Source of the DNA: Adhaeribacter aerolatus
GTDB lineage: Bacteria > Bacteroidota > Bacteroidia > Cytophagales > Hymenobacteraceae
DNA length: 64,000 bases
Direction of reading: 5' to 3'
Assembly: GCF_007991635.1 (NCBI RefSeq)
Contig: NZ_BJYS01000014.1
Span: 62,001 to 126,000, forward strand
The position numbers were made by a program, and so were the translations under genes. The notes beneath the pieces were generated by a model. It did not search any database. It had not been told where the DNA came from and saw only the letters and a program-made list of their open reading frames with translations. Shown piece after piece: positions 1 through 64,000 of this stretch; position 1 is the stretch's first letter, and each line of letters starts with the position of its first letter.

Positions 1-1278
1 GGCCGCTATTTGCTTATTTCAAGTTCCCGGCCCGGCACCCGGCCCGCCAACCTGCAGGGTATCTGGAACGATTTACTCACGCCGCCCTGGGGCAGTAAAT
101 ATACCACCAACATCAACGCCGAAATGAATTACTGGCCGGCCGAAGCCCTGAACTTATCGCCGATGCACGAGCCTTTGTTCGGGATGATTGCGGAGCTGGC
201 TGAGGCCGGAAGGCAAACCGCTAAAGTGCATTACAATGCGCCCGGTTGGGTTTTACACCACAACACCGATTTGTGGCGGGGCACGGCTCCTATCAATGCT
301 TCTAATCACGGCATTTGGGTTACCGGCGGGGCCTGGCTCAGTCAGCATTTATGGGAGCGCTATTTATATACCCAGGATCAGAAATTTCTGAAGCAGGAAG
401 CTTACCCCATTATGAAAGAGGCGGCCCGTTTTTTCAATAATTTCCTGGTAAAAGACCCGAAAACCGGCTGGCTCATCAGCACGCCTTCCAATTCCCCGGA
501 ACAAGGCGGCCTGGTAGCCGGACCTACCATGGATCACCAGCTAATTCGGGCGCTTTTCCAGAGCACCATCCAGGCCAGCGAGTTACTGAAAACGGATAAA
601 AGCCTGCGGGATTCTTTAAAAACGAAATACGGCCAGATTGCGCCTAACCAAATCGGGAAGCACGGGCAATTGCAGGAGTGGCTCGAAGATGTAGATGACC
701 CTAAAAATAAGCACCGCCACGTATCGCACCTCTGGGGCGTGCACCCGGGTAACGAAATAAATTGGGATAAAACACCCGAGTTAATGATAGCGGCCCGCCA
801 GTCGTTAATATTCCGGGGCGATGAAGGCACCGGCTGGAGCCTGGCCTGGAAAATAAATTTTTGGGCCCGGTTTAAAGACGGCGATCATGCCGACAAAATG
901 GTAAAAATGCTTATTAGCCCGGCGGCCAAAGGCGGTGGCTCCTACGTGAATTTATTCGATGCTCACCCGCCTTTCCAGATCGACGGCAATTTTGGGGGTG
1001 CGGCCGGCATTGGGGAAATGCTGGTGCAAAGCCACACCGGTCTCATCGATATATTGCCGGCTTTACCCTCCGAATTGCCCACCGGCGAAATAAACGGCAT
1101 CTGTGCCCGTGGCGGTTTCGACCTGAACCTAAAGTGGAATAACGGGAAACTACAGGCCTTGGAAGTGCTCTCCAAAGCCGGCACACCTTGCCAGCTTCGT
1201 TACGGCGACAAAACCATCAGCTTTAAAACGAAAAAAGGCCAACGGTATAAACTGGATGCCAACCTGAAACGAATCTAA
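1..1278 (+). CDS. GH95 glycosidase, C-terminal part (5' end outside window)
   Basis: This is the C-terminal part of a glycoside hydrolase family 95 enzyme, which removes terminal alpha-L-fucose or alpha-L-galactose. The frame is open to base 1 and reads [13 protein letters not shown] before the first possible internal start, so the gene begins upstream. About 425 residues are visible; full members are usually near 800. Family signatures are present: the [12 protein letters not shown] stretch (about nt 112-147), whose two Asn residues belong to the catalytic centre, and [11 protein letters not shown] (about nt 967-1000), which holds the Asp that polarises the catalytic Asn. The (alpha/alpha)6 barrel and a short C-terminal beta domain are retained. 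Any export signal lies outside the window. An esterase gene follows after 92 bp. Alpha-L-galactosidase activity is known in GH95 and would suit RG-II side chain A, but fucosidase is equally possible. Confidence 0.9.
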
Positions 1279-1370
1279 AATCAAGAAAAATGATTGAAAG
1301 CACTCGGCTTTGAGATTTAGAGGGAATAAAATATTGCCTCTAAAAATTTAAGCTGTCACCAATAACAGAC

Positions 1371-2582
1371 ATGAAAAGAACCTCTAAAATATGTTTCGGT
1401 TGGGCTTTTTGGGCAGCTAATCTCCTGCTTAGTTCCGATTTAAAGGCCCAGGCTTTTGACCAATCGCTGCTGTGCCAGGGGCGCTATTACACCGAAACCG
1501 AAGGGAAAGCGGCGCTGGAAAAGTTTGCGGCTACTTACGCCAACCGAAAAGGCTGGGAGAAAAGAGCCGACCGCATTCGCCAGGGCATTTGGGAAGGAGC
1601 TAATCTGGAAGGCCTGCCTACCAATATCCCGTTAAAGCCAATCATCCACAGCAAACGTACTTACGATGGGTACACCGTCGAAAATATTGCCTTCGAAAGT
1701 TTACCCGGCTTCTTTGTAACCGGCAATTTATACCGGCCATTGGAGCCGCAAAAATCTTACGCCGCCATATTATCGCCCCACGGCCACGGTACTAATCCGC
1801 GCTTCAGCGAAGATATGCAGAAGCGTTGTGCTACCCTCGCCCGCATGGGCGCTATCGTACTGGCTTACGACATGGTAGGTACCGGCGATTCGGACCAAAC
1901 CATTCATAAACATCCGTATGCACTGCAACTGCAAACCCACAACAGCCGCCGGGCCATCGACTTCCTGCTTTCTTTGCCCAACGTAGACCCGAAACGGATT
2001 GGCGTAACCGGCGAATCAGGCGGCGGCACCCAGACCTTTTTACTAACGGCTTTAGATAAAAGAATCTCGGTTTCGGTGCCGGTGGTAATGGTATCGGCTT
2101 ACCATTTTGGTGGTTGTGTGTGCGAGAGCGGCATGCCGATCCATAAAAGCCCCAACCACCAAACCAGCAACGTAGAAATTGCCGCCTTGGCTGCCCCGCG
2201 CCCCATGCTGCTTGTATCGGATGGTAAAGACTGGACAAGCAACACCCCGGAAGTAGAGTACCCTTATATCCGCAACGTGTACCGCTTGTACGGCAAAGAG
2301 AAATTGGTGCAAAACCATCATCTTCCCACCGAAGGCCATAATTACGGCATTAACAAACGCAAAGGCGTTTACCCGTTCCTGGCACAGCACCTGAAACTTT
2401 CCTCAGCCAAAATAACCAATGCGCAAGGCGAAATTGATGAAAGCTTTGTAACCGTAGAAAAACCGGAAGTACTGCGGGTATTTAATGCGGAGCATACCCG
2501 GCCAGCTTACGCCGTGATGGGCGACGAATCGGTAACCAAACTCCTGCAGTCTTACGCAAAAACGGCCTCTACCAAAAAGTAA
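1371..2582 (+). CDS. Secreted alpha/beta-hydrolase, acetyl-esterase-like
   Basis: The product is a 403-residue alpha/beta-hydrolase of the acetylxylan-esterase/dienelactone-hydrolase-like group. Residues 1-27 form a Sec signal ending in LKAQA. The catalytic triad can be read: Ser216 in GESGGG, an Asp at 284 or 287 in SDGKD, and His323 in EGHNYG. An oxyanion-type SPHGHG motif lies near residue 134. Family members deacetylate or otherwise de-esterify plant polysaccharides, and substrate cannot be set from sequence. It lies 92 bp after the GH95 gene and 36 bp before the alcohol dehydrogenase, so it may head the same transcript. Its export separates it from the cytoplasmic enzymes that follow; it probably removes acyl groups that block the glycosidases. 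Confidence 0.82.
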   Translation: MKRTSKICFGWAFWAANLLLSSDLKAQAFDQSLLCQGRYYTETEGKAALEKFAATYANRKGWEKRADRIRQGIWEGANLEGLPTNIPLKPIIHSKRTYDGYTVENIAFESLPGFFVTGNLYRPLEPQKSYAAILSPHGHGTNPRFSEDMQKRCATLARMGAIVLAYDMVGTGDSDQTIHKHPYALQLQTHNSRRAIDFLLSLPNVDPKRIGVTGESGGGTQTFLLTALDKRISVSVPVVMVSAYHFGGCVCESGMPIHKSPNHQTSNVEIAALAAPRPMLLVSDGKDWTSNTPEVEYPYIRNVYRLYGKEKLVQNHHLPTEGHNYGINKRKGVYPFLAQHLKLSSAKITNAQGEIDESFVTVEKPEVLRVFNAEHTRPAYAVMGDESVTKLLQSYAKTASTKK

Positions 2583-2618
2583 CCCTCCTGACGGAACAAC
2601 CCAAAAGAAATAAAATAC

Positions 2619-3776
2619 ATGACGACTGCTACGCTGCCATTATCTATCCACTTTCCCGGAAAATTGGTTTTTGGTAATGGCTCACTGAATAATCTGGCTG
2701 AAGAAATAACAAAATTTAAACTGCCCAGGGTTTTCCTGTTAACTATCGAACCCTTGGTTCCGAAACTTCAGGGCCTTATCAGCAGTCTCGAAAGCCAAGG
2801 TATAAGCGTAGCCGTAGATACTTCTATTGTGCAGGAGCCCTCTTTTGCTGATTTTAATATTTTGCTGCAGGAAGCAGGCCGGCATAAACCGGATGTGGTA
2901 GTGGGAATCGGCGGCGGCAGTGTACTGGATGTAGCCAAACTGGTAGCCGCCCAGCTCGATAATACCCAAACCTTAGCCGAAATAGTAGGAATAGGTTTGC
3001 TAAAAGGAAGAAGCAAAAAATTAATTTGTATGCCGGCTACCTCCGGCACGGGCAGCGAGGTATCGCCCAACGCGATTCTGATAGATGATGCGGATAACCA
3101 GAAAAAAGGTATTATTAGCTCTTACCTCGTGCCCGATGTGGTATACGTAGACCCATTACTGACCATGAGTGTGCCGCCACAGATTACGGCCGCCACCGGC
3201 CTGGACGCCCTAACCCATTGCCTGGAAGCCTACACGAATAAATTTGCCCAGCCTTTTATTGATATGTACGCCTACGAAGGCATGCGCCTGATTGCCGCCC
3301 ACCTCGAACAAGCCGTGCAGGATGGCTCCAACAAAGAAGCTCGGTCGCAAGTGGCAATGGGTAGTTTGTTGGGTGGTTTTTGCTTAGGTCCGGTTAATAC
3401 CGCTGGTGTGCATGCCCTCTCCTACCCATTAGGCAGTACTTTTCACCTGCCGCATGGTCTTTCTAATGCGTTGTTGCTGCCCTTTGTGATGGAATTTAAT
3501 TTGTCGGCCGCTCCCCAACGCTATGCCGATGTGGCACGGGCTTTGGGCTGCCCGCCGGGTAGAACCGATGAAGAAACTGCGCAAAAAGGAATCGAAAAAA
3601 TCCGGCACCTGATAAAAGCATGCGGCATTCCGGCCCGGCTCCGGGAAGTAAATATTCCCGAAACCGCCATTCCGGAAATGGCCACCGATGCCCTTAAAAT
3701 TACCCGCTTACTTAAAAATAATCCCCGGCCTATCACTTTAGAAGATGCCATTAATATTTACCAAGCCGCTTATTAA
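2619..3776 (+). CDS. Iron-containing alcohol dehydrogenase
   Basis: This is a group III (Fe-ADH) NAD(P)-dependent alcohol/aldehyde oxidoreductase of 385 residues, cytoplasmic with no signal peptide. The nucleotide-binding GGGSVLD motif is at about residues 98-104, with PATSGTGSE at 139-147. Metal ligands follow the FucO pattern: Asp196, His200 (GLDALTH), His265 (GVHALSYPLG) and His279 (HLPHGLSN). It begins a tightly packed set: the DapA-type gene starts 6 bp after its stop, and the next two genes overlap. In this context the likely role is reducing an aldehyde produced by the neighbouring aldolase, for example a C4 semialdehyde acid to a tetronate. That is inference; lactaldehyde or 4-hydroxybutyrate-type reactions are alternatives. 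Confidence 0.9.
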   Translation: MTTATLPLSIHFPGKLVFGNGSLNNLAEEITKFKLPRVFLLTIEPLVPKLQGLISSLESQGISVAVDTSIVQEPSFADFNILLQEAGRHKPDVVVGIGGGSVLDVAKLVAAQLDNTQTLAEIVGIGLLKGRSKKLICMPATSGTGSEVSPNAILIDDADNQKKGIISSYLVPDVVYVDPLLTMSVPPQITAATGLDALTHCLEAYTNKFAQPFIDMYAYEGMRLIAAHLEQAVQDGSNKEARSQVAMGSLLGGFCLGPVNTAGVHALSYPLGSTFHLPHGLSNALLLPFVMEFNLSAAPQRYADVARALGCPPGRTDEETAQKGIEKIRHLIKACGIPARLREVNIPETAIPEMATDALKITRLLKNNPRPITLEDAINIYQAAY

Positions 3777-3782
3777 ACACAG

Positions 3783-4724
3783 ATGAAACAGCATAAAAAA
3801 TACCAGGGAATAGTCGTCCCAACGGTTACCCCACTGCGAGAAAATTACCAACTGGACCACGAGGCGGTAGAAAAAATATTTAAACATCTTCGCCGGAACC
3901 AAGCAATGCCTTTTATTTTAGGTACCACCGGGGAAGCGGCTTCCTTGCCTTTAAACTTGAAAAAGGAATTTATTCAACTGGCCGGTAAACTTAAACAACC
4001 GGGCAGTGTGCTGTACGGCGGCATTGCCTCTAACTGTCTGACCGAATCGGTGGAACTGGCAAAATATTGCTTTGACGCCGGCGTAGATGTGGTGGCCGCC
4101 CACCTTCCCTCCTATTACCCGCTGACGGAGAACCAGGTAAAGAAATATTTTGAGCAACTGGCCGACCAGGTTCCTGGACCATTAATTATATATAATATTC
4201 CGGCTACTACGCATTATTCCATTCCACTGCAATTAATTGAGGAATTAAGTTACCACGAGAAAATTGTGGGCACGAAAGATTCGGAACGCAGCGAAGAACG
4301 TTTGCGGGAATCATTGGCGTTGTGGGCGCACCGTGAAGATTTCAGCCATTTTTTAGGTTGGGCCGCTCAATCCGCGGAGGCCTTGTTTAACGGCAGCGAC
4401 GGTCTAATACCCAGTACCGGCAATCTGCACCCGGGCTTGTACCACCAAATGGTACTGGCCGTAAAGGCCGGAAACCGGGAAACAGCTTTTGCGCTCCAGA
4501 AGCTTTCGGACCGGCTGGGCAATCTTTACCAGGCTGGCCGCACCCTCGGCGAATCTTTATGGGCCCTGAAAGCGCTAATGCAGGAAGTAAACCTTTGCCA
4601 ACCCCACATGATGCCCCCGCTTCAATCTTTACCGGAGCCGGAAGCTGAGCAGTTACGACAGAATTTTTACGCCCTATTAAACGAAGAAGAAATTAATCTC
4701 CAAGAACTCCAAGTACATGTCTAA
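3783..4724 (+). CDS. DapA/NAL-family aldolase
   Basis: This class I aldolase of the dihydrodipicolinate synthase/N-acetylneuraminate lyase family has 313 residues. The TIM-barrel signatures are clear: GTTGE at 47-51 (pyruvate carboxylate binding), Tyr137 in IIYNIP, and Schiff-base Lys165 in VGTKDSE. The family condenses or cleaves 2-keto acids with pyruvate as the common partner. Lysine biosynthesis is unlikely because the gene sits between an Fe-ADH and a PdxA2/DUF1537 pair, all catabolic. Its 3' end overlaps the next start by 8 bp, implying translational coupling. The most economical role is retro-aldol cleavage of a 2-keto-3-deoxy sugar acid into pyruvate and an aldehyde acid. Which acid is not shown by sequence; Dha is proposed in the findings. 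Confidence 0.9.
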   Translation: MKQHKKYQGIVVPTVTPLRENYQLDHEAVEKIFKHLRRNQAMPFILGTTGEAASLPLNLKKEFIQLAGKLKQPGSVLYGGIASNCLTESVELAKYCFDAGVDVVAAHLPSYYPLTENQVKKYFEQLADQVPGPLIIYNIPATTHYSIPLQLIEELSYHEKIVGTKDSERSEERLRESLALWAHREDFSHFLGWAAQSAEALFNGSDGLIPSTGNLHPGLYHQMVLAVKAGNRETAFALQKLSDRLGNLYQAGRTLGESLWALKALMQEVNLCQPHMMPPLQSLPEPEAEQLRQNFYALLNEEEINLQELQVHV

Positions 4725-5772
4725 CAAACCTATCATCGGAATTACCATGGGCGACCCGGCCAGCATTGGGCCGGAAATTGCCATTAAAGCCCTCCTGGAC
4801 GAAAAGATTTACGCCATTTGCCGGCCCCTGCTGGTGGGCGATGCCGGTGTTTTTAACCAAACAATAAATAAACTAGGCCTTAAAGCCCAAATAAATACGG
4901 TTTCGGAAGTACAGTCAGCCAGGTTTAAATTTGGAGAGCCGGATGTACTCGACCTGCAGAATGTAAACCTGGCGCAATTAGCTTTTGGCGAAATATCGGC
5001 TATGGCGGGTAATGCCTCTTTCGAAGCTGTGAAGAAGGTGATTGACTTGGCTTTAGCCGGAGAAATAGATGCCACTGTTACCGGGCCCATCAACAAAAAA
5101 TCCATCAACGAAGCCGGCCACCACTTTGCTGGCCACACCGAAATTTACGCGCATTATACCGGAACCCGCAAATACGCGATGCTGCTGGTAGAAGAAAACA
5201 TGAAAGTAATTCACGTTTCCACGCACGTTTCACTGCGCCAGGCCTGCGACCTGGTAAAAAAAGATCGCATTCTGGAAGTGGTAGATTTGCTGCACCTGGG
5301 TATGCAACAGTTAGGCGAAACCAACCTCAAAATTGGCATTGCCGGGCTTAACCCGCACGCCGGGGATTCCGGTTTGTTCGGCACCGAAGACGACGAAGAA
5401 ATATTGCCAGCCGTGCAGGAAGCGTTGCGCCGCGGCTACGATGTAGAAGGTCCCGTACCGGCCGACACGATGTTTGCCAAAGCAGCTACCGGTTACTATG
5501 GCGGCGTAGTTGCCATGTACCACGACCAAGGCCATATTCCGTTTAAGCTCTCCGGCTTTAAGTGGAACGCCCAGAAAAAACAAATGGACAGCGTTAAGGG
5601 CGTAAATATTACCATGGGCCTGCCCATTATCCGAACCTCAGTAGACCACGGAACTGCTTTTGAAATTGCCGGTAAAGGCGTAGCCAGTCCGGATGCCATG
5701 GTGCTGGCCATCGAATCAGCCGTGCAGTTAGCCCGCCATAAAGTACTGCAAGCCGCTCCCGTATCCGAATGA
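4717..5772 (+). CDS. pdxA2: PdxA2-type 4-phospho-tetronate dehydrogenase
   Basis: This is a PdxA-superfamily metal-dependent oxidative decarboxylase of 351 residues. It shows GDPASIGPE at 12-20 and three metal-binding His at 170 (STHVSLR), 214 (LNPHAGD) and 269 (YHDQGHIP). PdxA itself acts in pyridoxal phosphate synthesis. PdxA2 paralogues next to DUF1537 kinases oxidise 4-phospho-D-threonate or 4-phospho-D-erythronate with NAD+, giving dihydroxyacetone phosphate and CO2. The 8-bp overlap with the aldolase upstream and the 4-bp ATGA overlap with the DUF1537 kinase downstream put it in the catabolic class. No other pyridoxine gene is present. Residues alone do not separate threonate from erythronate use. 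Confidence 0.88.
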   Translation: MSNKPIIGITMGDPASIGPEIAIKALLDEKIYAICRPLLVGDAGVFNQTINKLGLKAQINTVSEVQSARFKFGEPDVLDLQNVNLAQLAFGEISAMAGNASFEAVKKVIDLALAGEIDATVTGPINKKSINEAGHHFAGHTEIYAHYTGTRKYAMLLVEENMKVIHVSTHVSLRQACDLVKKDRILEVVDLLHLGMQQLGETNLKIGIAGLNPHAGDSGLFGTEDDEEILPAVQEALRRGYDVEGPVPADTMFAKAATGYYGGVVAMYHDQGHIPFKLSGFKWNAQKKQMDSVKGVNITMGLPIIRTSVDHGTAFEIAGKGVASPDAMVLAIESAVQLARHKVLQAAPVSE

Positions 5773-6929
5773 TAGCCGTAGTAGCAGATGATTTAACGGG
5801 AGCTGCCGAATTGGGGGGAATCGGGTTGCGCTACAACCTGAAGGTAGAAATCTGTACCCAGGTAAATGCCCAAACAAAGGCCGACCTGTTAATTATTTCT
5901 ACCGATTCCCGGTCTAAAAATAAAGAGGCTGCCGAAAAGGTAACTGAGAAGGTATTTCGGGAGCTACTACTCTTAAAACCGGAACTCATATATAAAAAAA
6001 TGGATTCGGTGTTACGGGGTCATGTGCTACCCGAAATACAGGCCCAGATGCGGGCGATGAATTTCCAAAGAGCTCTGTTGGTTCCGGCTAATCCGGCTTT
6101 GGGCCGCACCATTACTAATGGCATTTATTATTTACACGGTGTTCCTATTCAGGAGACCAGTTTTTCCCAGGACCCCGAATTTCCGCTTACATCGTCGCGG
6201 GTTGTAAATATTTTGCAGTCTGGAGATGAAGTAGTACAGGTACAAAGCTATAACCAACCGCTGCCGGAAGCCAGAATCCTTGTTGGGGAAGTGAGTTCTG
6301 CCGATGATTTAAAGGGCTGGGCGCAAAGCTTAGACACTGAAACTGCTTTGGCCGGGGCTTCGGGCTTTTTTACTGCATTGTTAGAATCAAAAGGCTACCT
6401 AGCAACTGAGACTACCGTTAGTTCAACCTTAAATCCGGGAAAGCCGGCCCTATTTGTTTGCGGCAGTACTTTTGCTAAAAGTCGGGCTTTGGTTAAGGCA
6501 GTGCATGTCAGCGGTGGGCCGATAAGCTATTTGCCCCCAGAATTATTATTAGAACCCAATATTTCTGAAGCGCAGGTAAAATTGTGGGCTGATGAAATAG
6601 TCTTTTTAATTCAAACTAACAATCAGGCTATTCTGGCCATTGACCCTGATTCTACTGTTAATATATCGGTTAATGCCGTTACCCTCCGGGATATAATGGC
6701 ACAAGCAATACAAAAAGTTTTTAAGCAGATTGGATTAACAGAACTTTATTTAGAAGGCGGTTCTACGGCAGCAGCAATATTCGAGCGATTGGGTTTTAAC
6801 CAATTTTATCCGCAGCAGGAACTGGCACCCGGGGTTATCCGGATGCAGGTTGCAGGCTTGCCAAACCTGCACCTAACCCTTAAGCCCGGCAGTTACGATT
6901 GGCCACCCACCGTCTGGAACTTCAACTAA
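5769..6929 (+). CDS. DUF1537 four-carbon acid-sugar kinase (DtnK-like)
   Basis: This is an ATP-dependent kinase of the DUF1537 family, 386 residues, cytoplasmic. The N-terminal signature ADDLTGAAE is at 6-14 and YKKMDSVLRGH at 75-85; both are in the acid-sugar-binding domain. A C-terminal nucleotide-binding domain carries LEGGSTAAAI. The family phosphorylates the terminal hydroxyl of C4 acids such as D-threonate, D-erythronate or 3-oxo-tetronate. The ATGA start/stop overlap with pdxA2 places kinase and dehydrogenase in fixed ratio, the arrangement known for D-threonate/D-erythronate catabolism. Its sequence differs clearly from the second DUF1537 gene at 37403-38803, which starts YYGDDFTGSTDA, so the two are not a recent duplication and probably serve different substrates. 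Confidence 0.88.
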   Translation: MIAVVADDLTGAAELGGIGLRYNLKVEICTQVNAQTKADLLIISTDSRSKNKEAAEKVTEKVFRELLLLKPELIYKKMDSVLRGHVLPEIQAQMRAMNFQRALLVPANPALGRTITNGIYYLHGVPIQETSFSQDPEFPLTSSRVVNILQSGDEVVQVQSYNQPLPEARILVGEVSSADDLKGWAQSLDTETALAGASGFFTALLESKGYLATETTVSSTLNPGKPALFVCGSTFAKSRALVKAVHVSGGPISYLPPELLLEPNISEAQVKLWADEIVFLIQTNNQAILAIDPDSTVNISVNAVTLRDIMAQAIQKVFKQIGLTELYLEGGSTAAAIFERLGFNQFYPQQELAPGVIRMQVAGLPNLHLTLKPGSYDWPPTVWNFN

Positions 6930-6948
6930 CACCCCAACCACCACACCT

Positions 6949-8544
6949 ATGACCACCACCGCCACTTTACATTTTCTAGATTACCTCATTATTTTCCTCT
7001 TCCTGGCCGTATCGCTGTATTTTGGTTTGCGGTTTGCCCGGAAACAAAAAACTACCCAAACCTACTTTGCCGCCAACGGCAATATTCCTTCCTGGGCCAT
7101 TGGTTTATCGCTTTTAGCCACCTTAATCAGCAGTGTTACTTTTCTGGCTTATCCGGGTACCGGTTATTCCTCTAACTGGATTTTGCTAGTGCAAGGCCTG
7201 ATGGTACCCATTGTACTCCTGGGCACTATCTGGTTTATTGTGCCGCTGTACCGGCGCGTAATTGGCTTAAGCACCTACGAATATTTCGAAAAACGCTTTG
7301 GGGCATTTGCCCGGTATTACAGTTCTTTTGGCTTTGTGCTCCGCCAGTTTTCTTCTATGGGCACAGTGTTTTACCTTTTGGCACTGGCTTTAAATAACAT
7401 GATAGGGGCCAACACCCTGTTGGTGATTTCGGTAGTAGGGGCGGTAATAATTTTATTAACGTTGCTGGGGGGTATTGAAGCGGCAATCTGGCTCGATGTG
7501 CTGCAAGGTTTTATGCTGTTTGGCAGCGGCATTGTTTGTTTAAGTATTCTGGTTTTCGCGGTGGACGGCGGTCCGGCTACGGTTTGGGAGATTGCCCAGG
7601 AAAACGGACGTACTGGTTTTGGGCCGTATGACCTTGATTTTACCCGGCTTACTTTTGCGGTAATGGCCATAAACGGCGCTTTTTATGCCATTCAGAAATA
7701 CGGCACCGACCAAACTGTGGTGCAACGTTATTTAACGGCTAAAACCGATAAATCTGCAATCCGGGCTTCTTTGCTGGGCATTTTGCTTACCGTACCAATC
7801 TGGACCATGTTTATGCTGATTGGTACGGCACTCTTTGTTTATTACCAGCAACAACCTTTACCAGTCGGCATAAAAGCCGAAGCGGTTTTTCCTTATTTTA
7901 TCATGACCAAGCTGCCCGTAGGCGTGGTAGGATTACTCCTGGCTTCTATGATTTCGGCGGCAGTTTGCAGTTTAAGCGCCGATTTAAATTGCTTAGCTGC
8001 CGTTGGTGTGGAAGATTATTACAAGAAAATCAAGCCCAACCGCCCGGATAAAGAGTATCTGCTGGCCGGCAAATGGATGGTAGTAGTTTCGGGCATTGTG
8101 GCTATTTTAATTGCCTCCCTTTACTTAATGGCCGGCGACGAAGGGGTTTTGAGCATGATATTTACGCTGTACGCGATATTTTCCGGGGGGATAGTAGGTA
8201 TTTTTCTGCTGGGTCTGTTTTCGGCCCGGGCTAACCAGCAAGGGCTTAACATTGGCATCCTGGTTTGTGTGCTGTTCACCGCCTACGCTTTTCTGTCGTC
8301 CACGGAAATTGGCATCGGCGAAAATAAATCCCTGCTCCTGGACCTAGGCCCTTATAATTTTACCCATCACAAATATATGCTGGGCGTTTACAGTCACCTG
8401 ATTGTAATTGGGGTGGGTTATGTGGCCAGTTTGTTTTTCCCGAAACCAATTTTGGATAAAAATCTGCTATATAGTGGTTGGCTCGAAAACCGCCGGGCCG
8501 AAAAGAAATTAATTCGAGCAAATAAAGAAGTGGTGGTGCAATAA
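6949..8544 (+). CDS. Sodium:solute symporter (SSS family)
   Basis: This is an inner-membrane Na+-coupled transporter of the SSS/SGLT family with 531 residues and about 13 hydrophobic segments. It opens with the usual YLIIFLFLAVSLYFG helix followed by a polar RFARKQKTTQTYFAA segment. The helix-2 region with LLATLISSVTFLAYPG and the AAVCSLSADLNCLAAV stretch resemble the Na+-site helices of the family. It follows the kinase by 19 bp and closes the operon, so it most likely imports the sugar acid or a related small acid consumed by the four enzymes upstream. SSS substrates range from sugars to carboxylates, so the ligand is not assignable. A 173-bp gap then precedes the GH127 gene. Confidence 0.9.
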   Translation: MTTTATLHFLDYLIIFLFLAVSLYFGLRFARKQKTTQTYFAANGNIPSWAIGLSLLATLISSVTFLAYPGTGYSSNWILLVQGLMVPIVLLGTIWFIVPLYRRVIGLSTYEYFEKRFGAFARYYSSFGFVLRQFSSMGTVFYLLALALNNMIGANTLLVISVVGAVIILLTLLGGIEAAIWLDVLQGFMLFGSGIVCLSILVFAVDGGPATVWEIAQENGRTGFGPYDLDFTRLTFAVMAINGAFYAIQKYGTDQTVVQRYLTAKTDKSAIRASLLGILLTVPIWTMFMLIGTALFVYYQQQPLPVGIKAEAVFPYFIMTKLPVGVVGLLLASMISAAVCSLSADLNCLAAVGVEDYYKKIKPNRPDKEYLLAGKWMVVVSGIVAILIASLYLMAGDEGVLSMIFTLYAIFSGGIVGIFLLGLFSARANQQGLNIGILVCVLFTAYAFLSSTEIGIGENKSLLLDLGPYNFTHHKYMLGVYSHLIVIGVGYVASLFFPKPILDKNLLYSGWLENRRAEKKLIRANKEVVVQ

Positions 8545-8717
8545 ATTATGAAGTAGCATAACACATTAAGAACAAATTACTTCTAGCTTTATGAGCTCCT
8601 TGGAATAAAATTCATTTATTCTTTTATAAATTTAATATTTATATATAAATTAGAGGTTTAACAAAGTAATTATACTTAAACCTAATAGCCACCACTGGTA
8701 TTTAATTCTCTTCACTT

Positions 8718-10760
8718 ATGAATAAATCATTCCGCCTGGTTTTATTGGCCTTATCGGGAGCCTTGTTACCGCAGAAAGATCTGCTGGCGCAGAATAAAGG
8801 CTTGCTAAATAATTCCAAAAGTCCCTATGCCCAATTACGCAACGTTGATATGGTCGATGTAGTTTGGACAAAAGGTTTCTGGGCCGACCGGTTTCAGGTG
8901 TGCAAAGAAACTATGGTGCCAAATATTGTGCGGATTTACAAAGACCCCGAAATCAGCCATGCCTTCCGGAATTTTGAAATTGCGGCTGGTCTGGAAAAGG
9001 GAACCCACACCGGCCCTTCCTTCCACGACGGCGATTTTTACAAAGTTTTTGAATCAGTAGCGGCCGCTTACGCCGTAACCAAAGACGAAAAACTGAACCA
9101 ACTCATGGACCAGAGCATTGCGGTAATGGCCAAAGCCCAACGAGCCGATGGTTACCTGCATACACCGGTTATTATCAAGGAAAAATCGCAATCGGCTGAG
9201 GCCAAGGTACAGCAGGATAAGTTACTTTTTGAAGCCTATAACTTTGGGCACCTCATGACGGCCGCTTGTGTGCATTACCGGGCTACCGGCAAAACCTCAT
9301 TCCTGGATGTAGCCAAAAAAGCCACCGATTACCTGTACAACTTCTACAAAAATGCCTCGCCGGAATATGCCCGCAACGCCATTTGCCCGTCGCACTACAT
9401 GGGTGTGGTAGAAATGTACCGCACTACCCGCGATCCTAAATACCTGGAATTAGTAAAAAAACTCATTGATATCCGGGGTCACGCCGGCGATATTGGCACC
9501 GACGACAACCAGGACCGCATTCCGTTCCGGGACATGAAAAAAGTTTCGGGCCACGCCGTAAGAGCTAATTATTTGTTTGCTGGTGTAGCCGATGTTTACG
9601 CTGAAACCGGCGACAAAACCTTGTTGTCGACGCTGGATTTGATGTGGAACGACGTGGTGAACCGGAAAATGTACGTTACCGGTGCTACGGGCTCTTTGTA
9701 CGATGGCGTATCGCCGGACGGCACCGCTTACAAACCCGATACCGTACAGAAAGTACACCAGGCCTACGGCCGCGATTACCAGTTGCCTAACTTAACCGCC
9801 CATAACGAAACCTGCGCCAATATTGGCAATGTGCTCTGGAATTGGCGGATGCTGCAGCTCACCGGCCAGGCCAAATATACCGATGTAATGGAATTAGCCC
9901 TCTACAACAGCGTATTGTCGGGTATTAGCCTCGATGGTACCAAGTTTTTATATACTAATCCCCTTAGTTTCTCCGATAAACTGCCTTTCAGCCAGCGGTG
10001 GTCGAAGGACCGGGTGGGCTATATTAAAAAATCGAACTGTTGCCCGCCCAACGTGGTGCGCACTATTGCCGAGTTAAATAATTACGCTTACAGCATTGCC
10101 GATAAAGGTGTTTATTTTAACCTGTATGGCGGCAATACCCTCAACACCAAACTAAAAGATGGCTCGGTGGTAAAACTTACCCAGGAAACCAATTACCCCT
10201 GGGATGGCAATATTAAAGTAAACTTGGAGCAGGTTCCTAATAAAGCATTCTCGCTTTTTATGCGGATTCCGGGCTGGGCCAATGGGGCCAAAATTCTGGT
10301 AAACGGCAAACCTTATACCCAAACCAAATTTACCGCCGGCGAATACGCCGAGTTGAATGGCAAATGGAAAAAAGGTGATAAAATAGAATTAACCTTACCT
10401 ATGGAAGTAAAACTGCTGGAGGCAAACCCGCTGGTAGAAGAAACCCGCAATCAGGTAGCCGTAAAGCGTGGCCCAGTGGTTTATTGCGTTGAATCGGTGG
10501 ACATGGGTAGTCAGGATATTTTCAAAGTAACCATTCCGGCCGATATTCAGCTTACTCCTAAACTAACCAAAATCCAGAACAGCGACGTGATGAGTTTAGA
10601 AGGCACCGCCAAATTGGTACAAACGGGTGACTGGAAAAATCAGTTGTACAAAGAAGTAAGCCGGGATAATAAAACCACTCAGCTAAAATTAGTACCCTAC
10701 TACACCTGGGGAAACCGGGGCCATTCTGAAATGTCGGTTTGGATGCCGTTGAGCCGGTAA
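8718..10760 (+). CDS. GH127 beta-L-arabinofuranosidase-family enzyme
   Basis: This is an exported 680-residue glycosidase of family GH127, with a Sec signal over residues 1-25. The zinc/cysteine centre typical of the family is present: Glu364 and Cys366 in HNETCANI, and the Cys441-Cys442 pair in SNCCPPN, whose first Cys is the nucleophile in characterised homologues. The fold is an (alpha/alpha)6 barrel followed by beta-sandwich domains with NLYGGN and MRIPGWA motifs. Known activities are beta-L-arabinofuranosidase and, in an RG-II system, aceric-acid hydrolase. RG-II side chain D is beta-L-Araf linked to Dha, so an arabinofuranosidase directly after the proposed Dha operon makes sense. It has a 173-bp leader of its own, and its exact linkage is not provable here. 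Confidence 0.9.
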   Translation: MNKSFRLVLLALSGALLPQKDLLAQNKGLLNNSKSPYAQLRNVDMVDVVWTKGFWADRFQVCKETMVPNIVRIYKDPEISHAFRNFEIAAGLEKGTHTGPSFHDGDFYKVFESVAAAYAVTKDEKLNQLMDQSIAVMAKAQRADGYLHTPVIIKEKSQSAEAKVQQDKLLFEAYNFGHLMTAACVHYRATGKTSFLDVAKKATDYLYNFYKNASPEYARNAICPSHYMGVVEMYRTTRDPKYLELVKKLIDIRGHAGDIGTDDNQDRIPFRDMKKVSGHAVRANYLFAGVADVYAETGDKTLLSTLDLMWNDVVNRKMYVTGATGSLYDGVSPDGTAYKPDTVQKVHQAYGRDYQLPNLTAHNETCANIGNVLWNWRMLQLTGQAKYTDVMELALYNSVLSGISLDGTKFLYTNPLSFSDKLPFSQRWSKDRVGYIKKSNCCPPNVVRTIAELNNYAYSIADKGVYFNLYGGNTLNTKLKDGSVVKLTQETNYPWDGNIKVNLEQVPNKAFSLFMRIPGWANGAKILVNGKPYTQTKFTAGEYAELNGKWKKGDKIELTLPMEVKLLEANPLVEETRNQVAVKRGPVVYCVESVDMGSQDIFKVTIPADIQLTPKLTKIQNSDVMSLEGTAKLVQTGDWKNQLYKEVSRDNKTTQLKLVPYYTWGNRGHSEMSVWMPLSR

Positions 10761-11062
10761 TAATACCTATAATGCTTCAGTTCTGCGCCTGAGGCAATTA
10801 AGCCTCGGAGGGTATATGGCGCGGGCGTCCTCGCCCGTGTCTTCTTCTGCCGGCCTCTGGCCGCTATCGTTAGTGCATAATACTTAGCCGGTTGTTTAAA
10901 GCGGCCAGAGGATTATAAAGTAGCATAAATTATTGATAAACAATATTATGCAAAATAAAAATATAAATTAGAAAACGAAAAAGGGACTTTATATGATTAA
11001 ATATTTTGTTTGTAATTAAAACATAAACCCTTCTATTGGAGATTAATAGTTAGCTTAGAACT
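10761..11062. other. Intergenic region with two GC-rich hairpins beside the KAP gene
   Basis: This 302-bp gap has no credible gene. The first half is GC-rich and structured. GAGGC and GCCTC (10791-10806) form a small stem. CGGGCG-TCCT-CGCCCG is a perfect 6-bp stem at 10822-10837. A 12-bp inverted repeat, CCTCTGGCCGCT and its exact complement, lies at 10854-10865 and 10900-10911. None is followed by a T-run, so they look like extragenic palindromes rather than simple terminators. From about 10915 the composition drops abruptly to AT-rich DNA like that of the KAP gene. Confidence 0.55.
10854..10911. repeat. 12-bp perfect inverted repeat
   Basis: The arms CCTCTGGCCGCT (10854-10865) and AGCGGCCAGAGG (10900-10911) are perfectly complementary and separated by 34 bases. 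The repeat sits at the left border of the AT-rich KAP segment. It could be a chromosomal extragenic palindrome, the end of a small insertion, or a transcript stabiliser. Confidence 0.6.
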
Positions 11063-12478
11063 TCAAAATTTCATTCTTACTGATAAATCAATTTTATCAA
11101 AATAATACTTTAACTCTAAATTTCCTATATTACTACGCCCTTTATTAAAATCTTTTAAAATATCTAGAAAGTTACTTCCAGCATCTTTATTAACTATTGA
11201 ATTTATTAGAAGTTTATCTTCTCCTGTTTTTCCATCAAAATCATAAAATTTCTTTCCATTAAAGCGAGGATATAGATAATTATTATAAAAATTCAATAAA
11301 TGAACTTCTAAGTCCATTAACTCCCATTCTACCTCTTTGCTAATATTAGGCTGAATTATTTTAAAGAACTCTTCTTGAAGTTGTGAAATTGATAATTGTT
11401 TACACTTTAAATTCTCATAAAAATTATTATGAATTATTTTAATATAAATTAAAAACAGGTATACAGTTGGTACAACATAATTATTGATATTAAAAGTCCT
11501 TAAAGCTAATCTTGCAAGGGCGAAAATCTTTTCCTGTTGTCTTAGAGGAATAAATGCATTCGTAAAAAGTAACTTGCATATTCTTAAAAAGCTTTCTTTA
11601 TCAGATTTTAGCTCGGGATACTTTTTCCTCTCTGAAGAATTGAAAAACTCATCGAATTCGAAGTATTCATATAAGTAGGTATAAAATAGATCATTTTCAG
11701 GTTCTGGAATCGAATATTCAATATCAATAAACCGTCTTAAATATTCGTCAGCGTCAATTCTATCGCTCCCATAAACACCCCGGATAGCATTTCCAAGTTG
11801 CGTTTTATCAATGGATAGAATAAAAATAATGTTAGAGACTGAAAAGAAATGCTTTATCTGTTCTAAAATTGATACCGCATAATCTGGCCGGCAACGGTCA
11901 AGTTCATCCACAATAAAAATTAATGGCTTCTCCTCATTGGTATTTGCAATAAACTTTGATAAACTATCTCGAAACTCTGAAATGCTTCTTTTCTTTTTTG
12001 CATATTCATTGACATCATGTTCAAAAACGTCTGCTATCCCCTTGGTTACACCAAGAAAAGCATCTTTAATCCCTTCAGTATTAATATATCTATCTGCAAT
12101 TGCTTGGGCAATAATTGGAACAAGGTGTTTAGATAATATTGCAGCTTTCTTTAAAGTATTCTTAAATTCTGGTTCATTTGATACATTCGTTAATGCTTTC
12201 AATTCTCCCATTAAAGCCGTTAAAGGATTGTTCTCAAAATCATTTTCCCAAGCATTAAAATACACTGTTTGATAATTATTGTCTTTTAATTCCTGCTCCC
12301 ACATTCTTACAAATGTAGTTTTACCTGTTCCCCATTTATTGTTTATTGCTAAAACGAACCCTTGTGAATAAGAATCTATCAAATCAGTTAAAACACTTGC
12401 ATACTTCTGCCTATCTAACTTGCAATTTGAGAATGGATTCCCAGGGGTTACTTCTAATTCATAATGTTTTAGGGCCAT
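11063..12478 (-). CDS. KAP-family P-loop NTPase
   Basis: This 471-residue protein belongs to the KAP class of STAND-like P-loop NTPases, known from PifA-type phage exclusion and from many uncharacterised bacterial proteins. Walker A NNKWGTGKTTF is at 46-56, and Walker B FIVDELDRCRP follows at about 188-198 with the ELDR signature of KAP. FNAWEND after Walker A is also typical. I see no convincing transmembrane insertion, so it may be a soluble variant. It has no functional link to the sugar genes on either side. The coding sequence is visibly AT-richer than both neighbours, with codons ending mostly in A/T, which suggests horizontal acquisition. It is a single gene, so a defence role is only a possibility. 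Confidence 0.85.
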   Translation of the reverse strand: MALKHYELEVTPGNPFSNCKLDRQKYASVLTDLIDSYSQGFVLAINNKWGTGKTTFVRMWEQELKDNNYQTVYFNAWENDFENNPLTALMGELKALTNVSNEPEFKNTLKKAAILSKHLVPIIAQAIADRYINTEGIKDAFLGVTKGIADVFEHDVNEYAKKKRSISEFRDSLSKFIANTNEEKPLIFIVDELDRCRPDYAVSILEQIKHFFSVSNIIFILSIDKTQLGNAIRGVYGSDRIDADEYLRRFIDIEYSIPEPENDLFYTYLYEYFEFDEFFNSSERKKYPELKSDKESFLRICKLLFTNAFIPLRQQEKIFALARLALRTFNINNYVVPTVYLFLIYIKIIHNNFYENLKCKQLSISQLQEEFFKIIQPNISKEVEWELMDLEVHLLNFYNNYLYPRFNGKKFYDFDGKTGEDKLLINSIVNKDAGSNFLDILKDFNKGRSNIGNLELKYYFDKIDLSVRMKF

Positions 12479-12720
12479 TTTTAAAGTTCTAATATTTTAA
12501 TGCCTGTGACTTAACTAAGGTTTCAGAAGATGTATTTAATTATCTTTAATTACTTTACCGTATTACCCTTTTTAGAATTTCAAAATGTCTAAAGCAGCAA
12601 GAATGTATTCTAATTTTTTTCTATTACGGTTATCTAAATGAAAAACTATTACTTTCTTAAATACAAAATCTTGGTCATGGGAATGAAGTTACTTTATTTT
12701 TAAGTTTATTTAAACAAAAA

Positions 12721-12738
12721 TGCCCGGATTACCGGGCA
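12721..12738 (-). terminator. Intrinsic terminator after the FGGY kinase
   Basis: TGCCCGG and CCGGGCA form a perfect 7-bp stem around an ATTA loop, with five A on the left and a T-run on the right, so it can work in both directions. It lies 30 bp past the kinase stop and marks the end of the minus-strand apiose-type operon. It would also stop readthrough from the left. Confidence 0.85.
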
Positions 12739-12768
12739 TTTTTGGTTTAGGAGCACGCCTAATATTTT

Positions 12769-14307
12769 CTATTTAGCCAAAGCTGGTTCTACCATAATCT
12801 TAGGTTTAGGATTCACAACAGAATGGCTACCCAGCGCCTTTTGCCAGCCCAAGTAATATTTTTGCACTTGGGGTTGCATTTCGCCGGGGTTAACCTGGGT
12901 TTTAGTAGTATTCAGGGTTTTTAGTTGTTCAATATTCTGGAAAATACCCGCTTTTAATCCGGCTAAATACGCTGCTCCCAGCGCCGACACCTCCGGCATC
13001 ACTATTTTTACCACTGGTTTTTCTAGTAAATCAGCCAGAAACTGAACTACAAAATTATTAGTGGTAATACCACCATCTACCATTAAAGCGGCCAAATCAA
13101 TGCCGGCATCCAGTTCCATGGCCTGAATCACATCTTTAATCTGGTACGGGATAGATTCCAGCGCGGCTCTTACAATATGGTTTTTATTACAATCAAAAGT
13201 AAGCCCCGTAATGGAAGCTTTCCGGCTCATATCCCAATGCGGCGCGCCCAATCCGCTGAAAGCCGGCACCAGGTAAACGCCGTTATTATCCGGCACCGCT
13301 TGCGCCATGGCTTCGGTTTGCCGGCTATCGGATAATATTCCCAACTCATTTTTCAGCCACTCAATGGTAGCGCCGCAGGTTACTATTACGCCTTCCAAAG
13401 CATAATCAACCCGCTCTTCGGTGCTCCAGCAAATAGTCGTAATCATGCCCCGGCCCGAGAGCTTTGGTTCCTCTCCAATATTCATCATAATAGAAGAACC
13501 CGTACCCATGGTAGCCTTAGCCGTGCCGGGTGCAAAACAGCCCTCACCGAAGGCCGCCGCGTGCGAATCGCCAATCATACTGGTAATCTTTATTGGTTCC
13601 GGCAACAAGCCCCCAAAATCAGTTTCTCCGAAAAGAGCAGCGGAGGGTTTAGGTTCGGGCAAATTCAGACGGGAAAGGCCAAATTGCGCCAATAGCTCCT
13701 GATCCCAGGTAAGTTCCGAAAGATTAAAAAACAGCGTACGCGAGGCATTGGTATAATCGGTTAAATAACTTTTACCTCCTGTTAATTTGTAGAGCAGCCA
13801 GGTATCGATGGTACCAAAAAAAGCTTTACCGGCATCTATGGCTTCCCTTACAGCAGCAATATTTTCGTAAAGCCAGATAAGTTTGGTGCCGGAAAAGTAA
13901 GGGTCGATAATTAATCCGGTTTTTTGCCGTACTGTCTCAGTTAATCCCTGTTGGGTTAGGCGCTCACAAATATTAATGGAACGTTTGCATTGCCACACTA
14001 CCGCATTATATAACGGCGTTCCGGCTTCGTCCCATACCACAAAAGTTTCGCGCTGGTTAGAAATGCCAATCGCCTGAATATTACTTAACTCCTCTCCCTG
14101 CGCCGTAAATTGCGTAAGACATTGCCCCACCGATTGCAAAACGTTCCGGTAAATTTCTTTGGGTTGTTGCTCTACGTGCCCTCCTTCTGAATAATAGGTT
14201 TTCAGAGGTTCGGAACCACGGGCAACTACTTTTCCTTCGACATCAAATATCAGGGTTTTGGTACTGCTGGTGCCCTGGTCGATGGCCAGGATATAAGAGC
14301 TTTTCAT
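12769..14307 (-). CDS. FGGY-family carbohydrate kinase (glycerol-kinase-like; apulose kinase candidate)
   Basis: This is a 512-residue FGGY kinase, cytoplasmic. It begins with the phosphate-binding motif AIDQGTSSTK, has the SNQRET stretch shared with glycerol kinase, a GDSHAAAFGEGC segment, and the nucleotide motif MVDGGITTNN in the C-terminal domain. By overall look it would be auto-annotated as glycerol kinase. However, it ends an operon with an aldose isomerase, split transketolase and ribose-type ABC importer. In the published D-apiose pathway the isomerised sugar D-apulose is phosphorylated before the transketolase step. That transketolase also releases dihydroxyacetone, which glycerol-type kinases can phosphorylate. 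Either use fits. A 124-bp gap containing GATATTTATATATC separates it from the permease gene, so it may have its own promoter. Confidence 0.88.
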   Translation of the reverse strand: MKSSYILAIDQGTSSTKTLIFDVEGKVVARGSEPLKTYYSEGGHVEQQPKEIYRNVLQSVGQCLTQFTAQGEELSNIQAIGISNQRETFVVWDEAGTPLYNAVVWQCKRSINICERLTQQGLTETVRQKTGLIIDPYFSGTKLIWLYENIAAVREAIDAGKAFFGTIDTWLLYKLTGGKSYLTDYTNASRTLFFNLSELTWDQELLAQFGLSRLNLPEPKPSAALFGETDFGGLLPEPIKITSMIGDSHAAAFGEGCFAPGTAKATMGTGSSIMMNIGEEPKLSGRGMITTICWSTEERVDYALEGVIVTCGATIEWLKNELGILSDSRQTEAMAQAVPDNNGVYLVPAFSGLGAPHWDMSRKASITGLTFDCNKNHIVRAALESIPYQIKDVIQAMELDAGIDLAALMVDGGITTNNFVVQFLADLLEKPVVKIVMPEVSALGAAYLAGLKAGIFQNIEQLKTLNTTKTQVNPGEMQPQVQKYYLGWQKALGSHSVVNPKPKIMVEPALAK

Positions 14308-14314
14308 TGTATTT

Positions 14315-14328
14315 GATATTTATATATC
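14315..14328. promoter_or_regulatory. GATATTTATATATC near-palindrome before the kinase
   Basis: A 14-bp near-palindrome (GATAT...ATATC ends) lies 8 bp upstream of the kinase start. A 13/14 match in inverted orientation occurs at 24383-24396 before the DeoR gene, and the core ATATTTATAT recurs at 8635, 37393 and 49559. It may be a regulator site or promoter element; AT-rich background makes chance matches likely. Confidence 0.3.
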
Positions 14329-14431
14329 ACCTACCAAATAATAATAGAGAGACATTATTTTAGTAAATAGAACAACCGGAAAATTACAGGTCTGGTTAAC
14401 CTTAGAATATTTCAGAAGGATTAAGCAGTAA

Positions 14432-15472
14432 TTATTCTGATTTAGAATTGGCTTTATCGATAATTACCGCCAGTAAAATAACTAGGCCTTTAACTACCTG
14501 CTGCCAGAACGGCGAAACGTTTAACAGCACCAGCCCATTATTCAGGACCCCGATGATAATGGCTCCTTGCACCGTACCCAGAATACTGCCCCGGCCACCC
14601 GACAAAGACGTGCCGCCGATTACCACCGCCGCAATCGCATCTAACTCATAACTAATACCAGCGTTGGGTTGGGCCGAATCGAGGCGGGAAGTAACAATAA
14701 TGCCCCCTATAGCTGCTAAGCCGCCGGCTATGGCGTACACCGTAGTTTTTACTTTGTTTATGTTAATACCCGAAAGGCGGGCGGCACTTTCGTTGCCCCC
14801 AATGGCGTATATGTAGCGGCCCAACCGGGTTTTGTTCGTTAAAATAACAGCCATCACCACAATTACGCCGGAAATCCAGACCGGAACCGGAATACCCAAC
14901 AACCAACCAGTACCGATGTAAGCAAAATCAGCTCCTAGTCCCGAGATTGGAAAGCCTTTTGTATACAACATGGTTAAACCCCGGGCAATGGTGAGCACGG
15001 CCAAAGTTGCCACAAAAGGCGGAACCTTAAACCGGGTAATGGTCCAGCCGTTAAAAGTGCCCAGCAAAGTACCCGTCAGCATTCCGGCCATCACCGCCCC
15101 TAGCAAAGTAAAGCCAATAAATAAATCCTGCGACGGCAACTCAATCCCAAACTTTAGTAAGCCTGCGGTAATAGCCCCGCAAAGCGCCAATACCGATCCC
15201 ACCGATAAATCGATACCAGCCGTGAGTACCACCAAGGTCATGCCAACCGAAATACAAATATTTACGGAGATTTGCCGCATCACATTCCAGCCGTTTGCCA
15301 CGGTCAAAAACTTATCCGATAGCAGACTAATAATCAGGCATAAAATAAAGAGGGCAATTAAAGACTGAAACTTTACGAGGTATTGGCTGTACGAACTAGA
15401 TAAGGCTGAAGCCTTTAGGGATGGGGTCTGGACCTGGGCTTTTTCCTCTTTTACAAAAACTTTAGGGCTCAT
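14432..15472 (-). CDS. Ribose-type ABC transporter permease
   Basis: This is an inner-membrane permease of the RbsC/AraH family with 346 residues. After a roughly 35-residue cytoplasmic N-terminus there are about eight to ten hydrophobic segments. The family motif GIDLSVGSVLALCGAI is near residue 85, and GGNESAARLSGI, the loop that meets the ATPase, is near 225. The gene follows the ATPase gene by 13 bp. With the ATPase, binding protein and DUF2291 protein it forms a complete sugar importer, proposed here to carry D-apiose or the sugar entering the isomerase/kinase/transketolase route. The ligand is inferred from neighbours only. Confidence 0.92.
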   Translation of the reverse strand: MSPKVFVKEEKAQVQTPSLKASALSSSYSQYLVKFQSLIALFILCLIISLLSDKFLTVANGWNVMRQISVNICISVGMTLVVLTAGIDLSVGSVLALCGAITAGLLKFGIELPSQDLFIGFTLLGAVMAGMLTGTLLGTFNGWTITRFKVPPFVATLAVLTIARGLTMLYTKGFPISGLGADFAYIGTGWLLGIPVPVWISGVIVVMAVILTNKTRLGRYIYAIGGNESAARLSGININKVKTTVYAIAGGLAAIGGIIVTSRLDSAQPNAGISYELDAIAAVVIGGTSLSGGRGSILGTVQGAIIIGVLNNGLVLLNVSPFWQQVVKGLVILLAVIIDKANSKSE

Positions 15473-15485
15473 AGTGGTGGCTTAG

Positions 15486-16991
15486 TTAAATAGTGTTGGG
15501 AATGGCCGCTTTCAAAATGCCATCTTCAGTAGCCTCTTCTATCGCGAATTCGGCGGTCAAACGGCCTTCGGCCATCACCAGAATGCGGTCCGAAACCGAT
15601 AATATTTCGGGCAATTCCGAAGAAACCACAATAATGCCCAGGCCGGCATCGGCTAACTCCTGGATTAGCTTATAGATTTCGCTTTTGGCGTTAATATCAA
15701 TGCCGCGGGTAGGTTCGTCGAGTAATAAAATCTGGGGTTTAGTAGCCAGCCATTTGGCCAGCACAATTTTTTGCTGATTGCCACCGCTCAAGTTACCGGC
15801 CGTTTGTTTCTCCGATGAGGTTTTGATTTTTAACTCGCGGATATATTTCTCTGATAGGTGTAATTCTTTGCGATTATTTAAAAATCCCGCGTCTTCTAAA
15901 TCCGCCAGGGTAGTCAGGCAAATATTGGTTTGCACGTCCAGACCTAATACTAATCCGTCTTTTTTCCGGTCTTCCGGTACCAGGGCCAAGCCGGCTTTGA
16001 TGGCCTCGCCTGGCGATTTTAGCTTTACCGGCTGTTGGCAGATAGTTAGCTGGCCGCTGGAAAGTTTGGGGTGCAAGCCAAAAACAGTTTCCAGCAATTC
16101 GGTTCGTCCGGCTCCCATTAACCCAAAAAGTCCCAATATTTCGCCTCGGTGCAGCGTAAAAGAAATTGTTTTTAGCAGGTTCTGGTCTTTCCGGACCGGG
16201 TGCTTTAAACAAATATTCTCCAGGGTAAGCAGTTCCTTTCCCTGGTTGTTGTTTGTTTTCTTGCGGCTGATAATAATTTCGCGACCTACCATTTTTTGGA
16301 TAAGTCGTTCCTGGCAAACATCCTTCATTTCGCCGGCTTCAATGCACCGGCCGTCACGTAGTACCACAAACCTGTCCGCAATCCGGAACAGCTCATCCAG
16401 TTTATGCGACACATAAACAATGGCTTTATTTTCGCGTTTGAGGTCCTCGATAATACCAAACAAAACCTCTACCTCGCTATCGCTAATGGCCGAGGTGGGT
16501 TCATCCATAATGATGACCTCCGATTCGTCCAATAAGGCTTTGGCAATTTCCACCACCTGCTGCTGCCCTACTTTCAACTCACCAACCAGCGTGTCGGGCG
16601 CTACTTCCAGCTTTAATTTATGCAGCAGCAATTGGGTCCGGCGCCGCATTTCCTTTTGGTTAAGGGTACCCCAGTTGGTAATAATTTCGCGACCCAGGAA
16701 TATATTTTCGGTGATACTTAAATACGGCACCAAGTTTAGCTCCTGGTGAATAATGGCAATTCCGGAACGTTGCGCTTCACGCGGATTAGCAAAATTAACC
16801 AACTGGCCCCGGAACAAAATACGGCCTTCGTAATCCGGATAAACTCCCGACAAAATTTTCATCAGGGTAGATTTACCCGCGCCGTTTTCGCCGATCAGGG
16901 CCGTCACCTTACCCGCCTCAATTTCCAGGCACACGTTTTCCAGCGCAACCACGCCCGAAAATTTTTTGGTTATATTTTCTGCTACTAACAA
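15486..16991 (-). CDS. Ribose-type ABC transporter ATP-binding protein
   Basis: This is the duplicated-domain ATPase of a CUT2 (RbsA/MglA) importer, 501 residues. Domain 1 has Walker A GENGAGKST near residue 36 and Walker B IIMDEPTSAI. Domain 2 has the usual degenerate Walker A (GLMGAGRTE), signature LSGGNQQK and Walker B LLLDEPTRGID. It energises the permease encoded just downstream. A 144-bp gap separates it from the DUF2291 gene upstream, larger than other gaps in the operon, so a secondary promoter is possible. A long opposite-strand open frame over it is a shadow. Confidence 0.93.
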   Translation of the reverse strand: MLVAENITKKFSGVVALENVCLEIEAGKVTALIGENGAGKSTLMKILSGVYPDYEGRILFRGQLVNFANPREAQRSGIAIIHQELNLVPYLSITENIFLGREIITNWGTLNQKEMRRRTQLLLHKLKLEVAPDTLVGELKVGQQQVVEIAKALLDESEVIIMDEPTSAISDSEVEVLFGIIEDLKRENKAIVYVSHKLDELFRIADRFVVLRDGRCIEAGEMKDVCQERLIQKMVGREIIISRKKTNNNQGKELLTLENICLKHPVRKDQNLLKTISFTLHRGEILGLFGLMGAGRTELLETVFGLHPKLSSGQLTICQQPVKLKSPGEAIKAGLALVPEDRKKDGLVLGLDVQTNICLTTLADLEDAGFLNNRKELHLSEKYIRELKIKTSSEKQTAGNLSGGNQQKIVLAKWLATKPQILLLDEPTRGIDINAKSEIYKLIQELADAGLGIIVVSSELPEILSVSDRILVMAEGRLTAEFAIEEATEDGILKAAIPNTI

Positions 16992-17135
16992 TTTTTTTGT
17001 GGTGATTTTAAGTAGTGGTGGTGGCTTTAGTCTGTTTGGTATTCTAGCTAATCATAAATATTCATTTGTCTTTTACCATCCCTTTATTCAGGCGCCATTT
17101 CGTTGTATTTGAATTATTTTAGCAGCACCATAAAT

Positions 17136-17774
17136 TTAATCCCGCACCAGTTTTAGCGAAACCGGAATAACTTCAATCTCGTCTAGCCGCAGGTGGGCCT
17201 GGTTTAACTCAATAGCCCCGGTAAACGCTACCACGTCGCCTTTTTTAGCCTGGGCCCGGAACGGCGGTATTATTTCGGTGCGGATTTTCTTATTCAGTTC
17301 GGCCGAAACATTATTCATATCCATGGTATTGCTGAAGTCGTTGATACTCAAAATCCCCAGGGCATCCCGTACCGCATTGCCGTAAACAAACTCGGTGGCT
17401 ATTTTCACATCCTTGCCTACCGAATCCGGAAGCAGTGTCACAGAAATATCGTTTTCATTAATAGCTGTTATTTTCCCTTCGCCTTTTATTAAAAAGTATC
17501 GCAGGTTGCCGATGCCCAAAGCATGGGAATAATTTTTGAAAGCGTTCTCTTTTTCGGATTTAAGCAGCGTCAGCAGTTCCGGCAGATTGTTGGCTTTGGT
17601 TAAGCCGGGGGTTAGTTTTTCTTTCCAGAAAGTTTGGGCATAAGCGGCTGCATCAAATTTACCGACAGTAGAAGCGGCTTTTACCTCGCTTAGCTTTTTG
17701 ATGTAAACCGAGTTATAGCCAACAACCAGGAGCAGGATAAGAGCAACGGTATATTTTATTACTTTCTTTTGCAT
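17136..17774 (-). CDS. DUF2291 periplasmic protein of a sugar ABC system
   Basis: This 212-residue protein has one N-terminal hydrophobic anchor (about residues 8-22) and an extracytoplasmic domain containing FDAAAYAQTFWKEKL. It fits DUF2291, a family of predicted periplasmic proteins found almost only beside CUT2-type sugar importers. Its biochemical role is unknown. Five bases separate it from the binding-protein gene upstream, so the two are probably made together. No lipobox is evident, so it is likely held by its uncleaved helix. A role in helping the binding protein or importer assemble is a guess from context. Confidence 0.8.
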   Translation of the reverse strand: MQKKVIKYTVALILLLVVGYNSVYIKKLSEVKAASTVGKFDAAAYAQTFWKEKLTPGLTKANNLPELLTLLKSEKENAFKNYSHALGIGNLRYFLIKGEGKITAINENDISVTLLPDSVGKDVKIATEFVYGNAVRDALGILSINDFSNTMDMNNVSAELNKKIRTEIIPPFRAQAKKGDVVAFTGAIELNQAHLRLDEIEVIPVSLKLVRD

Positions 17775-17779
17775 AGCTC

Positions 17780-18727
17780 TTAGTTTTTGGCTACTTCCAG
17801 GTAATCCGAAACATTTTGCTGGTTAACCATTTCCACAGCCACCGGCATCTTTTTCGGGAAATCCCGTTTGCCTTTAAAATATTCATCGGCAAAGGTGGCA
17901 GCGGTCTGGGCCATTACTTTCGGGTATTGCATACCGGTAGCCACAATTTTTCCTTCCTTAATAGAACCTACTACATCCTGGGCCCCGTCGAAACCAAAAA
18001 CTTTAACTTTGTTCGCCAGTCCGGCCGCTACCAGGGCCTGGTAAGCGCCCATAGCCATGGCATCGTTGCCGCAAAAAACCGCAGTAATATCGGGGTTGGC
18101 CTGCAAAATAGATTCCAGCACTTCCATCGCTTTGTTCCGGTCGAAGTCGGCGCTTTGCTGGGCTACCATTTTCAGGTCGGGGTAATTATCTACCACACTG
18201 TGAAATCCTTTGGAGCGGGCCCAGGTATTGTTATCGCCTACCAGCCCCAACAGCTCCACGTATTTGCCCTTTTTATTCATTTGCTGCACAAAATACTTCC
18301 CAATGGTTACGCAACCCGAATAACTATCCGATAAGATTTGAGAAGTGGCGGCTTCCGGCGAATTTACTTCCCGGTCCATGCAAAAAACCGGCACCCCGGC
18401 TTCTTTCGCTTTCAGCACATTTACAATAGAACCATCGGCATCGGTAGGGTTAAATAATACGGCGCTAAAACCGGAGGCAATGGCATTCTCGAAATGGTCG
18501 GTTTCTAAAGCGGTGTTATTCTGGGAGTCGAATATTTTAGCTTCGTAGCCCAAAGCGCGCGCTTTTTCGGCGGCGGTTTCGGCCAGTACCACAAACCAAG
18601 GATTATTTAGGGTAGAAATAATAACGGCTATTTTCTTCGGCTCATCGCCCCCATTTTTCTTACCACAGCTTCCCACCACCAAAAGGGTGAGTAACAACGA
18701 AAGCAGGATGGTTAATTTATTTCTCAT
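17780..18727 (-). CDS. Sugar ABC transporter substrate-binding lipoprotein
   Basis: This is an RbsB-like periplasmic binding protein (type 1 fold, Peripla_BP_4), 315 residues. The signal ends in a lipobox around LLVVGSC, giving a lipoprotein with Cys21. The mature part opens [16 protein letters not shown], the conserved first strand and ligand-contact loop of pentose-binding proteins. VFCMDREV and FGFDGAQDV match later ligand-contact segments, where Asp and Arg hydrogen-bond sugar hydroxyls. Published screens found that some proteins of this class bind D-apiose; the operon suggests that ligand here. Binding-pocket residues cannot be modelled by eye. Confidence 0.9.
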
Positions 18728-18746
18728 ATTTTCCGCTTAAAATTAA

Positions 18747-20156
18747 TCAGGGAAACACCGTCACAATTACCCGCTGGTAACGGGTTAGCGCTGGTTTACC
18801 GTTATCGGTTACTGCCAGTATAATGTGCAGCGTATCGGGTTGGGTAACTTTTGGAGCCACGAAAGAGGCCTGCTGGCTCTTATTATCTTTGATGGCTAAG
18901 GCATCTTTGGCTTTGTAGGTCCCGGCTTCGCCGTAAAAAATCCAGTTATAAGTTAAGGTATTTTTATCCGGATCGGAAGAACCAAGGGCGCTTAAATTAA
19001 CGGTTTCGCCGCTTTTGGCTTTTCGTTCGTTAGCATGCGCCAGCACTGCTTTGGGCGGATGATTGGCTTCTTTGTAAGGTTTTACGGTCCAGTCGATGCG
19101 GGCGGCAAAATCGTTTTGGTAAGCTTCGCGCCAGCGCCAGATGGTAGCCTTGTTGCTGGTATGGTAGTTACCGTCTACGCCTAATACTTCATCTACCGCG
19201 TCGGTCCATAAAGGCCGGGTTTCGGGTTCGTAAAACCATTTTTGCGTGCGGGGCAAATAATATTCGTAACGGCCGCCCCAACTACCGTAATCCGGGTGCT
19301 CCGGGTTACTCAGGCCATTGCTTATTAGACCCAGAAAAGACGGCGTGTCACCTTCCATCAGAAACTTGGTAAAAGGATGCTGGGCGCCCAGCGGTCCGTG
19401 ATTTTTGCGGATGTTTTCATCTAACCAGGGATTATCTACGATACTGAAATCGGCACCCACAAAACGACCGTGAAATTTATCGCCGCTAATGCCGCTCCAG
19501 GTAGCATAATGGTAAGCCCCGGCCGCATGATACCCCGGACTAGCCACAAAAAACAAATTAGGGAAGGTTTTGCGGAGCCAGGGGCCGGTGTCATCCTGAT
19601 CCGAAATGGTATACACCCGGAGCTTCGAGACAAACTGTTCTACTTCGGCGGGGGTGCGGGTCATTTTCACTTTCCAGAGGGCCTGGGCCAGACAGTTAGC
19701 GCCACCCCAAATAGGTATCCAAATAGGCCGATCATCTTTTTTATCTACTGCCGCAATTATCAGCTCCGAGCCTTCCGAATCTTTCCCTTGGCCCACAGCC
19801 CCCATGCCGTAACCCGCATATCCTTTTTTAATAATGCTGTTTAAATAAGCTGCTTCGGGGAAGCCTTTTTCGTGCAATAATAAATTTTTCCGAACCTGAC
19901 CGTAAGCTGCCACAATTTCTTTAATCCGTTCCGGGGCAACCCGGTCTTTCTGGTGCACGGAGGTAGTAGCAACCAGCCCCTCAATATCCCACTGGTTGGA
20001 GTAAGTGAGGAAACGAACCATCGATTGCGCATCATCCGGTTCATTTTCGATATCGGTTAAAACCAGCACCCTGAGTTTCTTATCCGTTCCCTGCGCTTTG
20101 GTAAGAACCGGGAAAAGAGCAATCAGAAGAAAAAAGGTGCTGACTAGAAATTTCAT
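18747..20156 (-). CDS. Secreted DUF1593 (nucleoside-hydrolase-like) protein
   Basis: This is a 469-residue exported protein (signal peptide 1-21, ending TKAQG) of DUF1593, a branch of the inosine-uridine nucleoside-hydrolase fold. The Asp/Glu cluster [13 protein letters not shown] at about 32-44 corresponds to the calcium-binding N-terminus of nucleoside hydrolases. [17 protein letters not shown] follows near 150. The C-terminal 95 residues form an Ig-like beta-sandwich ([19 protein letters not shown]). No activity is firmly known to me for the family. It sits inside the importer/transketolase operon, 21 bp after the transketolase gene, so it probably releases the imported sugar from a glycoside. 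A second member is encoded at 24698-25975. Confidence 0.82.
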
Positions 20157-20177
20157 AGGACTAATATTTGGAAAGGA

Positions 20178-21152
20178 TTAATGCTTTTGCTTTAATATTT
20201 TCAAAGCGGTATCGGCAATACCACTTTCGGACAGGCCGTAATGGTTGAATATTTCGTTTTGGGAACCGGTAACCGTATACTCATCCGGGATGCCCATAAT
20301 TTTAAAAGGATTGTGGTAGTTATGCTGCAATAGGAAGGATGCGCAGGCTTCGCCCAAACCGCCGTAAACACTGTGTTCTTCTACCGTAATAATGGGATTT
20401 CCATTAGCAGCTACCCGGGCCAGCAACTCGTAATCGAGCGGCTTGATGGTGTGCATACTAATAACCATGGCTTGAATATTATAATCCTGCTCCAGCTTTT
20501 CGGCCGCCTGCCAGGCTGGGTACACCGTTTCGCCGGTGCCGATAATAGTTAAATCTTTTCCTTCCCGAATAATCCGCCCTTTACCAAAATTGAAAGAATT
20601 ATCAATATCAGCTGGTAGGGCTGGCATTACTTTTTTGCCGAACCTTAAATAAAACGGATGATTGCTAGTAGCGGCCTGGGCAATAGCTTGTTCGGTTTCG
20701 AAATTATCGGCGGGAGCCACTACGGTAATATTATTTACAGCGCGCAAAACCGCAAAATCGTGGAGGCTGTGGTGTGTGGAGCCTAAGGCGCCGTAGCTCA
20801 CGCCGGCACTAATACCGATTAATTTAACCGGGTTATCGGAATAAGCGACATCGTTTTTGATTTGCTCTAAAGCCCGAGCCGTTAGGAAACAAGCCGGGGA
20901 AACGGCAAATACCTTTTTGCCTGCCGAGGCCAATCCGGCGGCTACGCCCACCAGGTTTTGTTCGGCTATGCCAATTTCTACTATTTGCGCCGGATATTTC
21001 TGACCGAACGGCCCTAACTTACCGGAACCCCGCGAATCGCTGGTGACCACCACAATATCTCTATCGAGTTCTGCGAGGTTTTGCAGCGTGCCGGAAAAAA
21101 CCTCCAGGTTGGCTTTATCGCTTACTAAAACGTTATCAATAATTGCTCCCAC
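20178..21152 (-). CDS. Transketolase-like C-terminal subunit (Pyr and C domains)
   Basis: This is the 324-residue C-terminal half of a split transketolase, holding the pyrimidine-binding domain and the C-terminal domain. EIGIAEQNLVGVAAG (about residues 56-70) carries the conserved Glu that activates thiamine diphosphate. TIKPLD and TVEEHSVYGGLGEA are typical of the C domain. It pairs with the separate N-terminal subunit encoded 125 bp upstream. Split transketolases occur in several pathways; next to an aldose isomerase, sugar kinase and pentose importer, the best match is the apulose-4-phosphate transketolase described for D-apiose catabolism. That enzyme transfers a two-carbon unit to glyceraldehyde 3-phosphate, giving xylulose 5-phosphate and dihydroxyacetone. 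Confidence 0.9.
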   Translation of the reverse strand: MGAIIDNVLVSDKANLEVFSGTLQNLAELDRDIVVVTSDSRGSGKLGPFGQKYPAQIVEIGIAEQNLVGVAAGLASAGKKVFAVSPACFLTARALEQIKNDVAYSDNPVKLIGISAGVSYGALGSTHHSLHDFAVLRAVNNITVVAPADNFETEQAIAQAATSNHPFYLRFGKKVMPALPADIDNSFNFGKGRIIREGKDLTIIGTGETVYPAWQAAEKLEQDYNIQAMVISMHTIKPLDYELLARVAANGNPIITVEEHSVYGGLGEACASFLLQHNYHNPFKIMGIPDEYTVTGSQNEIFNHYGLSESGIADTALKILKQKH

Positions 21153-21277
21153 TCTTTAATCGTTATAAAAGTTTTACTTTTGGCTGTTGACCACGCTAAA
21201 TGCCAGCCATAATTAGATGGTTATTGAACCTAAATATTTACTATGGAAAGCTGTTTAACCCGACACGACTTGTTTTT

Positions 21278-22102
21278 TTAGAGAGCCGCTACTGCATTGT
21301 CTAATTCCTCAATAGCTTGGGCAAATTGCTGCTTGTTCGGAACACCGTGATGCCATTTGAGCTCATCTTCCATGTAGCTGATGCCCTTGCCTTTTACCGT
21401 ATGCGCAATAATTAAACTGGGTTTGTCCTCCGTAAAAGGCAATTCGTCCAGGGTTTCCTGCAGCATTTTAAAGTTGTGGCCGTCTACGTGGCGCACGGCC
21501 CACCCAAAGCTTTCGAATTTCTGGTCAATTGGGTCGGTATTGCAAACATCACTGGTCCGGCCGGTAATTTGTAATTTGTTGTGGTCGATGATGGCCGTGA
21601 GGTTATCCAATTTGTAGTGAGCAGCCGTAAGCGCGGCCTCCCAGTTCGAGCCTTCCGGCAATTCGCCGTCGCCCAACAGGGTAAATACCCGGTAAGCTTT
21701 TTTATCCATTTTGGCGGCTAGCGCTGTACCCACACTGATGGGCAAACCGTGGCCCAAAGCGCCGGTATTTTGTTCTACTCCGTTTACTTTGCGCGTAGGG
21801 TGACCAATGTAATGCGACTTGTACCGGCACAAGGTTTCCAAATCTGACTCCGGGAAAAAACCTTTATCCGCCAGTACCACAAACAAAGCCTCTACACAAT
21901 GACCTTTGCTTTGGATGTACCGGTCGCGGTCCGGCGATTTAAAATTATCCGGACCTACGTTTAGGGTGTGATTGTACAGCACATTCAGAATATCGATACA
22001 GGATAAGCTACCGCCGGTATGGCCGGCATTGGCCCCGTAGATATATTTAAGAATATTTTTCCGGTACCCGATGGATTTTAAGGCTAGTTCTTTTGGCGTC
22101 AT
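21278..22102 (-). CDS. Transketolase-like N-terminal subunit (TPP-binding)
   Basis: This 274-residue protein is the thiamine-diphosphate-binding half of a split transketolase. It shows AGHTGGSLSCIDIL near residue 26, GHGLPISVGTALAAKM, the GDGELPEGSNWEAA motif that binds the cofactor diphosphate and metal, and HTVKGKGISYMED near the end. The C-terminal catalytic half is the separate gene downstream. The size agrees with known split enzymes, so this is not a truncation. It starts 34 bp after the isomerase gene. Substrate cannot be read from sequence; apulose 4-phosphate is proposed from the operon, and sulfofructose-type transketolases are an alternative use of the same architecture. Confidence 0.9.
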   Translation of the reverse strand: MTPKELALKSIGYRKNILKYIYGANAGHTGGSLSCIDILNVLYNHTLNVGPDNFKSPDRDRYIQSKGHCVEALFVVLADKGFFPESDLETLCRYKSHYIGHPTRKVNGVEQNTGALGHGLPISVGTALAAKMDKKAYRVFTLLGDGELPEGSNWEAALTAAHYKLDNLTAIIDHNKLQITGRTSDVCNTDPIDQKFESFGWAVRHVDGHNFKMLQETLDELPFTEDKPSLIIAHTVKGKGISYMEDELKWHHGVPNKQQFAQAIEELDNAVAAL

Positions 22103-22136
22103 TTACGATATTAATTAAAAGGCAATCCGGAAAAAA

Positions 22137-23543
22137 TCAGTTAGTGTGCTGATAAACTTCCCAACCCATGTAATTTTCTAAAGCTTCTTTTAAAATGTCG
22201 GCGGTTTTAGAGGCATTCATTACCACGTGATGTTCAAACCCGTTGCGGCAAACGTATTGCATCAAACCCTGCAGGTTATCTATTTTGGCTACCGCCCGGT
22301 TGCCGAAGGTTTTTAAATCGTCGTCGGTTAGCATGCCTTCACCTACGTAGGCTTTAATAATGCCTTTGGTATCGTCGGTACTGATGCGGCCATAGGTAAG
22401 CGGCATAGCCGGGGTCCGGCCATCCAAAGCGCCGTAGGTATTTTCCACGCCTACCGTTGTGCCCAGAATAGGCGCATTACTGATTTGAATATCGGGCAGG
22501 AAAGATTTGGCCCAGTTGCCGCAATGAAACAGCACGCATTTTTCTTCGTCGTCGGCGTAATTATTATTCCAGTCAACCAAAGCACTCGGCGAGCCGGAGG
22601 CCAGTTGCATGGCGTACATACTGAGGGTGCCGGTAACGTCTACTTCGCAGGCACTGGGCAGCATGTTTTCGCTCATCATGCTCATGCTGGTACACACATT
22701 GCAGCCGTAGTTTTTCTGCAGCGAAGTCCAGCACTGAATAGCCGTGGCATCCAGGGCGTGTTCTTCCATAAAGTTCGCCAGTACCGCGTCCAGTTTCGCA
22801 ATTTGTATTAGGGCATCGGGTGGTGTAAGGCCCGTAGAAGTATAAGCTTTAATTTTATCCAGCCGTTCTTTTACAATGCTATCGTCTTTCGTCAGGCGAT
22901 TGGCATGGCCTAATATTTCGGATAAATCCACGGTAGTAACCGAAATGCCATGGCGTTGCAATATTTTTTCGCTGTAACGCACGGTATTAAAAGCGCCCGG
23001 ACGAGCACCTACTGCCCCTATTCGTACGTTGCGCAAACCTTTTACCACCCGGCAAACCGCCACAAAGTTGAGTAGGTCCTGCGTAAAGGTTAGGTCGTTC
23101 AGGCGCACCACGTGTTTGGTGGTAAGGGAATATTTAATGCCGTATTGGTATAAGTTGTTGCAAACCGATATTTTGCCGCACCAGGCATCGCGCCGGCGGG
23201 CCACATCCAGTTTATCTAAATCATCGGGGTAAGCTTGTATTAAAACGGGCACGTTCAGGCCGGCCATTTTCAGCGTTTCGGCTACGCCTTTTTCGTCGCC
23301 GAAATTGGGCAGCACCACTAGCACCCCGGCAATTTCATCGGCGTGCTGTTTAAACAGGCGGGCACATTTCTGCGCTTCGTGAAAAGTTTCCACCCCACCT
23401 AATTTTGAATCTAACGCATCCAACAAAATCGGCCGGATATTTAACTTTTGCAGCGTTTCGATAATTTCAACGCGGGCTTCTGCTACCAATCTGTCCGGAA
23501 AAAAATCACGATTACCAATAATGACACCTAAACTAATGCTCAT
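22137..23543 (-). CDS. Fucose/arabinose-isomerase-family aldose isomerase (D-apiose isomerase candidate)
   Basis: This is a 468-residue metal-dependent aldose-ketose isomerase of the L-fucose/L-arabinose isomerase superfamily. The metal ligands can be placed: Glu and Asp in ACEVDVTG, Asp in LVDWNNNY, and His in NGFEHHVVMN, corresponding to the Glu/Asp/His triad of FucI. The N-terminal part (VIIGNRDFFPDRLV) is the Rossmann-like substrate domain. It is shorter than FucI (about 590 residues), so a different aldose is likely. It lies between the DeoR regulator and the transketolase subunits and would convert the imported aldose to a ketose before phosphorylation, which fits D-apiose to D-apulose. 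The exact sugar needs an assay. Confidence 0.85.
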   Translation of the reverse strand: MSISLGVIIGNRDFFPDRLVAEARVEIIETLQKLNIRPILLDALDSKLGGVETFHEAQKCARLFKQHADEIAGVLVVLPNFGDEKGVAETLKMAGLNVPVLIQAYPDDLDKLDVARRRDAWCGKISVCNNLYQYGIKYSLTTKHVVRLNDLTFTQDLLNFVAVCRVVKGLRNVRIGAVGARPGAFNTVRYSEKILQRHGISVTTVDLSEILGHANRLTKDDSIVKERLDKIKAYTSTGLTPPDALIQIAKLDAVLANFMEEHALDATAIQCWTSLQKNYGCNVCTSMSMMSENMLPSACEVDVTGTLSMYAMQLASGSPSALVDWNNNYADDEEKCVLFHCGNWAKSFLPDIQISNAPILGTTVGVENTYGALDGRTPAMPLTYGRISTDDTKGIIKAYVGEGMLTDDDLKTFGNRAVAKIDNLQGLMQYVCRNGFEHHVVMNASKTADILKEALENYMGWEVYQHTN

Positions 23544-23583
23544 ACTATGTGTTTGCTCCTGTATTTGTGCGAAGGATAATTTT

Positions 23584-24348
23584 TTAATCTGCTATTATTA
23601 ATTCAATATCGTGCTCCCGAAACAAATTTTTATGCTCATCGGTAATGCCCGTATCGGTAACTATATAATTAATGAGCGAAAGCGCACCGAGGCTCGCAAA
23701 GGCACTCTTGCCAATTTTAGTTGAATCGGCAACCAGGTAAGTAGTTTCGGCTGCCTCAATCATGGCTTTTTTTACTACCAAATCGCTGATGCTCGGGTAA
23801 GTCAGGCCGGCTTTGAGCGATATACCCGCCGTAGCCAGGAATAATTTCTGCACGTTTAACCCTTCAAAAAAATCAGCGGCTTTCTGGCCCGTCAGCGATA
23901 AAGTAGGGGGCTTAAATTCGCCGCCGGTCATTACAACTTCAATTCCCGGTTGGGCTCCCAACAGCAAAGCAATATTTAAAGCGTTGGTAATTACGGTTAA
24001 GTCCTTTATGCCTTTTATCTGCTTTGCAATCTCGGTAGTGGTCGAACCCGAATCCAGAATAATGGTATCGCCGCTGTGGATAAATTCTAAGCACTTTTTG
24101 GCAATCAATTCTTTTTTATCCAGGTTATCCTGGTGTACCAGCGAAATAGCCCGCACCTGGTTTTCCATATCTTTTAAGAAGCCACCACCATGTTCCCGCA
24201 CCACCAAACCACCTTTCTCCAGTTTCTCAAGGTCCTGCCGGATAGTCACTTCGGTTACTTTAAAGATTTTGGCCAGATTATTTACTTTCGCGGAACCATC
24301 TTCTTTTAATAATTCCAGAATTTTTTCTCGTCGTTGTTTCGCCATCAT
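23584..24348 (-). CDS. DeoR-family transcriptional regulator
   Basis: This is a 254-residue DeoR/GlpR-type sugar regulator. The N-terminal helix-turn-helix (about residues 5-55, including VTIRQDLEKLEKGG) is followed by the phosphosugar-sensing domain with LDSGSTTTEIAKQI, the usual effector-binding loop, and TYLVADSTKIGKSAF. It is the first gene of the minus-strand operon, 40 bp before the isomerase gene, and faces a second DUF1593 gene across an AT-rich divergent region. It probably represses both directions until a phosphorylated intermediate such as apulose 4-phosphate appears. A start at either of two adjacent Met codons (MMAK) is possible. Four TCGAA-centred motifs in the divergent region are candidate operators. 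Confidence 0.9.
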   Translation of the reverse strand: MMAKQRREKILELLKEDGSAKVNNLAKIFKVTEVTIRQDLEKLEKGGLVVREHGGGFLKDMENQVRAISLVHQDNLDKKELIAKKCLEFIHSGDTIILDSGSTTTEIAKQIKGIKDLTVITNALNIALLLGAQPGIEVVMTGGEFKPPTLSLTGQKAADFFEGLNVQKLFLATAGISLKAGLTYPSISDLVVKKAMIEAAETTYLVADSTKIGKSAFASLGALSLINYIVTDTGITDEHKNLFREHDIELIIAD

Positions 24349-24697
24349 AGGCTTTCAAAAATTTAGCGGTTATTTTTTATCTAATATATAAATATCAAGA
24401 CAAAAGTAAACAAACCATAACAAACGAAAAGCTTTAAACCAACGCCTCAAATATAAATAAAAAAGATTAACATTTACGTTTATTTTCTATTTTTTTCGAA
24501 TTAATTACCTAAAGTCAATATTTTATATAATATTTAAGATTTAGACAATAAATTATTTTCGAATAATAATTTTTACTTTCTAAAATTTTATTATTATTGT
24601 CTTATATAAAATATGATTTTATTATTTATTAGTAAAATTTACTTAATTATCGAATAATTATTTACAAAAAAGCAGGATTTATAAAAAATTCGAAAAG
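24349..24697. promoter_or_regulatory. AT-rich divergent control region
   Basis: This 349-bp region between the divergent DeoR and DUF1593 genes must contain both promoters. It is extremely AT-rich and codes for nothing. Most of the few C/G bases in its right half fall in four TCGAA cores at 24496, 24559, 24650 and 24690. TATTTTCGAA at 24554-24563 fits the GlpR-type operator pattern WATKYTCGWW exactly, and AATTATCGAA at 24645-24654 with one mismatch. I cannot place -33/-7 promoter elements with confidence. Confidence 0.6.
24491..24694. promoter_or_regulatory. Cluster of four TCGAA-centred motifs (candidate DeoR operators)
   Basis: The TCGAA cores start at 24496, 24559, 24650 and 24690. TATTTTCGAA (24554-24563) fits the GlpR consensus WATKYTCGWW fully, AATTATCGAA (24645-24654) and TTTTTTCGAA (24491-24500) with one mismatch, and the last with two. 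Repeated half-sites at irregular spacing are usual for DeoR-family regulators, and the DeoR gene is adjacent. Confidence 0.45.
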
Positions 24698-25975
24698 ATG
24701 AAAACCCTGGATCTTGTTTTAAAAGCTGTTGCCTTTCTTTTGTTGGTGGCAATTTATTTTCCTACTTCTGCCGCTAAACCCCGGGTTATCGTTAGCACCG
24801 ATATTGGCGGCACCGATCCGGATGATTTTCAGTCTTTGATTCATTATCTGATGTATGCGGACAAGTTCCAAACCGAAGGCTTGATTTCCTCGCCGTACGG
24901 AGAAGGCCGCAAAAAACACATTCTGCAAATCCTGGACTTGTACGAGCAAGATTATCCAAAACTTAAAGCCCATACAAAAGACTTTCCTTCGGCCGACGAA
25001 TTACGGGCGGTAACTAAACAAGGAGCCTTAGACCGGGCACCTGGCAAAGGCTGGAGTAAACCGAGTGAAGGATCTCGTTGGATTATAGAATGTGCCCGGC
25101 GCAAAAGTTCTCAGCCGTTGTGGGTTTTGGTGTGGGGCGGCATCGATGATTTAGCGCAGGCTTTACACGATGCCCCGGATATTACAGATAAGCTGCGGGT
25201 TTACTTTATAGCTGGGCCAAATAAAAAATGGAGCGCCGACGCTTACCAGTACGTGGCTCAGAACTTTCCGAACCTTTGGATGATAGAAGCCAACTCAACT
25301 TACAGCGGTTGGTTTCTCGATAATAACCAGGAAGGCGATTTGGGGAATGAAGCTTTTTACGAAAAATTTATTCGGGGTAACGGCGCCATGGGCAAGGACT
25401 TTGGTAATTATTATAAAGGCTCCCTTAAAATGGGCGATAGCCCTACGGTAACTTACCTGCTGCAAGGCGACCCTGAAAAACCGGCTAATCCAAATTGGGG
25501 CGGCAGTTTTGTACCATTAAAACACAGTTCCCGCCGCATTTATAATCGTCAAACCACGCTAGCCGACCAGGTGCCCGTGTATGCGGTGGTTGAATGGGTA
25601 ATGCAAGGTCCGGACCAGAGATCTGCGCACGACAAGCCCGTATTGTGGCTGGAAACAGAAAACCAAAAATTCGAAGGTTATTACGAAGGGAACGGCAAGT
25701 ACCGCGCCCGCTTTGTTCCGAAAAAGGTGGGCGAATGGAGCTATGTAATTAGCAGTCCGGTAGCAGCCATAAACGGGCAAAAGGGCCAGTTTACCAGCAT
25801 TGGCCCCTGGCCCGGCCAGAAACACGCCGATGATATTGCGCCGCTTAACAAGTGGTGGAGCGACAACCCCGACCCTGCTCTATTTATGGGTACCAGCCAG
25901 GGTGCCCTCACCATAGGCCGTTTCCGGGAAGCATTTCTGCAGGACTGGGCCAAAAGATTTGCCTGGCTGAAATAA
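24698..25975 (+). CDS. Secreted DUF1593 (nucleoside-hydrolase-like) protein, second copy
   Basis: This is a 425-residue exported member of DUF1593. The signal peptide covers about 1-25 (FPTSAAKP). The Asp cluster STDIGGTDPDDFQS at 33-46 matches the metal site of nucleoside hydrolases, and PLWVLVWGGIDDLAQAL follows. The C-terminal part (from about 305) is a beta-sandwich with WLETENQKFEGYY and KKVGEWSYV. It differs enough from the first copy to be an old paralogue: its Asp cluster has GGTDPDD where the other has ENEPDD. It is transcribed away from the DeoR regulator, a usual place for a co-regulated gene. It is proposed to free a sugar from a glycoside outside the cytoplasm; true nucleoside cleavage is not excluded. 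Confidence 0.82.
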   Translation: MKTLDLVLKAVAFLLLVAIYFPTSAAKPRVIVSTDIGGTDPDDFQSLIHYLMYADKFQTEGLISSPYGEGRKKHILQILDLYEQDYPKLKAHTKDFPSADELRAVTKQGALDRAPGKGWSKPSEGSRWIIECARRKSSQPLWVLVWGGIDDLAQALHDAPDITDKLRVYFIAGPNKKWSADAYQYVAQNFPNLWMIEANSTYSGWFLDNNQEGDLGNEAFYEKFIRGNGAMGKDFGNYYKGSLKMGDSPTVTYLLQGDPEKPANPNWGGSFVPLKHSSRRIYNRQTTLADQVPVYAVVEWVMQGPDQRSAHDKPVLWLETENQKFEGYYEGNGKYRARFVPKKVGEWSYVISSPVAAINGQKGQFTSIGPWPGQKHADDIAPLNKWWSDNPDPALFMGTSQGALTIGRFREAFLQDWAKRFAWLK

Positions 25976-26503
25976 TACCCGACGAACTTCTTCTCTTAAT
26001 ATTTAGCTGTTTACCTGTAATCTTAATCAGACTAAATCAGACTAATACTTTAAAGTTACATCATTAAAATTTCGTTTTGCAATAATTTCATTAGTTCTGT
26101 TAGTTAGATTTTTTTTCAATCGCCTAACCTTGAATTGCCCCTGACTTCAGTCAGGCGTTACCAAAAACCCGAGGCTAAAGCACCCTGGCAATGAAAGGGG
26201 CGATACATTCTCTACCTGCCTAATAATAGATTCTAAAAAGAAATTATAGAACTCACCTAACAAAAGAGTTATTTTTTTTCTTTTAACTTCTTTTTTTTTC
26301 GTTTATTTTCTCTATACTTGTAAATAAATTTTCTTTTTCAGGAATAAATTTTCTATTTATTAGTATATCAAGCTAATAAACCCAAGTTCCTGAAGATTTT
26401 AGATAATTTTCTTCCCCGAATGGGTAATGCTTTTTTTTATTAACAGCACTACCCATTGCTTACCTGCTTCCACCAAATATTAAACTTACACAAACCCAAA
26501 CAC
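25976..26503. other. Intergenic leader of the SusC gene with an extragenic hairpin element
   Basis: This 528-bp gap has no supported gene. An imperfect inverted repeat spans 26134-26204 (ATTGCCCCT against AGGGGCGAT) and contains a perfect CCTGAC-TTCA-GTCAGG stem at 26140-26155; it resembles a dispersed extragenic element rather than a terminator. From 26260 the plus strand is T-rich, and TATACTTG at 26313-26320 is one base from the Bacteroidota -7 consensus TAnnTTTG, without a matching upstream TTTG. The SusC start is preceded by a long A/C-rich leader. Confidence 0.45.
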
Positions 26504-29500
26504 ATGAAAAACAAACTTTTACGGCTAACAACCACCCTGTTCTTCTTTACCTTGCTAAGCGTTGATTTTGCTTTTGCCCAAGGAAGAGCTATTTCGGGGA
26601 AGGTAACGTCTAAAGAAGAAGGCGGCGCTTTGCCGGGCGTAAGCGTGCTGGTGAAAGGCACCACCAACGGCACCATTACCAACACCGACGGCAATTACCA
26701 GTTAAATGTGCCGGATAATGCTACGCTGGTATTCTCTTTTATTGGTTTTACCTCGCAGGAAGTAGCGGTAGGCAACCGCACTACCGTAGATGTAGCCATG
26801 CTGCCGGATGCCAAAGCTTTGTCCGAAGTAGTGGTAATTGGTTACGGTACCCAAACCAAAAGAGCCGTAACTGGTTCCGTAGCTTCGGTGGGTTACGATA
26901 AGTTTAAAGACCGATCTTTCAGTAACGTAACCCAAGCTTTGGCCGGCGAATTACCCGGTGTAAATATTACCCAGGCCCAGGGCGCACCGGGACAATCGCC
27001 CATTATCCGCATCCGGGGTATCAGCTCCATTACGGCTGGCACCAACCCGCTGTACGTGGTAGATGGCTTGCCCATGGAAAACTTCAACCTGAATAATATT
27101 AACCCACAGGATATTGAGTCGGTGGAGGTGCTGAAAGATGCTTCTTCGGCGGCTATTTACGGATCGCGGGGTGCGAACGGGGTGGTAATTATTACTACCA
27201 AGTTGGGTAAAGTTGGTAAAACTTCCATTAACGCCAGCTACGAATTTGGCCAGCAGGAAGTAACCCGCAAAATAGATTTAATGGATGCGCAGCAATTTGT
27301 AAACTATTATGTAGATGCACATAATAATGCCTGGACCGCCTCTGGCCCGGGTCGCTTAGCCAGCGATCCGAACAGTGTACGCCCCACGCAATTCCGGATT
27401 CCCGAAGATTTTGTTACCAATCCGCAGCAATTTGGCAAAGGCACCGATTGGCAGGATGTAATGTACCGCACCGCGCCTTCGCACAATACCCAACTCTCCG
27501 TTTCGGGCGGCACCGATAAAACCCAGTTCTTGTTTTCGGGCGCTTACCTCGATCAAGAAGCCGTACTGGACCGCAACTATTACAAACGCTTATCGCTCCG
27601 GACCAATATTAAGCAAACCATATCGGAGAAAATTGCCATTGGCGCTAACCTGGCTTTTACGGGCATTTACGACCGCACCGATGGTACACAAGGCAAAAGC
27701 GACGTGGTAAGTTTGGGCGTACAAAGCGACCCGATTTTCCCGGTTTACAACGAATTAGGCAATTTAGGCTTTAAAGACCCGAACTCTACCTGGTACCGTT
27801 TTGCTACTTACACCGACTTGCAGTTGTGGCACCCGTACTCGCTTACCCGCGAAATAGCCAAGCAAAACAAATCTTTTAATACAATGGGTACGGCTTACCT
27901 CGAATACAATATTATCAAAGACCTGAAATTCCGCACCAGCATCAACGGTAATTTATATAACACCCGTTATAATGCTTACCAGAACAAAGACATGAAATTC
28001 GGGTACTCCTCGGCTTTGGCCGCGCGGGGCGACGTGAACAACAGCTTTATGCTGAACTGGCTAACTGAAAATACCTTAACCTACGACCGGCACTTTGGTA
28101 GCCACGGCGTAACGGCCCTGGTAGGTTATACCGCTCAAAAACAACGTGACGAATATTCTTCGGTAACGGCCGGTAATTTCCCGAACGATTTGGTACAAAC
28201 CCTGAATGCCGGTACGGTTAACGGCGGAACTTCGCTGGCCTCCGAATGGTCGATGCTCTCGTACCTGGCGCGGGTTAACTACAATTTCCTGGATAGGTAT
28301 TTTTTAACTGGTACTATCCGCCGCGATGGTAGCTCGCGTTTTGGTACTAACACCAAATGGGGTTACTTCCCATCGGTATCAGCCGGTTGGTTGGTTTCCG
28401 ACGAAAACTTCCTGAAAAATGTAACGCTAATTAACAACTTAAAATTACGCGCCAGCTACGGCGTAGCCGGAAACAACCAGATTCCGAACTACGGCCCGAT
28501 TGGTTTATTAGGCAACCAGAATTACGTGTACGGCAATAATTTAGCCAATGGCTTAAACGTAACCAATATTGCCAACCAGGATTTAAAATGGGAGAAAACT
28601 ACCCAGTTAAATTTAGGCGTAGATGTAGGCTTACTTTCAAACCGACTCAACCTGACCGCCGAAGTTTACAGCTCTACTACCAACGATTTGCTTTTGTTTG
28701 TACCGGTGCCCGATTTAACCGGTTTCTCTACCCAGTTGACCAATATTGGTAAAATGCGGAACCGCGGCTTTGAATTCGGCTTAAACTCCCGGAATCTGGT
28801 AGGTAACTTTAACTGGACCACCGATTTTAACCTTTCGGTAAACCGCAATAAAGTATTGCAGTTAGGCCCGGGTAATGCCCCAATTGTTTACACCGATTTT
28901 GTGGTAACTGTAAAAACCGAAGTTGGTCAGCCGCTCTCTAATTATTATGGTTACGTATTCGATGGCGTATATAAAAACCAGGCCGAAATTGATGCTTCGC
29001 CGCACGACCCAACTACTACCCCCGGCGACCCGATTGTACGGGATGTAAACGGGGACGGCAAAATTACCGAAGCCGACCGCACGACCATTGGTAACTATCA
29101 GCCTAATTTTACTTCGGGCTTAACCAATACTTTCTCTTATAAAGGTCTGGAGTTATCGTTTATGCTGCAGGGCTCTTTTGGCGGCGAGGTAGCCAACCAA
29201 TTAATCCGGTACAACGGTATCTGGAACGGTGGCCGCAATGCTTACGCCGAAGTAGCTAATTACTGGCGCTCCGAAAGTGATCCCGGCGACGGCAAACACT
29301 TTAAACCAACCGTAGCGCCAAGAGGCTTACAAGAGAAATTCTCCAGCTACTGGGTAGAAGACGGCTCTTTCGTACGGATTAAAAACGTACGGGTGTCTTA
29401 CGCCCTGCCTTCCAATCTGCTGACCCGTTTGCCGGTTAAATCAGCGCGGATATTCCTGAACGCCGAGAACGTGCATTTATTCAGCAAATACCTGAACTAC

Positions 29501-29650
29501 GATCCGGAAAATACTACTTATCCCGCTACCACTTATTCACCAACCGCTACTTCTGCTTCCGGTATTCCTTCCGGAACCATGCTGGGCGTCGACTATGGTT
29601 CTTACCCGGTACCGCGCATTGTAACCCTTGGTGCCCGCTTTGAATTTTAA
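26504..29650 (+). CDS. SusC/RagA TonB-dependent outer-membrane transporter
   Basis: This is a SusC-like TonB-dependent receptor of about 1048 residues. I place the start at MKNKLLRLTT rather than 48 bases upstream, because that Met begins a proper Sec signal ending FAFAQG. After it come the carboxypeptidase-D-like domain (GRAISGKVTSKEEGGALPGV), the plug domain (LSEVVVIGYGTQTKRAVTGS, then SAAIYGSRGANGVVIITTK), and a 22-strand barrel ending in the aromatic residue Phe (GARFEF). It forms the channel under the SusD lipoprotein encoded 21 bp downstream and imports oligosaccharides into the periplasm. Its substrate is probably the pectic fragment handled by the surrounding enzymes. Confidence 0.95.
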   Translation: MKNKLLRLTTTLFFFTLLSVDFAFAQGRAISGKVTSKEEGGALPGVSVLVKGTTNGTITNTDGNYQLNVPDNATLVFSFIGFTSQEVAVGNRTTVDVAMLPDAKALSEVVVIGYGTQTKRAVTGSVASVGYDKFKDRSFSNVTQALAGELPGVNITQAQGAPGQSPIIRIRGISSITAGTNPLYVVDGLPMENFNLNNINPQDIESVEVLKDASSAAIYGSRGANGVVIITTKLGKVGKTSINASYEFGQQEVTRKIDLMDAQQFVNYYVDAHNNAWTASGPGRLASDPNSVRPTQFRIPEDFVTNPQQFGKGTDWQDVMYRTAPSHNTQLSVSGGTDKTQFLFSGAYLDQEAVLDRNYYKRLSLRTNIKQTISEKIAIGANLAFTGIYDRTDGTQGKSDVVSLGVQSDPIFPVYNELGNLGFKDPNSTWYRFATYTDLQLWHPYSLTREIAKQNKSFNTMGTAYLEYNIIKDLKFRTSINGNLYNTRYNAYQNKDMKFGYSSALAARGDVNNSFMLNWLTENTLTYDRHFGSHGVTALVGYTAQKQRDEYSSVTAGNFPNDLVQTLNAGTVNGGTSLASEWSMLSYLARVNYNFLDRYFLTGTIRRDGSSRFGTNTKWGYFPSVSAGWLVSDENFLKNVTLINNLKLRASYGVAGNNQIPNYGPIGLLGNQNYVYGNNLANGLNVTNIANQDLKWEKTTQLNLGVDVGLLSNRLNLTAEVYSSTTNDLLLFVPVPDLTGFSTQLTNIGKMRNRGFEFGLNSRNLVGNFNWTTDFNLSVNRNKVLQLGPGNAPIVYTDFVVTVKTEVGQPLSNYYGYVFDGVYKNQAEIDASPHDPTTTPGDPIVRDVNGDGKITEADRTTIGNYQPNFTSGLTNTFSYKGLELSFMLQGSFGGEVANQLIRYNGIWNGGRNAYAEVANYWRSESDPGDGKHFKPTVAPRGLQEKFSSYWVEDGSFVRIKNVRVSYALPSNLLTRLPVKSARIFLNAENVHLFSKYLNYDPENTTYPATTYSPTATSASGIPSGTMLGVDYGSYPVPRIVTLGARFEF

Positions 29651-29671
29651 TAATTTATAAAGAGCTGAAAA

Positions 29672-31090
29672 ATGAATAAGATAAAAAGAATAATTGCTAT
29701 TGGCTGCCTTTCGGTAATGGCTTTTGGCTGCAAGGAAGATTTCCTGGACCTTGCCCCTATCTCTAACTCCAACGCTAATAATTTTTACAAAACCCGCGAA
29801 GATTTCGATCTAGCTGCCAATGCCGCTTATGCTACGCTGTATACGGTTTATGCACCCGAAAGCAGCGTTTCCTATACCGAACAGTTAAGCGATAATGCCA
29901 CGCTTTATAATGTGGCGGGTATTCAAGCTGACCGCTGGGCTTTCAAAGATTATTCGCTCCGGACCTCCAATGTAGAAGTTTATCGGTTTTGGCAGGAAAA
30001 CTACAAGTCTTTGTTCAGCATAAATATTGTGCTGGATAAAATAGAAACCGCCAGCGTAGACGAAGCTTACAAAGAGCAGGTAAAAGCCCAGATGCGTTTT
30101 TTACGCGGCTTGTATTACTTTAACATGGTAAGGTTATGGGGCGATATTCCGCTGGTGACCAAACCACTCAGCTCCGAAGAAAGCTATGCAGTTTTGCGGT
30201 CGCCGGCAGCGGATGTGTACAAGCTTATTACCGAAGATTTGCAGTATGCTGCAGAAAAACTACCATTGGCCTCAGCCGTAACTGCTCCCGGCAAAGCTTC
30301 TAAAGGCGCTGCCCAAACATTATTAGGCAAAGTTTACCTTTCTCAGAAAAACAAGACGGCGGCAGCCCAAATATTGCAGGAAGTAGTTAACAGCAAACAG
30401 TACGATTTATTGCCCAGCTACGCTTCCTTGTGGGTTGTAACGAATAAAAACACAAAGGAATCCATCTTCGAAATTCAGTACAAAGGTGGCGCCGGTAATC
30501 CTTATAGCAACTACTGGACAGCCTTTGCCCCTACCGAAAATTTTGTGCTAACCCAGTTTGGTGGGGGAATGAACCAGGTAACCGACGATTTGTACAACGA
30601 ATATGAACCCGGTGATCCGCGGCGCGACGCTTCTATCTCTACCGGCTACACCAACAAAGTAGGCACTTTTATTCCGATAAAATTCCCGATAAAATGGATG
30701 GACCGCACCGCCCAGGTAGTAGGCGGCCGGGAGTTGAGCAATAATAATTTTATGGTGCTGCGCTACGCCGATGTACTACTCATGTTAGCCGAAGCTACTG
30801 GTAATGCGTCTTACCTGAACCAGGTACGCACCCGTGCCGGATTACCTGCTTTTGGCACTGCCGGTTACCCTTCGAATAAATACCCTACCCTGGATTTAGC
30901 CATCGAACACGAAAGACGGGTAGAACTGGCGCTGGAATTCCACCGGTGGTTCGATTTAAAAAGAACTGACCGGGCTCTGCCGGTGCTAACCGCTAAAGGC
31001 AAAGCTGTAACACCGGCAAAATTAGTTTTACCGATTCCCGAAATCGTGCGGCAGCAAAATCCGGCTATCGCGCAAAACGAAGGTTATTAA
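29672..31090 (+). CDS. SusD/RagB outer-membrane glycan-binding lipoprotein
   Basis: This is a SusD-family lipoprotein of 472 residues. The signal ends with MAFGC, giving lipidation at about Cys20, followed by the usual KEDFLDLAPIS start. TPR-like helices are recognisable: FLRGLYYFNMVRLWGDIPLV near 145 is the family hallmark, and ERRVELALEFHRWFDLKRT near 412 the C-terminal one. It acts as the lid of the SusC channel and binds oligosaccharide at the cell surface. It is compact compared with the 582-residue SusD at 59512-61260, so the two pairs likely take different ligands. A strong hairpin about 115 bp downstream may end or stabilise the transcript. Confidence 0.95.
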   Translation: MNKIKRIIAIGCLSVMAFGCKEDFLDLAPISNSNANNFYKTREDFDLAANAAYATLYTVYAPESSVSYTEQLSDNATLYNVAGIQADRWAFKDYSLRTSNVEVYRFWQENYKSLFSINIVLDKIETASVDEAYKEQVKAQMRFLRGLYYFNMVRLWGDIPLVTKPLSSEESYAVLRSPAADVYKLITEDLQYAAEKLPLASAVTAPGKASKGAAQTLLGKVYLSQKNKTAAAQILQEVVNSKQYDLLPSYASLWVVTNKNTKESIFEIQYKGGAGNPYSNYWTAFAPTENFVLTQFGGGMNQVTDDLYNEYEPGDPRRDASISTGYTNKVGTFIPIKFPIKWMDRTAQVVGGRELSNNNFMVLRYADVLLMLAEATGNASYLNQVRTRAGLPAFGTAGYPSNKYPTLDLAIEHERRVELALEFHRWFDLKRTDRALPVLTAKGKAVTPAKLVLPIPEIVRQQNPAIAQNEGY

Positions 31091-31461
31091 GAAGGCATTT
31101 GCCAAGATTTAACTAATTGCCTAGTTAGCAATTGTCCTTCGTAATAGTTAATTTATAATATTTGTTTATAAAGATTTTCATTTTAACTCTAAACAAGGTA
31201 CGGTGTTCACCCCTGTTAGGCAGTAAGAAACTATTTAGAAGGTTGCTAATAGTTTCTTACTACCTAACAGGGGTGAGCTAATTAAATCCTTATATTGTTT
31301 TATACTTTCAACTACTGCTTTCAAGGACCGTTTTAAATTTTGATTAAGGCTATGGCCGAAAAATTAAGATGACTGCCATTTTATACCATGCTGATCAAAT
31401 TTTTCTCCGATAATTTTTATAAAAAATAATATCAAATTATTAAATACAAAAACTAAGCGTT
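31091..31461. other. Intergenic region with a 27-bp-arm hairpin
   Basis: This 371-bp gap between susD and fbp has no gene. Its main feature is the long inverted repeat at 31207-31276. The remainder is AT-rich and probably contains the fbp promoter, which I cannot place. Confidence 0.6.
31207..31276. repeat. Long inverted repeat, 27-bp arms with one mismatch
   Basis: The arms 31207-31233 and 31250-31276 are complementary over 27 bp except one C/T position, with a 16-base loop. The outer part is TCACCCCTGTTAGG. No T-run follows on the plus strand, so it is more like an extragenic palindrome or mRNA-protecting hairpin than a classic terminator. Confidence 0.8.
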
Positions 31462-32466
31462 ATGCAAACCAAGTACATGAGTCTGGATGAATTTACGATA
31501 CAGCAATTAAGAATGGTGCCGGGCGGAACTGGAGAATTAAGCCGGCTTCTGCGCGATATTGGCCTGGCCTCCAAAAGAATAAATGTAGAAGTAAATAAAG
31601 CCGGTTTGCAGGACATTCTAGGCGATATGGGCGTGAAAAATGTGCAGGGCGAAGAAGTAAAAAAGCTGGATGACTTTGCCAACAACCAATTGATTTACGT
31701 TTTAAAAAACGGCATGAGCTGTGCCGGTATTTGCAGCGAAGAAGAAGAAAATATCCAAATCTTCGACGATGAACTAAGCAATAAAAGTAAATACGTGGTC
31801 CTGTTCGATCCGCTAGATGGCAGCAGCAACATTGATACGAATATTTCCATCGGCACCATTTTCAGTATTTTCCGGCGGGTAACCGAATTGGGCAAGCCCT
31901 GCACAATAGAAGATTTTCTACAGCCTGGCAGTCAGCAAATTGCCGCCGGCTACATTGTTTATGGGTCGTCTACGATGCTGGTTTATGCTACCCGTCTGGG
32001 TGTAAACGGCTTTACCTTAGACCCTCCTATCGGAGAATATTGCTTAAGCCATCCTGATATTCAATGCCCGGCAGATGGAAAAATATTTTCGGTAAACGGC
32101 GGCTATTACCGGCAGTACGATCAAGGTGTACAGAAATATATTGATTTGCTGCAAAACAAAACTAAAGCCGATGGCGGCCCTTTAACCCAACGGTTTACCG
32201 GCAGCATGGTAGCCGATTTACACCGTACTCTCATAAAGGGCGGCATTTTTATGTACCCCCTCACCACGGATAATCCCAAAGGAAAATTGCGCCTGATGTA
32301 CGAGTGCAACCCATTTGGTTACATTACCGAGATGGCTGGCGGCAAAGCCGAAAGTGGCTCCGGAAAAATCCTCGATATTCATCCGACCAGTTTGCATCAG
32401 CGCACTCCTATTTTTATCGGTAGTAAAAACATGGTGGAGGAGTGTTTATCTTATGTTAGCAGTTAA
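31462..32466 (+). CDS. fbp: Class 1 fructose-1,6-bisphosphatase
   Basis: This is a 334-residue FBPase, the gluconeogenic step from fructose 1,6-bisphosphate to fructose 6-phosphate, cytoplasmic. The metal/phosphate site DPLDGSSNID is at about residues 116-125, SVNGGYYRQYDQ near 212, and EMAGGKAESGSGKIL near the C-terminus contains the catalytic Glu. Translation may start at the first Met or five codons later (MSLDEF). It is monocistronic with its own leader. Its place between a SusC/SusD pair and a glycosidase is unusual for a housekeeping gene. It makes metabolic sense if the nearby pathways end in DHAP, glyceraldehyde 3-phosphate or dihydroxyacetone, since growth on such products requires FBPase. 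Confidence 0.95.
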   Translation: MQTKYMSLDEFTIQQLRMVPGGTGELSRLLRDIGLASKRINVEVNKAGLQDILGDMGVKNVQGEEVKKLDDFANNQLIYVLKNGMSCAGICSEEEENIQIFDDELSNKSKYVVLFDPLDGSSNIDTNISIGTIFSIFRRVTELGKPCTIEDFLQPGSQQIAAGYIVYGSSTMLVYATRLGVNGFTLDPPIGEYCLSHPDIQCPADGKIFSVNGGYYRQYDQGVQKYIDLLQNKTKADGGPLTQRFTGSMVADLHRTLIKGGIFMYPLTTDNPKGKLRLMYECNPFGYITEMAGGKAESGSGKILDIHPTSLHQRTPIFIGSKNMVEECLSYVSS

Positions 32467-32643
32467 TAAATATTGAAAATTAAGCCAACAATAATATTAT
32501 TTGCAATTGCTGCAACAAGGCCCTTTAAGCACGTTGATTATCAGATATACTTATTTAAAAAACTTCTTAGTAGAGGGATCTCCTACTGTTAAGATTTTAT
32601 ATTAACCATTTAAATATTTAACATAAAAAATAAAATAAAACCC

Positions 32644-34782
32644 ATGAAGCCTGCCTTACTAATTTTATTGCTGTGCCTCAATATTTTTAATAACGCGCAT
32701 GGTCAAAGCAAAATAGATCGTCAGGCGGTAGTCGCCCGGCACCATATCAAAATTACTAAGGTTGATTCTTTAGCTTCTTTAACGGTTGGTAATGGCCGGT
32801 TTGCATTTACCGCCGATGTAACGGGTTTGCAAACTTTTCCGGAAAATTACCAGGGCGGGGTTGCTTTGGGCACACAATCCGAGTGGGGCTGGCATAGTTG
32901 GCTGAACACTGAAAATTATAAGTTCGAGGAGACGCTTCAGGATTATAACCTGAACGGTAAAAAGGTTTCGTATTCGGTGCAGGTAAAAGAACCCAAAAGA
33001 AAAAAGGATGCTGCCGATTATTTCCGGATTAACCAACACCGCCTGCAATTAGGCAATATTGGCCTGGAAATAACAAAAGAAGATGGCTCATTAATTAAAA
33101 TTAAAGACGTTAAAAATAGTAAGCAGGAATTAAATTTGTGGAAGGGACAAATAATGAGCCACTTCCAGGTGGAAGGCGTACCGGTTGAAGTAATTACCTA
33201 CGGTCACGCCGATAAAGATGCCATTGCGGCAAAAATTACCTCGCCTTTAATCCGGCAAGGCCGACTGAAAATTAAAATGCGCCTGCCCTACCCTAATGGA
33301 GCTTTCAAAGACGTCGGCAATAATTATGCTTCCCCCGATAAACACCAATCTATTATTTCGGAAAAAGTAAATACCGGCGCCATTATTAAACATGCGCTTG
33401 ATACGACCACCTATTACCTGGTAAGTCAATGGCAAGGTAATGCGGAGCTAAAAGAAAAAGGGCCACATTATTTTACCTTGACCCCTGACACCAAAATTGA
33501 AAGTTTCAGCTTCAGTGTGTTGTTTACGCCGGAGGCAAAAGAAAAAATTGTCCCTGATTTTACATCTACCCAAACCAATAGCCAAACTGCCTGGAAAAAA
33601 TTCTGGCAATCGGGTGGTGCCGTGGATTTTGCCGGCAGCACCGACCCTCGGGCCAAAGAACTGGAGCGGCGTGTGGTGTTATCGCAATATTTAACCCGGG
33701 TGCAATGCGCCGGCAATTACCCGCCCCAGGAAACAGGTTTAACCTACAACAGCTGGTACGGCAAACCCCATTTGGAAATGTTCTGGTGGCACGCCGCCCA
33801 CTTTGCCCTCTGGAACCGCACCGAGCTGCTGGAGAAAAGCCTGGATTGGTATTTTAGAGCCGAAAAAGAAGCTAAAGCCCTAGCCAAAAGGCAAGGCTAC
33901 GAAGGCCTCCGGTGGCAGAAAATGGTTGACCACGATGGCCGCGAAGCGCCTTCCTCAGTAGGTGCGTTCCTAGTTTGGCAGCAGCCTCATTTTATTTACC
34001 TGGCTGAGCTCGTTTACCGGAATCGGAAAGATAAAAAGGTGTTGGACAAGTACAAAGATTTACTTTTTGCCACCGCTGATTTTATGGCCTCTTACCCGGC
34101 TTATGACAAACAGCAGGACCGCTATAACTTAGGCAAAGGCCTGATCCCTGCGCAGGAATGTTTCGACCCGCTTAACACTTTTAACCCCACCTACGAGCTG
34201 GCTTACTGGGATTGGGCGCTAAATGTTGCCCAGGAATGGCGAACCCGATTAGGTATGCCCCGCAAAAAAGAATGGGATGAAGTATTAGCTAAACTGGCCT
34301 CCCTGCCCCAAAATGAAGGCGTATATTTGGCCACCGAAAGCACGCTTGACTCCTACTCGCCCGAAAGCAAATTCACCATCGATCACCCAGCCGTGCTCGC
34401 AGCCTTCAGTACCATTCCGGCCAGCCACAACCTAAGCCCGGCCATCATGAACAAAACCTTTGATACAGTTTGGAAAGTTTGGCACTGGGACCATACCTGG
34501 GGTTGGGATTTCCCTATGGTAGCCATGACCGCCGCCCGTTTAAACAAGCCCAATCGCGCCATTGATGCCCTGTTCATGAAGCAAACAACCAACACCTATT
34601 TACCCAACGGCCATAATTATCAAGACAAACGCTTAACCATTTATTTACCCGGCAACGGCGGAATTCTGTCAGCTGTAGCTATGATGTGCGCCGGCTTTAC
34701 CGGTTCCAAAGGCAACAATCCTGGCTTTCCAAAGGATGGTAGTTGGAAGGTAAAATGGGAAGGTTTAAACCCTATGCCATAA
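32644..34782 (+). CDS. Exported six-hairpin glycosidase of unassigned family
   Basis: This 712-residue exported protein (signal 1-20, ending NNAHGQ) has an N-terminal beta-sandwich (about 30-320) and an (alpha/alpha)6 barrel (about 325-700). This is the layout of clan GH-L and GH95-like glycosidases. Barrel segments include TYNSWYGKPHLEMFWWHA near 362, WQKMVDHDGREAPSS near 425 and KVWHWDHTWGWDFPM near 615. Asp and Glu residues in WHWDHTWGWD and HDGRE are candidate catalytic residues. I do not recognise the family, and no activity should be assigned. It lies 177 bp after fbp and is the last plus-strand gene before the minus-strand block. A pectic or hemicellulosic oligosaccharide substrate is suggested only by neighbours. 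Confidence 0.75.
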   Translation: MKPALLILLLCLNIFNNAHGQSKIDRQAVVARHHIKITKVDSLASLTVGNGRFAFTADVTGLQTFPENYQGGVALGTQSEWGWHSWLNTENYKFEETLQDYNLNGKKVSYSVQVKEPKRKKDAADYFRINQHRLQLGNIGLEITKEDGSLIKIKDVKNSKQELNLWKGQIMSHFQVEGVPVEVITYGHADKDAIAAKITSPLIRQGRLKIKMRLPYPNGAFKDVGNNYASPDKHQSIISEKVNTGAIIKHALDTTTYYLVSQWQGNAELKEKGPHYFTLTPDTKIESFSFSVLFTPEAKEKIVPDFTSTQTNSQTAWKKFWQSGGAVDFAGSTDPRAKELERRVVLSQYLTRVQCAGNYPPQETGLTYNSWYGKPHLEMFWWHAAHFALWNRTELLEKSLDWYFRAEKEAKALAKRQGYEGLRWQKMVDHDGREAPSSVGAFLVWQQPHFIYLAELVYRNRKDKKVLDKYKDLLFATADFMASYPAYDKQQDRYNLGKGLIPAQECFDPLNTFNPTYELAYWDWALNVAQEWRTRLGMPRKKEWDEVLAKLASLPQNEGVYLATESTLDSYSPESKFTIDHPAVLAAFSTIPASHNLSPAIMNKTFDTVWKVWHWDHTWGWDFPMVAMTAARLNKPNRAIDALFMKQTTNTYLPNGHNYQDKRLTIYLPGNGGILSAVAMMCAGFTGSKGNNPGFPKDGSWKVKWEGLNPMP

Positions 34783-35195
34783 ATATACCCTTATCATCCC
34801 CTAACCCTTCAAATGCTAATAGTATAGATAATAATATCAGTTTAGAACTTAAAACATCATTAATGCGAAAAGCCAGTAGCTACAAGCAACTGACATCAGT
34901 TTGGGCGATGAGGGCCTTTCAGGTTTCCGGTGCGCAGCATTGCGAGGTACGAGCAAAGGAAAGATGAGCAGCCCGAATGACCAAACGGGGCCTCGCGGCC
35001 TTGAGCAAACTTAGGCTTTTAAATGAAGTTAGCACGTGTGCATTGAAAGATGAAATCTTTCAAAAGATAATCCGCAACGGATTAGGAATTCTTTTAAAAA
35101 AAATAGGTTCAAGATTAATCTTGAACCTATCAGCATACAGAAGAGAATAATTGAATATTTCTGGCTAACCTGTCTTCCTCACCAAAAAATAAATA
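34783..35195. other. Convergent intergenic region with a GC-richer stretch
   Basis: This 413-bp gap lies between two converging genes. Bases about 34900-35010 are clearly GC-richer than the rest and contain GGGGCCTCGCGGCC, but no frame gives a recognisable protein, so this may be a remnant or extragenic repeat. The minus-strand terminator at 35096-35130 belongs to the transporter operon. No terminator is obvious for the plus-strand glycosidase. Confidence 0.5.
35096..35130 (-). terminator. Intrinsic terminator of the RuBisCO-like operon
   Basis: Bases 35103-35130 form a perfect 28-nt palindrome (ATAGGTTCAAGATT and its complement). On the minus strand it is followed by eight T. It is located 65 bp past the transporter stop, as expected for the end of the 40047-to-35196 transcript. 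Confidence 0.85.
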
Positions 35196-36518
35196 TTAAA
35201 CAGGCACTTGTGGTGCTGGCTCAAGTCTCTTTTCAGCAGGCTCATTAGCGTCAAGCACCGGTTTACGCCGCCAATAATTGGCCAGTATAGACCCCGAAAT
35301 ATTCATCCACGGGCTAAAAACCGCAGCGGCTAATCCAACGGTTCCTAACTTTCCCATGGTCCCGGCCAACCCGGAAGCCATGCCCCCATTTTGCAGGCCT
35401 ACTTCAAAAGCCACCGTGCGCGCAGAGTTTTTATCTAGGCCAAAAAACCGGCTCAGCCAATAACCAAAAAAATATCCGGCCCCATTATGAATAACCGAAG
35501 CTAGGAAAAGTAAAAAACCTACCTGCAACAAATTCTCCCGACCCGCCGCAGTGGTTACCGTTGTAAAATAAACAATCCCAAACATGGAAAATAACGGCAT
35601 AATGCTGTCGAGTTTCGGAAATTGCAGCGTTAACCAATGATAGATAACGCTAACTACCGCTGCTCCGGCCATAAAGCTTAATAATTCTACTATGGGTAAA
35701 ACAGTAGGTGCGGTGTTTGCCTCCAAATATTGCCAGCCGCCAAAAGCAAGTACCGCAAACCAGATCGAACAGGCCCCGGTAATTAGGTATACCTTTCTTT
35801 TACCACTAGCCGAAGCATTTTTAAGGTAATCGTGTAAAAGCGCGGCGCCAATAGGTACAATTACGATTTTGATAATCTCGGCCATCATATCCAGGAAGCT
35901 GATTTGGATTAAAGTTCCGGCCAGCAGTTTCATTAATAGAGGAGTGATGAAAGGTGCCACCAAAGTAGCCATAGCCGTAACCGTTACGGATAAAACCATG
36001 TTTGCGCGGGCAATAAAAACCATGACGTTGGATGCCAACCCACTCGAACAGGAACCAATCAGGATAATACCAGCGGCAATTTCGGGTTCAAAATAAAACA
36101 CCTTCGTTAACAACAAACCAACCAGCGGCATTATCGAAAAATGACACAGCAACCCAATGAGCACACCGCGCCAGGATTTTTTTAAACCAGCAAAATCTTT
36201 AATGCCCATGTGAAGCCCCATGCCAAAAATTACCAACTGGATTACTATTAAAATCAGCCATTTATTCCGTAGGTCAAAATCGCCCCATTTGAGGAATGCA
36301 GCGGGATAAATCATGCCGGCTACCACTGCCGTTATAATCCAGGCGGTATACTGAAAGCCTTTTAGGGCGGGTACTGCTCCTAAGCCAATGGCGAGGGAAA
36401 CCGATAACCCTACTGCCGCTGGTTGCCAAAGCATAGTTTGCCCCAAAACGAGACCGACTAATAACAGCAGCAGACACAACCCACTTAGGCCCAAACAGAT
36501 TTTTCGGAAATTTTCCAT
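35196..36518 (-). CDS. BASS (bile acid:sodium symporter) family transporter
   Basis: This is an inner-membrane carrier of the BASS superfamily with 440 residues and about 10-12 hydrophobic helices. GIILIGSCSSGLASNVMVFIARA (near residues 151-173) and EVGLQNGGMASGL (near 382) match the two unwound crossover helices that bind Na+ and substrate; NGG is characteristic. Family members move organic anions such as bile acids, pantothenate or 2-keto acids. It follows the racemase homologue by 8 bp and ends the operon with the DUF1537 kinase and RuBisCO-like protein, so a sugar acid is the likely cargo, in or out. The C-terminal tail (EPAEKRLEPAPQVPV) is polar and probably disordered. Confidence 0.88.
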   Translation of the reverse strand: MENFRKICLGLSGLCLLLLLVGLVLGQTMLWQPAAVGLSVSLAIGLGAVPALKGFQYTAWIITAVVAGMIYPAAFLKWGDFDLRNKWLILIVIQLVIFGMGLHMGIKDFAGLKKSWRGVLIGLLCHFSIMPLVGLLLTKVFYFEPEIAAGIILIGSCSSGLASNVMVFIARANMVLSVTVTAMATLVAPFITPLLMKLLAGTLIQISFLDMMAEIIKIVIVPIGAALLHDYLKNASASGKRKVYLITGACSIWFAVLAFGGWQYLEANTAPTVLPIVELLSFMAGAAVVSVIYHWLTLQFPKLDSIMPLFSMFGIVYFTTVTTAAGRENLLQVGFLLFLASVIHNGAGYFFGYWLSRFFGLDKNSARTVAFEVGLQNGGMASGLAGTMGKLGTVGLAAAVFSPWMNISGSILANYWRRKPVLDANEPAEKRLEPAPQVPV

Positions 36519-36526
36519 AAACCAAG

Positions 36527-37189
36527 CTAGATTAAGACAGAAGCCAGGTGTTTAATGGCTTGGGGCGGGCTAGCCAGGATGGGTACCCTTTTATCGCTAT
36601 CGGCTAAGCTGTCCACCACGCGGGCCATGGAAGCTTGCGCCAATAAAATAACATCTACTTCTTTTGAGAGTTCGCGCAAAGCATTCGCCACCATGGTATC
36701 GTGTTTAGCAGTGTCGCCGCTCATTAACGCTTCAAAAGCACCTTCGCATAGCCGGGAGGTTAACTGAATTTCTTTACCAGCAAGTGCAGCCCGCCGCTTT
36801 ACTAAATCGCTGGTGGGGGCTAAAGTAGTGGGCAAAGTGGCAATTACTCCAATGCGAGTTCCGGTTTGCACCGCCAGGTCGGCCAAGGGCTGGTCTACCC
36901 GCAACACCGGCACGCTGGTGAGGGCAGCGGCAGCTTCCACGGCGGCACCTATGGAAGAACAAGTTACCATGATAAAATCAGCACCGGCCGCTTCCGCTGA
37001 ACCCACGTAATCCACCACCCGGCGGGCCGTAAGTGCCGTAAGTTCGCCCCGATTGATTACATCTTTTATCAGGCTATCATCTACAATATTAAATACATTT
37101 ACTCCTGGCAACTGCTGCTGGCAAAGTTGCTGAAACATGGGTACCAGGGTAGCGGAAGTATGTATTAGTCCTAAAGTTTTCTGTTTCAT
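36527..37189 (-). CDS. Asp/Glu/hydantoin racemase-family protein lacking the second cysteine
   Basis: This 220-residue cytoplasmic protein has the aspartate/glutamate racemase fold. The first catalytic Cys is present in MVTCSSIG near residue 76. The second Cys, normally in a late-strand motif like LGCTH, appears replaced: the corresponding segment reads VILLAQASMARV near 183. Two-base racemisation is therefore unlikely. One-Cys members of this superfamily include arylmalonate decarboxylase, although there the retained Cys is the other one. Its place between the DUF1537 kinase and the BASS carrier suggests action on a sugar acid or a decarboxylation/isomerisation product. No specific reaction can be assigned. 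A long hairpin lies in the 213-bp gap upstream. Confidence 0.8.
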   Translation of the reverse strand: MKQKTLGLIHTSATLVPMFQQLCQQQLPGVNVFNIVDDSLIKDVINRGELTALTARRVVDYVGSAEAAGADFIMVTCSSIGAAVEAAAALTSVPVLRVDQPLADLAVQTGTRIGVIATLPTTLAPTSDLVKRRAALAGKEIQLTSRLCEGAFEALMSGDTAKHDTMVANALRELSKEVDVILLAQASMARVVDSLADSDKRVPILASPPQAIKHLASVLI

Positions 37190-37271
37190 GAGGTACTATT
37201 TGGTGGTGAATAATAATTATGTGCGGTAATATTTTATAATTTGATAATAAAAAGGTCAAGCAACTCACCTT

Positions 37272-37328
37272 TGTCATTCAGGAGGTACCTATTTGGCTAC
37301 CTGCTAAATAGGTTCTTCCTGAATGACA
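37272..37328. repeat. Inverted repeat, 23-bp arms with two mismatches
   Basis: Arms 37272-37294 and 37306-37328 pair over 23 bp with two mismatches (TGTCATTCAGGA outer part) around an 11-base loop. It lies between the kinase and racemase genes of one operon. It may act as a partial terminator, an RNA-stability hairpin, or a dispersed extragenic repeat of this genome. Confidence 0.75.
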
Positions 37329-37402
37329 GAAATGGGCTCAACAGAAATAAAGAGGTTGAAGGGCTTTTATCTAAATCTATATAGTTTTTAAAATATTTAT
37401 AT

Positions 37403-38803
37403 CTATTTTCCGGCCGCTACTAAACCAAAATAATCTTCCCGCCCCACCTGTCCGCCTTTAAAGTTTACTTCGCGGCCATCTACGGGAGAACCCGGCGCAT
37501 AAGCCCGACAAAGCGGGGCACCGGGCGAGAGCGGCGCAATCATTTCTACGGCTTCAATACCCAGCGCCCGGGCGGCATAACTGGAGGTATCGCCGCCGGC
37601 AATTACAATTCTTTGCACCGTATTGTTTTCCAGAATAACCCGTACCAGGTTGCCTAAAGCTGTACCGTAAAGCTGGGCTGTTTTACTTTGAATTTGCTGC
37701 GGAGTAAATCCTCTCTGGTTTAAAACAACCCCTGTTCTTCCGATTCTTTCGTCATCAGCTCCGCGGCTGGTATGAATAATTACGCTGCGCCCGTTACCTA
37801 AATACGCCAGCGCCTCTGTTAAATATTTTTGCATTAAGTTAGCCGTATTATCCGGACCAGATTGAGCAAGGGCAGCCGTATCCAGGGCAATTTCAGCAAA
37901 GCCCTGTTCCAGGGCCCAGCTAATTTGGCCGGCGGTTACCGGCGAACAACTGCCGGAAGCAACTAGCAACGGCTCAGCTTTTTCAGGATTATGCCATGTT
38001 GGCGTTAACGGCAAGCGGTTCTGTTCCGTCCAGTATTGGCCCAAGGCCATTTCAATGCCCGATGAGCCTACCGAAAATAAGGGTTTTTCCGGGGTAGCAT
38101 AGTAATCGAGCAAATGTCCGATTGTAGGCATTTGTTCCGAATACAAAGCATCAAATAATACTATCTCGGCTCCTTGGTCTAGTATTTGGGCTAATACTTT
38201 CTGTCCTTCTTCAACCGATCGGTCTACCTGCAAAATATCAAATAAGCCAATTTGTTTTGTAGTTTGTTTGGCCAGGTGCAGGCGTAAGTCGCTTTCATCG
38301 GCGGGGGTTACCGGGTGCCGACTCATAGAAGGGTGCCGGTCTAGGCGGTAAATATTGCCTTGGCTGCCAATACCCAGTCGGGCAAATAAATTTCCGAATA
38401 CACAATGGCGGCCCAGCGCCGGAGCCGCTACCAGCAAGGGCACGAAAGCTGGCTGGAATATTACGGCTCCGACCTCAATGGCTTTACCAATGCTCCCGAT
38501 AGTAGGCGACGAATCAAACGTAGAACAAACTTTGTAATGAATATGCGTAATGCCCAAGGCCTGCAAAGCCCTGAAAGCCGGCCGTAGTTCCTGTTCCATT
38601 TCGGCGGGAGCCATGGCCCGGGTCATGCCGGCCACCCCAATGGCCTGCAAACCTGAATAGCGACTTAACTGTGCGGCCGTTGGCGTATTCATAAACAGCA
38701 CGGTTCTGGCTCCCGCCCGGCTTAGAAATTCCAGCGCATCCGTTGAGCCGGTGAAATCATCACCGTAATAGGCCAGCATCAGATTTTTCGACTGACTACT
38801 CAT
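37403..38803 (-). CDS. DUF1537 acid-sugar kinase (OiaK-like)
   Basis: This is a second DUF1537-family kinase, 466 residues, cytoplasmic. Its N-terminus YYGDDFTGSTDALEF (residues 12-26) and HYKVCSTFDSSPTIGSIG near 88 are typical of the subgroup seen beside RuBisCO-like proteins, whose known member phosphorylates 3-oxo-isoapionate. VIAGGDTSSYAARAL near 400 and a terminal GREVNFKGGQVG form the nucleotide site. The start overlaps the stop of the RuBisCO-like gene by 4 bp, so the two are translationally coupled and probably consecutive in one pathway. The substrate is expected to be a beta-keto or branched sugar acid with a terminal hydroxymethyl group next to the ketone. It is 80 residues longer than the DtnK-like kinase at 5769-6929. 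Confidence 0.88.
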   Translation of the reverse strand: MSSQSKNLMLAYYGDDFTGSTDALEFLSRAGARTVLFMNTPTAAQLSRYSGLQAIGVAGMTRAMAPAEMEQELRPAFRALQALGITHIHYKVCSTFDSSPTIGSIGKAIEVGAVIFQPAFVPLLVAAPALGRHCVFGNLFARLGIGSQGNIYRLDRHPSMSRHPVTPADESDLRLHLAKQTTKQIGLFDILQVDRSVEEGQKVLAQILDQGAEIVLFDALYSEQMPTIGHLLDYYATPEKPLFSVGSSGIEMALGQYWTEQNRLPLTPTWHNPEKAEPLLVASGSCSPVTAGQISWALEQGFAEIALDTAALAQSGPDNTANLMQKYLTEALAYLGNGRSVIIHTSRGADDERIGRTGVVLNQRGFTPQQIQSKTAQLYGTALGNLVRVILENNTVQRIVIAGGDTSSYAARALGIEAVEMIAPLSPGAPLCRAYAPGSPVDGREVNFKGGQVGREDYFGLVAAGK

Positions 38804-40047
38804 TTGGTAGCGCCGAATTTTTTAACAGAATTGCCAAACTCAGCATATTTTTGCGCAGCTTCGGCTACAGTCAATCCGCCTACGGCGGCTTCCCAGGCTT
38901 GCTGCAATGCCACTACGCCGCCGGCTGGCCCGTCCGGGTGGGCCATTATGCCGCCACCAGCCATGTAAAGTAAATTGGTGGTTTTGGTCCGGCGGTACGT
39001 TTCGGGAGCTTGTCCGCCCCACTGCCCGGAAGAAACCACTGGCAATATTGAAAACCCGCCCAACATTGGTTTTAAACATGCTTCTATCGACCGCACCACA
39101 GAATCGTCGGATTCCCAGAATTTATTCTGAATGCCGTTTACGTGAATCTGATCTACGCCGGCTAAGCGCCATATTTTTTGGTAAGCCGGAAACTCAATCC
39201 CCAGCAAAGGATGGCGGTTCAGCATGCCCCAACCATTACGGTGCCCGTGAATCGCCAATTGGCCCTGGTCGCAGATTTTCTTTACCCCCGATAATCCCAC
39301 ACTGTTCAAACTAATCATGGCACAAGTGCCACCCGCCGCCAGAATATATTCGTAGCGCCGCAACATCACATCTATTTCGTCGCTGATGTTAAAGGCATAC
39401 ATTACTTTCTTCCCGGTTTTATCCGCATGAGTGTTTATCACACGCATCACAGCATCTACCCGCTCCTCAAAAGGCGAATTACCCGAAGATACCAGCAGTT
39501 CATCATCTTTAATAAAATCTATACCGGCTTCAGCTAAAGTTTTTACCAAGTCAGCGGTTTGGATTGGCGTAAGGCCGATACTGGGTTTAATAATGGTGCC
39601 GATTAAAGGCCGGTCCGATACCTGGGTAAGCTGGCGACAACCGGCAATACCAAAACGGGGACCTTTGAACTGGGTGGCAAACGAATCCGGCACCTCCAAA
39701 TCCATCAGTTTTAAACCCGTAAATTGGGTTAGTTCATACAAGTTGCCCTGCAGCGTCGAAATCATGGCCGGCAGGTTATACCCAAAATTTTCGATGGACC
39801 AAGAAACTTCGACATTAACCCGGTGGTAGGCGCTGCCATTTAGCTTTAAACCCGGTATACCGGGTTCCGAAACGGTTTCTACGGGCGTGATAGATTCTAC
39901 CCGGGCGGCAAACCGCTGTTTTAATTCTTCGGTTTCGCCGGGTACAGCCACAAAAGTACCGGAAGATTGCTCCCCGGCTAAAACAGCGGCGGCTTTCTCC
40001 ACCGGTAAAGGCGTTTCAATAAAATAAGTAGCCTTAATTCTTTCCAT
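38800..40047 (-). CDS. RuBisCO-like protein (type IV, OiaX/OiaT-like)
   Basis: This 415-residue protein has the RuBisCO large-subunit fold. The metal-site KDDE is intact (Lys180, Asp182, Glu183), as are Lys154 (IIKPSIG), His267, a loop-6 Lys309 at the expected spacing from His302, and Ser340-Gly341. The second Lys of the KPK motif, essential for carboxylation, is Ser156, so this is not a CO2-fixing enzyme. Characterised homologues paired with DUF1537 kinases decarboxylate or hydrolyse 3-oxo-isoapionate 4-phosphate in D-apionate catabolism. The kinase start overlaps this stop by 4 bp. No apionate oxidoisomerase is visible in the window, so the substrate may come from another branched acid. It is the first gene of its operon. 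Confidence 0.9.
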   Translation of the reverse strand: MERIKATYFIETPLPVEKAAAVLAGEQSSGTFVAVPGETEELKQRFAARVESITPVETVSEPGIPGLKLNGSAYHRVNVEVSWSIENFGYNLPAMISTLQGNLYELTQFTGLKLMDLEVPDSFATQFKGPRFGIAGCRQLTQVSDRPLIGTIIKPSIGLTPIQTADLVKTLAEAGIDFIKDDELLVSSGNSPFEERVDAVMRVINTHADKTGKKVMYAFNISDEIDVMLRRYEYILAAGGTCAMISLNSVGLSGVKKICDQGQLAIHGHRNGWGMLNRHPLLGIEFPAYQKIWRLAGVDQIHVNGIQNKFWESDDSVVRSIEACLKPMLGGFSILPVVSSGQWGGQAPETYRRTKTTNLLYMAGGGIMAHPDGPAGGVVALQQAWEAAVGGLTVAEAAQKYAEFGNSVKKFGATK

Positions 40048-40359
40048 GGTTTAGGCTTTTTGGCCGTTAACTAAATTAAATAGAATAAAAATCTAATCTG
40101 CTTAAAGAACCGCTCTTGTGTTTCCATTAGGAAAATAGAACATTTGAAACAGATAAGAGATCTGTGCAATTATTTTATTTGTAAATTAATTATTTATATT
40201 TAAAATAAACCAGAATAATGAAGATATTTTTAGAGGAATTGCCAACTAATCATAAAACCATAACAAAGGATTCCTAGATGAAAGCTAAACCGGCAGTTGG
40301 CAATGGCATATTAATGATGAAGGAAATACTTTTTGGAAAGGAGGGCATTTCAAATTAAT
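40048..40359. promoter_or_regulatory. Leader of the RuBisCO-like operon with two dyads
   Basis: This 312-bp gap holds the promoter of the minus-strand RuBisCO-like operon. A short dyad CAGAT-AAGAG-ATCTG (40150-40164) lies about 110 bp before that start. A perfect 10-bp inverted repeat ATTGCCAACT/AGTTGGCAAT (40238-40247 and 40295-40304) lies further upstream. No gene is supported. Whether the dyads are operators or RNA structure is unknown. Confidence 0.4.
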
Positions 40360-41643
40360 TTATTGTTGCTTTTTCTTCCAGGTATAGTCCGCAAAATTTA
40401 AAAATTGCTCCCAATCGTAGCGTGTAACATCATGTTTGCCGGCCCGGATATGGTAGGCCAACCGGCCCCAGATTGGCTGATGAATTTTTGGAAATTCTGT
40501 TAAGGGTAATCCTTGGGTTCCAAGGAAACGGTATACCGGATCGGCTCCCTTCAGGCCTAAAAACTCGCCGTAAGGATCAGCTCCCAAGTCTTGTTCAGCA
40601 CTGGCCACGTAAACTGGTCGAGGCGCTATTAAAGAAATAACCATGTGCTGATCGAAGGGTAAGGCGGCTTCGTTTTTGTTGTAATTCCGGAAATTCTGAC
40701 AAAACCAGTGCGGATTGCCCCGGTTCAGCCGTTCCACATCTTCCCCGAAATTGCGTTTTGAGAGGGCCGCGCCGCCGCCACCCGACTCATTACTGATGAC
40801 CATGGCAAATCTTTCGTCGCGGGCGCCGGCCCATAAGGCGGCTTTGCCCATGCGGGAGAAACCAAATAACATTACTTTTTGCGGATGCACATTGGGATCG
40901 GTTTGGAGGTAATCCAGCGCCCGGCTTAAACCCCAGGCCCAAGCCGCCATGGTACTGAAATTATCGCCGCGGTTTTGCAATTCAGGGTACAAGGCATGCA
41001 CACCATTCTGAAAATTATCGAAATAATCCGGGTCGATATCGTTGGCAAAAACGGTAGCCACCCCATAACCGCGCGCCAGGATTAAATCTAAAGGCCAGCG
41101 GCTGGCGGTAGAACCCCGTGACTTTTCGGTGGAACGGTTGTTGACCACCCCTGCCGCTCCGGCCCACACCCAATTAGGCGAAATACGAATTGCGGTATCC
41201 GGATGAACGCCATGGTTACCCTGGAAATTAAGTCCTAAGAACACCGGTACCTTGCCTTTTATCTGATTGGGTAAATAAAGCAATATTTCCATTTGGGGTC
41301 CGTCGGGTTTACCATTAAAATAAACGGTAACTTGTTTGCGGGTAGCAGTTCCGTTTAAAGCAGTGGTATTTTGCTCCCAAACTTTAAAAGTCATGCTGGC
41401 CGGACGCCCCGGTGAACGGCCATACATTTCATTTTCGCAAAGTTTCAATATTTCTGCCCGGCGTTTGGTGCGCCATTGTCGCGGCGTTTTTACTCTGGTA
41501 CCATCCTGAAAAACCAACGGATCGGGCAAGGTGTAAGGCGCCACTTTGGTTTCGTCAACATTCTGGGCTTGTGTGGGCACTATCCCGACTGAGCATAGAA
41601 AAAGGAATGTTAAGAAATAAGCCCAAGGGAAGGTTTTTTTCAC
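40360..41643 (-). CDS. CE15 glucuronoyl-esterase-family protein
   Basis: This is an exported 427-residue alpha/beta-hydrolase of carbohydrate esterase family 15 (signal 1-27, ending PTQAQN). The triad is readable: Ser263 in GFSRMGK, Glu286 in SNESGGGG (the canonical bacterial position just after the nucleophile), and His404 in GKHDVTRYDW. Family enzymes cleave esters of glucuronic or related uronic acids. Bacterial members occur outside xylan systems, and here a methyl- or alkyl-ester of galacturonic acid in pectin is plausible. It is the last gene of the large minus-strand enzyme block, 249 bp after the GH78 gene, with a dispersed repeat in that gap. Confidence 0.88.
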   Translation of the reverse strand: MKKTFPWAYFLTFLFLCSVGIVPTQAQNVDETKVAPYTLPDPLVFQDGTRVKTPRQWRTKRRAEILKLCENEMYGRSPGRPASMTFKVWEQNTTALNGTATRKQVTVYFNGKPDGPQMEILLYLPNQIKGKVPVFLGLNFQGNHGVHPDTAIRISPNWVWAGAAGVVNNRSTEKSRGSTASRWPLDLILARGYGVATVFANDIDPDYFDNFQNGVHALYPELQNRGDNFSTMAAWAWGLSRALDYLQTDPNVHPQKVMLFGFSRMGKAALWAGARDERFAMVISNESGGGGAALSKRNFGEDVERLNRGNPHWFCQNFRNYNKNEAALPFDQHMVISLIAPRPVYVASAEQDLGADPYGEFLGLKGADPVYRFLGTQGLPLTEFPKIHQPIWGRLAYHIRAGKHDVTRYDWEQFLNFADYTWKKKQQ

Positions 41644-41750
41644 GAATAACTTTATGCTTTAAAAATCAGCTATGGTTAAAGTTTTTTATTAATAACATGC
41701 TAAAAAAAATTAGACTGAAATCTCCAAAGTTGTCAATCTAATCTTTAAAT

Positions 41751-41797
41751 CCTCCCCCTATCCCCTCCAAAGGGGGACTTTTTCAATAATTTGAGAA
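41751..41797. repeat. Dispersed extragenic repeat, copy 1
   Basis: CCTCCCCCTA followed by TCCCCTCCAAAGGGGGAC and a tail TTTTTCAATAATTTGAGAAA. It matches 57178-57222 over most of its length and 55241-55268 over the core. All three copies lie between minus-strand genes. Confidence 0.75.
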
Positions 41798-41892
41798 AGG
41801 CTAAATTGATTTAGCGACGCTAAACCAAAAAGGAAAGCAATATTTTGCCGCTTACATAGAATCTTAAAGCTAAAGTATAACGTCCGGCACCT

Positions 41893-44079
41893 TTATTTAG
41901 CGGTATAAGCTACCACGTATTCTTTCCCTTTCTCAATAAACATTTCGTAAGTATTATTGCCTTTGGCCGTTATTTTGTTGCCTTTAGAGGAAGGTTTGTT
42001 TTTGCTTTGGAAGCGAAGCGTACCTGTGCCTTCACCGGATTTCACTTTAATCTGCTTCTGGCTGCAATATATATTTATATCGCCTTTAGGAGTAGGCACG
42101 CTGCCTTCCATCCACTCCAAACCGCCTAAATCCGGCTCTACCAAATACGTGGCATAAGCCGGGGATGTGGGTTTAACGCCCAGATAATATTTGCCTAATA
42201 AATAAATCGGGCTGGCTCCCCAGGCGTGGCACAAACTCCGGCCAAACGGACGGCCGTACATGGCATAATGCTCCGCCCCTTTTTCATTAGGGTCGTATTT
42301 TTCCCAGAAAGAGGTAGCACCTAGTTTCAGCATCCCGCCCCAATAATCTTTCATTTCCTTTAACACATAATCCTGCTCGCCCATGGCACACAAAGCTTCC
42401 AACTCGTAAAACCGCATGTAGGGGGTAGTAATTTTCTGCACCTTGTCGTTCAGCAACACATGTTGCTTTACCTCCTGTTTTTGGCCGGCATTGAGGTAAT
42501 CGAAGAAAATGGCAAACATGTTGGCGTAGCGGGTAACATTATCGGTGGGCTGGCCATTAACCCGGCTGTGGACGAGGGCATGTTTGTTCTGGTCCCAGTA
42601 AGTCGTGAATAATTTGGCTTTTAGTTCGGCGGCTAATTCGTTGTAGCGCCGGGCACCTTCCTGGTCCTGGGCAATATTTGCGCAAAGCGCCATGGTTTCG
42701 AGGCTCCGGCAAAGCAGCAGTTGCTCGAAACTCACTTCGCCTTGTTTACTCAGGCCATCGGCCCAATCAATAAAAACCCAATCGCCGGCCAAACCTTCTA
42801 CCATGCCGTTTTTGTTGCGGCGATTTAGGGCAAACTCCATTAGGCTCTGCATGCGCGGGTAAAATTGTTTTACAAAACTCTTATCGCCGGTGTACTGGTA
42901 ATAATCGTTGATGCCCAGGAACCAGTAAAAAGTATAATCCATGATGGTGTTAATATGGCTCGTAACCGGGTCTTTGCCCCGCTGGGCCAAAAGGGTGCGG
43001 GTTACCGATGGCGAATCGAACAATAAATAATAATTCATCAGGTAACTCTGGTAAGCATCGCCAGACCAAATCCAGCGGTCGCGCTTGATGCCATCGATGA
43101 AAAATTCGCGGGTGTTCAGGTGTAGCGTGTAGGCAGCAACGTCCCAGATTTTATTTAACTCTGGGTCGGAGCTCCGGAATTTACCACGATCTGCTACCGG
43201 CAAATATTCGTACAACATCGAGACATCGCCGATATTAACGGTATTATCAAACTGAATATTCACGTACCGGAAAGCCCGGGAACCTGGCAGTACCATATCT
43301 ACCGCTTGCGGCCGGTCTACCTGCAAATGATCAAGGGTTTCGCCGGTTTCGGTAGCTAGGGCTTCTTCCTGCGATTCACCGTAATACAACGATACTTTGC
43401 CTTTGCCTTTCAGGCCTTGCAGTTTTACAAAACCAAAAGTTTCTTTACCAAAATCAACGAGGATGGAACCTGGCTGCCGCGTAACTTTAGCGGCTTTCCA
43501 GGGTTCGGTTGCTAATTTAAATTTTGAGGGCAGATTATTAGGATCGTTAAAATTCCAGGAGCCGGCCTTGAGCCAGGCAGTACCGGATTGTCCCGAAACT
43601 TTGCCGGTTTCATCTATCCATTCTTTATCCTCGAAAGTTACCAACCACGTCGAATCCGACACAATGGTTGGTCCCTTTACAAAAATGGCCGGTACCTTAT
43701 CCTGCGCGTGTACTTTAATATTAAGCTTGTGTTTACCGGCCGGTATGGTAACCTTGGTTGGAGTACCGGGCAGCATTTTACTATCCAGCTTTACATTATA
43801 CTGGCCTTCGGCATAAAGCTCTACTTCCTCGGGTTTAGCCAGGTTAAATTCTTTGTGAAAATCTATCAGCACGTAATGGCTGTCCATGCGCCAGAAAGGC
43901 GGAAAGAAAGCGCCGCGTTCGGTGCGCCGGTTCTGCATGTCATTCGCCAGCCAGATTTCATAATCGCCGGGGTACCAAATCCAGGTGGCCTGCTGCGCTT
44001 GAGCCGGGTTAATAACTAATAATGTAAAGAGCAGGCATAAACCGGATATGGTTTTTACTAAATGAGTTTGAAGGTTCAT
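41893..44079 (-). CDS. GH78 alpha-L-rhamnosidase
   Basis: This is an exported 728-residue enzyme (signal 1-29, ending PAQAQQ) of family GH78. Beta-sandwich domains (about 30-290) precede an (alpha/alpha)6 barrel. The barrel entry reads REFFIDGIKRDRWIWSGDAY, the usual place of the general acid, here with Asp in the KRDR position. The general base is Glu593 in GATSFWEKYD. A C-terminal sandwich carries the SPIYLLGKYYLGVKP hinge. It hydrolyses terminal alpha-L-rhamnose, which occurs on RG-I backbones, in RG-II side chains and on arabinogalactan. It follows the TIM-barrel gene by 33 bp and is probably cotranscribed. Confidence 0.92.
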   Translation of the reverse strand: MNLQTHLVKTISGLCLLFTLLVINPAQAQQATWIWYPGDYEIWLANDMQNRRTERGAFFPPFWRMDSHYVLIDFHKEFNLAKPEEVELYAEGQYNVKLDSKMLPGTPTKVTIPAGKHKLNIKVHAQDKVPAIFVKGPTIVSDSTWLVTFEDKEWIDETGKVSGQSGTAWLKAGSWNFNDPNNLPSKFKLATEPWKAAKVTRQPGSILVDFGKETFGFVKLQGLKGKGKVSLYYGESQEEALATETGETLDHLQVDRPQAVDMVLPGSRAFRYVNIQFDNTVNIGDVSMLYEYLPVADRGKFRSSDPELNKIWDVAAYTLHLNTREFFIDGIKRDRWIWSGDAYQSYLMNYYLLFDSPSVTRTLLAQRGKDPVTSHINTIMDYTFYWFLGINDYYQYTGDKSFVKQFYPRMQSLMEFALNRRNKNGMVEGLAGDWVFIDWADGLSKQGEVSFEQLLLCRSLETMALCANIAQDQEGARRYNELAAELKAKLFTTYWDQNKHALVHSRVNGQPTDNVTRYANMFAIFFDYLNAGQKQEVKQHVLLNDKVQKITTPYMRFYELEALCAMGEQDYVLKEMKDYWGGMLKLGATSFWEKYDPNEKGAEHYAMYGRPFGRSLCHAWGASPIYLLGKYYLGVKPTSPAYATYLVEPDLGGLEWMEGSVPTPKGDINIYCSQKQIKVKSGEGTGTLRFQSKNKPSSKGNKITAKGNNTYEMFIEKGKEYVVAYTAK

Positions 44080-44112
44080 CAGGAATGGGCGGTGGAAATT
44101 TATTATTAGAGG

Positions 44113-45084
44113 TTATCCGGTCTGGAAAACTGATTTGAGGTAGGCAGTATTGGCACTAAAATTCTCTTTTACACTGCGGGGTTGTTTCGCATCGCGGGAG
44201 CGTTCTACTACCAGCCAGCCGCTCCAGCCCATTTTATCCAGGGTTTGCTTTACTTTAGGCATATTCAGGCGGGTATTGTGTTGCAGCCAAACGCCGTCTT
44301 CGTCGGTGCAATGAATCTGGCAGATACGCTTTTTGCCTAATATTTTTAATTCCTGATGCAAGTCGCGGCCGGCCTTTAGGGGATTAGAAAAATTGAAATA
44401 AATCTGAATAGCCGGTGAGCCAATATCTTTTAACAGTTTCTTTTCGCCGGTGGCATCCAGCGCCGTTTCGATGCCGATAACAACCCCGGCCGCTTCGGCC
44501 ATTTTGCCTACTACTTTCAGCCGTTCCACAATGGCTGGTCGTAATTCCGGATGCTGCACCAAATCGCCTTTAATACCGAGCGGCAGGAAAGCAACTTTTA
44601 CGCCCATCTGCTTCATGGTTTCGATGCAATCGCCAACCATGCGCTGGTAAGTGGGCCGTTCGGCAAAAGATTGCGCGTAGAAACCCGTCATAGCCAGCGA
44701 GCAGAATACCAGGTTAAGTTCTTTCGCCTTATCGATAAACTGCTGACGAATTTCCGGGTTGGCTAACTGGTTTTCAAAAGTTTCGCGGTTGCCCAGGCCA
44801 CCCATGTCTAGCTCTACCCCATCGGCACCAATATCTTTCGTTAACTGCAAAGCGCTCAACTTCTGCCGCTTCAGAATCATTAAATCAATTACCGCAATTT
44901 TGTACCGCTGATTATTTACCGCAGCCGGAAGGAAATATTTGGAAGTTGGCCCTGCTAAAGCAAAACTGCGCGGCAGCAATAAACCACCCATTACGGCCAA
45001 AGCAGTCGCACCTAAAAATTCCCGGCGATTGATTTTATGCTGATTAACTTCTTCTACCGGATTAGGATTCTCTTTATGTTTCAT
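44113..45084 (-). CDS. Tat-exported xylose-isomerase-like TIM-barrel protein
   Basis: This 323-residue protein belongs to the sugar phosphate isomerase/epimerase (AP_endonuc_2) TIM-barrel family. It carries a twin-arginine export signal, INRREFLGATALAVMGG at about 18-34, so it acts outside the cytoplasm. Conserved metal-site-like residues include Glu in GIETAL near 200 and the CQIHCTDEDG segment near 255. Exported members are common in Bacteroidota polysaccharide loci, but their reactions are mostly unknown; isomerisation, epimerisation or dehydration of a free sugar are all possible. Gaps are 9 bp upstream and 33 bp downstream, so it is firmly inside the operon with the sialidase-fold protein and GH78. 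Confidence 0.82.
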   Translation of the reverse strand: MKHKENPNPVEEVNQHKINRREFLGATALAVMGGLLLPRSFALAGPTSKYFLPAAVNNQRYKIAVIDLMILKRQKLSALQLTKDIGADGVELDMGGLGNRETFENQLANPEIRQQFIDKAKELNLVFCSLAMTGFYAQSFAERPTYQRMVGDCIETMKQMGVKVAFLPLGIKGDLVQHPELRPAIVERLKVVGKMAEAAGVVIGIETALDATGEKKLLKDIGSPAIQIYFNFSNPLKAGRDLHQELKILGKKRICQIHCTDEDGVWLQHNTRLNMPKVKQTLDKMGWSGWLVVERSRDAKQPRSVKENFSANTAYLKSVFQTG

Positions 45085-45093
45085 CCTTAAGTC

Positions 45094-46236
45094 TTATAAA
45101 TCTTTATCCGGGTTGGTGGTATTGGCTGCTTTCTGGGCGGTAGTTGTTCCGGGCCAGAGCTCATTTTTTATCTCCTTCAGCTCCAGTTTTCTCGGGTCTA
45201 TTTTCACGTATTTAATGCGTTCGCGCCGCCAGGTGTACACCACGTGCACCATCCCATCGGCCGACTGAATAACCGAAGGATAGGAATATTGACTGACAGG
45301 AGAATCTTCCAGCACCAGGGCGGCAAACCAGTTTTTGCCGTCCTTAGAAACGGCCAGGTTAAGCGGGGTGCGGGCACCTTTATTATTCTTGGCGCCAACC
45401 GGTGGCTTAACGTGGTTATAAACCAATACATGGCGGCCATCTTTTAAGGTAACGGCATCGGTGCCTGAGTTGGCATTGGGCAAGGCACTGGCAGCCAGCG
45501 GCGACCAGGTACGGCCATTATCCGAAGACCAGGATTCGATAATGGCGGCGTCTTTGCTCCGGCAAAGAATTTGCAACTTGCCATCGCGGTGTACCAAAAT
45601 ACTCGGTTGAATGGCATTAAAGGTTTTACCGTCATTAATTGGCCCGATTTTCTCCCAGGTTTTCCCAAAATCTTTCGTTACTTCAAAGTGAACTTTCCAG
45701 CCGTTGCCTTCGGTGCTGGAGGGGCTGATTAAGGTACCGTTGGAGAGTAATACGGGTTTGTTTTTGATTGGACCCAAAAAGCCAGCCGGCAAAGCCCGGG
45801 CCTTTGACCAGGTTAAGCCATTATCTTTCGAGGTTTTTAACCAGCCCGTCCAGCCCGCCACATTCGGACCTATTTTGTAATATAATTGCAACTCGCCGCC
45901 GGGCACTTGGTAAAGCACCGGGTTCCAGCAGGCATAGCGCAGCGTATCGTTTACAATGCCATTGGCGACTTCTACGGGGGCGGTCCATTTGTTATTTACC
46001 TGGCGGCTCACCCAAATGCCTACGTCCGGGTTTCTTTCTTTCGTGCCCCCAAACCAGGCCGCAATTAATCCTTTCGGCGTTTCGGCAATGGTAGCCGCGT
46101 GGCTTTCCGGAAAAGAAGCTTTCTCGAAAATAAATTCATCAACCTGAATGCCTTTTTTGAATTTGGGGGCCTGGGCCGAAGCGCTGTAAACAACAAGCAG
46201 GCTTAACACCAGTATCGCACGCCATAATTTTTTCAT
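45094..46236 (-). CDS. Sialidase-fold (BNR_2) exported hydrolase
   Basis: This is an exported 380-residue beta-propeller (signal 1-22, ending ASAQAP) of the BNR/Asp-box sialidase superfamily. Three Asp boxes are visible: SKDNGLTW, TKDFGKTW and SSDNGRTW. SHAATIAETPKGLIAAWFGG near 44 is the signature of the BNR_2 branch, which is distant from true sialidases. GH33 in the strict sense includes enzymes acting on Kdo and related 2-keto-3-deoxy acids, and RG-II contains Kdo and Dha, which makes that a tempting role. Other propellers of this type are lyases or unassigned. It is 22 bp after the GH105 gene and 9 bp before the TIM-barrel gene. Confidence 0.8.
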   Translation of the reverse strand: MKKLWRAILVLSLLVVYSASAQAPKFKKGIQVDEFIFEKASFPESHAATIAETPKGLIAAWFGGTKERNPDVGIWVSRQVNNKWTAPVEVANGIVNDTLRYACWNPVLYQVPGGELQLYYKIGPNVAGWTGWLKTSKDNGLTWSKARALPAGFLGPIKNKPVLLSNGTLISPSSTEGNGWKVHFEVTKDFGKTWEKIGPINDGKTFNAIQPSILVHRDGKLQILCRSKDAAIIESWSSDNGRTWSPLAASALPNANSGTDAVTLKDGRHVLVYNHVKPPVGAKNNKGARTPLNLAVSKDGKNWFAALVLEDSPVSQYSYPSVIQSADGMVHVVYTWRRERIKYVKIDPRKLELKEIKNELWPGTTTAQKAANTTNPDKDL

Positions 46237-46258
46237 AGGAATAGCTTTTAAAAGTAAA

Positions 46259-47506
46259 TTATTTATTCAGTTCGAGACTGGCCAAAATAAAAGGCCCCAC
46301 ACCTTTAGGGTCGTTGATGCGAATGGGCTCTTTCACGTAATATGCAAAAGAGCCGTTCCGGTCATCGCTCAGGCCAGCCACTTCGCACACCTGCAACAGG
46401 TTTATTTCACCATCTGGTTTTACTTCGACTAATTTCTCTATAATTCCCTTAAAACCTTTCTGGGCTATTGGCTTATATTTTGCCTCCAGGTAACCTTTAT
46501 TTACACTTTTGGCAATCGCGTACACAAACATACACGAGCCGGAAGCCTCCAGGTAATTACCCGCGCGGTTACCCTGGTCCACTACCTGGTACCACAAACC
46601 GGTTTCGGTATCCTGGTATTTTTGCAGGGCGGGTACCAGGCGCTGCCAGATGGTTAATAATTCTTTTCTTTTCGGATGCGATTGAGGCAAATAATCCAGG
46701 ACATCTACCAAAGCCATGGCATACCAGCCAATAGCCCGGCCCCAGAAATTGCGGGACCGGCCGGTCTCCGGATCGGCCCAGGGTTGCACCCGCTTTTCGT
46801 CCCAACCGTGGTAAAGCAAGCCGGTTTTGGCATCGCGGAGGTGCTTCTCCATTAATATTAGTTGCTGCGCTACATCGTCGAAAAGCTGAGGCTCATTAAA
46901 TACCTGAGCATATTGCGCCAGAAAAGGACTTGCCATATAAGCGCCATCGAGCCACAATTGCGAAGGATATTTTTGCTTGTGAAAGAAGCCGCCTTCGGAG
47001 GTACGCGGATGCGTTTTCATCTGGTTCCGTAGTTGTTGCAAAGCCTTTTTATATTTCTCCTCGCCGGTAACTTTGTATAAGGTAAAAAGACTTTTGCCGG
47101 CGTTTATATTATCAATATTATAGGTTTCGGGTTGGTAGGTTTTAATGGTACCATCCGGCTGAATCATTTGGGTGCCGTAGGTTTTTACATAATCCAGGTA
47201 TTTTTTATCCTGATTTTTCTTCCAGATTTGCTCAAAAGAATAAACAATTAAGCCTTGCGTGTAGCCCCAGCCCGGGTTCTTGTTTACATCCTGCAGCCAG
47301 GCATTTCTTTTAACCGTAGAGAGGGCCATCCGCTCCGACCATTTTAGATTAACCGGAATATTTTCTCCTCCTTCTACCGGAACTGCAATATTAAGCGGCA
47401 GGATTTCGGCTGAACTTTTAGGGCTAAAGCTGCTGGTTGTTACCATTAAGGTAGCAAAAGCGAAATAAGCGAACCATTTGCGGCTCTTGTATATTTTAAT
47501 ATTCAT
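46259..47506 (-). CDS. GH105 unsaturated rhamnogalacturonyl hydrolase
   Basis: This is an exported 415-residue (alpha/alpha)6 enzyme of family GH105 (YteR/YesR type). The two key Asp residues of the family can be placed: Asp132 in NIDNINAG and Asp187 in LWLDGAYM, which protonates the double bond of the substrate. It removes the 4,5-unsaturated galacturonic acid left at the non-reducing end by pectin or rhamnogalacturonan lyases. The tandem PL1 lyases encoded at 55305-58905 could supply such ends. The N-terminal hydrophobic stretch over about residues 10-25 serves as the export signal. It is 74 bp after the second sialidase-fold gene. Confidence 0.92.
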   Translation of the reverse strand: MNIKIYKSRKWFAYFAFATLMVTTSSFSPKSSAEILPLNIAVPVEGGENIPVNLKWSERMALSTVKRNAWLQDVNKNPGWGYTQGLIVYSFEQIWKKNQDKKYLDYVKTYGTQMIQPDGTIKTYQPETYNIDNINAGKSLFTLYKVTGEEKYKKALQQLRNQMKTHPRTSEGGFFHKQKYPSQLWLDGAYMASPFLAQYAQVFNEPQLFDDVAQQLILMEKHLRDAKTGLLYHGWDEKRVQPWADPETGRSRNFWGRAIGWYAMALVDVLDYLPQSHPKRKELLTIWQRLVPALQKYQDTETGLWYQVVDQGNRAGNYLEASGSCMFVYAIAKSVNKGYLEAKYKPIAQKGFKGIIEKLVEVKPDGEINLLQVCEVAGLSDDRNGSFAYYVKEPIRINDPKGVGPFILASLELNK

Positions 47507-47580
47507 TTTACCTCTTTTATTTCCGTTGGCTTAGCCCTGTTGCATCTGTAAAAACCACCTGATTCAAAAATAATAAGTTG

Positions 47581-49449
47581 CTATCGGGAGGTTGTCTCCA
47601 AGGGTGCCCCGCTGGTTTTTAATGATTTGATGTAAAAAGCAGCGAGTTGGTCTTTTTCGCCGGCTTTGGGCACATCGTAATTCTGGTCGGTGGGGGTATC
47701 GGCATCGGGGAAGCGGCGTACTTCACCGGTACGGAAAACGATTCGCTCAATGGAAGGAACCGGGGCAAAAAAGATGCGGGTGCCAATGGTTTTGCCGTTT
47801 ACCGTTACCACGTACGAGCGCGTATCCACGTTTAAATCTACCTTAACATCGTATTGCTTGCCGGCTTCGTATTGCGTGAGGTTGGAATTGCGGTAACCGG
47901 CTTTGGTTTTCAGGCTGCCGTCGGCATCAAAAATCATCCGGACTGCGGCATTACCTTTGCCGTCCTGAAACTCAATATTTAACTGACCTTTGTCGTTTTG
48001 GGACGGGGTTATTGAAAATTCGGCGGTAACTTTTTTAGCAACCGGAATCACCCGCTCGGCTTTGGCGTATTCAAACAGGTCCCAGTCTTTCAGGGCCAGG
48101 GCTTTGGTGCCATCCGCGGTTTTTTCTATCTGAGCCGGTGCCCACAAAGCACTGTAAATATTCCATTCTTTTAACTCTTTTCCGTTCGGCATTAAGTTAA
48201 ATACTTCGTTGGCGGGGCCCTCGGCTTTTTCTTTTACCGGCACTGGAATCGACGATACCCACATATCTTCTTTGTTCATGCTGTAGGTCACCCACATTTT
48301 GCCATCTGGTGGCGTGCCGTTGCCTTCTACAATGCCCCGCACGTATTGCGGACCGTAAGATTTATAATTGCCACCGTACCGCATGCGGGTGATTTCGCCG
48401 TTTACCAACAATAAATTGGTATAATCCAGGCCGTTGGCACTGGTAGAAATGGCTAAAGGCCAGCGAAACTCCGAAGGATTATAAACGGTGGCGTAACGGC
48501 CATCAGAGGTTTTTTGCCCCCAGATTTTGGCATTGCTGTTTACAAAATGCGGTGCCCGGATGGGATTATACTGCCAGGATTTACCACCGTCTTTGCTGAT
48601 GGAGGTTAAGGCGTGTTTCCACAAACCTACTACCCGGCCATCCGGCAAATGGTAATAATTAAAGGCTTTGATTTCTCTTTTCAGCGGAATAAGCTGATCG
48701 TTGCGGTCAGCTTCTTCTACCCACTGCTGCATCATGAGTGGGTTGGCCAGTAATTCGTTGCAGGCGGCTACAAAGCCTTTGTCTTTGCTGGTGGTGTAAA
48801 AAGGATAGCTGGATTTTTTCTGGTCCCAAGTGCTGTTATGGCGGATAAAATAAATAGGCCCGTATTTTCCATTGGGTAATATTTCGCGCACTACCCGGCC
48901 AATGCCTTTGCCGTCGTTCGGGTCGTCTTTGGCATCCATGGCTATGCCGTAATAAGCCAGGGCCAGCAAGCGGTTTTTCTTCGATACAAAAAAGCCCATG
49001 CGCTGGTGCATCACGGCATCTAAATCTTTGGCAACGCCGGGATAGCCTTCTTTTTTCCAGCCATCCGGAATGCGGTAAGGCGGAAATATCACCGTGGGTT
49101 TAGACCAGCTATAACCATCTTTGGAAGTCAGCAATAAGGTTTGTCCGGGTGGCACGTGCTCGCCTACCGGGTTACTCAAAAACTCCAGGTAGAAAGTATT
49201 ATTCCAGTAAGCCAGCATGGGCGCGTGGTTGTACGTCCAGTTCAGGCCGCCAGCCAGTTCCGGGTGCTCGCGGTTGGCCCGAAATACCTGAATATTATGC
49301 ACCCCAACGGCCGGACTAAGTTGTCCGTGGTGGTAATCGACGTTAGATAAGGTTTGGCCGGTATACCGCACAGTGTCCTGGGCCTGCACAGTTATTAAAC
49401 CCAATCCTAAACAAGCAACTACCGAAATCTTTTTGAAAATATGCATCAT
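47581..49449 (-). CDS. Large exported sialidase-fold protein with C-terminal LamG-like domain
   Basis: This 622-residue exported protein (signal 1-23) has an N-terminal beta-propeller and, from about residue 430, a concanavalin-like beta-sandwich (AEFSITPSQNDKGQLNIEF, then VTVNGKTIG). Two Asp-box-like repeats are seen, TSKDGYSW and SKDGGKSW. YNHAPMLAYWNNTFYLEFLS near 56 is conserved in this poorly described group, often labelled exo-alpha-sialidase. Related propellers include lyases that act on rhamnosyl-glucuronate ends, so lyase activity is possible. It is not a close relative of the smaller propeller at 45094-46236. Its position among GH105, GH43-like and GH140 genes argues for a pectic or arabinogalactan side-chain substrate. 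Confidence 0.75.
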   Translation of the reverse strand: MMHIFKKISVVACLGLGLITVQAQDTVRYTGQTLSNVDYHHGQLSPAVGVHNIQVFRANREHPELAGGLNWTYNHAPMLAYWNNTFYLEFLSNPVGEHVPPGQTLLLTSKDGYSWSKPTVIFPPYRIPDGWKKEGYPGVAKDLDAVMHQRMGFFVSKKNRLLALAYYGIAMDAKDDPNDGKGIGRVVREILPNGKYGPIYFIRHNSTWDQKKSSYPFYTTSKDKGFVAACNELLANPLMMQQWVEEADRNDQLIPLKREIKAFNYYHLPDGRVVGLWKHALTSISKDGGKSWQYNPIRAPHFVNSNAKIWGQKTSDGRYATVYNPSEFRWPLAISTSANGLDYTNLLLVNGEITRMRYGGNYKSYGPQYVRGIVEGNGTPPDGKMWVTYSMNKEDMWVSSIPVPVKEKAEGPANEVFNLMPNGKELKEWNIYSALWAPAQIEKTADGTKALALKDWDLFEYAKAERVIPVAKKVTAEFSITPSQNDKGQLNIEFQDGKGNAAVRMIFDADGSLKTKAGYRNSNLTQYEAGKQYDVKVDLNVDTRSYVVTVNGKTIGTRIFFAPVPSIERIVFRTGEVRRFPDADTPTDQNYDVPKAGEKDQLAAFYIKSLKTSGAPLETTSR

Positions 49450-49617
49450 TAGCTTCTGTCAATACCTAAAGAAAACTGCCATTTTCATTCTAAAGAGGAT
49501 GAAAAGTTAATCTGACAAAGGAAAATATTTAATCAATGTTTTATCACTTATAAATATAATATTTATATATGAAATAATCAAAGTAAAACAGGTACAAATT
49601 TATGTTTGCAGGTTTAT

Positions 49618-50538
49618 TTACTTGGCGGCAGCTGCCTTCTGTAAGTTTTGCAATTGTTTTTTAGTAGCTTTAAAAATGGTACCGTGTTTATGGCCTTTGG
49701 GAACGTCTACTTCTTTGGTGATATCTGTAAAGGTTTTGAAGTCTTTCGTCCGCATGGCACCGTAGATTTTTTCCTGGTACACATCAAAATATATCAGCCA
49801 TTCGTCTTTAATTTTTACCACCGTAGGACCCTCAATAAAATTACCCGTAAAGGGTTCCGTAACGCCGGTGTAAGGCCCTAAAGCCGATGGACCAAAAGCC
49901 ATCTTCAGGTTGCGGTTGGGGCGGGTATTATCTTTCAGCACCAAGGCGTATTTACCTTTATCCTGTTTTACAATTACCGCATCTATCACGCTAAAGCCTG
50001 GGTCGAGGAAAAGACGAGTTTCAGAAAAAGTTTTAAAATCGGGCGTGGTGGTGTAATACATCCGGTGGTTGTTATTTTCTTCTTCGATGCCCCGCGGAAA
50101 GCGTTCGGGAATGGTAGAAGCCCAGATAATGACAAAAAGCTTTAGGTCCTCGTCGTAAAATAATTCGGGCGCCCAAACATTAACCGTGGTGGGTTCATGC
50201 TGCATTACCGGAATAAATTTTTGCTCCGACCAATGAATCAAGTCTTTTGAACTAGCATAGCCAAAGCCTTGGTCGCCGCGCCAGCCGGTCGTCCAGACCA
50301 GGTGGAAAGTACCATCCGGACCTTTTACCACTGATGGATCGCGCATAAGTTTACTTGCGCCGGCTTCTGGTTTCAGAAAAGTTTTGTTCAGGTCGGTCCA
50401 TTTGTAGCCATCGTAGCTGTACAGTAGGCGCAGGCCTTCGTTCGCGGGCTCGTGGAAAGAAGAAAATAGGTAAACTTCTTTGCTGCCGCAAGCGGTAAAT
50501 ATTAAAAAGCAGAGAACAGGTAATAATTTCCGAAGCAT
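49618..50538 (-). CDS. GH43-like five-bladed propeller lipoprotein
   Basis: This 306-residue protein has a lipobox (LIFTACGS, Cys17) and the GH43-type five-bladed propeller. MRDPSVVKGPDGTFHLVW near 64 matches the blade with the pKa-modulating Asp, and FIEGPTVVKI near 232 holds the candidate general acid Glu. The usual N-terminal catalytic-base Asp is not in place: the first blade reads LFSSFHEPANEGL, with Glu instead. Some GH43 subfamilies lack a canonical base yet are active, so this may be a real variant or an altered specificity. Start and upstream GH140 stop share one base (TAATG), indicating coupled translation with the apiosidase-family enzyme. Confidence 0.8.
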   Translation of the reverse strand: MLRKLLPVLCFLIFTACGSKEVYLFSSFHEPANEGLRLLYSYDGYKWTDLNKTFLKPEAGASKLMRDPSVVKGPDGTFHLVWTTGWRGDQGFGYASSKDLIHWSEQKFIPVMQHEPTTVNVWAPELFYDEDLKLFVIIWASTIPERFPRGIEEENNNHRMYYTTTPDFKTFSETRLFLDPGFSVIDAVIVKQDKGKYALVLKDNTRPNRNLKMAFGPSALGPYTGVTEPFTGNFIEGPTVVKIKDEWLIYFDVYQEKIYGAMRTKDFKTFTDITKEVDVPKGHKHGTIFKATKKQLQNLQKAAAAK

Positions 50539-51959
50539 TATTTTTTATCTAAAACCAGTACCCAATCGTTGCCGTTTTGGGGTTCGCCGGGCGGGTTGAA
50601 TTCCTGCACCCCGGTATTCGGGAAAGTGCCAATAACAGTAAACTGCCCATCACGCGGGCTGTACCAAGATGCTTTTACCTCTTGGCCGGCAATTTTTCCC
50701 ATATTTACTTTAAAGGACCGCCCGGTATAGGTATACAGAAAAGCGTAATCCTGCCCGCGGGTACCTAATACATAATCATATTTTTCGCCTTGCTCACCGG
50801 CAATTAAGGTTTGGTCCGGAACCCGTTCGAAATAAGGCCGCGAAAGCATTAGTTTTTTCAGGTGTACCATCTGGCCGGCACCAGGGTCGTCGATGCCGTT
50901 ATACCAAAAATCTTTTACCCCGAAGGCACCTTTCTTATCGTCGGGTTTAAACATTTGCATCACGGCATTGTGGCCGTAGGTATACCCGGCTCCACCCGCA
51001 AACACCGACCAATAACCGTAGCGGCGCACATCGCTGTCGGTCCAAACGGGTTGGGTAAAATCGTGCAAGCCGTGGACTATTTTTTCGTAGGATGGCTCAC
51101 CGTCTAAAGTAGGTTTGGTGGGCGATTTCTGGTAATCTACCTGCACGTATTTCCAGTTGTCTTCCCCGTATTGCAGGTCGGTGGCCGAGGTATCCTGGTC
51201 GTAGCGGCGGTGGCCCGACTGGAACATGTTAAAATCTAACCAGGGCTCCTGGTGGAACCAGGCCGTGGAGGAAGTACGGCCGCGCGGATGGAAAGTAACC
51301 AAATGATCCGGCACCGTTTTTTGCAGGACTTGCCCAATATTTTGCCACACCCGCACCGAATCGCTGCCCCGGATATCGCCACCATTTAACCAGATAATAT
51401 TATTCCGGTCTTTATACCGCTCCGTCAGGAAAGTAGCGTATTGCGTGGCGCGTTCCGGCGTAACCTGCTTGCTTTTAACATTGTTGCCCCACATAAGTAC
51501 CAGGCCTAGGTAAAGGTTCTTTTCGGCGGCTTTATCCACGATGTAGTCCAGGTGATCCCAGTAATCATATTGTTCTGGGTCGGTAAAATTATTCCCTTCA
51601 GTATCTTTAGGTTTGGCCGGATTTCTGGCTATCAAAGCGCTATCGCCGTAACTATTTACGGCACCAATGCCATGCAGCACACTAATCTGAATCACATTAA
51701 AGCCTTTTTGGCGGCGGTTTTCGAGGTATTTTTCGGCTTCCTCCCGGTTAAGTTTGGCAGGTAGCAGCCAGCCTGTATCGCCTAACCAGAAAAAGGGTTC
51801 GCCTTTTTCTGTCATGAAATAACGGTTGTTTTCGGAGATGCGCAGTTTGGGTAAGCTTGAAGACTTATTAGGCAACCTTTGCGAGGCACAGGCTGCAACT
51901 AATAAGTTTACCACCCAAATGGAACAAACAAACAAAATTCTTTTAGTCTTAAACCACAT
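50538..51959 (-). CDS. GH140 apiosidase-family lipoprotein
   Basis: This 473-residue protein matches DUF4038/GH140. The only characterised activity I know is cleavage of D-apiose from the galacturonan backbone of RG-II. I use the Met whose product is MWFKTKRILFVCS, because it gives a lipoprotein signal with Cys24 (LVAACAS); an in-frame Met 36 bases upstream would overlap the previous gene and break the signal. The TIM barrel includes FWLGDTGWLL near 57 and LNGGDIRGSD near 191, whose Asp195 and Glu288 (LDGEPSYE) are the likely catalytic pair. A C-terminal beta-domain (YTYTGRSFKVNMG) is the collagen-binding-like module. It links this block to the apiose catabolic operon at 12.8-24.3 kb. Confidence 0.88.
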   Translation of the reverse strand: MWFKTKRILFVCSIWVVNLLVAACASQRLPNKSSSLPKLRISENNRYFMTEKGEPFFWLGDTGWLLPAKLNREEAEKYLENRRQKGFNVIQISVLHGIGAVNSYGDSALIARNPAKPKDTEGNNFTDPEQYDYWDHLDYIVDKAAEKNLYLGLVLMWGNNVKSKQVTPERATQYATFLTERYKDRNNIIWLNGGDIRGSDSVRVWQNIGQVLQKTVPDHLVTFHPRGRTSSTAWFHQEPWLDFNMFQSGHRRYDQDTSATDLQYGEDNWKYVQVDYQKSPTKPTLDGEPSYEKIVHGLHDFTQPVWTDSDVRRYGYWSVFAGGAGYTYGHNAVMQMFKPDDKKGAFGVKDFWYNGIDDPGAGQMVHLKKLMLSRPYFERVPDQTLIAGEQGEKYDYVLGTRGQDYAFLYTYTGRSFKVNMGKIAGQEVKASWYSPRDGQFTVIGTFPNTGVQEFNPPGEPQNGNDWVLVLDKK

Positions 51960-51976
51960 AAATATTTGCGTATGCC

Positions 51977-54900
51977 TTAAAGCCGGGAAATCCACACCAC
52001 CACCGGACCAGACGGCAGGTTTGTTGTTTCGGTTAATTTCCCATTGCTACTATTTTTTTCATTTTGGAGCTGACCGGTTGCCGGGTCGAACCAGCGTACC
52101 CGGAACTTACCCCTAGCCGTTTTCAAATCGACCGGAATTGCATCGGCTGTTTCCTGGTAAATAATATATTCCCCGTTTTTATTACCCAAAGCATATTGTC
52201 CGGCAGGTTGATTAGGTAAATCCAAGGGTTGCATGCTAGAAGCAGCCGGCAAGAAACCCGGGTGAGCCACAACCGGAATCTCGGCTAAAGAGCCACCTGC
52301 CAAAAAAGCGGCCCAGCCCTCGTGATCGTAGTTACTGGCGGAGTACATGACGGCTTTGCTGGGATTGGCTTGGCGGTAATCGTACACCGCGCGGTAAACC
52401 TGGGCAAAAGAAGACTTACCCGGTTTTACGAGGCGGGCATGCTGGCGCGGGGCTAGGTTTTGCCCACCAGCAGGCGCGTAAGCGGTGCCATCTTCGCGGT
52501 AATGCCAGTACCGGATATCAATTACATCTACTACTGCCGCCCGAGCTGGATCAGCCAGAATAGCGTCTTGCACATCTTTGGTGGTGCTTAAACCAACCAG
52601 CGCGTTTTTGCCGGTTTCTTTTTCCCATTCCCGAATGGTATCGAGCCAGAATTGCACAAAATGTAAAGGTCCGGTATATTCTGCACTGATTAATTGCAGC
52701 ACCCCGGTATTGCCATTAAAATTATTCAGGCACTGCCGGATGTAAGCCCGGTGCAGTTCCCGGTGCTGCGGGTGGTTTACATCGTAAAACTGCTCGGCCA
52801 GGAAAATACGTTTGTCACCGGCATAAGGCACCGGTTCCGGAAAACCAGTTTCGTTAATATTATTGGCTGGCCGCCACGGGAAGTCGGCGTAATGGGCACC
52901 GGCCTCGATAATATTATGCTGAAAATATTGCTGATGCACCAGCAGCAAACCTTTCTGGTCCGCTAAGTCGGCAAAGGTTTTCAAGCGGCTCCAGTACCAA
53001 TTATTTGGTTTCGTCAAGTCATATTTACTCAAGCCGTCCCAGGCGGTTTCTTTACCACTGCGGGCAAAAGGCAATTCGTAAAAGGGCGGCCAAACTTCGC
53101 CATCCATCCGGCGGATGCGTTCGTGGTCGTCGCGGCGGCGCTCGTACCACAAGCCGTAATTGTGTTCCAGGGCTACTTGTCCCTGTTTTTTCATATTATC
53201 CGTCAGCTCTGCCAGGTCATCGGTTAGGCCGTGACCAGTGCGGCCCGGTACAAAACGCGTAATGTGGGGTTTGGTTTTTTCCAAGGCGTAAACTCGGGAT
53301 GAGCCCGACCACCAGGGCACATCCTGGCGCTTACCAGTTATTACTTCTTTGCCGCGCACCAGCCAGCCATTTTCCAGGTGCAGCGGTGCCGCCGATGTTG
53401 CCGCAATAGGTGCTTTAAGTTTTAATTGGTCAATTGTTTTTACTTTGGCAGCCTGCGTAGGAATGGGGTTGCGTTGCGGGGCGCCATCAATCCAATCAAC
53501 CAGGCGGGGCGCTGGCTTTACGGCCTCGGCCGTCAGGGCCATGGCTACTGCTACCGGCGGACTACTGGAAGCATCGGTTTCCATGGGCAGCAGTTGTGCC
53601 CGCTCACCTACCTCTTTGCCCAGCCGGTCGGTTAATTGCGCGTAAAATAAGGAGCGGGGCTTGATGTGGCTGTTTGATTCTTCCCAGTGCCCATCACCGG
53701 AAAATTGGGCCCAGGTACCGAATGCCCAGTTCTGAGCCGTTGGCGGAGAATAATTATCTATGCGAGCAGCGGCGCATTGCCAGAAAACACTGTTGGCGGC
53801 ACTCCAACCGGCACCCATACCATCTTGTCCTCGATTTTTAAAACTTAAAGCGTGGCCGTCTACATTTACAATATCGAATAAAACGCCGGAGGCCCAGCTA
53901 TCGATCGCTCCGCTAAAGTTGTAAGGCAAAACGGATTCGCATTGCACAAAAGCATTCGGGCCGGCGGCACAAAAACCCACGGCAAAATCGTGGTAGCCTT
54001 GTTCGGCATAATTCCGCTGAAAAAGCGTTTGCTGACCGTTCGTGAAAAAAGTATAACGGCGCTGTCCGCCAATTTCGGAAACGGGTGCCAAGGATTTGCA
54101 ATCTTCTACGGTAACTCGCTTCGCTGTTTCGTAAACCGCCACGGCCGAGCCGGCAAAATGTTCAAATATTACCTGGCGCACCCAGGCATCCTGAATATTT
54201 TCCAGGGTAATTGCCATCCAGCGGTGGTCTTCGTCTTTGGGGTTAGTTTTATCGTAAGCCGAACGGAGACGCAGATTTTCTACTCCTACTCGGCTGATGC
54301 GGCCGGGCCAGTTAACCTTGGCTACGGTTCCGCCACCATAATTGGCATCTAAAGCGGTAGTTATCGGCGCATCCAAGGTCAGGGTTTCACCGGTTACCGC
54401 CATTACTTTTCTATCCCAGAATAAATCTCGTTGACCCGGTTTCCAGCCCAGGGCCGTAATGCCGCCACCAAAATGGTCCGTTCCTAAAGCTTTAATCCAG
54501 GCAGCGGTACTCGGGCGTTGAATCTGGACGTGGTCACCTATTTTAAACGTTTGACTGTTTTCTACCCGCATCTGGTTGGCGTTTACGGGTACATAAGCAT
54601 CTTTAATTTTTACAGGTGTTCCCAGTTGCTTATCGTTCACTCCGTTTAGGGTAATAAAAGTCTGGCGATCTTTGCCAGCGGCTAATAATATTGTGCCATC
54701 TTCGCTCATGCCGCTGCCACGCAGTACCACCCCGGAAGTTTTAATATTTAAGCTCCCACTTACTTCGTAAATTCCTTTTTGTAATAAAACTGCTCCCCGG
54801 AAACCACTTTTGTCTAAAGGCAAACCAGCTACATAATCTAAGGCCGCCTGAATCCGGCGGGTAGCATCCTCTTTCTGAACTAGTACTACCATTTTAATGG

Positions 54901-55147
54901 GCACATTTGGGATAGGCGCTTCGCTGGCCGCGTAACCGCAGAAAGAGAAATCCGGAATGCGGTTACCTTTTGCATCGGGGCTATAAACCAACCGGCCGTC
55001 TTTGCCTAATGCTACTGGTGAAGCGGGTTTTGCCGGTTTATTATTTTGCGCCAGGACCGGGAAGTGCAGGCTTAACAAGCTAACGAGCAGACCTGTCAGG
55101 AAATAATACCTTTTAGGCTTAGGCAATATTTTAAATAAATTACGCAA
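51977..55147 (-). CDS. Giant exported beta-helix/DUF6298 protein
   Basis: This is a 1056-residue exported protein (signal 1-34, ending PVLAQN). The N-terminal half (about 90-560) is a right-handed parallel beta-helix of the pectate-lyase superfamily, with ALDYVAGLPLDKSGFRGAVL at its start and repeated coil motifs such as VRQVIFEHFAGSAVAVYE. The C-terminal half (about 600-1000) matches DUF6298, which looks like a TIM-barrel glycosidase domain: PGRTGHGLTDDLAELTDN, WYERRRDDHERIRRMDGE and QLISAEYTGPLHFVQFW, where Glu and Asp could be catalytic. No activity is known to me. Two carbohydrate-active domains in one chain suggest sequential action on a branched pectin. It ends 17 bp before the GH140 start. 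Confidence 0.78.
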   Translation of the reverse strand: MRNLFKILPKPKRYYFLTGLLVSLLSLHFPVLAQNNKPAKPASPVALGKDGRLVYSPDAKGNRIPDFSFCGYAASEAPIPNVPIKMVVLVQKEDATRRIQAALDYVAGLPLDKSGFRGAVLLQKGIYEVSGSLNIKTSGVVLRGSGMSEDGTILLAAGKDRQTFITLNGVNDKQLGTPVKIKDAYVPVNANQMRVENSQTFKIGDHVQIQRPSTAAWIKALGTDHFGGGITALGWKPGQRDLFWDRKVMAVTGETLTLDAPITTALDANYGGGTVAKVNWPGRISRVGVENLRLRSAYDKTNPKDEDHRWMAITLENIQDAWVRQVIFEHFAGSAVAVYETAKRVTVEDCKSLAPVSEIGGQRRYTFFTNGQQTLFQRNYAEQGYHDFAVGFCAAGPNAFVQCESVLPYNFSGAIDSWASGVLFDIVNVDGHALSFKNRGQDGMGAGWSAANSVFWQCAAARIDNYSPPTAQNWAFGTWAQFSGDGHWEESNSHIKPRSLFYAQLTDRLGKEVGERAQLLPMETDASSSPPVAVAMALTAEAVKPAPRLVDWIDGAPQRNPIPTQAAKVKTIDQLKLKAPIAATSAAPLHLENGWLVRGKEVITGKRQDVPWWSGSSRVYALEKTKPHITRFVPGRTGHGLTDDLAELTDNMKKQGQVALEHNYGLWYERRRDDHERIRRMDGEVWPPFYELPFARSGKETAWDGLSKYDLTKPNNWYWSRLKTFADLADQKGLLLVHQQYFQHNIIEAGAHYADFPWRPANNINETGFPEPVPYAGDKRIFLAEQFYDVNHPQHRELHRAYIRQCLNNFNGNTGVLQLISAEYTGPLHFVQFWLDTIREWEKETGKNALVGLSTTKDVQDAILADPARAAVVDVIDIRYWHYREDGTAYAPAGGQNLAPRQHARLVKPGKSSFAQVYRAVYDYRQANPSKAVMYSASNYDHEGWAAFLAGGSLAEIPVVAHPGFLPAASSMQPLDLPNQPAGQYALGNKNGEYIIYQETADAIPVDLKTARGKFRVRWFDPATGQLQNEKNSSNGKLTETTNLPSGPVVVWISRL

Positions 55148-55240
55148 TGGCTTAAGGCTTTTTATTATCGTCGAGATTGATCTGTTTTACTTTTTAGAAT
55201 ACAACTCTGTAAACTATACCAATTCTTTAGTGGTGAAAAA

Positions 55241-55268
55241 CCTCCCCCTACCCCCTCCAAAGGGGGAC
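55241..55268. repeat. Dispersed extragenic repeat, copy 2
   Basis: Core CCTCCCCCTA plus CCCCCTCCAAAGGGGGAC; CCCCCT-CCAA-AGGGGG is a perfect 6-bp stem with a four-base loop. This copy lacks the CAATAA tail found in copies 1 and 3. Confidence 0.75.
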
Positions 55269-55304
55269 TGTTCCTGGTTAGTTATTTTAGTTGATAACAA
55301 AACC

Positions 55305-56981
55305 TTATCTTTTGGCTAGTGGGTCAATATTGTTTTTGGGGTCTTGCCAGTTTACTTTCTTTTTGGGGTCAAGGCCGTTGATATATTTCTCAATGTTGGT
55401 ATAGCCGTCGCCGTTCAGGTCGGCTATGGCATCGGCCGCGTTGTTTGGGTTCAGGTTGTATTTCTTTTCCCAGTCATCGGGCATGCCATCTTTGTCAGAG
55501 TCTTTGTAAGGCGTGCCTTTGTACTCGGGGTAGCCACCTACCTGGCTGATGTGCGTGATAATACCCAATTTGTAAGAATCTACGGGTAAGCGGCGCTTCA
55601 CAAATTCTTTACCTACGCCGGTAACCCCGCCTTCTTTGTTGTTAATTTTACCGGTTTTTACCTGCTCTACGATGCGGGCATCTACCGGGTCGCGTTTAGG
55701 CAAGGTAGCGCCGGCATTATTTAGTACATAGCTGTAAGCTTCGGTAGCCGACATGGTTTTAACCGGGGCCATCGGGAAAGGCTTATCTACCCGGATTTGG
55801 TTTAAATATCCACCCGCATCAGCTTCGTCTTCTACCTGTACGCCGCCGGCCCAATTATCTTTCGTTACTTTCTCAAAGCCTTCCACCACATTACCGTTTA
55901 CATAAGCTTTACCAAAAGTTTTAACGGCGTTCTTGTCCCGGTTAGATTCCGGCTTTAAAATGCGGTAAGCAATGGGTTTATCTTTGGGCGTAATGGGCCC
56001 GGGTTTGTAGTAGTTATTAATAAAATTAAACAACGAGCGGTGATCACCACCATCGGCCGACCGGTTCCACCAGTTAAATATTACGTTATTTACAAAACCA
56101 AAGTCGCCGTACATGCCAATAGAGGGATTCCGGGAAATATTATCGGCCCACAAATTGCGCATGAAGGTACTGTTTAAACCACCAATGGTACTACCAAAAG
56201 AATGGTTATAAGTATCGAGGCACTCGGAGAATATGGAGTTCTGGATGGTAATATTTACGGTAGGTAATTTTTGCGGTTTAGAGCCATCACCCGGATCGTA
56301 CATGTGCCGGTACCACGACATGTTTTCATCGAGTCCCCAGCTAGCCGAAACGTGATCCACAATAATATTACCTACCGGGTTGCCGCCGATGGCATCATCG
56401 CGGCGGGTAACCTCGGTTTCGCCGCGCCGGAAGCGCATGTGGCGGATTACCACATCGTGGGTATTTACCCAAATGGTTTCGCCGGCTACGCAAACCCCGT
56501 CGCCGGGTGCGGTCTGGCCCGCAATGGTAATGTAAGGAGCCCGTACAATTAAGGGGCTTTTTAATTTAATAATACCAGCCACGTTAAATACCACAATGCG
56601 GGCACCGCCTTGTTCGCAGGCTTCGCGCAAAGTTCCCGGTCCGCCGTCGGCCAGGCTCGTTACCACAATTACTTTACCCCCACGGCCACCAAACGAAAAG
56701 GCTCCGCCCCCTTCGGCTCCCGGGAAAGCTGGTATTTTAGCCTGCGGCAAATCCGATGGTTTTGCTGCCCAAGGAATATAGGGTTTGCCTTTTTTAGCTT
56801 CTGCTTCTATTATAGGTTTGGCTTTGGCCCAGGCTAGATCCGATATTCTTTCTACTTCCTTGAGTTCTTCATCGGCTTTGGCCTGTAAAGTCGGCGGAAT
56901 GGTGGGGTATTGGGCAAACGATTTTGGGACTACACCCAAAAGGGACATTAGCGTAAAACCCAGTAAATAAGATTTCCTCAT
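55305..56981 (-). CDS. PL1-family pectate lyase with C-terminal calcium-motif tail (copy A)
   Basis: This is an exported 558-residue pectate lyase-like enzyme of polysaccharide lyase family 1 (signal 1-23). The parallel beta-helix starts at about residue 82 (FPGAEGGGAFSFGG), and VDHVSASWGLDENMSW near 208 is the WiDH-like calcium-site segment of the family. The tail has DSDKDGMPDDWEKKYNLNP and DLNGDGYTNIEKYI, EF-hand-like calcium motifs shared with bacterial adhesion or cell-surface modules. It cleaves homogalacturonan by beta-elimination, giving unsaturated ends that GH105 can process. It is a tandem paralogue of the next gene and very similar over the whole length. AAACCGGTTT lies 30 bp upstream. 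Confidence 0.9.
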   Translation of the reverse strand: MRKSYLLGFTLMSLLGVVPKSFAQYPTIPPTLQAKADEELKEVERISDLAWAKAKPIIEAEAKKGKPYIPWAAKPSDLPQAKIPAFPGAEGGGAFSFGGRGGKVIVVTSLADGGPGTLREACEQGGARIVVFNVAGIIKLKSPLIVRAPYITIAGQTAPGDGVCVAGETIWVNTHDVVIRHMRFRRGETEVTRRDDAIGGNPVGNIIVDHVSASWGLDENMSWYRHMYDPGDGSKPQKLPTVNITIQNSIFSECLDTYNHSFGSTIGGLNSTFMRNLWADNISRNPSIGMYGDFGFVNNVIFNWWNRSADGGDHRSLFNFINNYYKPGPITPKDKPIAYRILKPESNRDKNAVKTFGKAYVNGNVVEGFEKVTKDNWAGGVQVEDEADAGGYLNQIRVDKPFPMAPVKTMSATEAYSYVLNNAGATLPKRDPVDARIVEQVKTGKINNKEGGVTGVGKEFVKRRLPVDSYKLGIITHISQVGGYPEYKGTPYKDSDKDGMPDDWEKKYNLNPNNAADAIADLNGDGYTNIEKYINGLDPKKKVNWQDPKNNIDPLAKR

Positions 56982-57010
56982 TTTACCTTGTATTTTAATT
57001 TTTGTGGTGG

Positions 57011-57020
57011 AAACCGGTTT
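57011..57020. promoter_or_regulatory. AAACCGGTTT palindrome before PL1 copy A
   Basis: A 10-bp palindrome with central CG, 30 bp upstream of the lyase start. It shares the core AACCGGTT with the site before PL1 copy B. Such symmetry is typical of LacI-family operators, but none of these genes is a LacI regulator. Confidence 0.3.
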
Positions 57021-57177
57021 TACATTTAGTCCTGAATGGCTTAACAGGAATAAGGTGGCCGGGTGTAAATTGGTAATGGTTTTGTTAAAATGCCTGCTTC
57101 CGATAATCAGGTTTTATCTTTCCGGAAGCAGGCTTCTAATAGCTATGGTACTTTGGAGAAGTTCTTTAATATTTAAA

Positions 57178-57222
57178 CCTCCCCCTACCCCCTCTAAAGG
57201 GGGACTTTCAATAACTTGACAA
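57178..57222. repeat. Dispersed extragenic repeat, copy 3
   Basis: CCTCCCCCTACCCCCTCTAAAGG-type core followed by GGGGACTTTCAATAACTTGACAAA. It resembles copy 1 including the tail, which argues for one repeat family rather than chance. Confidence 0.75.
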
Positions 57223-57231
57223 ATGCTCTTT

Positions 57232-58905
57232 TTAATTGCGGGCAAAAGTATCGGTATTATTTTTCGGGTCTTTCCAGTTTACTTTTTTGGTTGGGTCGAT
57301 GCTGTGAATATATTTTTCGATGTTGGTGTAGCCGTCACCGTTCAGATCGGCCACCGCGTCCGCCGGATTTTTTGGATCTAGTTTATATTTCTTTTCCCAA
57401 TCATCGGGCATGCCGTCGTTGTCCGAATCTTTGTAGGCTTTGCCTTTGTAGTTGGGGTAGCCGCCTACCTGGCTGATGTCGGTGATAATGCCGCCCTTGT
57501 AAGAATCGATGGGTAAGCGGCGGTGCTTAAACTGGGTTTCCGGTACCTTCACGTTTTTGTTGTACTTAATTTCACCGGTGCGTACCTGTTCCACCACGCG
57601 GGCATCCACGGCATCGCGTTTAGGTAAAGTAGCGCCGGCGTTGGCCAGCACGTAGTTGTAAGCTTCCTGGGTAGGCATAATATTTATTGGTGCCATCGGG
57701 AAAGGTTTGTTCGAGCGCATATTGTCAGTGTACTTACCGGCATTTGGTTCGTCTTCTACCTGCACGCCACCGTCCCAGTTGTTGCGGGTTACTTTTTCGT
57801 TGCCTTCTACAATATTGCCGTTTACGTAAGCGCGTCCGAATACCAGGTAACCCAGCTTGCTGCGGCCCGATTCGGGTTTTAAAATGCGGTGGCCTATGGG
57901 CGTGTTTTTAGGGGTTAGGGGTCCGGGTTTGTAATAGTTATTAATGATGTTATACAGAGCCGTATAATCGCCGCCATCGGTAGAGCGATGAACCCAGTTA
58001 AATACCACGTTATTTACAAAGTTAAAAATACCGTTCCAACCAATAGAAGGATTACGACCTGCATTATTCGCCCACATATTCCGGATAAAGGTACAGTTCT
58101 CGCCGCCCAGCGTGCTGCCAAAAGCATGGTTCCAGGTATCGAGGGCTTCGGAGAAAATAGAATTCTGAATGGTAATATTTACCGTGGGTAATTTCTGCTC
58201 TTTGGTGCCGTCGCCGGGATTAAACATGTGGCGGTACATCGACATATTTTCGTCTAAGCCCCAGCTGGCCGATACATGGTCGATCATGATATTGCCAACC
58301 GGGTTGCCGCCAATAGCATCGTCGCGACGGCCCACGTTGGTTTCGCCCCGCCGGAAACGCATGTAGCGGATTACCACATCGTGGGTGTTGATCCAGAAAG
58401 ATTCGCCGGCTACGCAAATGCCATCGCCTGGAGCGGTTTGGCCCGCAATGGTAATATAGGGTGCCCGAACAATTAATGGACTTTTTAATTTGATAATTCC
58501 GGCTACGTTAAAAACAATAGTACGGGCGCCGCCTTGTTCGCAGGCTTCGCGCAAGGTTCCCGGTCCGCTATCTTCCAGGCTGGTTACTACAATTACTTTA
58601 CCCCCGCGGCCACCAAACGAAAAGGCACCGCCCCCTTCGGCTCCTGGAAAGGCCGGAATCTCAGCTTGCGGCAAATCGGTTGGACGGGCTGCCCACGGAA
58701 TATAGGGCTTGCCTTGTTTGACTTCGGCTTCCACAATCGGCAGCGCTTTGGCCCAAGCCTCATCCGATTTCCGCTCCGCCTCTTTCATCATGGCATTGCT
58801 GGCTTGCTGCACGTCTTTAGGCACATCGGGGTACTGGGCAATGGCTGGTTGTACTAGCGAAAGCATCACGGCCGAAACCAATAAAGGGAATAGCGTTTTT
58901 TTCAT
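57232..58905 (-). CDS. PL1-family pectate lyase with C-terminal calcium-motif tail (copy B)
   Basis: This 557-residue exported lyase (signal 1-23, ending PAIAQY) is the tandem paralogue of copy A. Beta-helix landmarks match almost residue for residue: FPGAEGGGAFSFGGRGGK, GDGICVAGESFWINTHD, VDAR. The tail has DSDNDGMPDDWEKKYKLDP and DLNGDGYTNIEKYIH. Differences cluster in loops (for example MYRHMFNPGDGTKEQ against WYRHMYDPGDGSKPQ), so the copies may differ in preferred chain length or methylation. The 250-bp gap between them carries a dispersed repeat and an AACCGGTT palindrome, suggesting separate promoters. TTTAACCGGTTAAA is about 110 bp upstream of this start. Confidence 0.9.
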   Translation of the reverse strand: MKKTLFPLLVSAVMLSLVQPAIAQYPDVPKDVQQASNAMMKEAERKSDEAWAKALPIVEAEVKQGKPYIPWAARPTDLPQAEIPAFPGAEGGGAFSFGGRGGKVIVVTSLEDSGPGTLREACEQGGARTIVFNVAGIIKLKSPLIVRAPYITIAGQTAPGDGICVAGESFWINTHDVVIRYMRFRRGETNVGRRDDAIGGNPVGNIMIDHVSASWGLDENMSMYRHMFNPGDGTKEQKLPTVNITIQNSIFSEALDTWNHAFGSTLGGENCTFIRNMWANNAGRNPSIGWNGIFNFVNNVVFNWVHRSTDGGDYTALYNIINNYYKPGPLTPKNTPIGHRILKPESGRSKLGYLVFGRAYVNGNIVEGNEKVTRNNWDGGVQVEDEPNAGKYTDNMRSNKPFPMAPINIMPTQEAYNYVLANAGATLPKRDAVDARVVEQVRTGEIKYNKNVKVPETQFKHRRLPIDSYKGGIITDISQVGGYPNYKGKAYKDSDNDGMPDDWEKKYKLDPKNPADAVADLNGDGYTNIEKYIHSIDPTKKVNWKDPKNNTDTFARN

Positions 58906-59013
58906 TAGCTTATTGTTTTTATATTCTGTGGTTTATCATCCAAACCGGCTATATCAAACAGAATTAAATAAGTATCTCTATTTGATGTAACTCTTTACTT
59001 TAAATTTCTCCTA

Positions 59014-59027
59014 TTTAACCGGTTAAA
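59014..59027. promoter_or_regulatory. TTTAACCGGTTAAA palindrome before PL1 copy B
   Basis: A perfect 14-bp palindrome centred on CG, about 110 bp upstream of the lyase start. The shape matches LacI-type operators. The core recurs before PL1 copy A. The cognate regulator is not in the window. Confidence 0.4.
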
Positions 59028-59364
59028 CCAACCAGAACCGGCTTAATCCTGACCTAATCCAGACCAACCGGGATTATATACCGCCGAAAAAGTAGTTACC
59101 AAATTAATAATTTTTATTTATTAATAAAAATATACTTCAATTATAAATAATTAAGACATTGAAAAATCATTAAAGCTAAATAAAATAGGGGCCTAAAAAG
59201 ATAATGACCTTGTTGATTATCTGTGTTTTTTCAACTAAGTAGAGCAAAAAACATCTGTGATTTGTCTTACCGCTTACCCTTTCAAAGACTGCATTCAATT
59301 ACGTTAGTTCAAAGAGCAGGCTGTTAATGGAGTTTAAACAGACATCCTGATAATTAGCAGGAAA

Positions 59365-59418
59365 CCGGAATAAAATAAAAAAGGAGATAAATAATATCTC
59401 CTCTTTATTTTGTTCCGG
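59365..59418 (-). terminator. Hairpin terminator after SusD
   Basis: GGAGATA and TATCTCC form a perfect inner stem with a five-base loop, and the pairing extends outward (CCGGAA...TTCCGG) to about 24 bp with few mismatches. On the minus strand the inner stem is followed by a T-rich run. It lies about 95-145 bp past the susD stop. Confidence 0.8.
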
Positions 59419-59511
59419 TAATCAACTAATATCGAAACTAACTATTTTTTAAAATAAAATAAATAAGACATTCTATTAATGAATATTCTAAACCCCGATA
59501 TTAAAATATAC

Positions 59512-61260
59512 TTACTGCAACGGATCAAACGTGCCGCCGTTCCAGCCTTTGGTTTGTTCCAGATTAGGGTTATTCGAAATAGCCTGTTGCGGCAGGGCAA
59601 AGAAATAATATTCGGGCTTCCAGTTTATCTCGTACCGGGTATCCATCACTTTGGTACCAATGGTGAAATATTTAGAATAAGCTTCATCCAGGCTAATATT
59701 ATCCCGGTTCTTCTCAAATTCGGCAGCTGGTATAGCAGTAGTATTAAGGCTAATATTAATACCTGTTCTTCTTTTACCATTCAGTACTTCTTCAAACAAC
59801 AGGTGTCTTCTTAAATCCCAATAACGCTTACCTTCAAAAGCAAACTCAACCTGTCTCTCGTCCAGAATAGCCTGGAACATCTCCTCGCGGGTCATGGTAG
59901 GCTTTAAACCGAAGAGACCATCGGCACCAGCCTCAATACCAGCTCTTTTTCTGATCTCCTTCAGTTCAGCATAAGCTTCTTCTAATTTATTCAAACCGGT
60001 GGCACTTTCGGCTAAATTCAACAATACCTCCGCGAACCGGATTTCCATCCAGTCGGTGCCAACGTATTGCACATTACCGGCGGCTACGTTCTTATCGATG
60101 GCTTTACGGGTGTAAAAACCGGTATTGGTAGCGGTGGGCTCCACGGTTTTGTTGTTAACCAGATAAGTCCATAGCTTGTAGCTATTATTTCCGTTGATAG
60201 ACCAGGTGGCGCCATTGTACGCAATCGTTTTGTCGAACCGCGGATCCCGGTTTTTGTAAAACAGCTTAGGGTTGTAAGTATATTTAGAAGAGGGATCATC
60301 AATCTTTTTACCATCTTTCATCGGGAAGGCATCAACCATTTCTTTGGTTGGCTGATTAGAACCCCCGCCGGTGCCTAAATACTTGGGCCGCGTACTGTTA
60401 TCGTACGTGTTGTTTTTCTTCTGCTGGTCGTTAGTACTGTTGTTGTAGCCGGTAATAAAAACCGCTTCGGGGTTATTTACCTCCTGAAACCACATATCTT
60501 CAAAACTGGCATGTAGTTTATGGCCGTTGGCCATTAATATTTCTTTTGCTTTTTTATTCGCATCGTAGGCTTTTTGCCACCGCTCTGCTAAATCGCCGGG
60601 GTTAAACTGCGGACTGGCCCAGTATAATGAAGCTCGCCCTTGCAACGCCGCCGCCGCACCACTGGTTACCCGGCCCCAATCAGCGCCCATCCATTTGCCG
60701 GGCAGGTTTTCGATAGCTAAATTCAGGTCCGAAGCAATTTGGGCAAAAGTCTCGGAGGTTTTGTTACGGGCCATAAAGGTAGATTCTTTGCTTTCGCCTA
60801 CCGCATTTTGCGGCTCCAGCACCAAGGGAACGCCGCCGTACAACCTTACTAAATCGAAATAACGCCAGGCCCGGAAGAAATAAAGCTGGCCTTTCAGCCG
60901 GTTGCGCATGTACGGCGGGATGGTACCTTTTTCCAGTTCCTGTATGCCCTGGTTAATGCTCCTGATTTTACCGTAATTATTATTAACGTTGATGCTGGTT
61001 CCAAAATCTGAAACTGTGTTTACTTGTACAGTTCCCTGGAAATAAACCGATTCGCCGTAAGATTCGTCGGATAAATTGCTGTTGCCACCCCAACCTGGCA
61101 GGTTTTGGTCATAAACATAATCAACGTACACCCGGGCCAGTGTTGAGTCGTTCCACACTTCTTCGTTTAAACCCGATAAATCCCGCTTATCCAACACATC
61201 TTCGCAGCCAGTGAACATACCCAGGGTTCCTGCCAGCACTAAAATTTTATATAATTTCAT
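59512..61260 (-). CDS. SusD/RagB outer-membrane lipoprotein (second pair)
   Basis: This 582-residue SusD-family lipoprotein has a lipobox ending GMFTGC (Cys19) followed by EDVLDKRDLSG. FFRAWRYFDLVRLYGGVPLVL near 128 and ERQVEFAFEGKRYWDLRRHL near 467 are the family helices. It is 110 residues longer than the SusD at 29672, with inserted segments such as TPTATNTG-type loops near 355, which often form the glycan site. It lies 17 bp after the partner SusC gene. Together they would import a different pectic oligosaccharide from the first pair; the tandem PL1 genes downstream suggest homogalacturonan fragments, though a terminator separates them. Confidence 0.95.
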   Translation of the reverse strand: MKLYKILVLAGTLGMFTGCEDVLDKRDLSGLNEEVWNDSTLARVYVDYVYDQNLPGWGGNSNLSDESYGESVYFQGTVQVNTVSDFGTSINVNNNYGKIRSINQGIQELEKGTIPPYMRNRLKGQLYFFRAWRYFDLVRLYGGVPLVLEPQNAVGESKESTFMARNKTSETFAQIASDLNLAIENLPGKWMGADWGRVTSGAAAALQGRASLYWASPQFNPGDLAERWQKAYDANKKAKEILMANGHKLHASFEDMWFQEVNNPEAVFITGYNNSTNDQQKKNNTYDNSTRPKYLGTGGGSNQPTKEMVDAFPMKDGKKIDDPSSKYTYNPKLFYKNRDPRFDKTIAYNGATWSINGNNSYKLWTYLVNNKTVEPTATNTGFYTRKAIDKNVAAGNVQYVGTDWMEIRFAEVLLNLAESATGLNKLEEAYAELKEIRKRAGIEAGADGLFGLKPTMTREEMFQAILDERQVEFAFEGKRYWDLRRHLLFEEVLNGKRRTGINISLNTTAIPAAEFEKNRDNISLDEAYSKYFTIGTKVMDTRYEINWKPEYYFFALPQQAISNNPNLEQTKGWNGGTFDPLQ

Positions 61261-61277
61261 CTTGGTCGACTTTTAAA

Positions 61278-64000
61278 TTATAAAGTAAAGTTTACACCCA
61301 GGTTAAAAGTCTTCACGTTCGGATAAGCATCAAACGAGGTGGAAGGATCTTTGTAATCGAAGGGATTAAAGAAGTTAAATGGATTGGTACCGTTCAGGAA
61401 TACCCGGGCATTGGTATTGCGGGTAAAGCTTTTGGGCAAGGCATAAGACAAGTTAAAGCTGCGCATCCGGAAGCTGAATGAATTGCGGAACCAGAAATCG
61501 GAGGTCCAGGTATTGCTGTCGTAAAATGGATTCGGATACGCGGCATTCGTGTTATTTTCGCTCCAATGGTCGGCCCAGAATGCCGGGCGGTTTTCGCTGG
61601 CACTTGCTGCTTTGCGGGCGTTACCTTCTACCAAAGCTTGCCCCCCGAAAGCGCCAGCCAATACCATATCTAAACGTAATCCTTTATAACCAGCGCCTAA
61701 AGATAAACCAAAGCCGTAGTGGTTGCTCGCTTTCGGCGAAATCCAGTCTTTGTCTTCATCCTCGGTAATTTTTCCGTCCGGGGCGGTAAACTGACCATTT
61801 GCATCCCGGGGACCTCTGATATCCTGGTAATATAACATACCAGGCTTAGGTGCCTGACCATCTATGGTGTAATTTGGGTTGGTTTCCAGGAATCGGTCTA
61901 CATCTTCCTGGGTCCGGAACATACCTAAATAATGGTAACCTTCGATTCCCTGGTCGGTGGATTGGTTGATGGGGTATAAATAAGTACCTACGTCTCCGGG
62001 AGCATAATCTACTAAGATTCTTTTGTTATCGCTCCAGGATAAAAAGCTATTGGCATAATAATTAAAATCGCTGCCCACGTTATCTTTCCAGCCAACGGAT
62101 ATTTCGTAGCCAAAACTGTTTACCGTGGCATAATTTTCGTCGGGCATGGTACCCCCTACGGTGAGCGGAATAGAAGCCCCGCGGGTATACAGCATATTGT
62201 AGCGGTGGTCGTGGAAACCATCCAATGTAGCGGATAGGCGATTTTCCAGAAATCCGGCATCTATCCCAACGTTAATCTTGGTAACATCATCCCAACGCAC
62301 TTCGGGGTTAGGCATAGCCTCAAGTTTTAAACCGGGCATGCGGATGCCATTGCCGCCGAACACTGCTCCGTTGGAGTTAAAGGTGTAACGCTGGCGCCAC
62401 AGCCAGGGCTTGGCCTGATCGCCGCCCAGTAAACCAACCGAACCCCGCAGTTTTAAAGTATTAATAGCCGGCACATTATTCTTAAAGAAATTTTCTTCGG
62501 AAATTACCCAGCCAGCCGATAAAGACGGGAATAAGCCCCACCGGTATTCCGGAGCAAACTTAGTGGAGGCATCGTAACGCGCAGCTATTTCGAGGAGGTA
62601 TTTGCCGGCATAATTGTAATTTACCCGGCCTACATACGATAAATTGCCTGATTCTTTGGCACTAGTAGAAGCATCCATGGCACCAAAAGCCATATTCATA
62701 AAATCACGGCCGCCTTCCACAATGCCTTCTTTCATCGACCGCGTTTCTTCCCAGTAAGTTTCGGCCTGCTCTACCAGCACCAAAGCGCCAACATCGTGCT
62801 TGCCAAACTGGCGGTTATAGTTTAAAAAGCCGTTAAGCTGATAGTTGTCGGTATAGTCCGGATTTACAAATACCCGGTCGCCGTTGTTTAAAGTAGTAAA
62901 CGGACCAACCCCGGTGGTCATTAACTGATCGGTATAAATATGGCCGTTGTTTCGGAAGTTGTATACCCGGTATTTAGTAGCAAACTCTTTGCTATATTTA
63001 TTATCCAGGTTTTTGCTGTATTGTACCCGCGCTCTCAGGCCTTTGATAAAGGGTACCTCGTATTCTAAGTTAGCATTTATGTTTAAGCCAGTGGTCCGGG
63101 CATATTTATAATTATCTAATCTTTGTATTTCGAAAAAGTGATATCCTTTGTCGGAAGCCACACTAACCGGCAAACCATTAATGTATGGCGGCGTCCACTG
63201 CGGAATTTTCAATAATGAAATCATATCGGCTTCTTCCGAAGAATTAAGCTTGGAATTGTATTTGCGCGTGCCGGAAAGGTCGCCGGCCAAAGAAACGCCC
63301 AACTTTAAGGAGTTAGTAACTTTTACATCGGTGTTGGCCCGGAACGTCCATTTGTTCATGTTAATGTTATCGAAGTTACCGTCCTGCTGGTAGTAAGAAG
63401 CTCCCGCAAAAAAAGTGGCTCTTTCGCCGCCGCCGCTTACATTAAGGGCATGGCGGGTCGTGTAGGATGGCTTCCAGGCTTGTTCCAGCCAGTTATAATT
63501 ATTATTCCGGAAATGTTCTAATTCGGCATCGGTATAATAATTCGGGTCGGTCAGGTAGCCATTGGGCCCGTCAGCTACGAAATTGCGCCGCGTACGGGTC
63601 ATGGTATTTAATAAATTAGCATGTTCGTAGCCATTCATTACCTGCGGCATATAAGTAGCATCCGATAAACCGGCAGAACCGCTGTAGTTAAACTTAGGCT
63701 TGCCTTCTTTACCCCGTTTGGTTTTTACCAGCACCACACCCTGGGCCGCACGGGCCCCGTAAATAGCAGCAGAGGCATCTTTTAATAAAGAAATCGTTTC
63801 TACTTCGGAGGCATCTAACAGGTTAAAATCTTCCAGACTCCGTATTACCCCATCAATCACATATAAAGGATCCAGGGTACCGCCGTCTTTGCTGTACAAC
63901 AAAGGATTACGTACCACAATAGACGCCGCCTGGCCCGGACGGGTGGTTCCGCCACTTACGGCAACACCGGCCATGCGGCCCGACAAAGCTGTGGCCAGAC
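61278..64000 (-). CDS. SusC/RagA TonB-dependent transporter, N-terminus outside window
   Basis: This is the C-terminal part, about 907 residues, of a SusC-like receptor. The frame remains open to base 64000 and reads TALSGRMAGV just inside the edge, within the plug domain, so the signal peptide and carboxypeptidase-D-like domain lie beyond. The plug continues with EVETISLLKDASAAIYGARAAQ. In most SusC proteins that segment is SAAIYGSRGANG; here Ala-Ala replaces the common Gly-Ala. The barrel ends LGVNFTL. It pairs with the SusD gene 17 bp downstream for outer-membrane uptake of oligosaccharide. The full length is probably above 1000 residues. Confidence 0.94.
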   Translation of the reverse strand, partial: LATALSGRMAGVAVSGGTTRPGQAASIVVRNPLLYSKDGGTLDPLYVIDGVIRSLEDFNLLDASEVETISLLKDASAAIYGARAAQGVVLVKTKRGKEGKPKFNYSGSAGLSDATYMPQVMNGYEHANLLNTMTRTRRNFVADGPNGYLTDPNYYTDAELEHFRNNNYNWLEQAWKPSYTTRHALNVSGGGERATFFAGASYYQQDGNFDNINMNKWTFRANTDVKVTNSLKLGVSLAGDLSGTRKYNSKLNSSEEADMISLLKIPQWTPPYINGLPVSVASDKGYHFFEIQRLDNYKYARTTGLNINANLEYEVPFIKGLRARVQYSKNLDNKYSKEFATKYRVYNFRNNGHIYTDQLMTTGVGPFTTLNNGDRVFVNPDYTDNYQLNGFLNYNRQFGKHDVGALVLVEQAETYWEETRSMKEGIVEGGRDFMNMAFGAMDASTSAKESGNLSYVGRVNYNYAGKYLLEIAARYDASTKFAPEYRWGLFPSLSAGWVISEENFFKNNVPAINTLKLRGSVGLLGGDQAKPWLWRQRYTFNSNGAVFGGNGIRMPGLKLEAMPNPEVRWDDVTKINVGIDAGFLENRLSATLDGFHDHRYNMLYTRGASIPLTVGGTMPDENYATVNSFGYEISVGWKDNVGSDFNYYANSFLSWSDNKRILVDYAPGDVGTYLYPINQSTDQGIEGYHYLGMFRTQEDVDRFLETNPNYTIDGQAPKPGMLYYQDIRGPRDANGQFTAPDGKITEDEDKDWISPKASNHYGFGLSLGAGYKGLRLDMVLAGAFGGQALVEGNARKAASASENRPAFWADHWSENNTNAAYPNPFYDSNTWTSDFWFRNSFSFRMRSFNLSYALPKSFTRNTNARVFLNGTNPFNFFNPFDYKDPSTSFDAYPNVKTFNLGVNFTL

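Follow-up and report, generated by a model that had tools for sequence, protein, structure and literature searches.

RG-II is a plant cell-wall pectin with sugars that are rare elsewhere. Enzymes that release one of these, Dha (3-deoxy-D-lyxo-heptulosarate), are known, and the question raised by this locus is what becomes of the free sugar acid inside the cell. No intracellular route for Dha use was found in the literature we searched, in agreement with the first-pass annotation of this DNA, which knew of none. In the window (the whole 64,000-nucleotide stretch of Adhaeribacter aerolatus DNA that was analysed), five genes are a candidate for such a route:

2619..3776, + strand: iron-containing alcohol dehydrogenase (Fe-ADH), proposed D-threuronate (tetruronate) reductase, a predicted substrate
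3783..4724, + strand: aldolase of the DapA/N-acetylneuraminate-lyase superfamily (Pfam DHDPS), proposed Dha aldolase forming pyruvate and D-threuronate, a predicted substrate
4717..5772, + strand: PdxA2-like dehydrogenase (Pfam PdxA), proposed decarboxylating 4-phospho-D-threonate dehydrogenase with dihydroxyacetone phosphate (DHAP) as product
5769..6929, + strand: DUF1537 kinase (Pfam SBD_N and NBD_C), proposed D-threonate 4-kinase
6949..8544, + strand: sodium:solute symporter (Pfam SSF), proposed Dha importer

The five open frames lie where they had been placed before, all on the + strand; two of the junctions overlap, by 8 and 4 bp. All five proteins exceed their Pfam cut-offs (Fe-ADH and ADH_Fe_C; DHDPS; PdxA; SBD_N and NBD_C, i.e., DUF1537; SSF). 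The order ADH, aldolase, PdxA, DUF1537 is kept on one strand in all 11 genomes that carry the aldolase clade (the window's own and ten others) and is not due to chance. The symporter directly follows the kinase on the same strand in nine of these 11.

We consider it likely that this operon imports Dha from RG-II and degrades it to central metabolites, by substrates and reactions that we infer throughout. A GH143 enzyme would release Dha from RG-II side chain D, and the symporter would take it up. The DapA-type aldolase could cleave Dha between C3 and C4, generating pyruvate and D-threuronate, the aldehyde of which would be reduced by the Fe-ADH with NADH to yield D-threonate. The DUF1537 kinase would then form 4-phospho-D-threonate, and the PdxA2-like enzyme would convert this to DHAP, CO2 and NADH. 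The net reaction (Dha + ATP to pyruvate + DHAP + CO2) would be redox balanced. The stereochemical path claimed earlier was confirmed, in that Dha of D-lyxo configuration leads to D-threonate. As a hypothesis the operon is well defined, with five proteins and one chemical prediction, the conversion of Dha to pyruvate and DHAP.

Parts of this scheme resemble known systems. In the GarL-GarR-GarK route for galactarate and glucarate, aldol cleavage of a keto-deoxy aldarate gives pyruvate and a semialdehyde acid, which is reduced and phosphorylated, and the proposed route follows the same sequence. However, the operon's substrate would be one carbon longer, so that the product is a C4 acid and a PdxA-type decarboxylation is needed; moreover, its aldolase belongs to the DapA rather than the GarL family, and its reductase is an Fe-ADH. 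The last two steps would share both their enzyme families and their stereoisomer with D-threonate catabolism, which is said to proceed via the DUF1537 kinase DtnK and PdxA2 (a pathway attributed to Zhang et al. 2016). Unlike in that system, the pair here comes with an aldolase, an ADH and a symporter, and the operon's kinase and PdxA score under the cut-offs of the threonate models.

The aldolase has a DHDPS domain (PF00701, 128 bits versus a cut-off of 22.1), and its Lys165 and Tyr137 align with catalytic residues of E. coli NanA, DapA and YagE, presumably as the Schiff-base lysine and the active-site tyrosine. It scores below the cut-offs of all named equivalogs (dapA, 128 of 206 bits; NanA, 103 of 281; archaeal KDG aldolase, 106 of 390). 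Based on phylogenetic analysis, the 11 operon aldolases form one clade (support 100/99), in which Arg169, Arg173 and Trp193 are invariant. Arg169 and Trp193 occur in none of nine comparator aldolases and Arg173 in one of them, and at the site of the acidic pair of NanA and YagE there is Ala-Ala. The Ala-Ala and the clade-invariant Arg169 and Trp193 are what a dianionic substrate might need. For this aldolase clade, which automatic annotation can place no more closely than dihydrodipicolinate synthase family, the operon suggests a function.

The identification of the third protein as a PdxA2 stood in part. On the model for D-threonate 4-phosphate dehydrogenase (NF002891), three operon PdxA proteins score 302-331 bits versus 231-248 for three biosynthetic PdxA, but the window protein (302 bits) falls under the cut-off of 583. 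It is over the threshold of the general PdxA model TIGR00557 as well (334 bits, cut-off 290), which does not separate PdxA from PdxA2 and on which the operon proteins of genomes G648 and G110 reach 340 bits each and three biosynthetic PdxA 381-393. Among solved structures, the best match is 4jqp (287 bits; named 4-hydroxythreonine-4-phosphate dehydrogenase), followed by 2hi1 (268), 6e85 (258; titled 'D-threonate 4-phosphate dehydrogenase') and E. coli PdxA (183). Every operon genome has another PdxA, and a second PdxA, at least 61% identical, is present in exactly the 11 aldolase genomes of the 36 compared. By these scores the operon PdxA appears to lean to the PdxA2 side. For the kinase, the top NCBIfam model is D-threonate kinase (NF047819, the better of two), with 131 bits against a cut-off of 450. 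Both ADH domains are over cut-off (PF00465, 132 bits; PF25137, 194 bits), and the nearest solved structures are 1,3-propanediol oxidoreductase, NAD-dependent methanol dehydrogenase and lactaldehyde reductase. The symporter exceeds TIGR00813 (212 bits, cut-off 184).

Elsewhere in the window there are further genes and cassettes related to RG-II or to the rival substrates considered below:

1371..2582, + strand: alpha/beta hydrolase, relative of the BT1017-type RG-II pectin methylesterase (6goc, 259 bits, E 7e-76)
8718..10760, + strand: GH127 protein (Pfam), the next gene after the symporter; NCBIfam aceric acid hydrolase NF049879 (1181 bits, cut-off 950)
12769..24348, - strand: probable D-apiose cassette (FGGY kinase, ABC transporter, split transketolase, isomerase-like protein, DeoR)
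35196..40047, - strand: RuBisCO-like protein, second DUF1537 kinase, Asp/Glu racemase-like protein and BASS-type transporter, candidate aceric acid route
45094..46236, - strand: sialidase-like BNR_2 protein (Pfam BNR_2, 316 bits; weak match to sialidase B)
47581..49449, - strand: stand-alone GH143 Dha hydrolase (5mqr, BT1020, residues 24-615, 803 bits, E 1.8e-240)
50538..51995, - strand: apiosidase-family protein (GH140 type) of the same RG-II cluster (Pfam PF13204, 377 bits)

Judged by their matches, both genes flanking the operon in the window are RG-II related, as a BT1017-type esterase and an aceric acid hydrolase. The first ends 36 bp upstream of the ADH gene, and in G679, G664 and G667 a relative of it forms a fusion with the symporter; a passage of PMC7939467 gives 6GOC as BT1017, an RG-II pectin methylesterase. 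The GH127 neighbour had been read as a link to Dha through the beta-L-arabinofuranose of side chain D. That reading fails, given the NCBIfam assignment, and the protein fits an aceric acid hydrolase (side chain B) rather than a side chain D arabinofuranosidase. It matches 5mqo with 880 bits (next GH127 structure, 378), an entry that its depositors named non-reducing end beta-L-arabinofuranosidase and that we take to be BT1003. The GH143 gene lies 39 kb downstream of the operon, and its product matches PF24067 (BT_1020-like N-terminal beta propeller, 424 bits); the depositors' name for 5mqr is beta-L-arabinobiosidase. We take the N-terminal propeller of BT1020 to be the GH143 module, partly from a literature passage that places the Dhase site in a five-bladed propeller. 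Thus, relatives of all three RG-II enzymes of B. thetaiotaomicron (BT1020, BT1017 and, with 5mqo taken as its structure, BT1003) are present in the window. Whereas those enzymes release sugars, the operon is a candidate for the fate of free Dha inside the cell.

Co-occurrence with GH143, proposed as a check in the first-pass annotation, was examined in 321 genomes of the same order, an overlapping draw of 395 and the matches listed in one further scan. The aldolase occurs in nine of the 321, all within the 35 that have GH143 over cut-off (hypergeometric probability 8e-10). At genus level the count is seven of seven among 16 of 119 with a GH143 hit at E <= 0.001 (2e-7), and after post hoc removal of ten paralog or marginal GH143 hits it is nine of nine within 25 of 321 (2e-11); all three probabilities refer to related genomes and hence to events that are not independent. 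With G110 and P. caeni added, 11 of 11 aldolase genomes have GH143. It lies 20 kb or less from the aldolase in five of them, and in G667 one gene separates it from the ADH gene, which follows downstream on the same strand; the operon is away from GH143 in G456, G637, G564, G648 and G110. An aldolase match at E <= 1e-50 is absent from 16 of the 25 order genomes with RG-II-type GH143, indicating that life on RG-II is possible without the operon. An aceric acid hydrolase over cut-off is likewise present in each of the 11 operon genomes, so co-occurrence alone cannot single out Dha among the RG-II sugars. The choice of Dha is supported by chemistry, by the GH143 linkage and by the existence of other cassettes suited to Kdo and, probably, to aceric acid. 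Dha catabolism by aldolase, reductase, kinase and PdxA2, as first suggested, is the supported reading, from GH143 co-occurrence and linkage together with stereochemistry, and the operon could serve to flag bacteria with a possible capacity for Dha use.

Three other substrates have to be weighed. The operon could act on D-threonate or another soluble C4 to C7 sugar acid from outside RG-II, with the RG-II neighbours reflecting a pectin habitat. DUF1537 and PdxA are indeed paired on Rhizobium and Gemmobacter plasmids where the annotation shows neither an aldolase nor an ADH within 6 kb (two of four DUF1537 places inspected, of 25 records). The operon of G456 stands beside an IlvD/Edd-type sugar-acid dehydratase and a GntP-like permease (labelled by eye), and that of G637 and G564 lies away from matched RG-II genes, beside a LacI-type regulator, a Gfo/Idh-like protein (by eye) and SusC/D; in these genomes another substrate is therefore possible. 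As a general explanation this is unlikely, with the operon found only in GH143 genomes (11 of 11, from the overlapping draws and the matches listed) and located beside RG-II genes in the window, G683, G679, G664, G667, G648 and P. caeni. Kdo of RG-II side chain C would be split by the aldolase to pyruvate and D-arabinose, with the remaining genes processing the pentose. DapA relatives act on such acids, and in G679, G664 and G667 the gene for a relative of the sialidase-like BNR_2 protein, possibly an ulosonic acid hydrolase, lies between those for GH143 and the ADH. We regard Kdo as very improbable, however, as it is hard to see what a tetronate-type kinase, a PdxA and a reductase would do with D-arabinose, and a separate cassette of L-fucose isomerase (1096 bits, cut-off 775), a DapA-type aldolase (DapA3) and a symporter appears to fit Kdo. 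L-fucose isomerase also acts on D-arabinose. This cassette occurs without the operon in Rufibacter (a Rufibacter tibetensis plasmid, L225) and together with it in G683 and G648, with the isomerase set three genes apart in G648. Like the operon, it places a DapA-type aldolase and a sodium symporter beside an aceric acid hydrolase in RG-II genomes, but the isomerase replaces the ADH, kinase and PdxA, and DapA3 is about 30% identical to the operon aldolase. A relative of the cassette in G095 has no L-fucose isomerase within the 19 kb examined.

In the case of aceric acid, the GH127 enzyme would release the sugar, the ADH would reduce its aldehyde, the kinase and PdxA would produce a 5-deoxypentulose 1-phosphate, and an aldolase would cleave this to DHAP and acetaldehyde. 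The hydrolase gene is next to the operon in the window, 8.5 kb from the aldolase in G667, and present in every operon genome. Yet only two of 11 genomes have it no more than 20 kb from the aldolase, compared with five for GH143, and three different cassettes adjoin it in different genomes. Such a route has no use for a pyruvate-dependent, Schiff-base DapA-type aldolase, and the reduced sugar, worked out by hand, has the erythronate rather than the threonate configuration. Chemically, the RuBisCO-like/DUF1537 cassette suits aceric acid better, and it adjoins the hydrolase in three of ten neighbourhoods inspected (G664, G080, G648). Aceric acid is a highly unlikely substrate of the operon, and Dha is preferred.

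The nearest models to this cassette's RuBisCO-like protein and DUF1537 kinase (window 37403-40047) are the 3-oxo-isoapionate enzymes OiaX (NF042437) and OiaK (NF042436). Both proteins miss the cut-off of 700 (507 and 441 bits, respectively), and the genes differ in adjoining the aceric acid hydrolase in some genomes. They may act on the 2-ketose of aceric acid, which has its head group in common with 3-oxo-isoapionate; a RuBisCO-like decarboxylase and DUF1537 kinase could then yield 5-deoxypentulose 1-phosphate. Tentatively, the window may hold cassettes for apiose, Dha and aceric acid, with a Kdo cassette in relatives, although we would not yet put this above an even chance. If true, most of what is missing from the intracellular half of RG-II degradation would be filled in, with a new role for a RuBisCO-like protein. 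The apiose label of the 12769..24348 cassette is our assumption, after Carter et al. 2018. In G110, the same cassette directly precedes the five-gene operon.

The five plus-strand genes at 2619-8544 of the window encode an Fe-ADH, a DapA-type aldolase, a PdxA, a DUF1537 kinase and a sodium:solute symporter, with the gene content, coordinates and overlaps of 8 and 4 bp reported in the first-pass annotation. They belong to a longer plus-strand gene run in the window. Features considered here, in this run and elsewhere in the window, are:

36 bp before the ADH gene, plus strand: BT1017-type esterase (6goc, 259 bits)
173 bp after the operon, plus strand: GH127 protein (NCBIfam aceric acid hydrolase model NF049879, 1181 bits against a cut-off of 950)
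Same run as the operon, plus strand: GH28-type protein and GH95-type protein (names by eye)
12769-24348, minus strand: FGGY kinase, ribose-type ABC transporter, split transketolase, isomerase-like protein and DeoR regulator
35196-40047, minus strand: RuBisCO-like protein, second DUF1537 kinase, Asp/Glu racemase-like protein and BASS-type transporter, a cassette conserved in RG-II degraders
47581-49449, minus strand: GH143 Dha hydrolase (5mqr residues 24-615, 803 bits; Pfam PF24067, BT_1020-like N-terminal propeller)

The proposed substrate of the operon is Dha, to our knowledge the only RG-II component that yields pyruvate and a C4 acid. The aldolase would cut Dha (D-lyxo) between C3 and C4, giving pyruvate and a C4 aldehyde acid, and reduction of the aldehyde would give, after renumbering, D-threonate. 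Our computed stereochemistry agrees with the earlier assignment, in which D-lyxo Dha leads via a D-threo C4 aldehyde acid to D-threonate. The NADH consumed by the ADH would be given back at the PdxA step. D-threonate is reportedly, in work of Zhang et al. 2016, the substrate of a DUF1537/PdxA2 route to DHAP. The enzyme families are already known; if the proposal is true, its novelty would lie in the pathway and in the specificity of the aldolase. Among the matches listed, the open-licence literature searched holds no description of Dha catabolism, which may have been published elsewhere.

Genome-wise searches covered draws of the window's own class (395 genomes) and order (321 genomes). The co-occurrence with GH143 that the first-pass annotation proposed to look for is present: all nine order genomes with the aldolase (E <= 1e-50) lie within the 35/321 with GH143 over the cut-off (hypergeometric 8e-10), 7/7 aldolase genera are among the 16/119 with any GH143 hit (2e-7), and the two orthologs of the class set (A. 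aerolatus and G110) are both among its 12 genomes with GH143 over the cut-off (8e-4), figures that overstate independence, given related genomes and overlapping draws. Paraflavisolibacter caeni, whose operon ortholog came from a separate scan, also has GH143, which is present in 11/11 operon genomes (order and class draws plus P. caeni). That scan of a genome collection used a two-row alignment, which makes poor patterns, and returned at least 10 loci, with P. caeni the only ortholog among the matches listed; beside the other nine (25-32% identical, among the matches listed) there was no ADH, PdxA or DUF1537 match, and a symporter match in three.

Nine of the 35 order GH143 matches score 331-358 bits and look like paralogs of another kind: the eight that were fetched with their surroundings are 42-44% identical and adjoin no matched RG-II enzyme genes, and G584 is classed with them by score alone. 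Three of these genomes (G242, G548, G556) carry an aceric acid hydrolase elsewhere. A marginal genome, G437, passes the GH143 cut-off only with its neighbours and was excluded from the PdxA, aceric acid hydrolase and RuBisCO-like counts. Without these ten hits, the nine aldolase genomes are all among 25/321. The other 16 of these 25 genomes with RG-II-type GH143 have no aldolase match and no such operon beside GH143, which counts against the Dha reading. The paralogs form a second PF24067 group (L191, L192, L196, L198-L201 and L203; 42-44% identical to GH143) that may have a different substrate.

A third class hit, G095, lacks GH143 and was excluded from the operon counts. It was rejected as a relative of the operon: its aldolase is 34% identical, falls outside the aldolase clade and adjoins no ADH, PdxA or DUF1537 gene, and it is 48% identical to Rufibacter DapA3, another DapA-type aldolase. 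DUF1537 alone occurs in 8/395 class genomes, of which five have GH143; leaving aside the kinases of the two operons, these proteins are either of the OiaK-like kind or in genomes without GH143 (G202, G207, G327), and the count is therefore not used for the operon.

The ADH, aldolase, PdxA and DUF1537 genes keep the same order on one strand in 11/11 genomes. The symporter is the next same-strand gene in nine and lies on the other side, on the opposite strand, in G637 and G564. GH143 is 4.6 kb from the aldolase in G667, 6.9 in G679, 9.3 in G664, 16.4 in G683, 17.4 in P. caeni and 45 kb in A. aerolatus; in G456, G637, G648, G564 and G110 it is distant or on a different contig. The G667 genes run on one strand as DUF6298, GH143, BNR_2, ADH, aldolase, PdxA, DUF1537, a symporter-esterase fusion, a TIM-barrel protein and an aceric acid hydrolase. 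DUF6298 and apiosidase genes flank the operon in G648, and a probable apiose cassette directly precedes it in G110. Against the Dha reading, the operon's neighbours in G456 are, by eye, a permease and a sugar-acid dehydratase, and in G637 and G564 the operon lies away from matched RG-II genes. The operon symporter is fused to a BT1017-like esterase at three loci (L084 4484-7438, L085 4852-7830, L086 4360-7326), where a leader-like stretch apparently joins the two parts (by eye).

A PdxA 34-40% identical to the operon protein occurs in all 36 genomes surveyed (34 of the 35 order genomes over the cut-off, G110 and P. caeni), and a second one, at least 61% identical, in exactly the 11 operon genomes. 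Compared with structures, the operon PdxA scores 287 bits with 4jqp, 268 with 2hi1, 258 with 6e85 (D-threonate 4-phosphate dehydrogenase) and 183 with E. coli PdxA. Three operon proteins reach 302-331 bits on the NCBIfam model for D-threonate 4-phosphate dehydrogenase (cut-off 583), where three biosynthetic PdxA proteins reach 231-248; the general PdxA model (cut-off 290) gives 334-340 for the operon proteins and 381-393 for the biosynthetic ones. By these scores relative to biosynthetic PdxA, the operon protein leans towards PdxA2, the name it was first given, but it passes the general model only; its place below the D-threonate cut-off counts against the Dha reading. So does that of the operon kinase, whose better NCBIfam model is D-threonate kinase (131 bits, cut-off 450).

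The 11 operon aldolases form one clade (support 100/99) that retains the Schiff-base lysine K165 and the tyrosine Y137. All members of the clade have Arg169, Arg173 and Trp193; of nine comparators, none has Arg169 or Trp193 and one has Arg173. Ala194-Ala195 occupy positions that are acidic in NanA and YagE. These residues are compatible with a dianionic substrate and do not prove one.

Other RG-II sugars were weighed as substrates of the operon. Kdo would give pyruvate and D-arabinose, and we rate it low, as a separate cassette fits it, in which an L-fucose isomerase is combined with another DapA-type aldolase and a sodium symporter; this is a candidate Kdo route through D-arabinose. Its genes lie close together at these loci of RG-II genomes:

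L225 4190-10685 (Rufibacter tibetensis plasmid)
L241 5929-12509
L242 2900-10113

At L225 this cassette adjoins an aceric acid hydrolase gene, and the GH143-positive R. tibetensis genome (G576) has no operon aldolase match at E <= 1e-50. Both the isomerase cassette and the operon are present in G683 and G648 (the G648 isomerase sits three genes away from its symporter), so one genome can hold aldolase cassettes that differ in their partner enzymes, each partner set matching one aldehyde. Aceric acid is likewise rated low for the operon, although its hydrolase occurs in 11/11 operon genomes and in 30 of the 36 examined, which speaks against the Dha reading; in 2/11 the hydrolase and aldolase genes are no more than 20 kb apart. 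The better candidate for an aceric acid route is the RuBisCO-like/DUF1537 cassette. The nearest models of these two proteins are OiaX and OiaK, both below cut-off, and the 2-ketose of aceric acid would share its head group with 3-oxo-isoapionate. The RuBisCO-like protein is present in 16/39 GH143 genomes. In three of the 10 neighbourhoods listed it adjoins the aceric acid hydrolase, on the same strand in G664 and in G080 and divergently in G648. The cassette at 12769-24348, also in G110 and G683 and partly in others, is presumably a D-apiose cassette.

Near GH143 in operon-negative genomes, the only alternative aldolase found was DapA2, another DapA-type aldolase, paired with a symporter; DapA2 is 9-18 kb from GH143 in seven genomes, six belonging to genus g2 and one to g200. 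DapA2 occurs in 23/27 RG-II genomes, a further count against the Dha reading, and adjoins a symporter in A. aerolatus, G664 and G188. In A. aerolatus there is, just past the window's right end:

L009 4122-6728, contig C14: DapA-like protein and symporter

The GH127 protein had been tied to the operon through the beta-L-arabinofuranose of side chain D. This link fails because NF049879 identifies an aceric acid hydrolase and aceric acid is a sugar of side chain B; the same match rules out a side chain D arabinofuranosidase. The protein scores 880 bits with 5mqo and 378 with the next structure, and the depositors' name for 5mqo, beta-L-arabinofuranosidase, is misleading if taken alone. We take the GH143 founder to be BT1020, and its propeller to be the N-terminal module. 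The GH143 founder carries a Dha-hydrolase site on a five-bladed propeller, and its arabinofuranosidase site is separate (PMC6811678). The esterase match 6GOC is BT1017, an RG-II methylesterase (PMC7939467).

In the window, GH143 is clustered with rhamnosidase-like, sialidase-like BNR_2, GH88, GH43 and apiosidase families. The BNR_2 protein (45094-46236, minus strand) is a possible ulosonic acid hydrolase; its relatives stand next to the operon in G679, G664 and G667. A DUF6298 protein of 1056 aa (51977-55147, minus strand), a conserved neighbour of GH143 and apiosidase genes across many mapped RG-II clusters, is possibly an undescribed RG-II enzyme. A scan gave 18 promoter-like sites against a shuffled expectation of 15.2 and 24 terminator-like sites against 16.9, to which we give no weight. 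A P-loop NTPase gene (KAP-type by eye; 11063-12478, minus strand) separates the RG-II genes from the apiose cassette.
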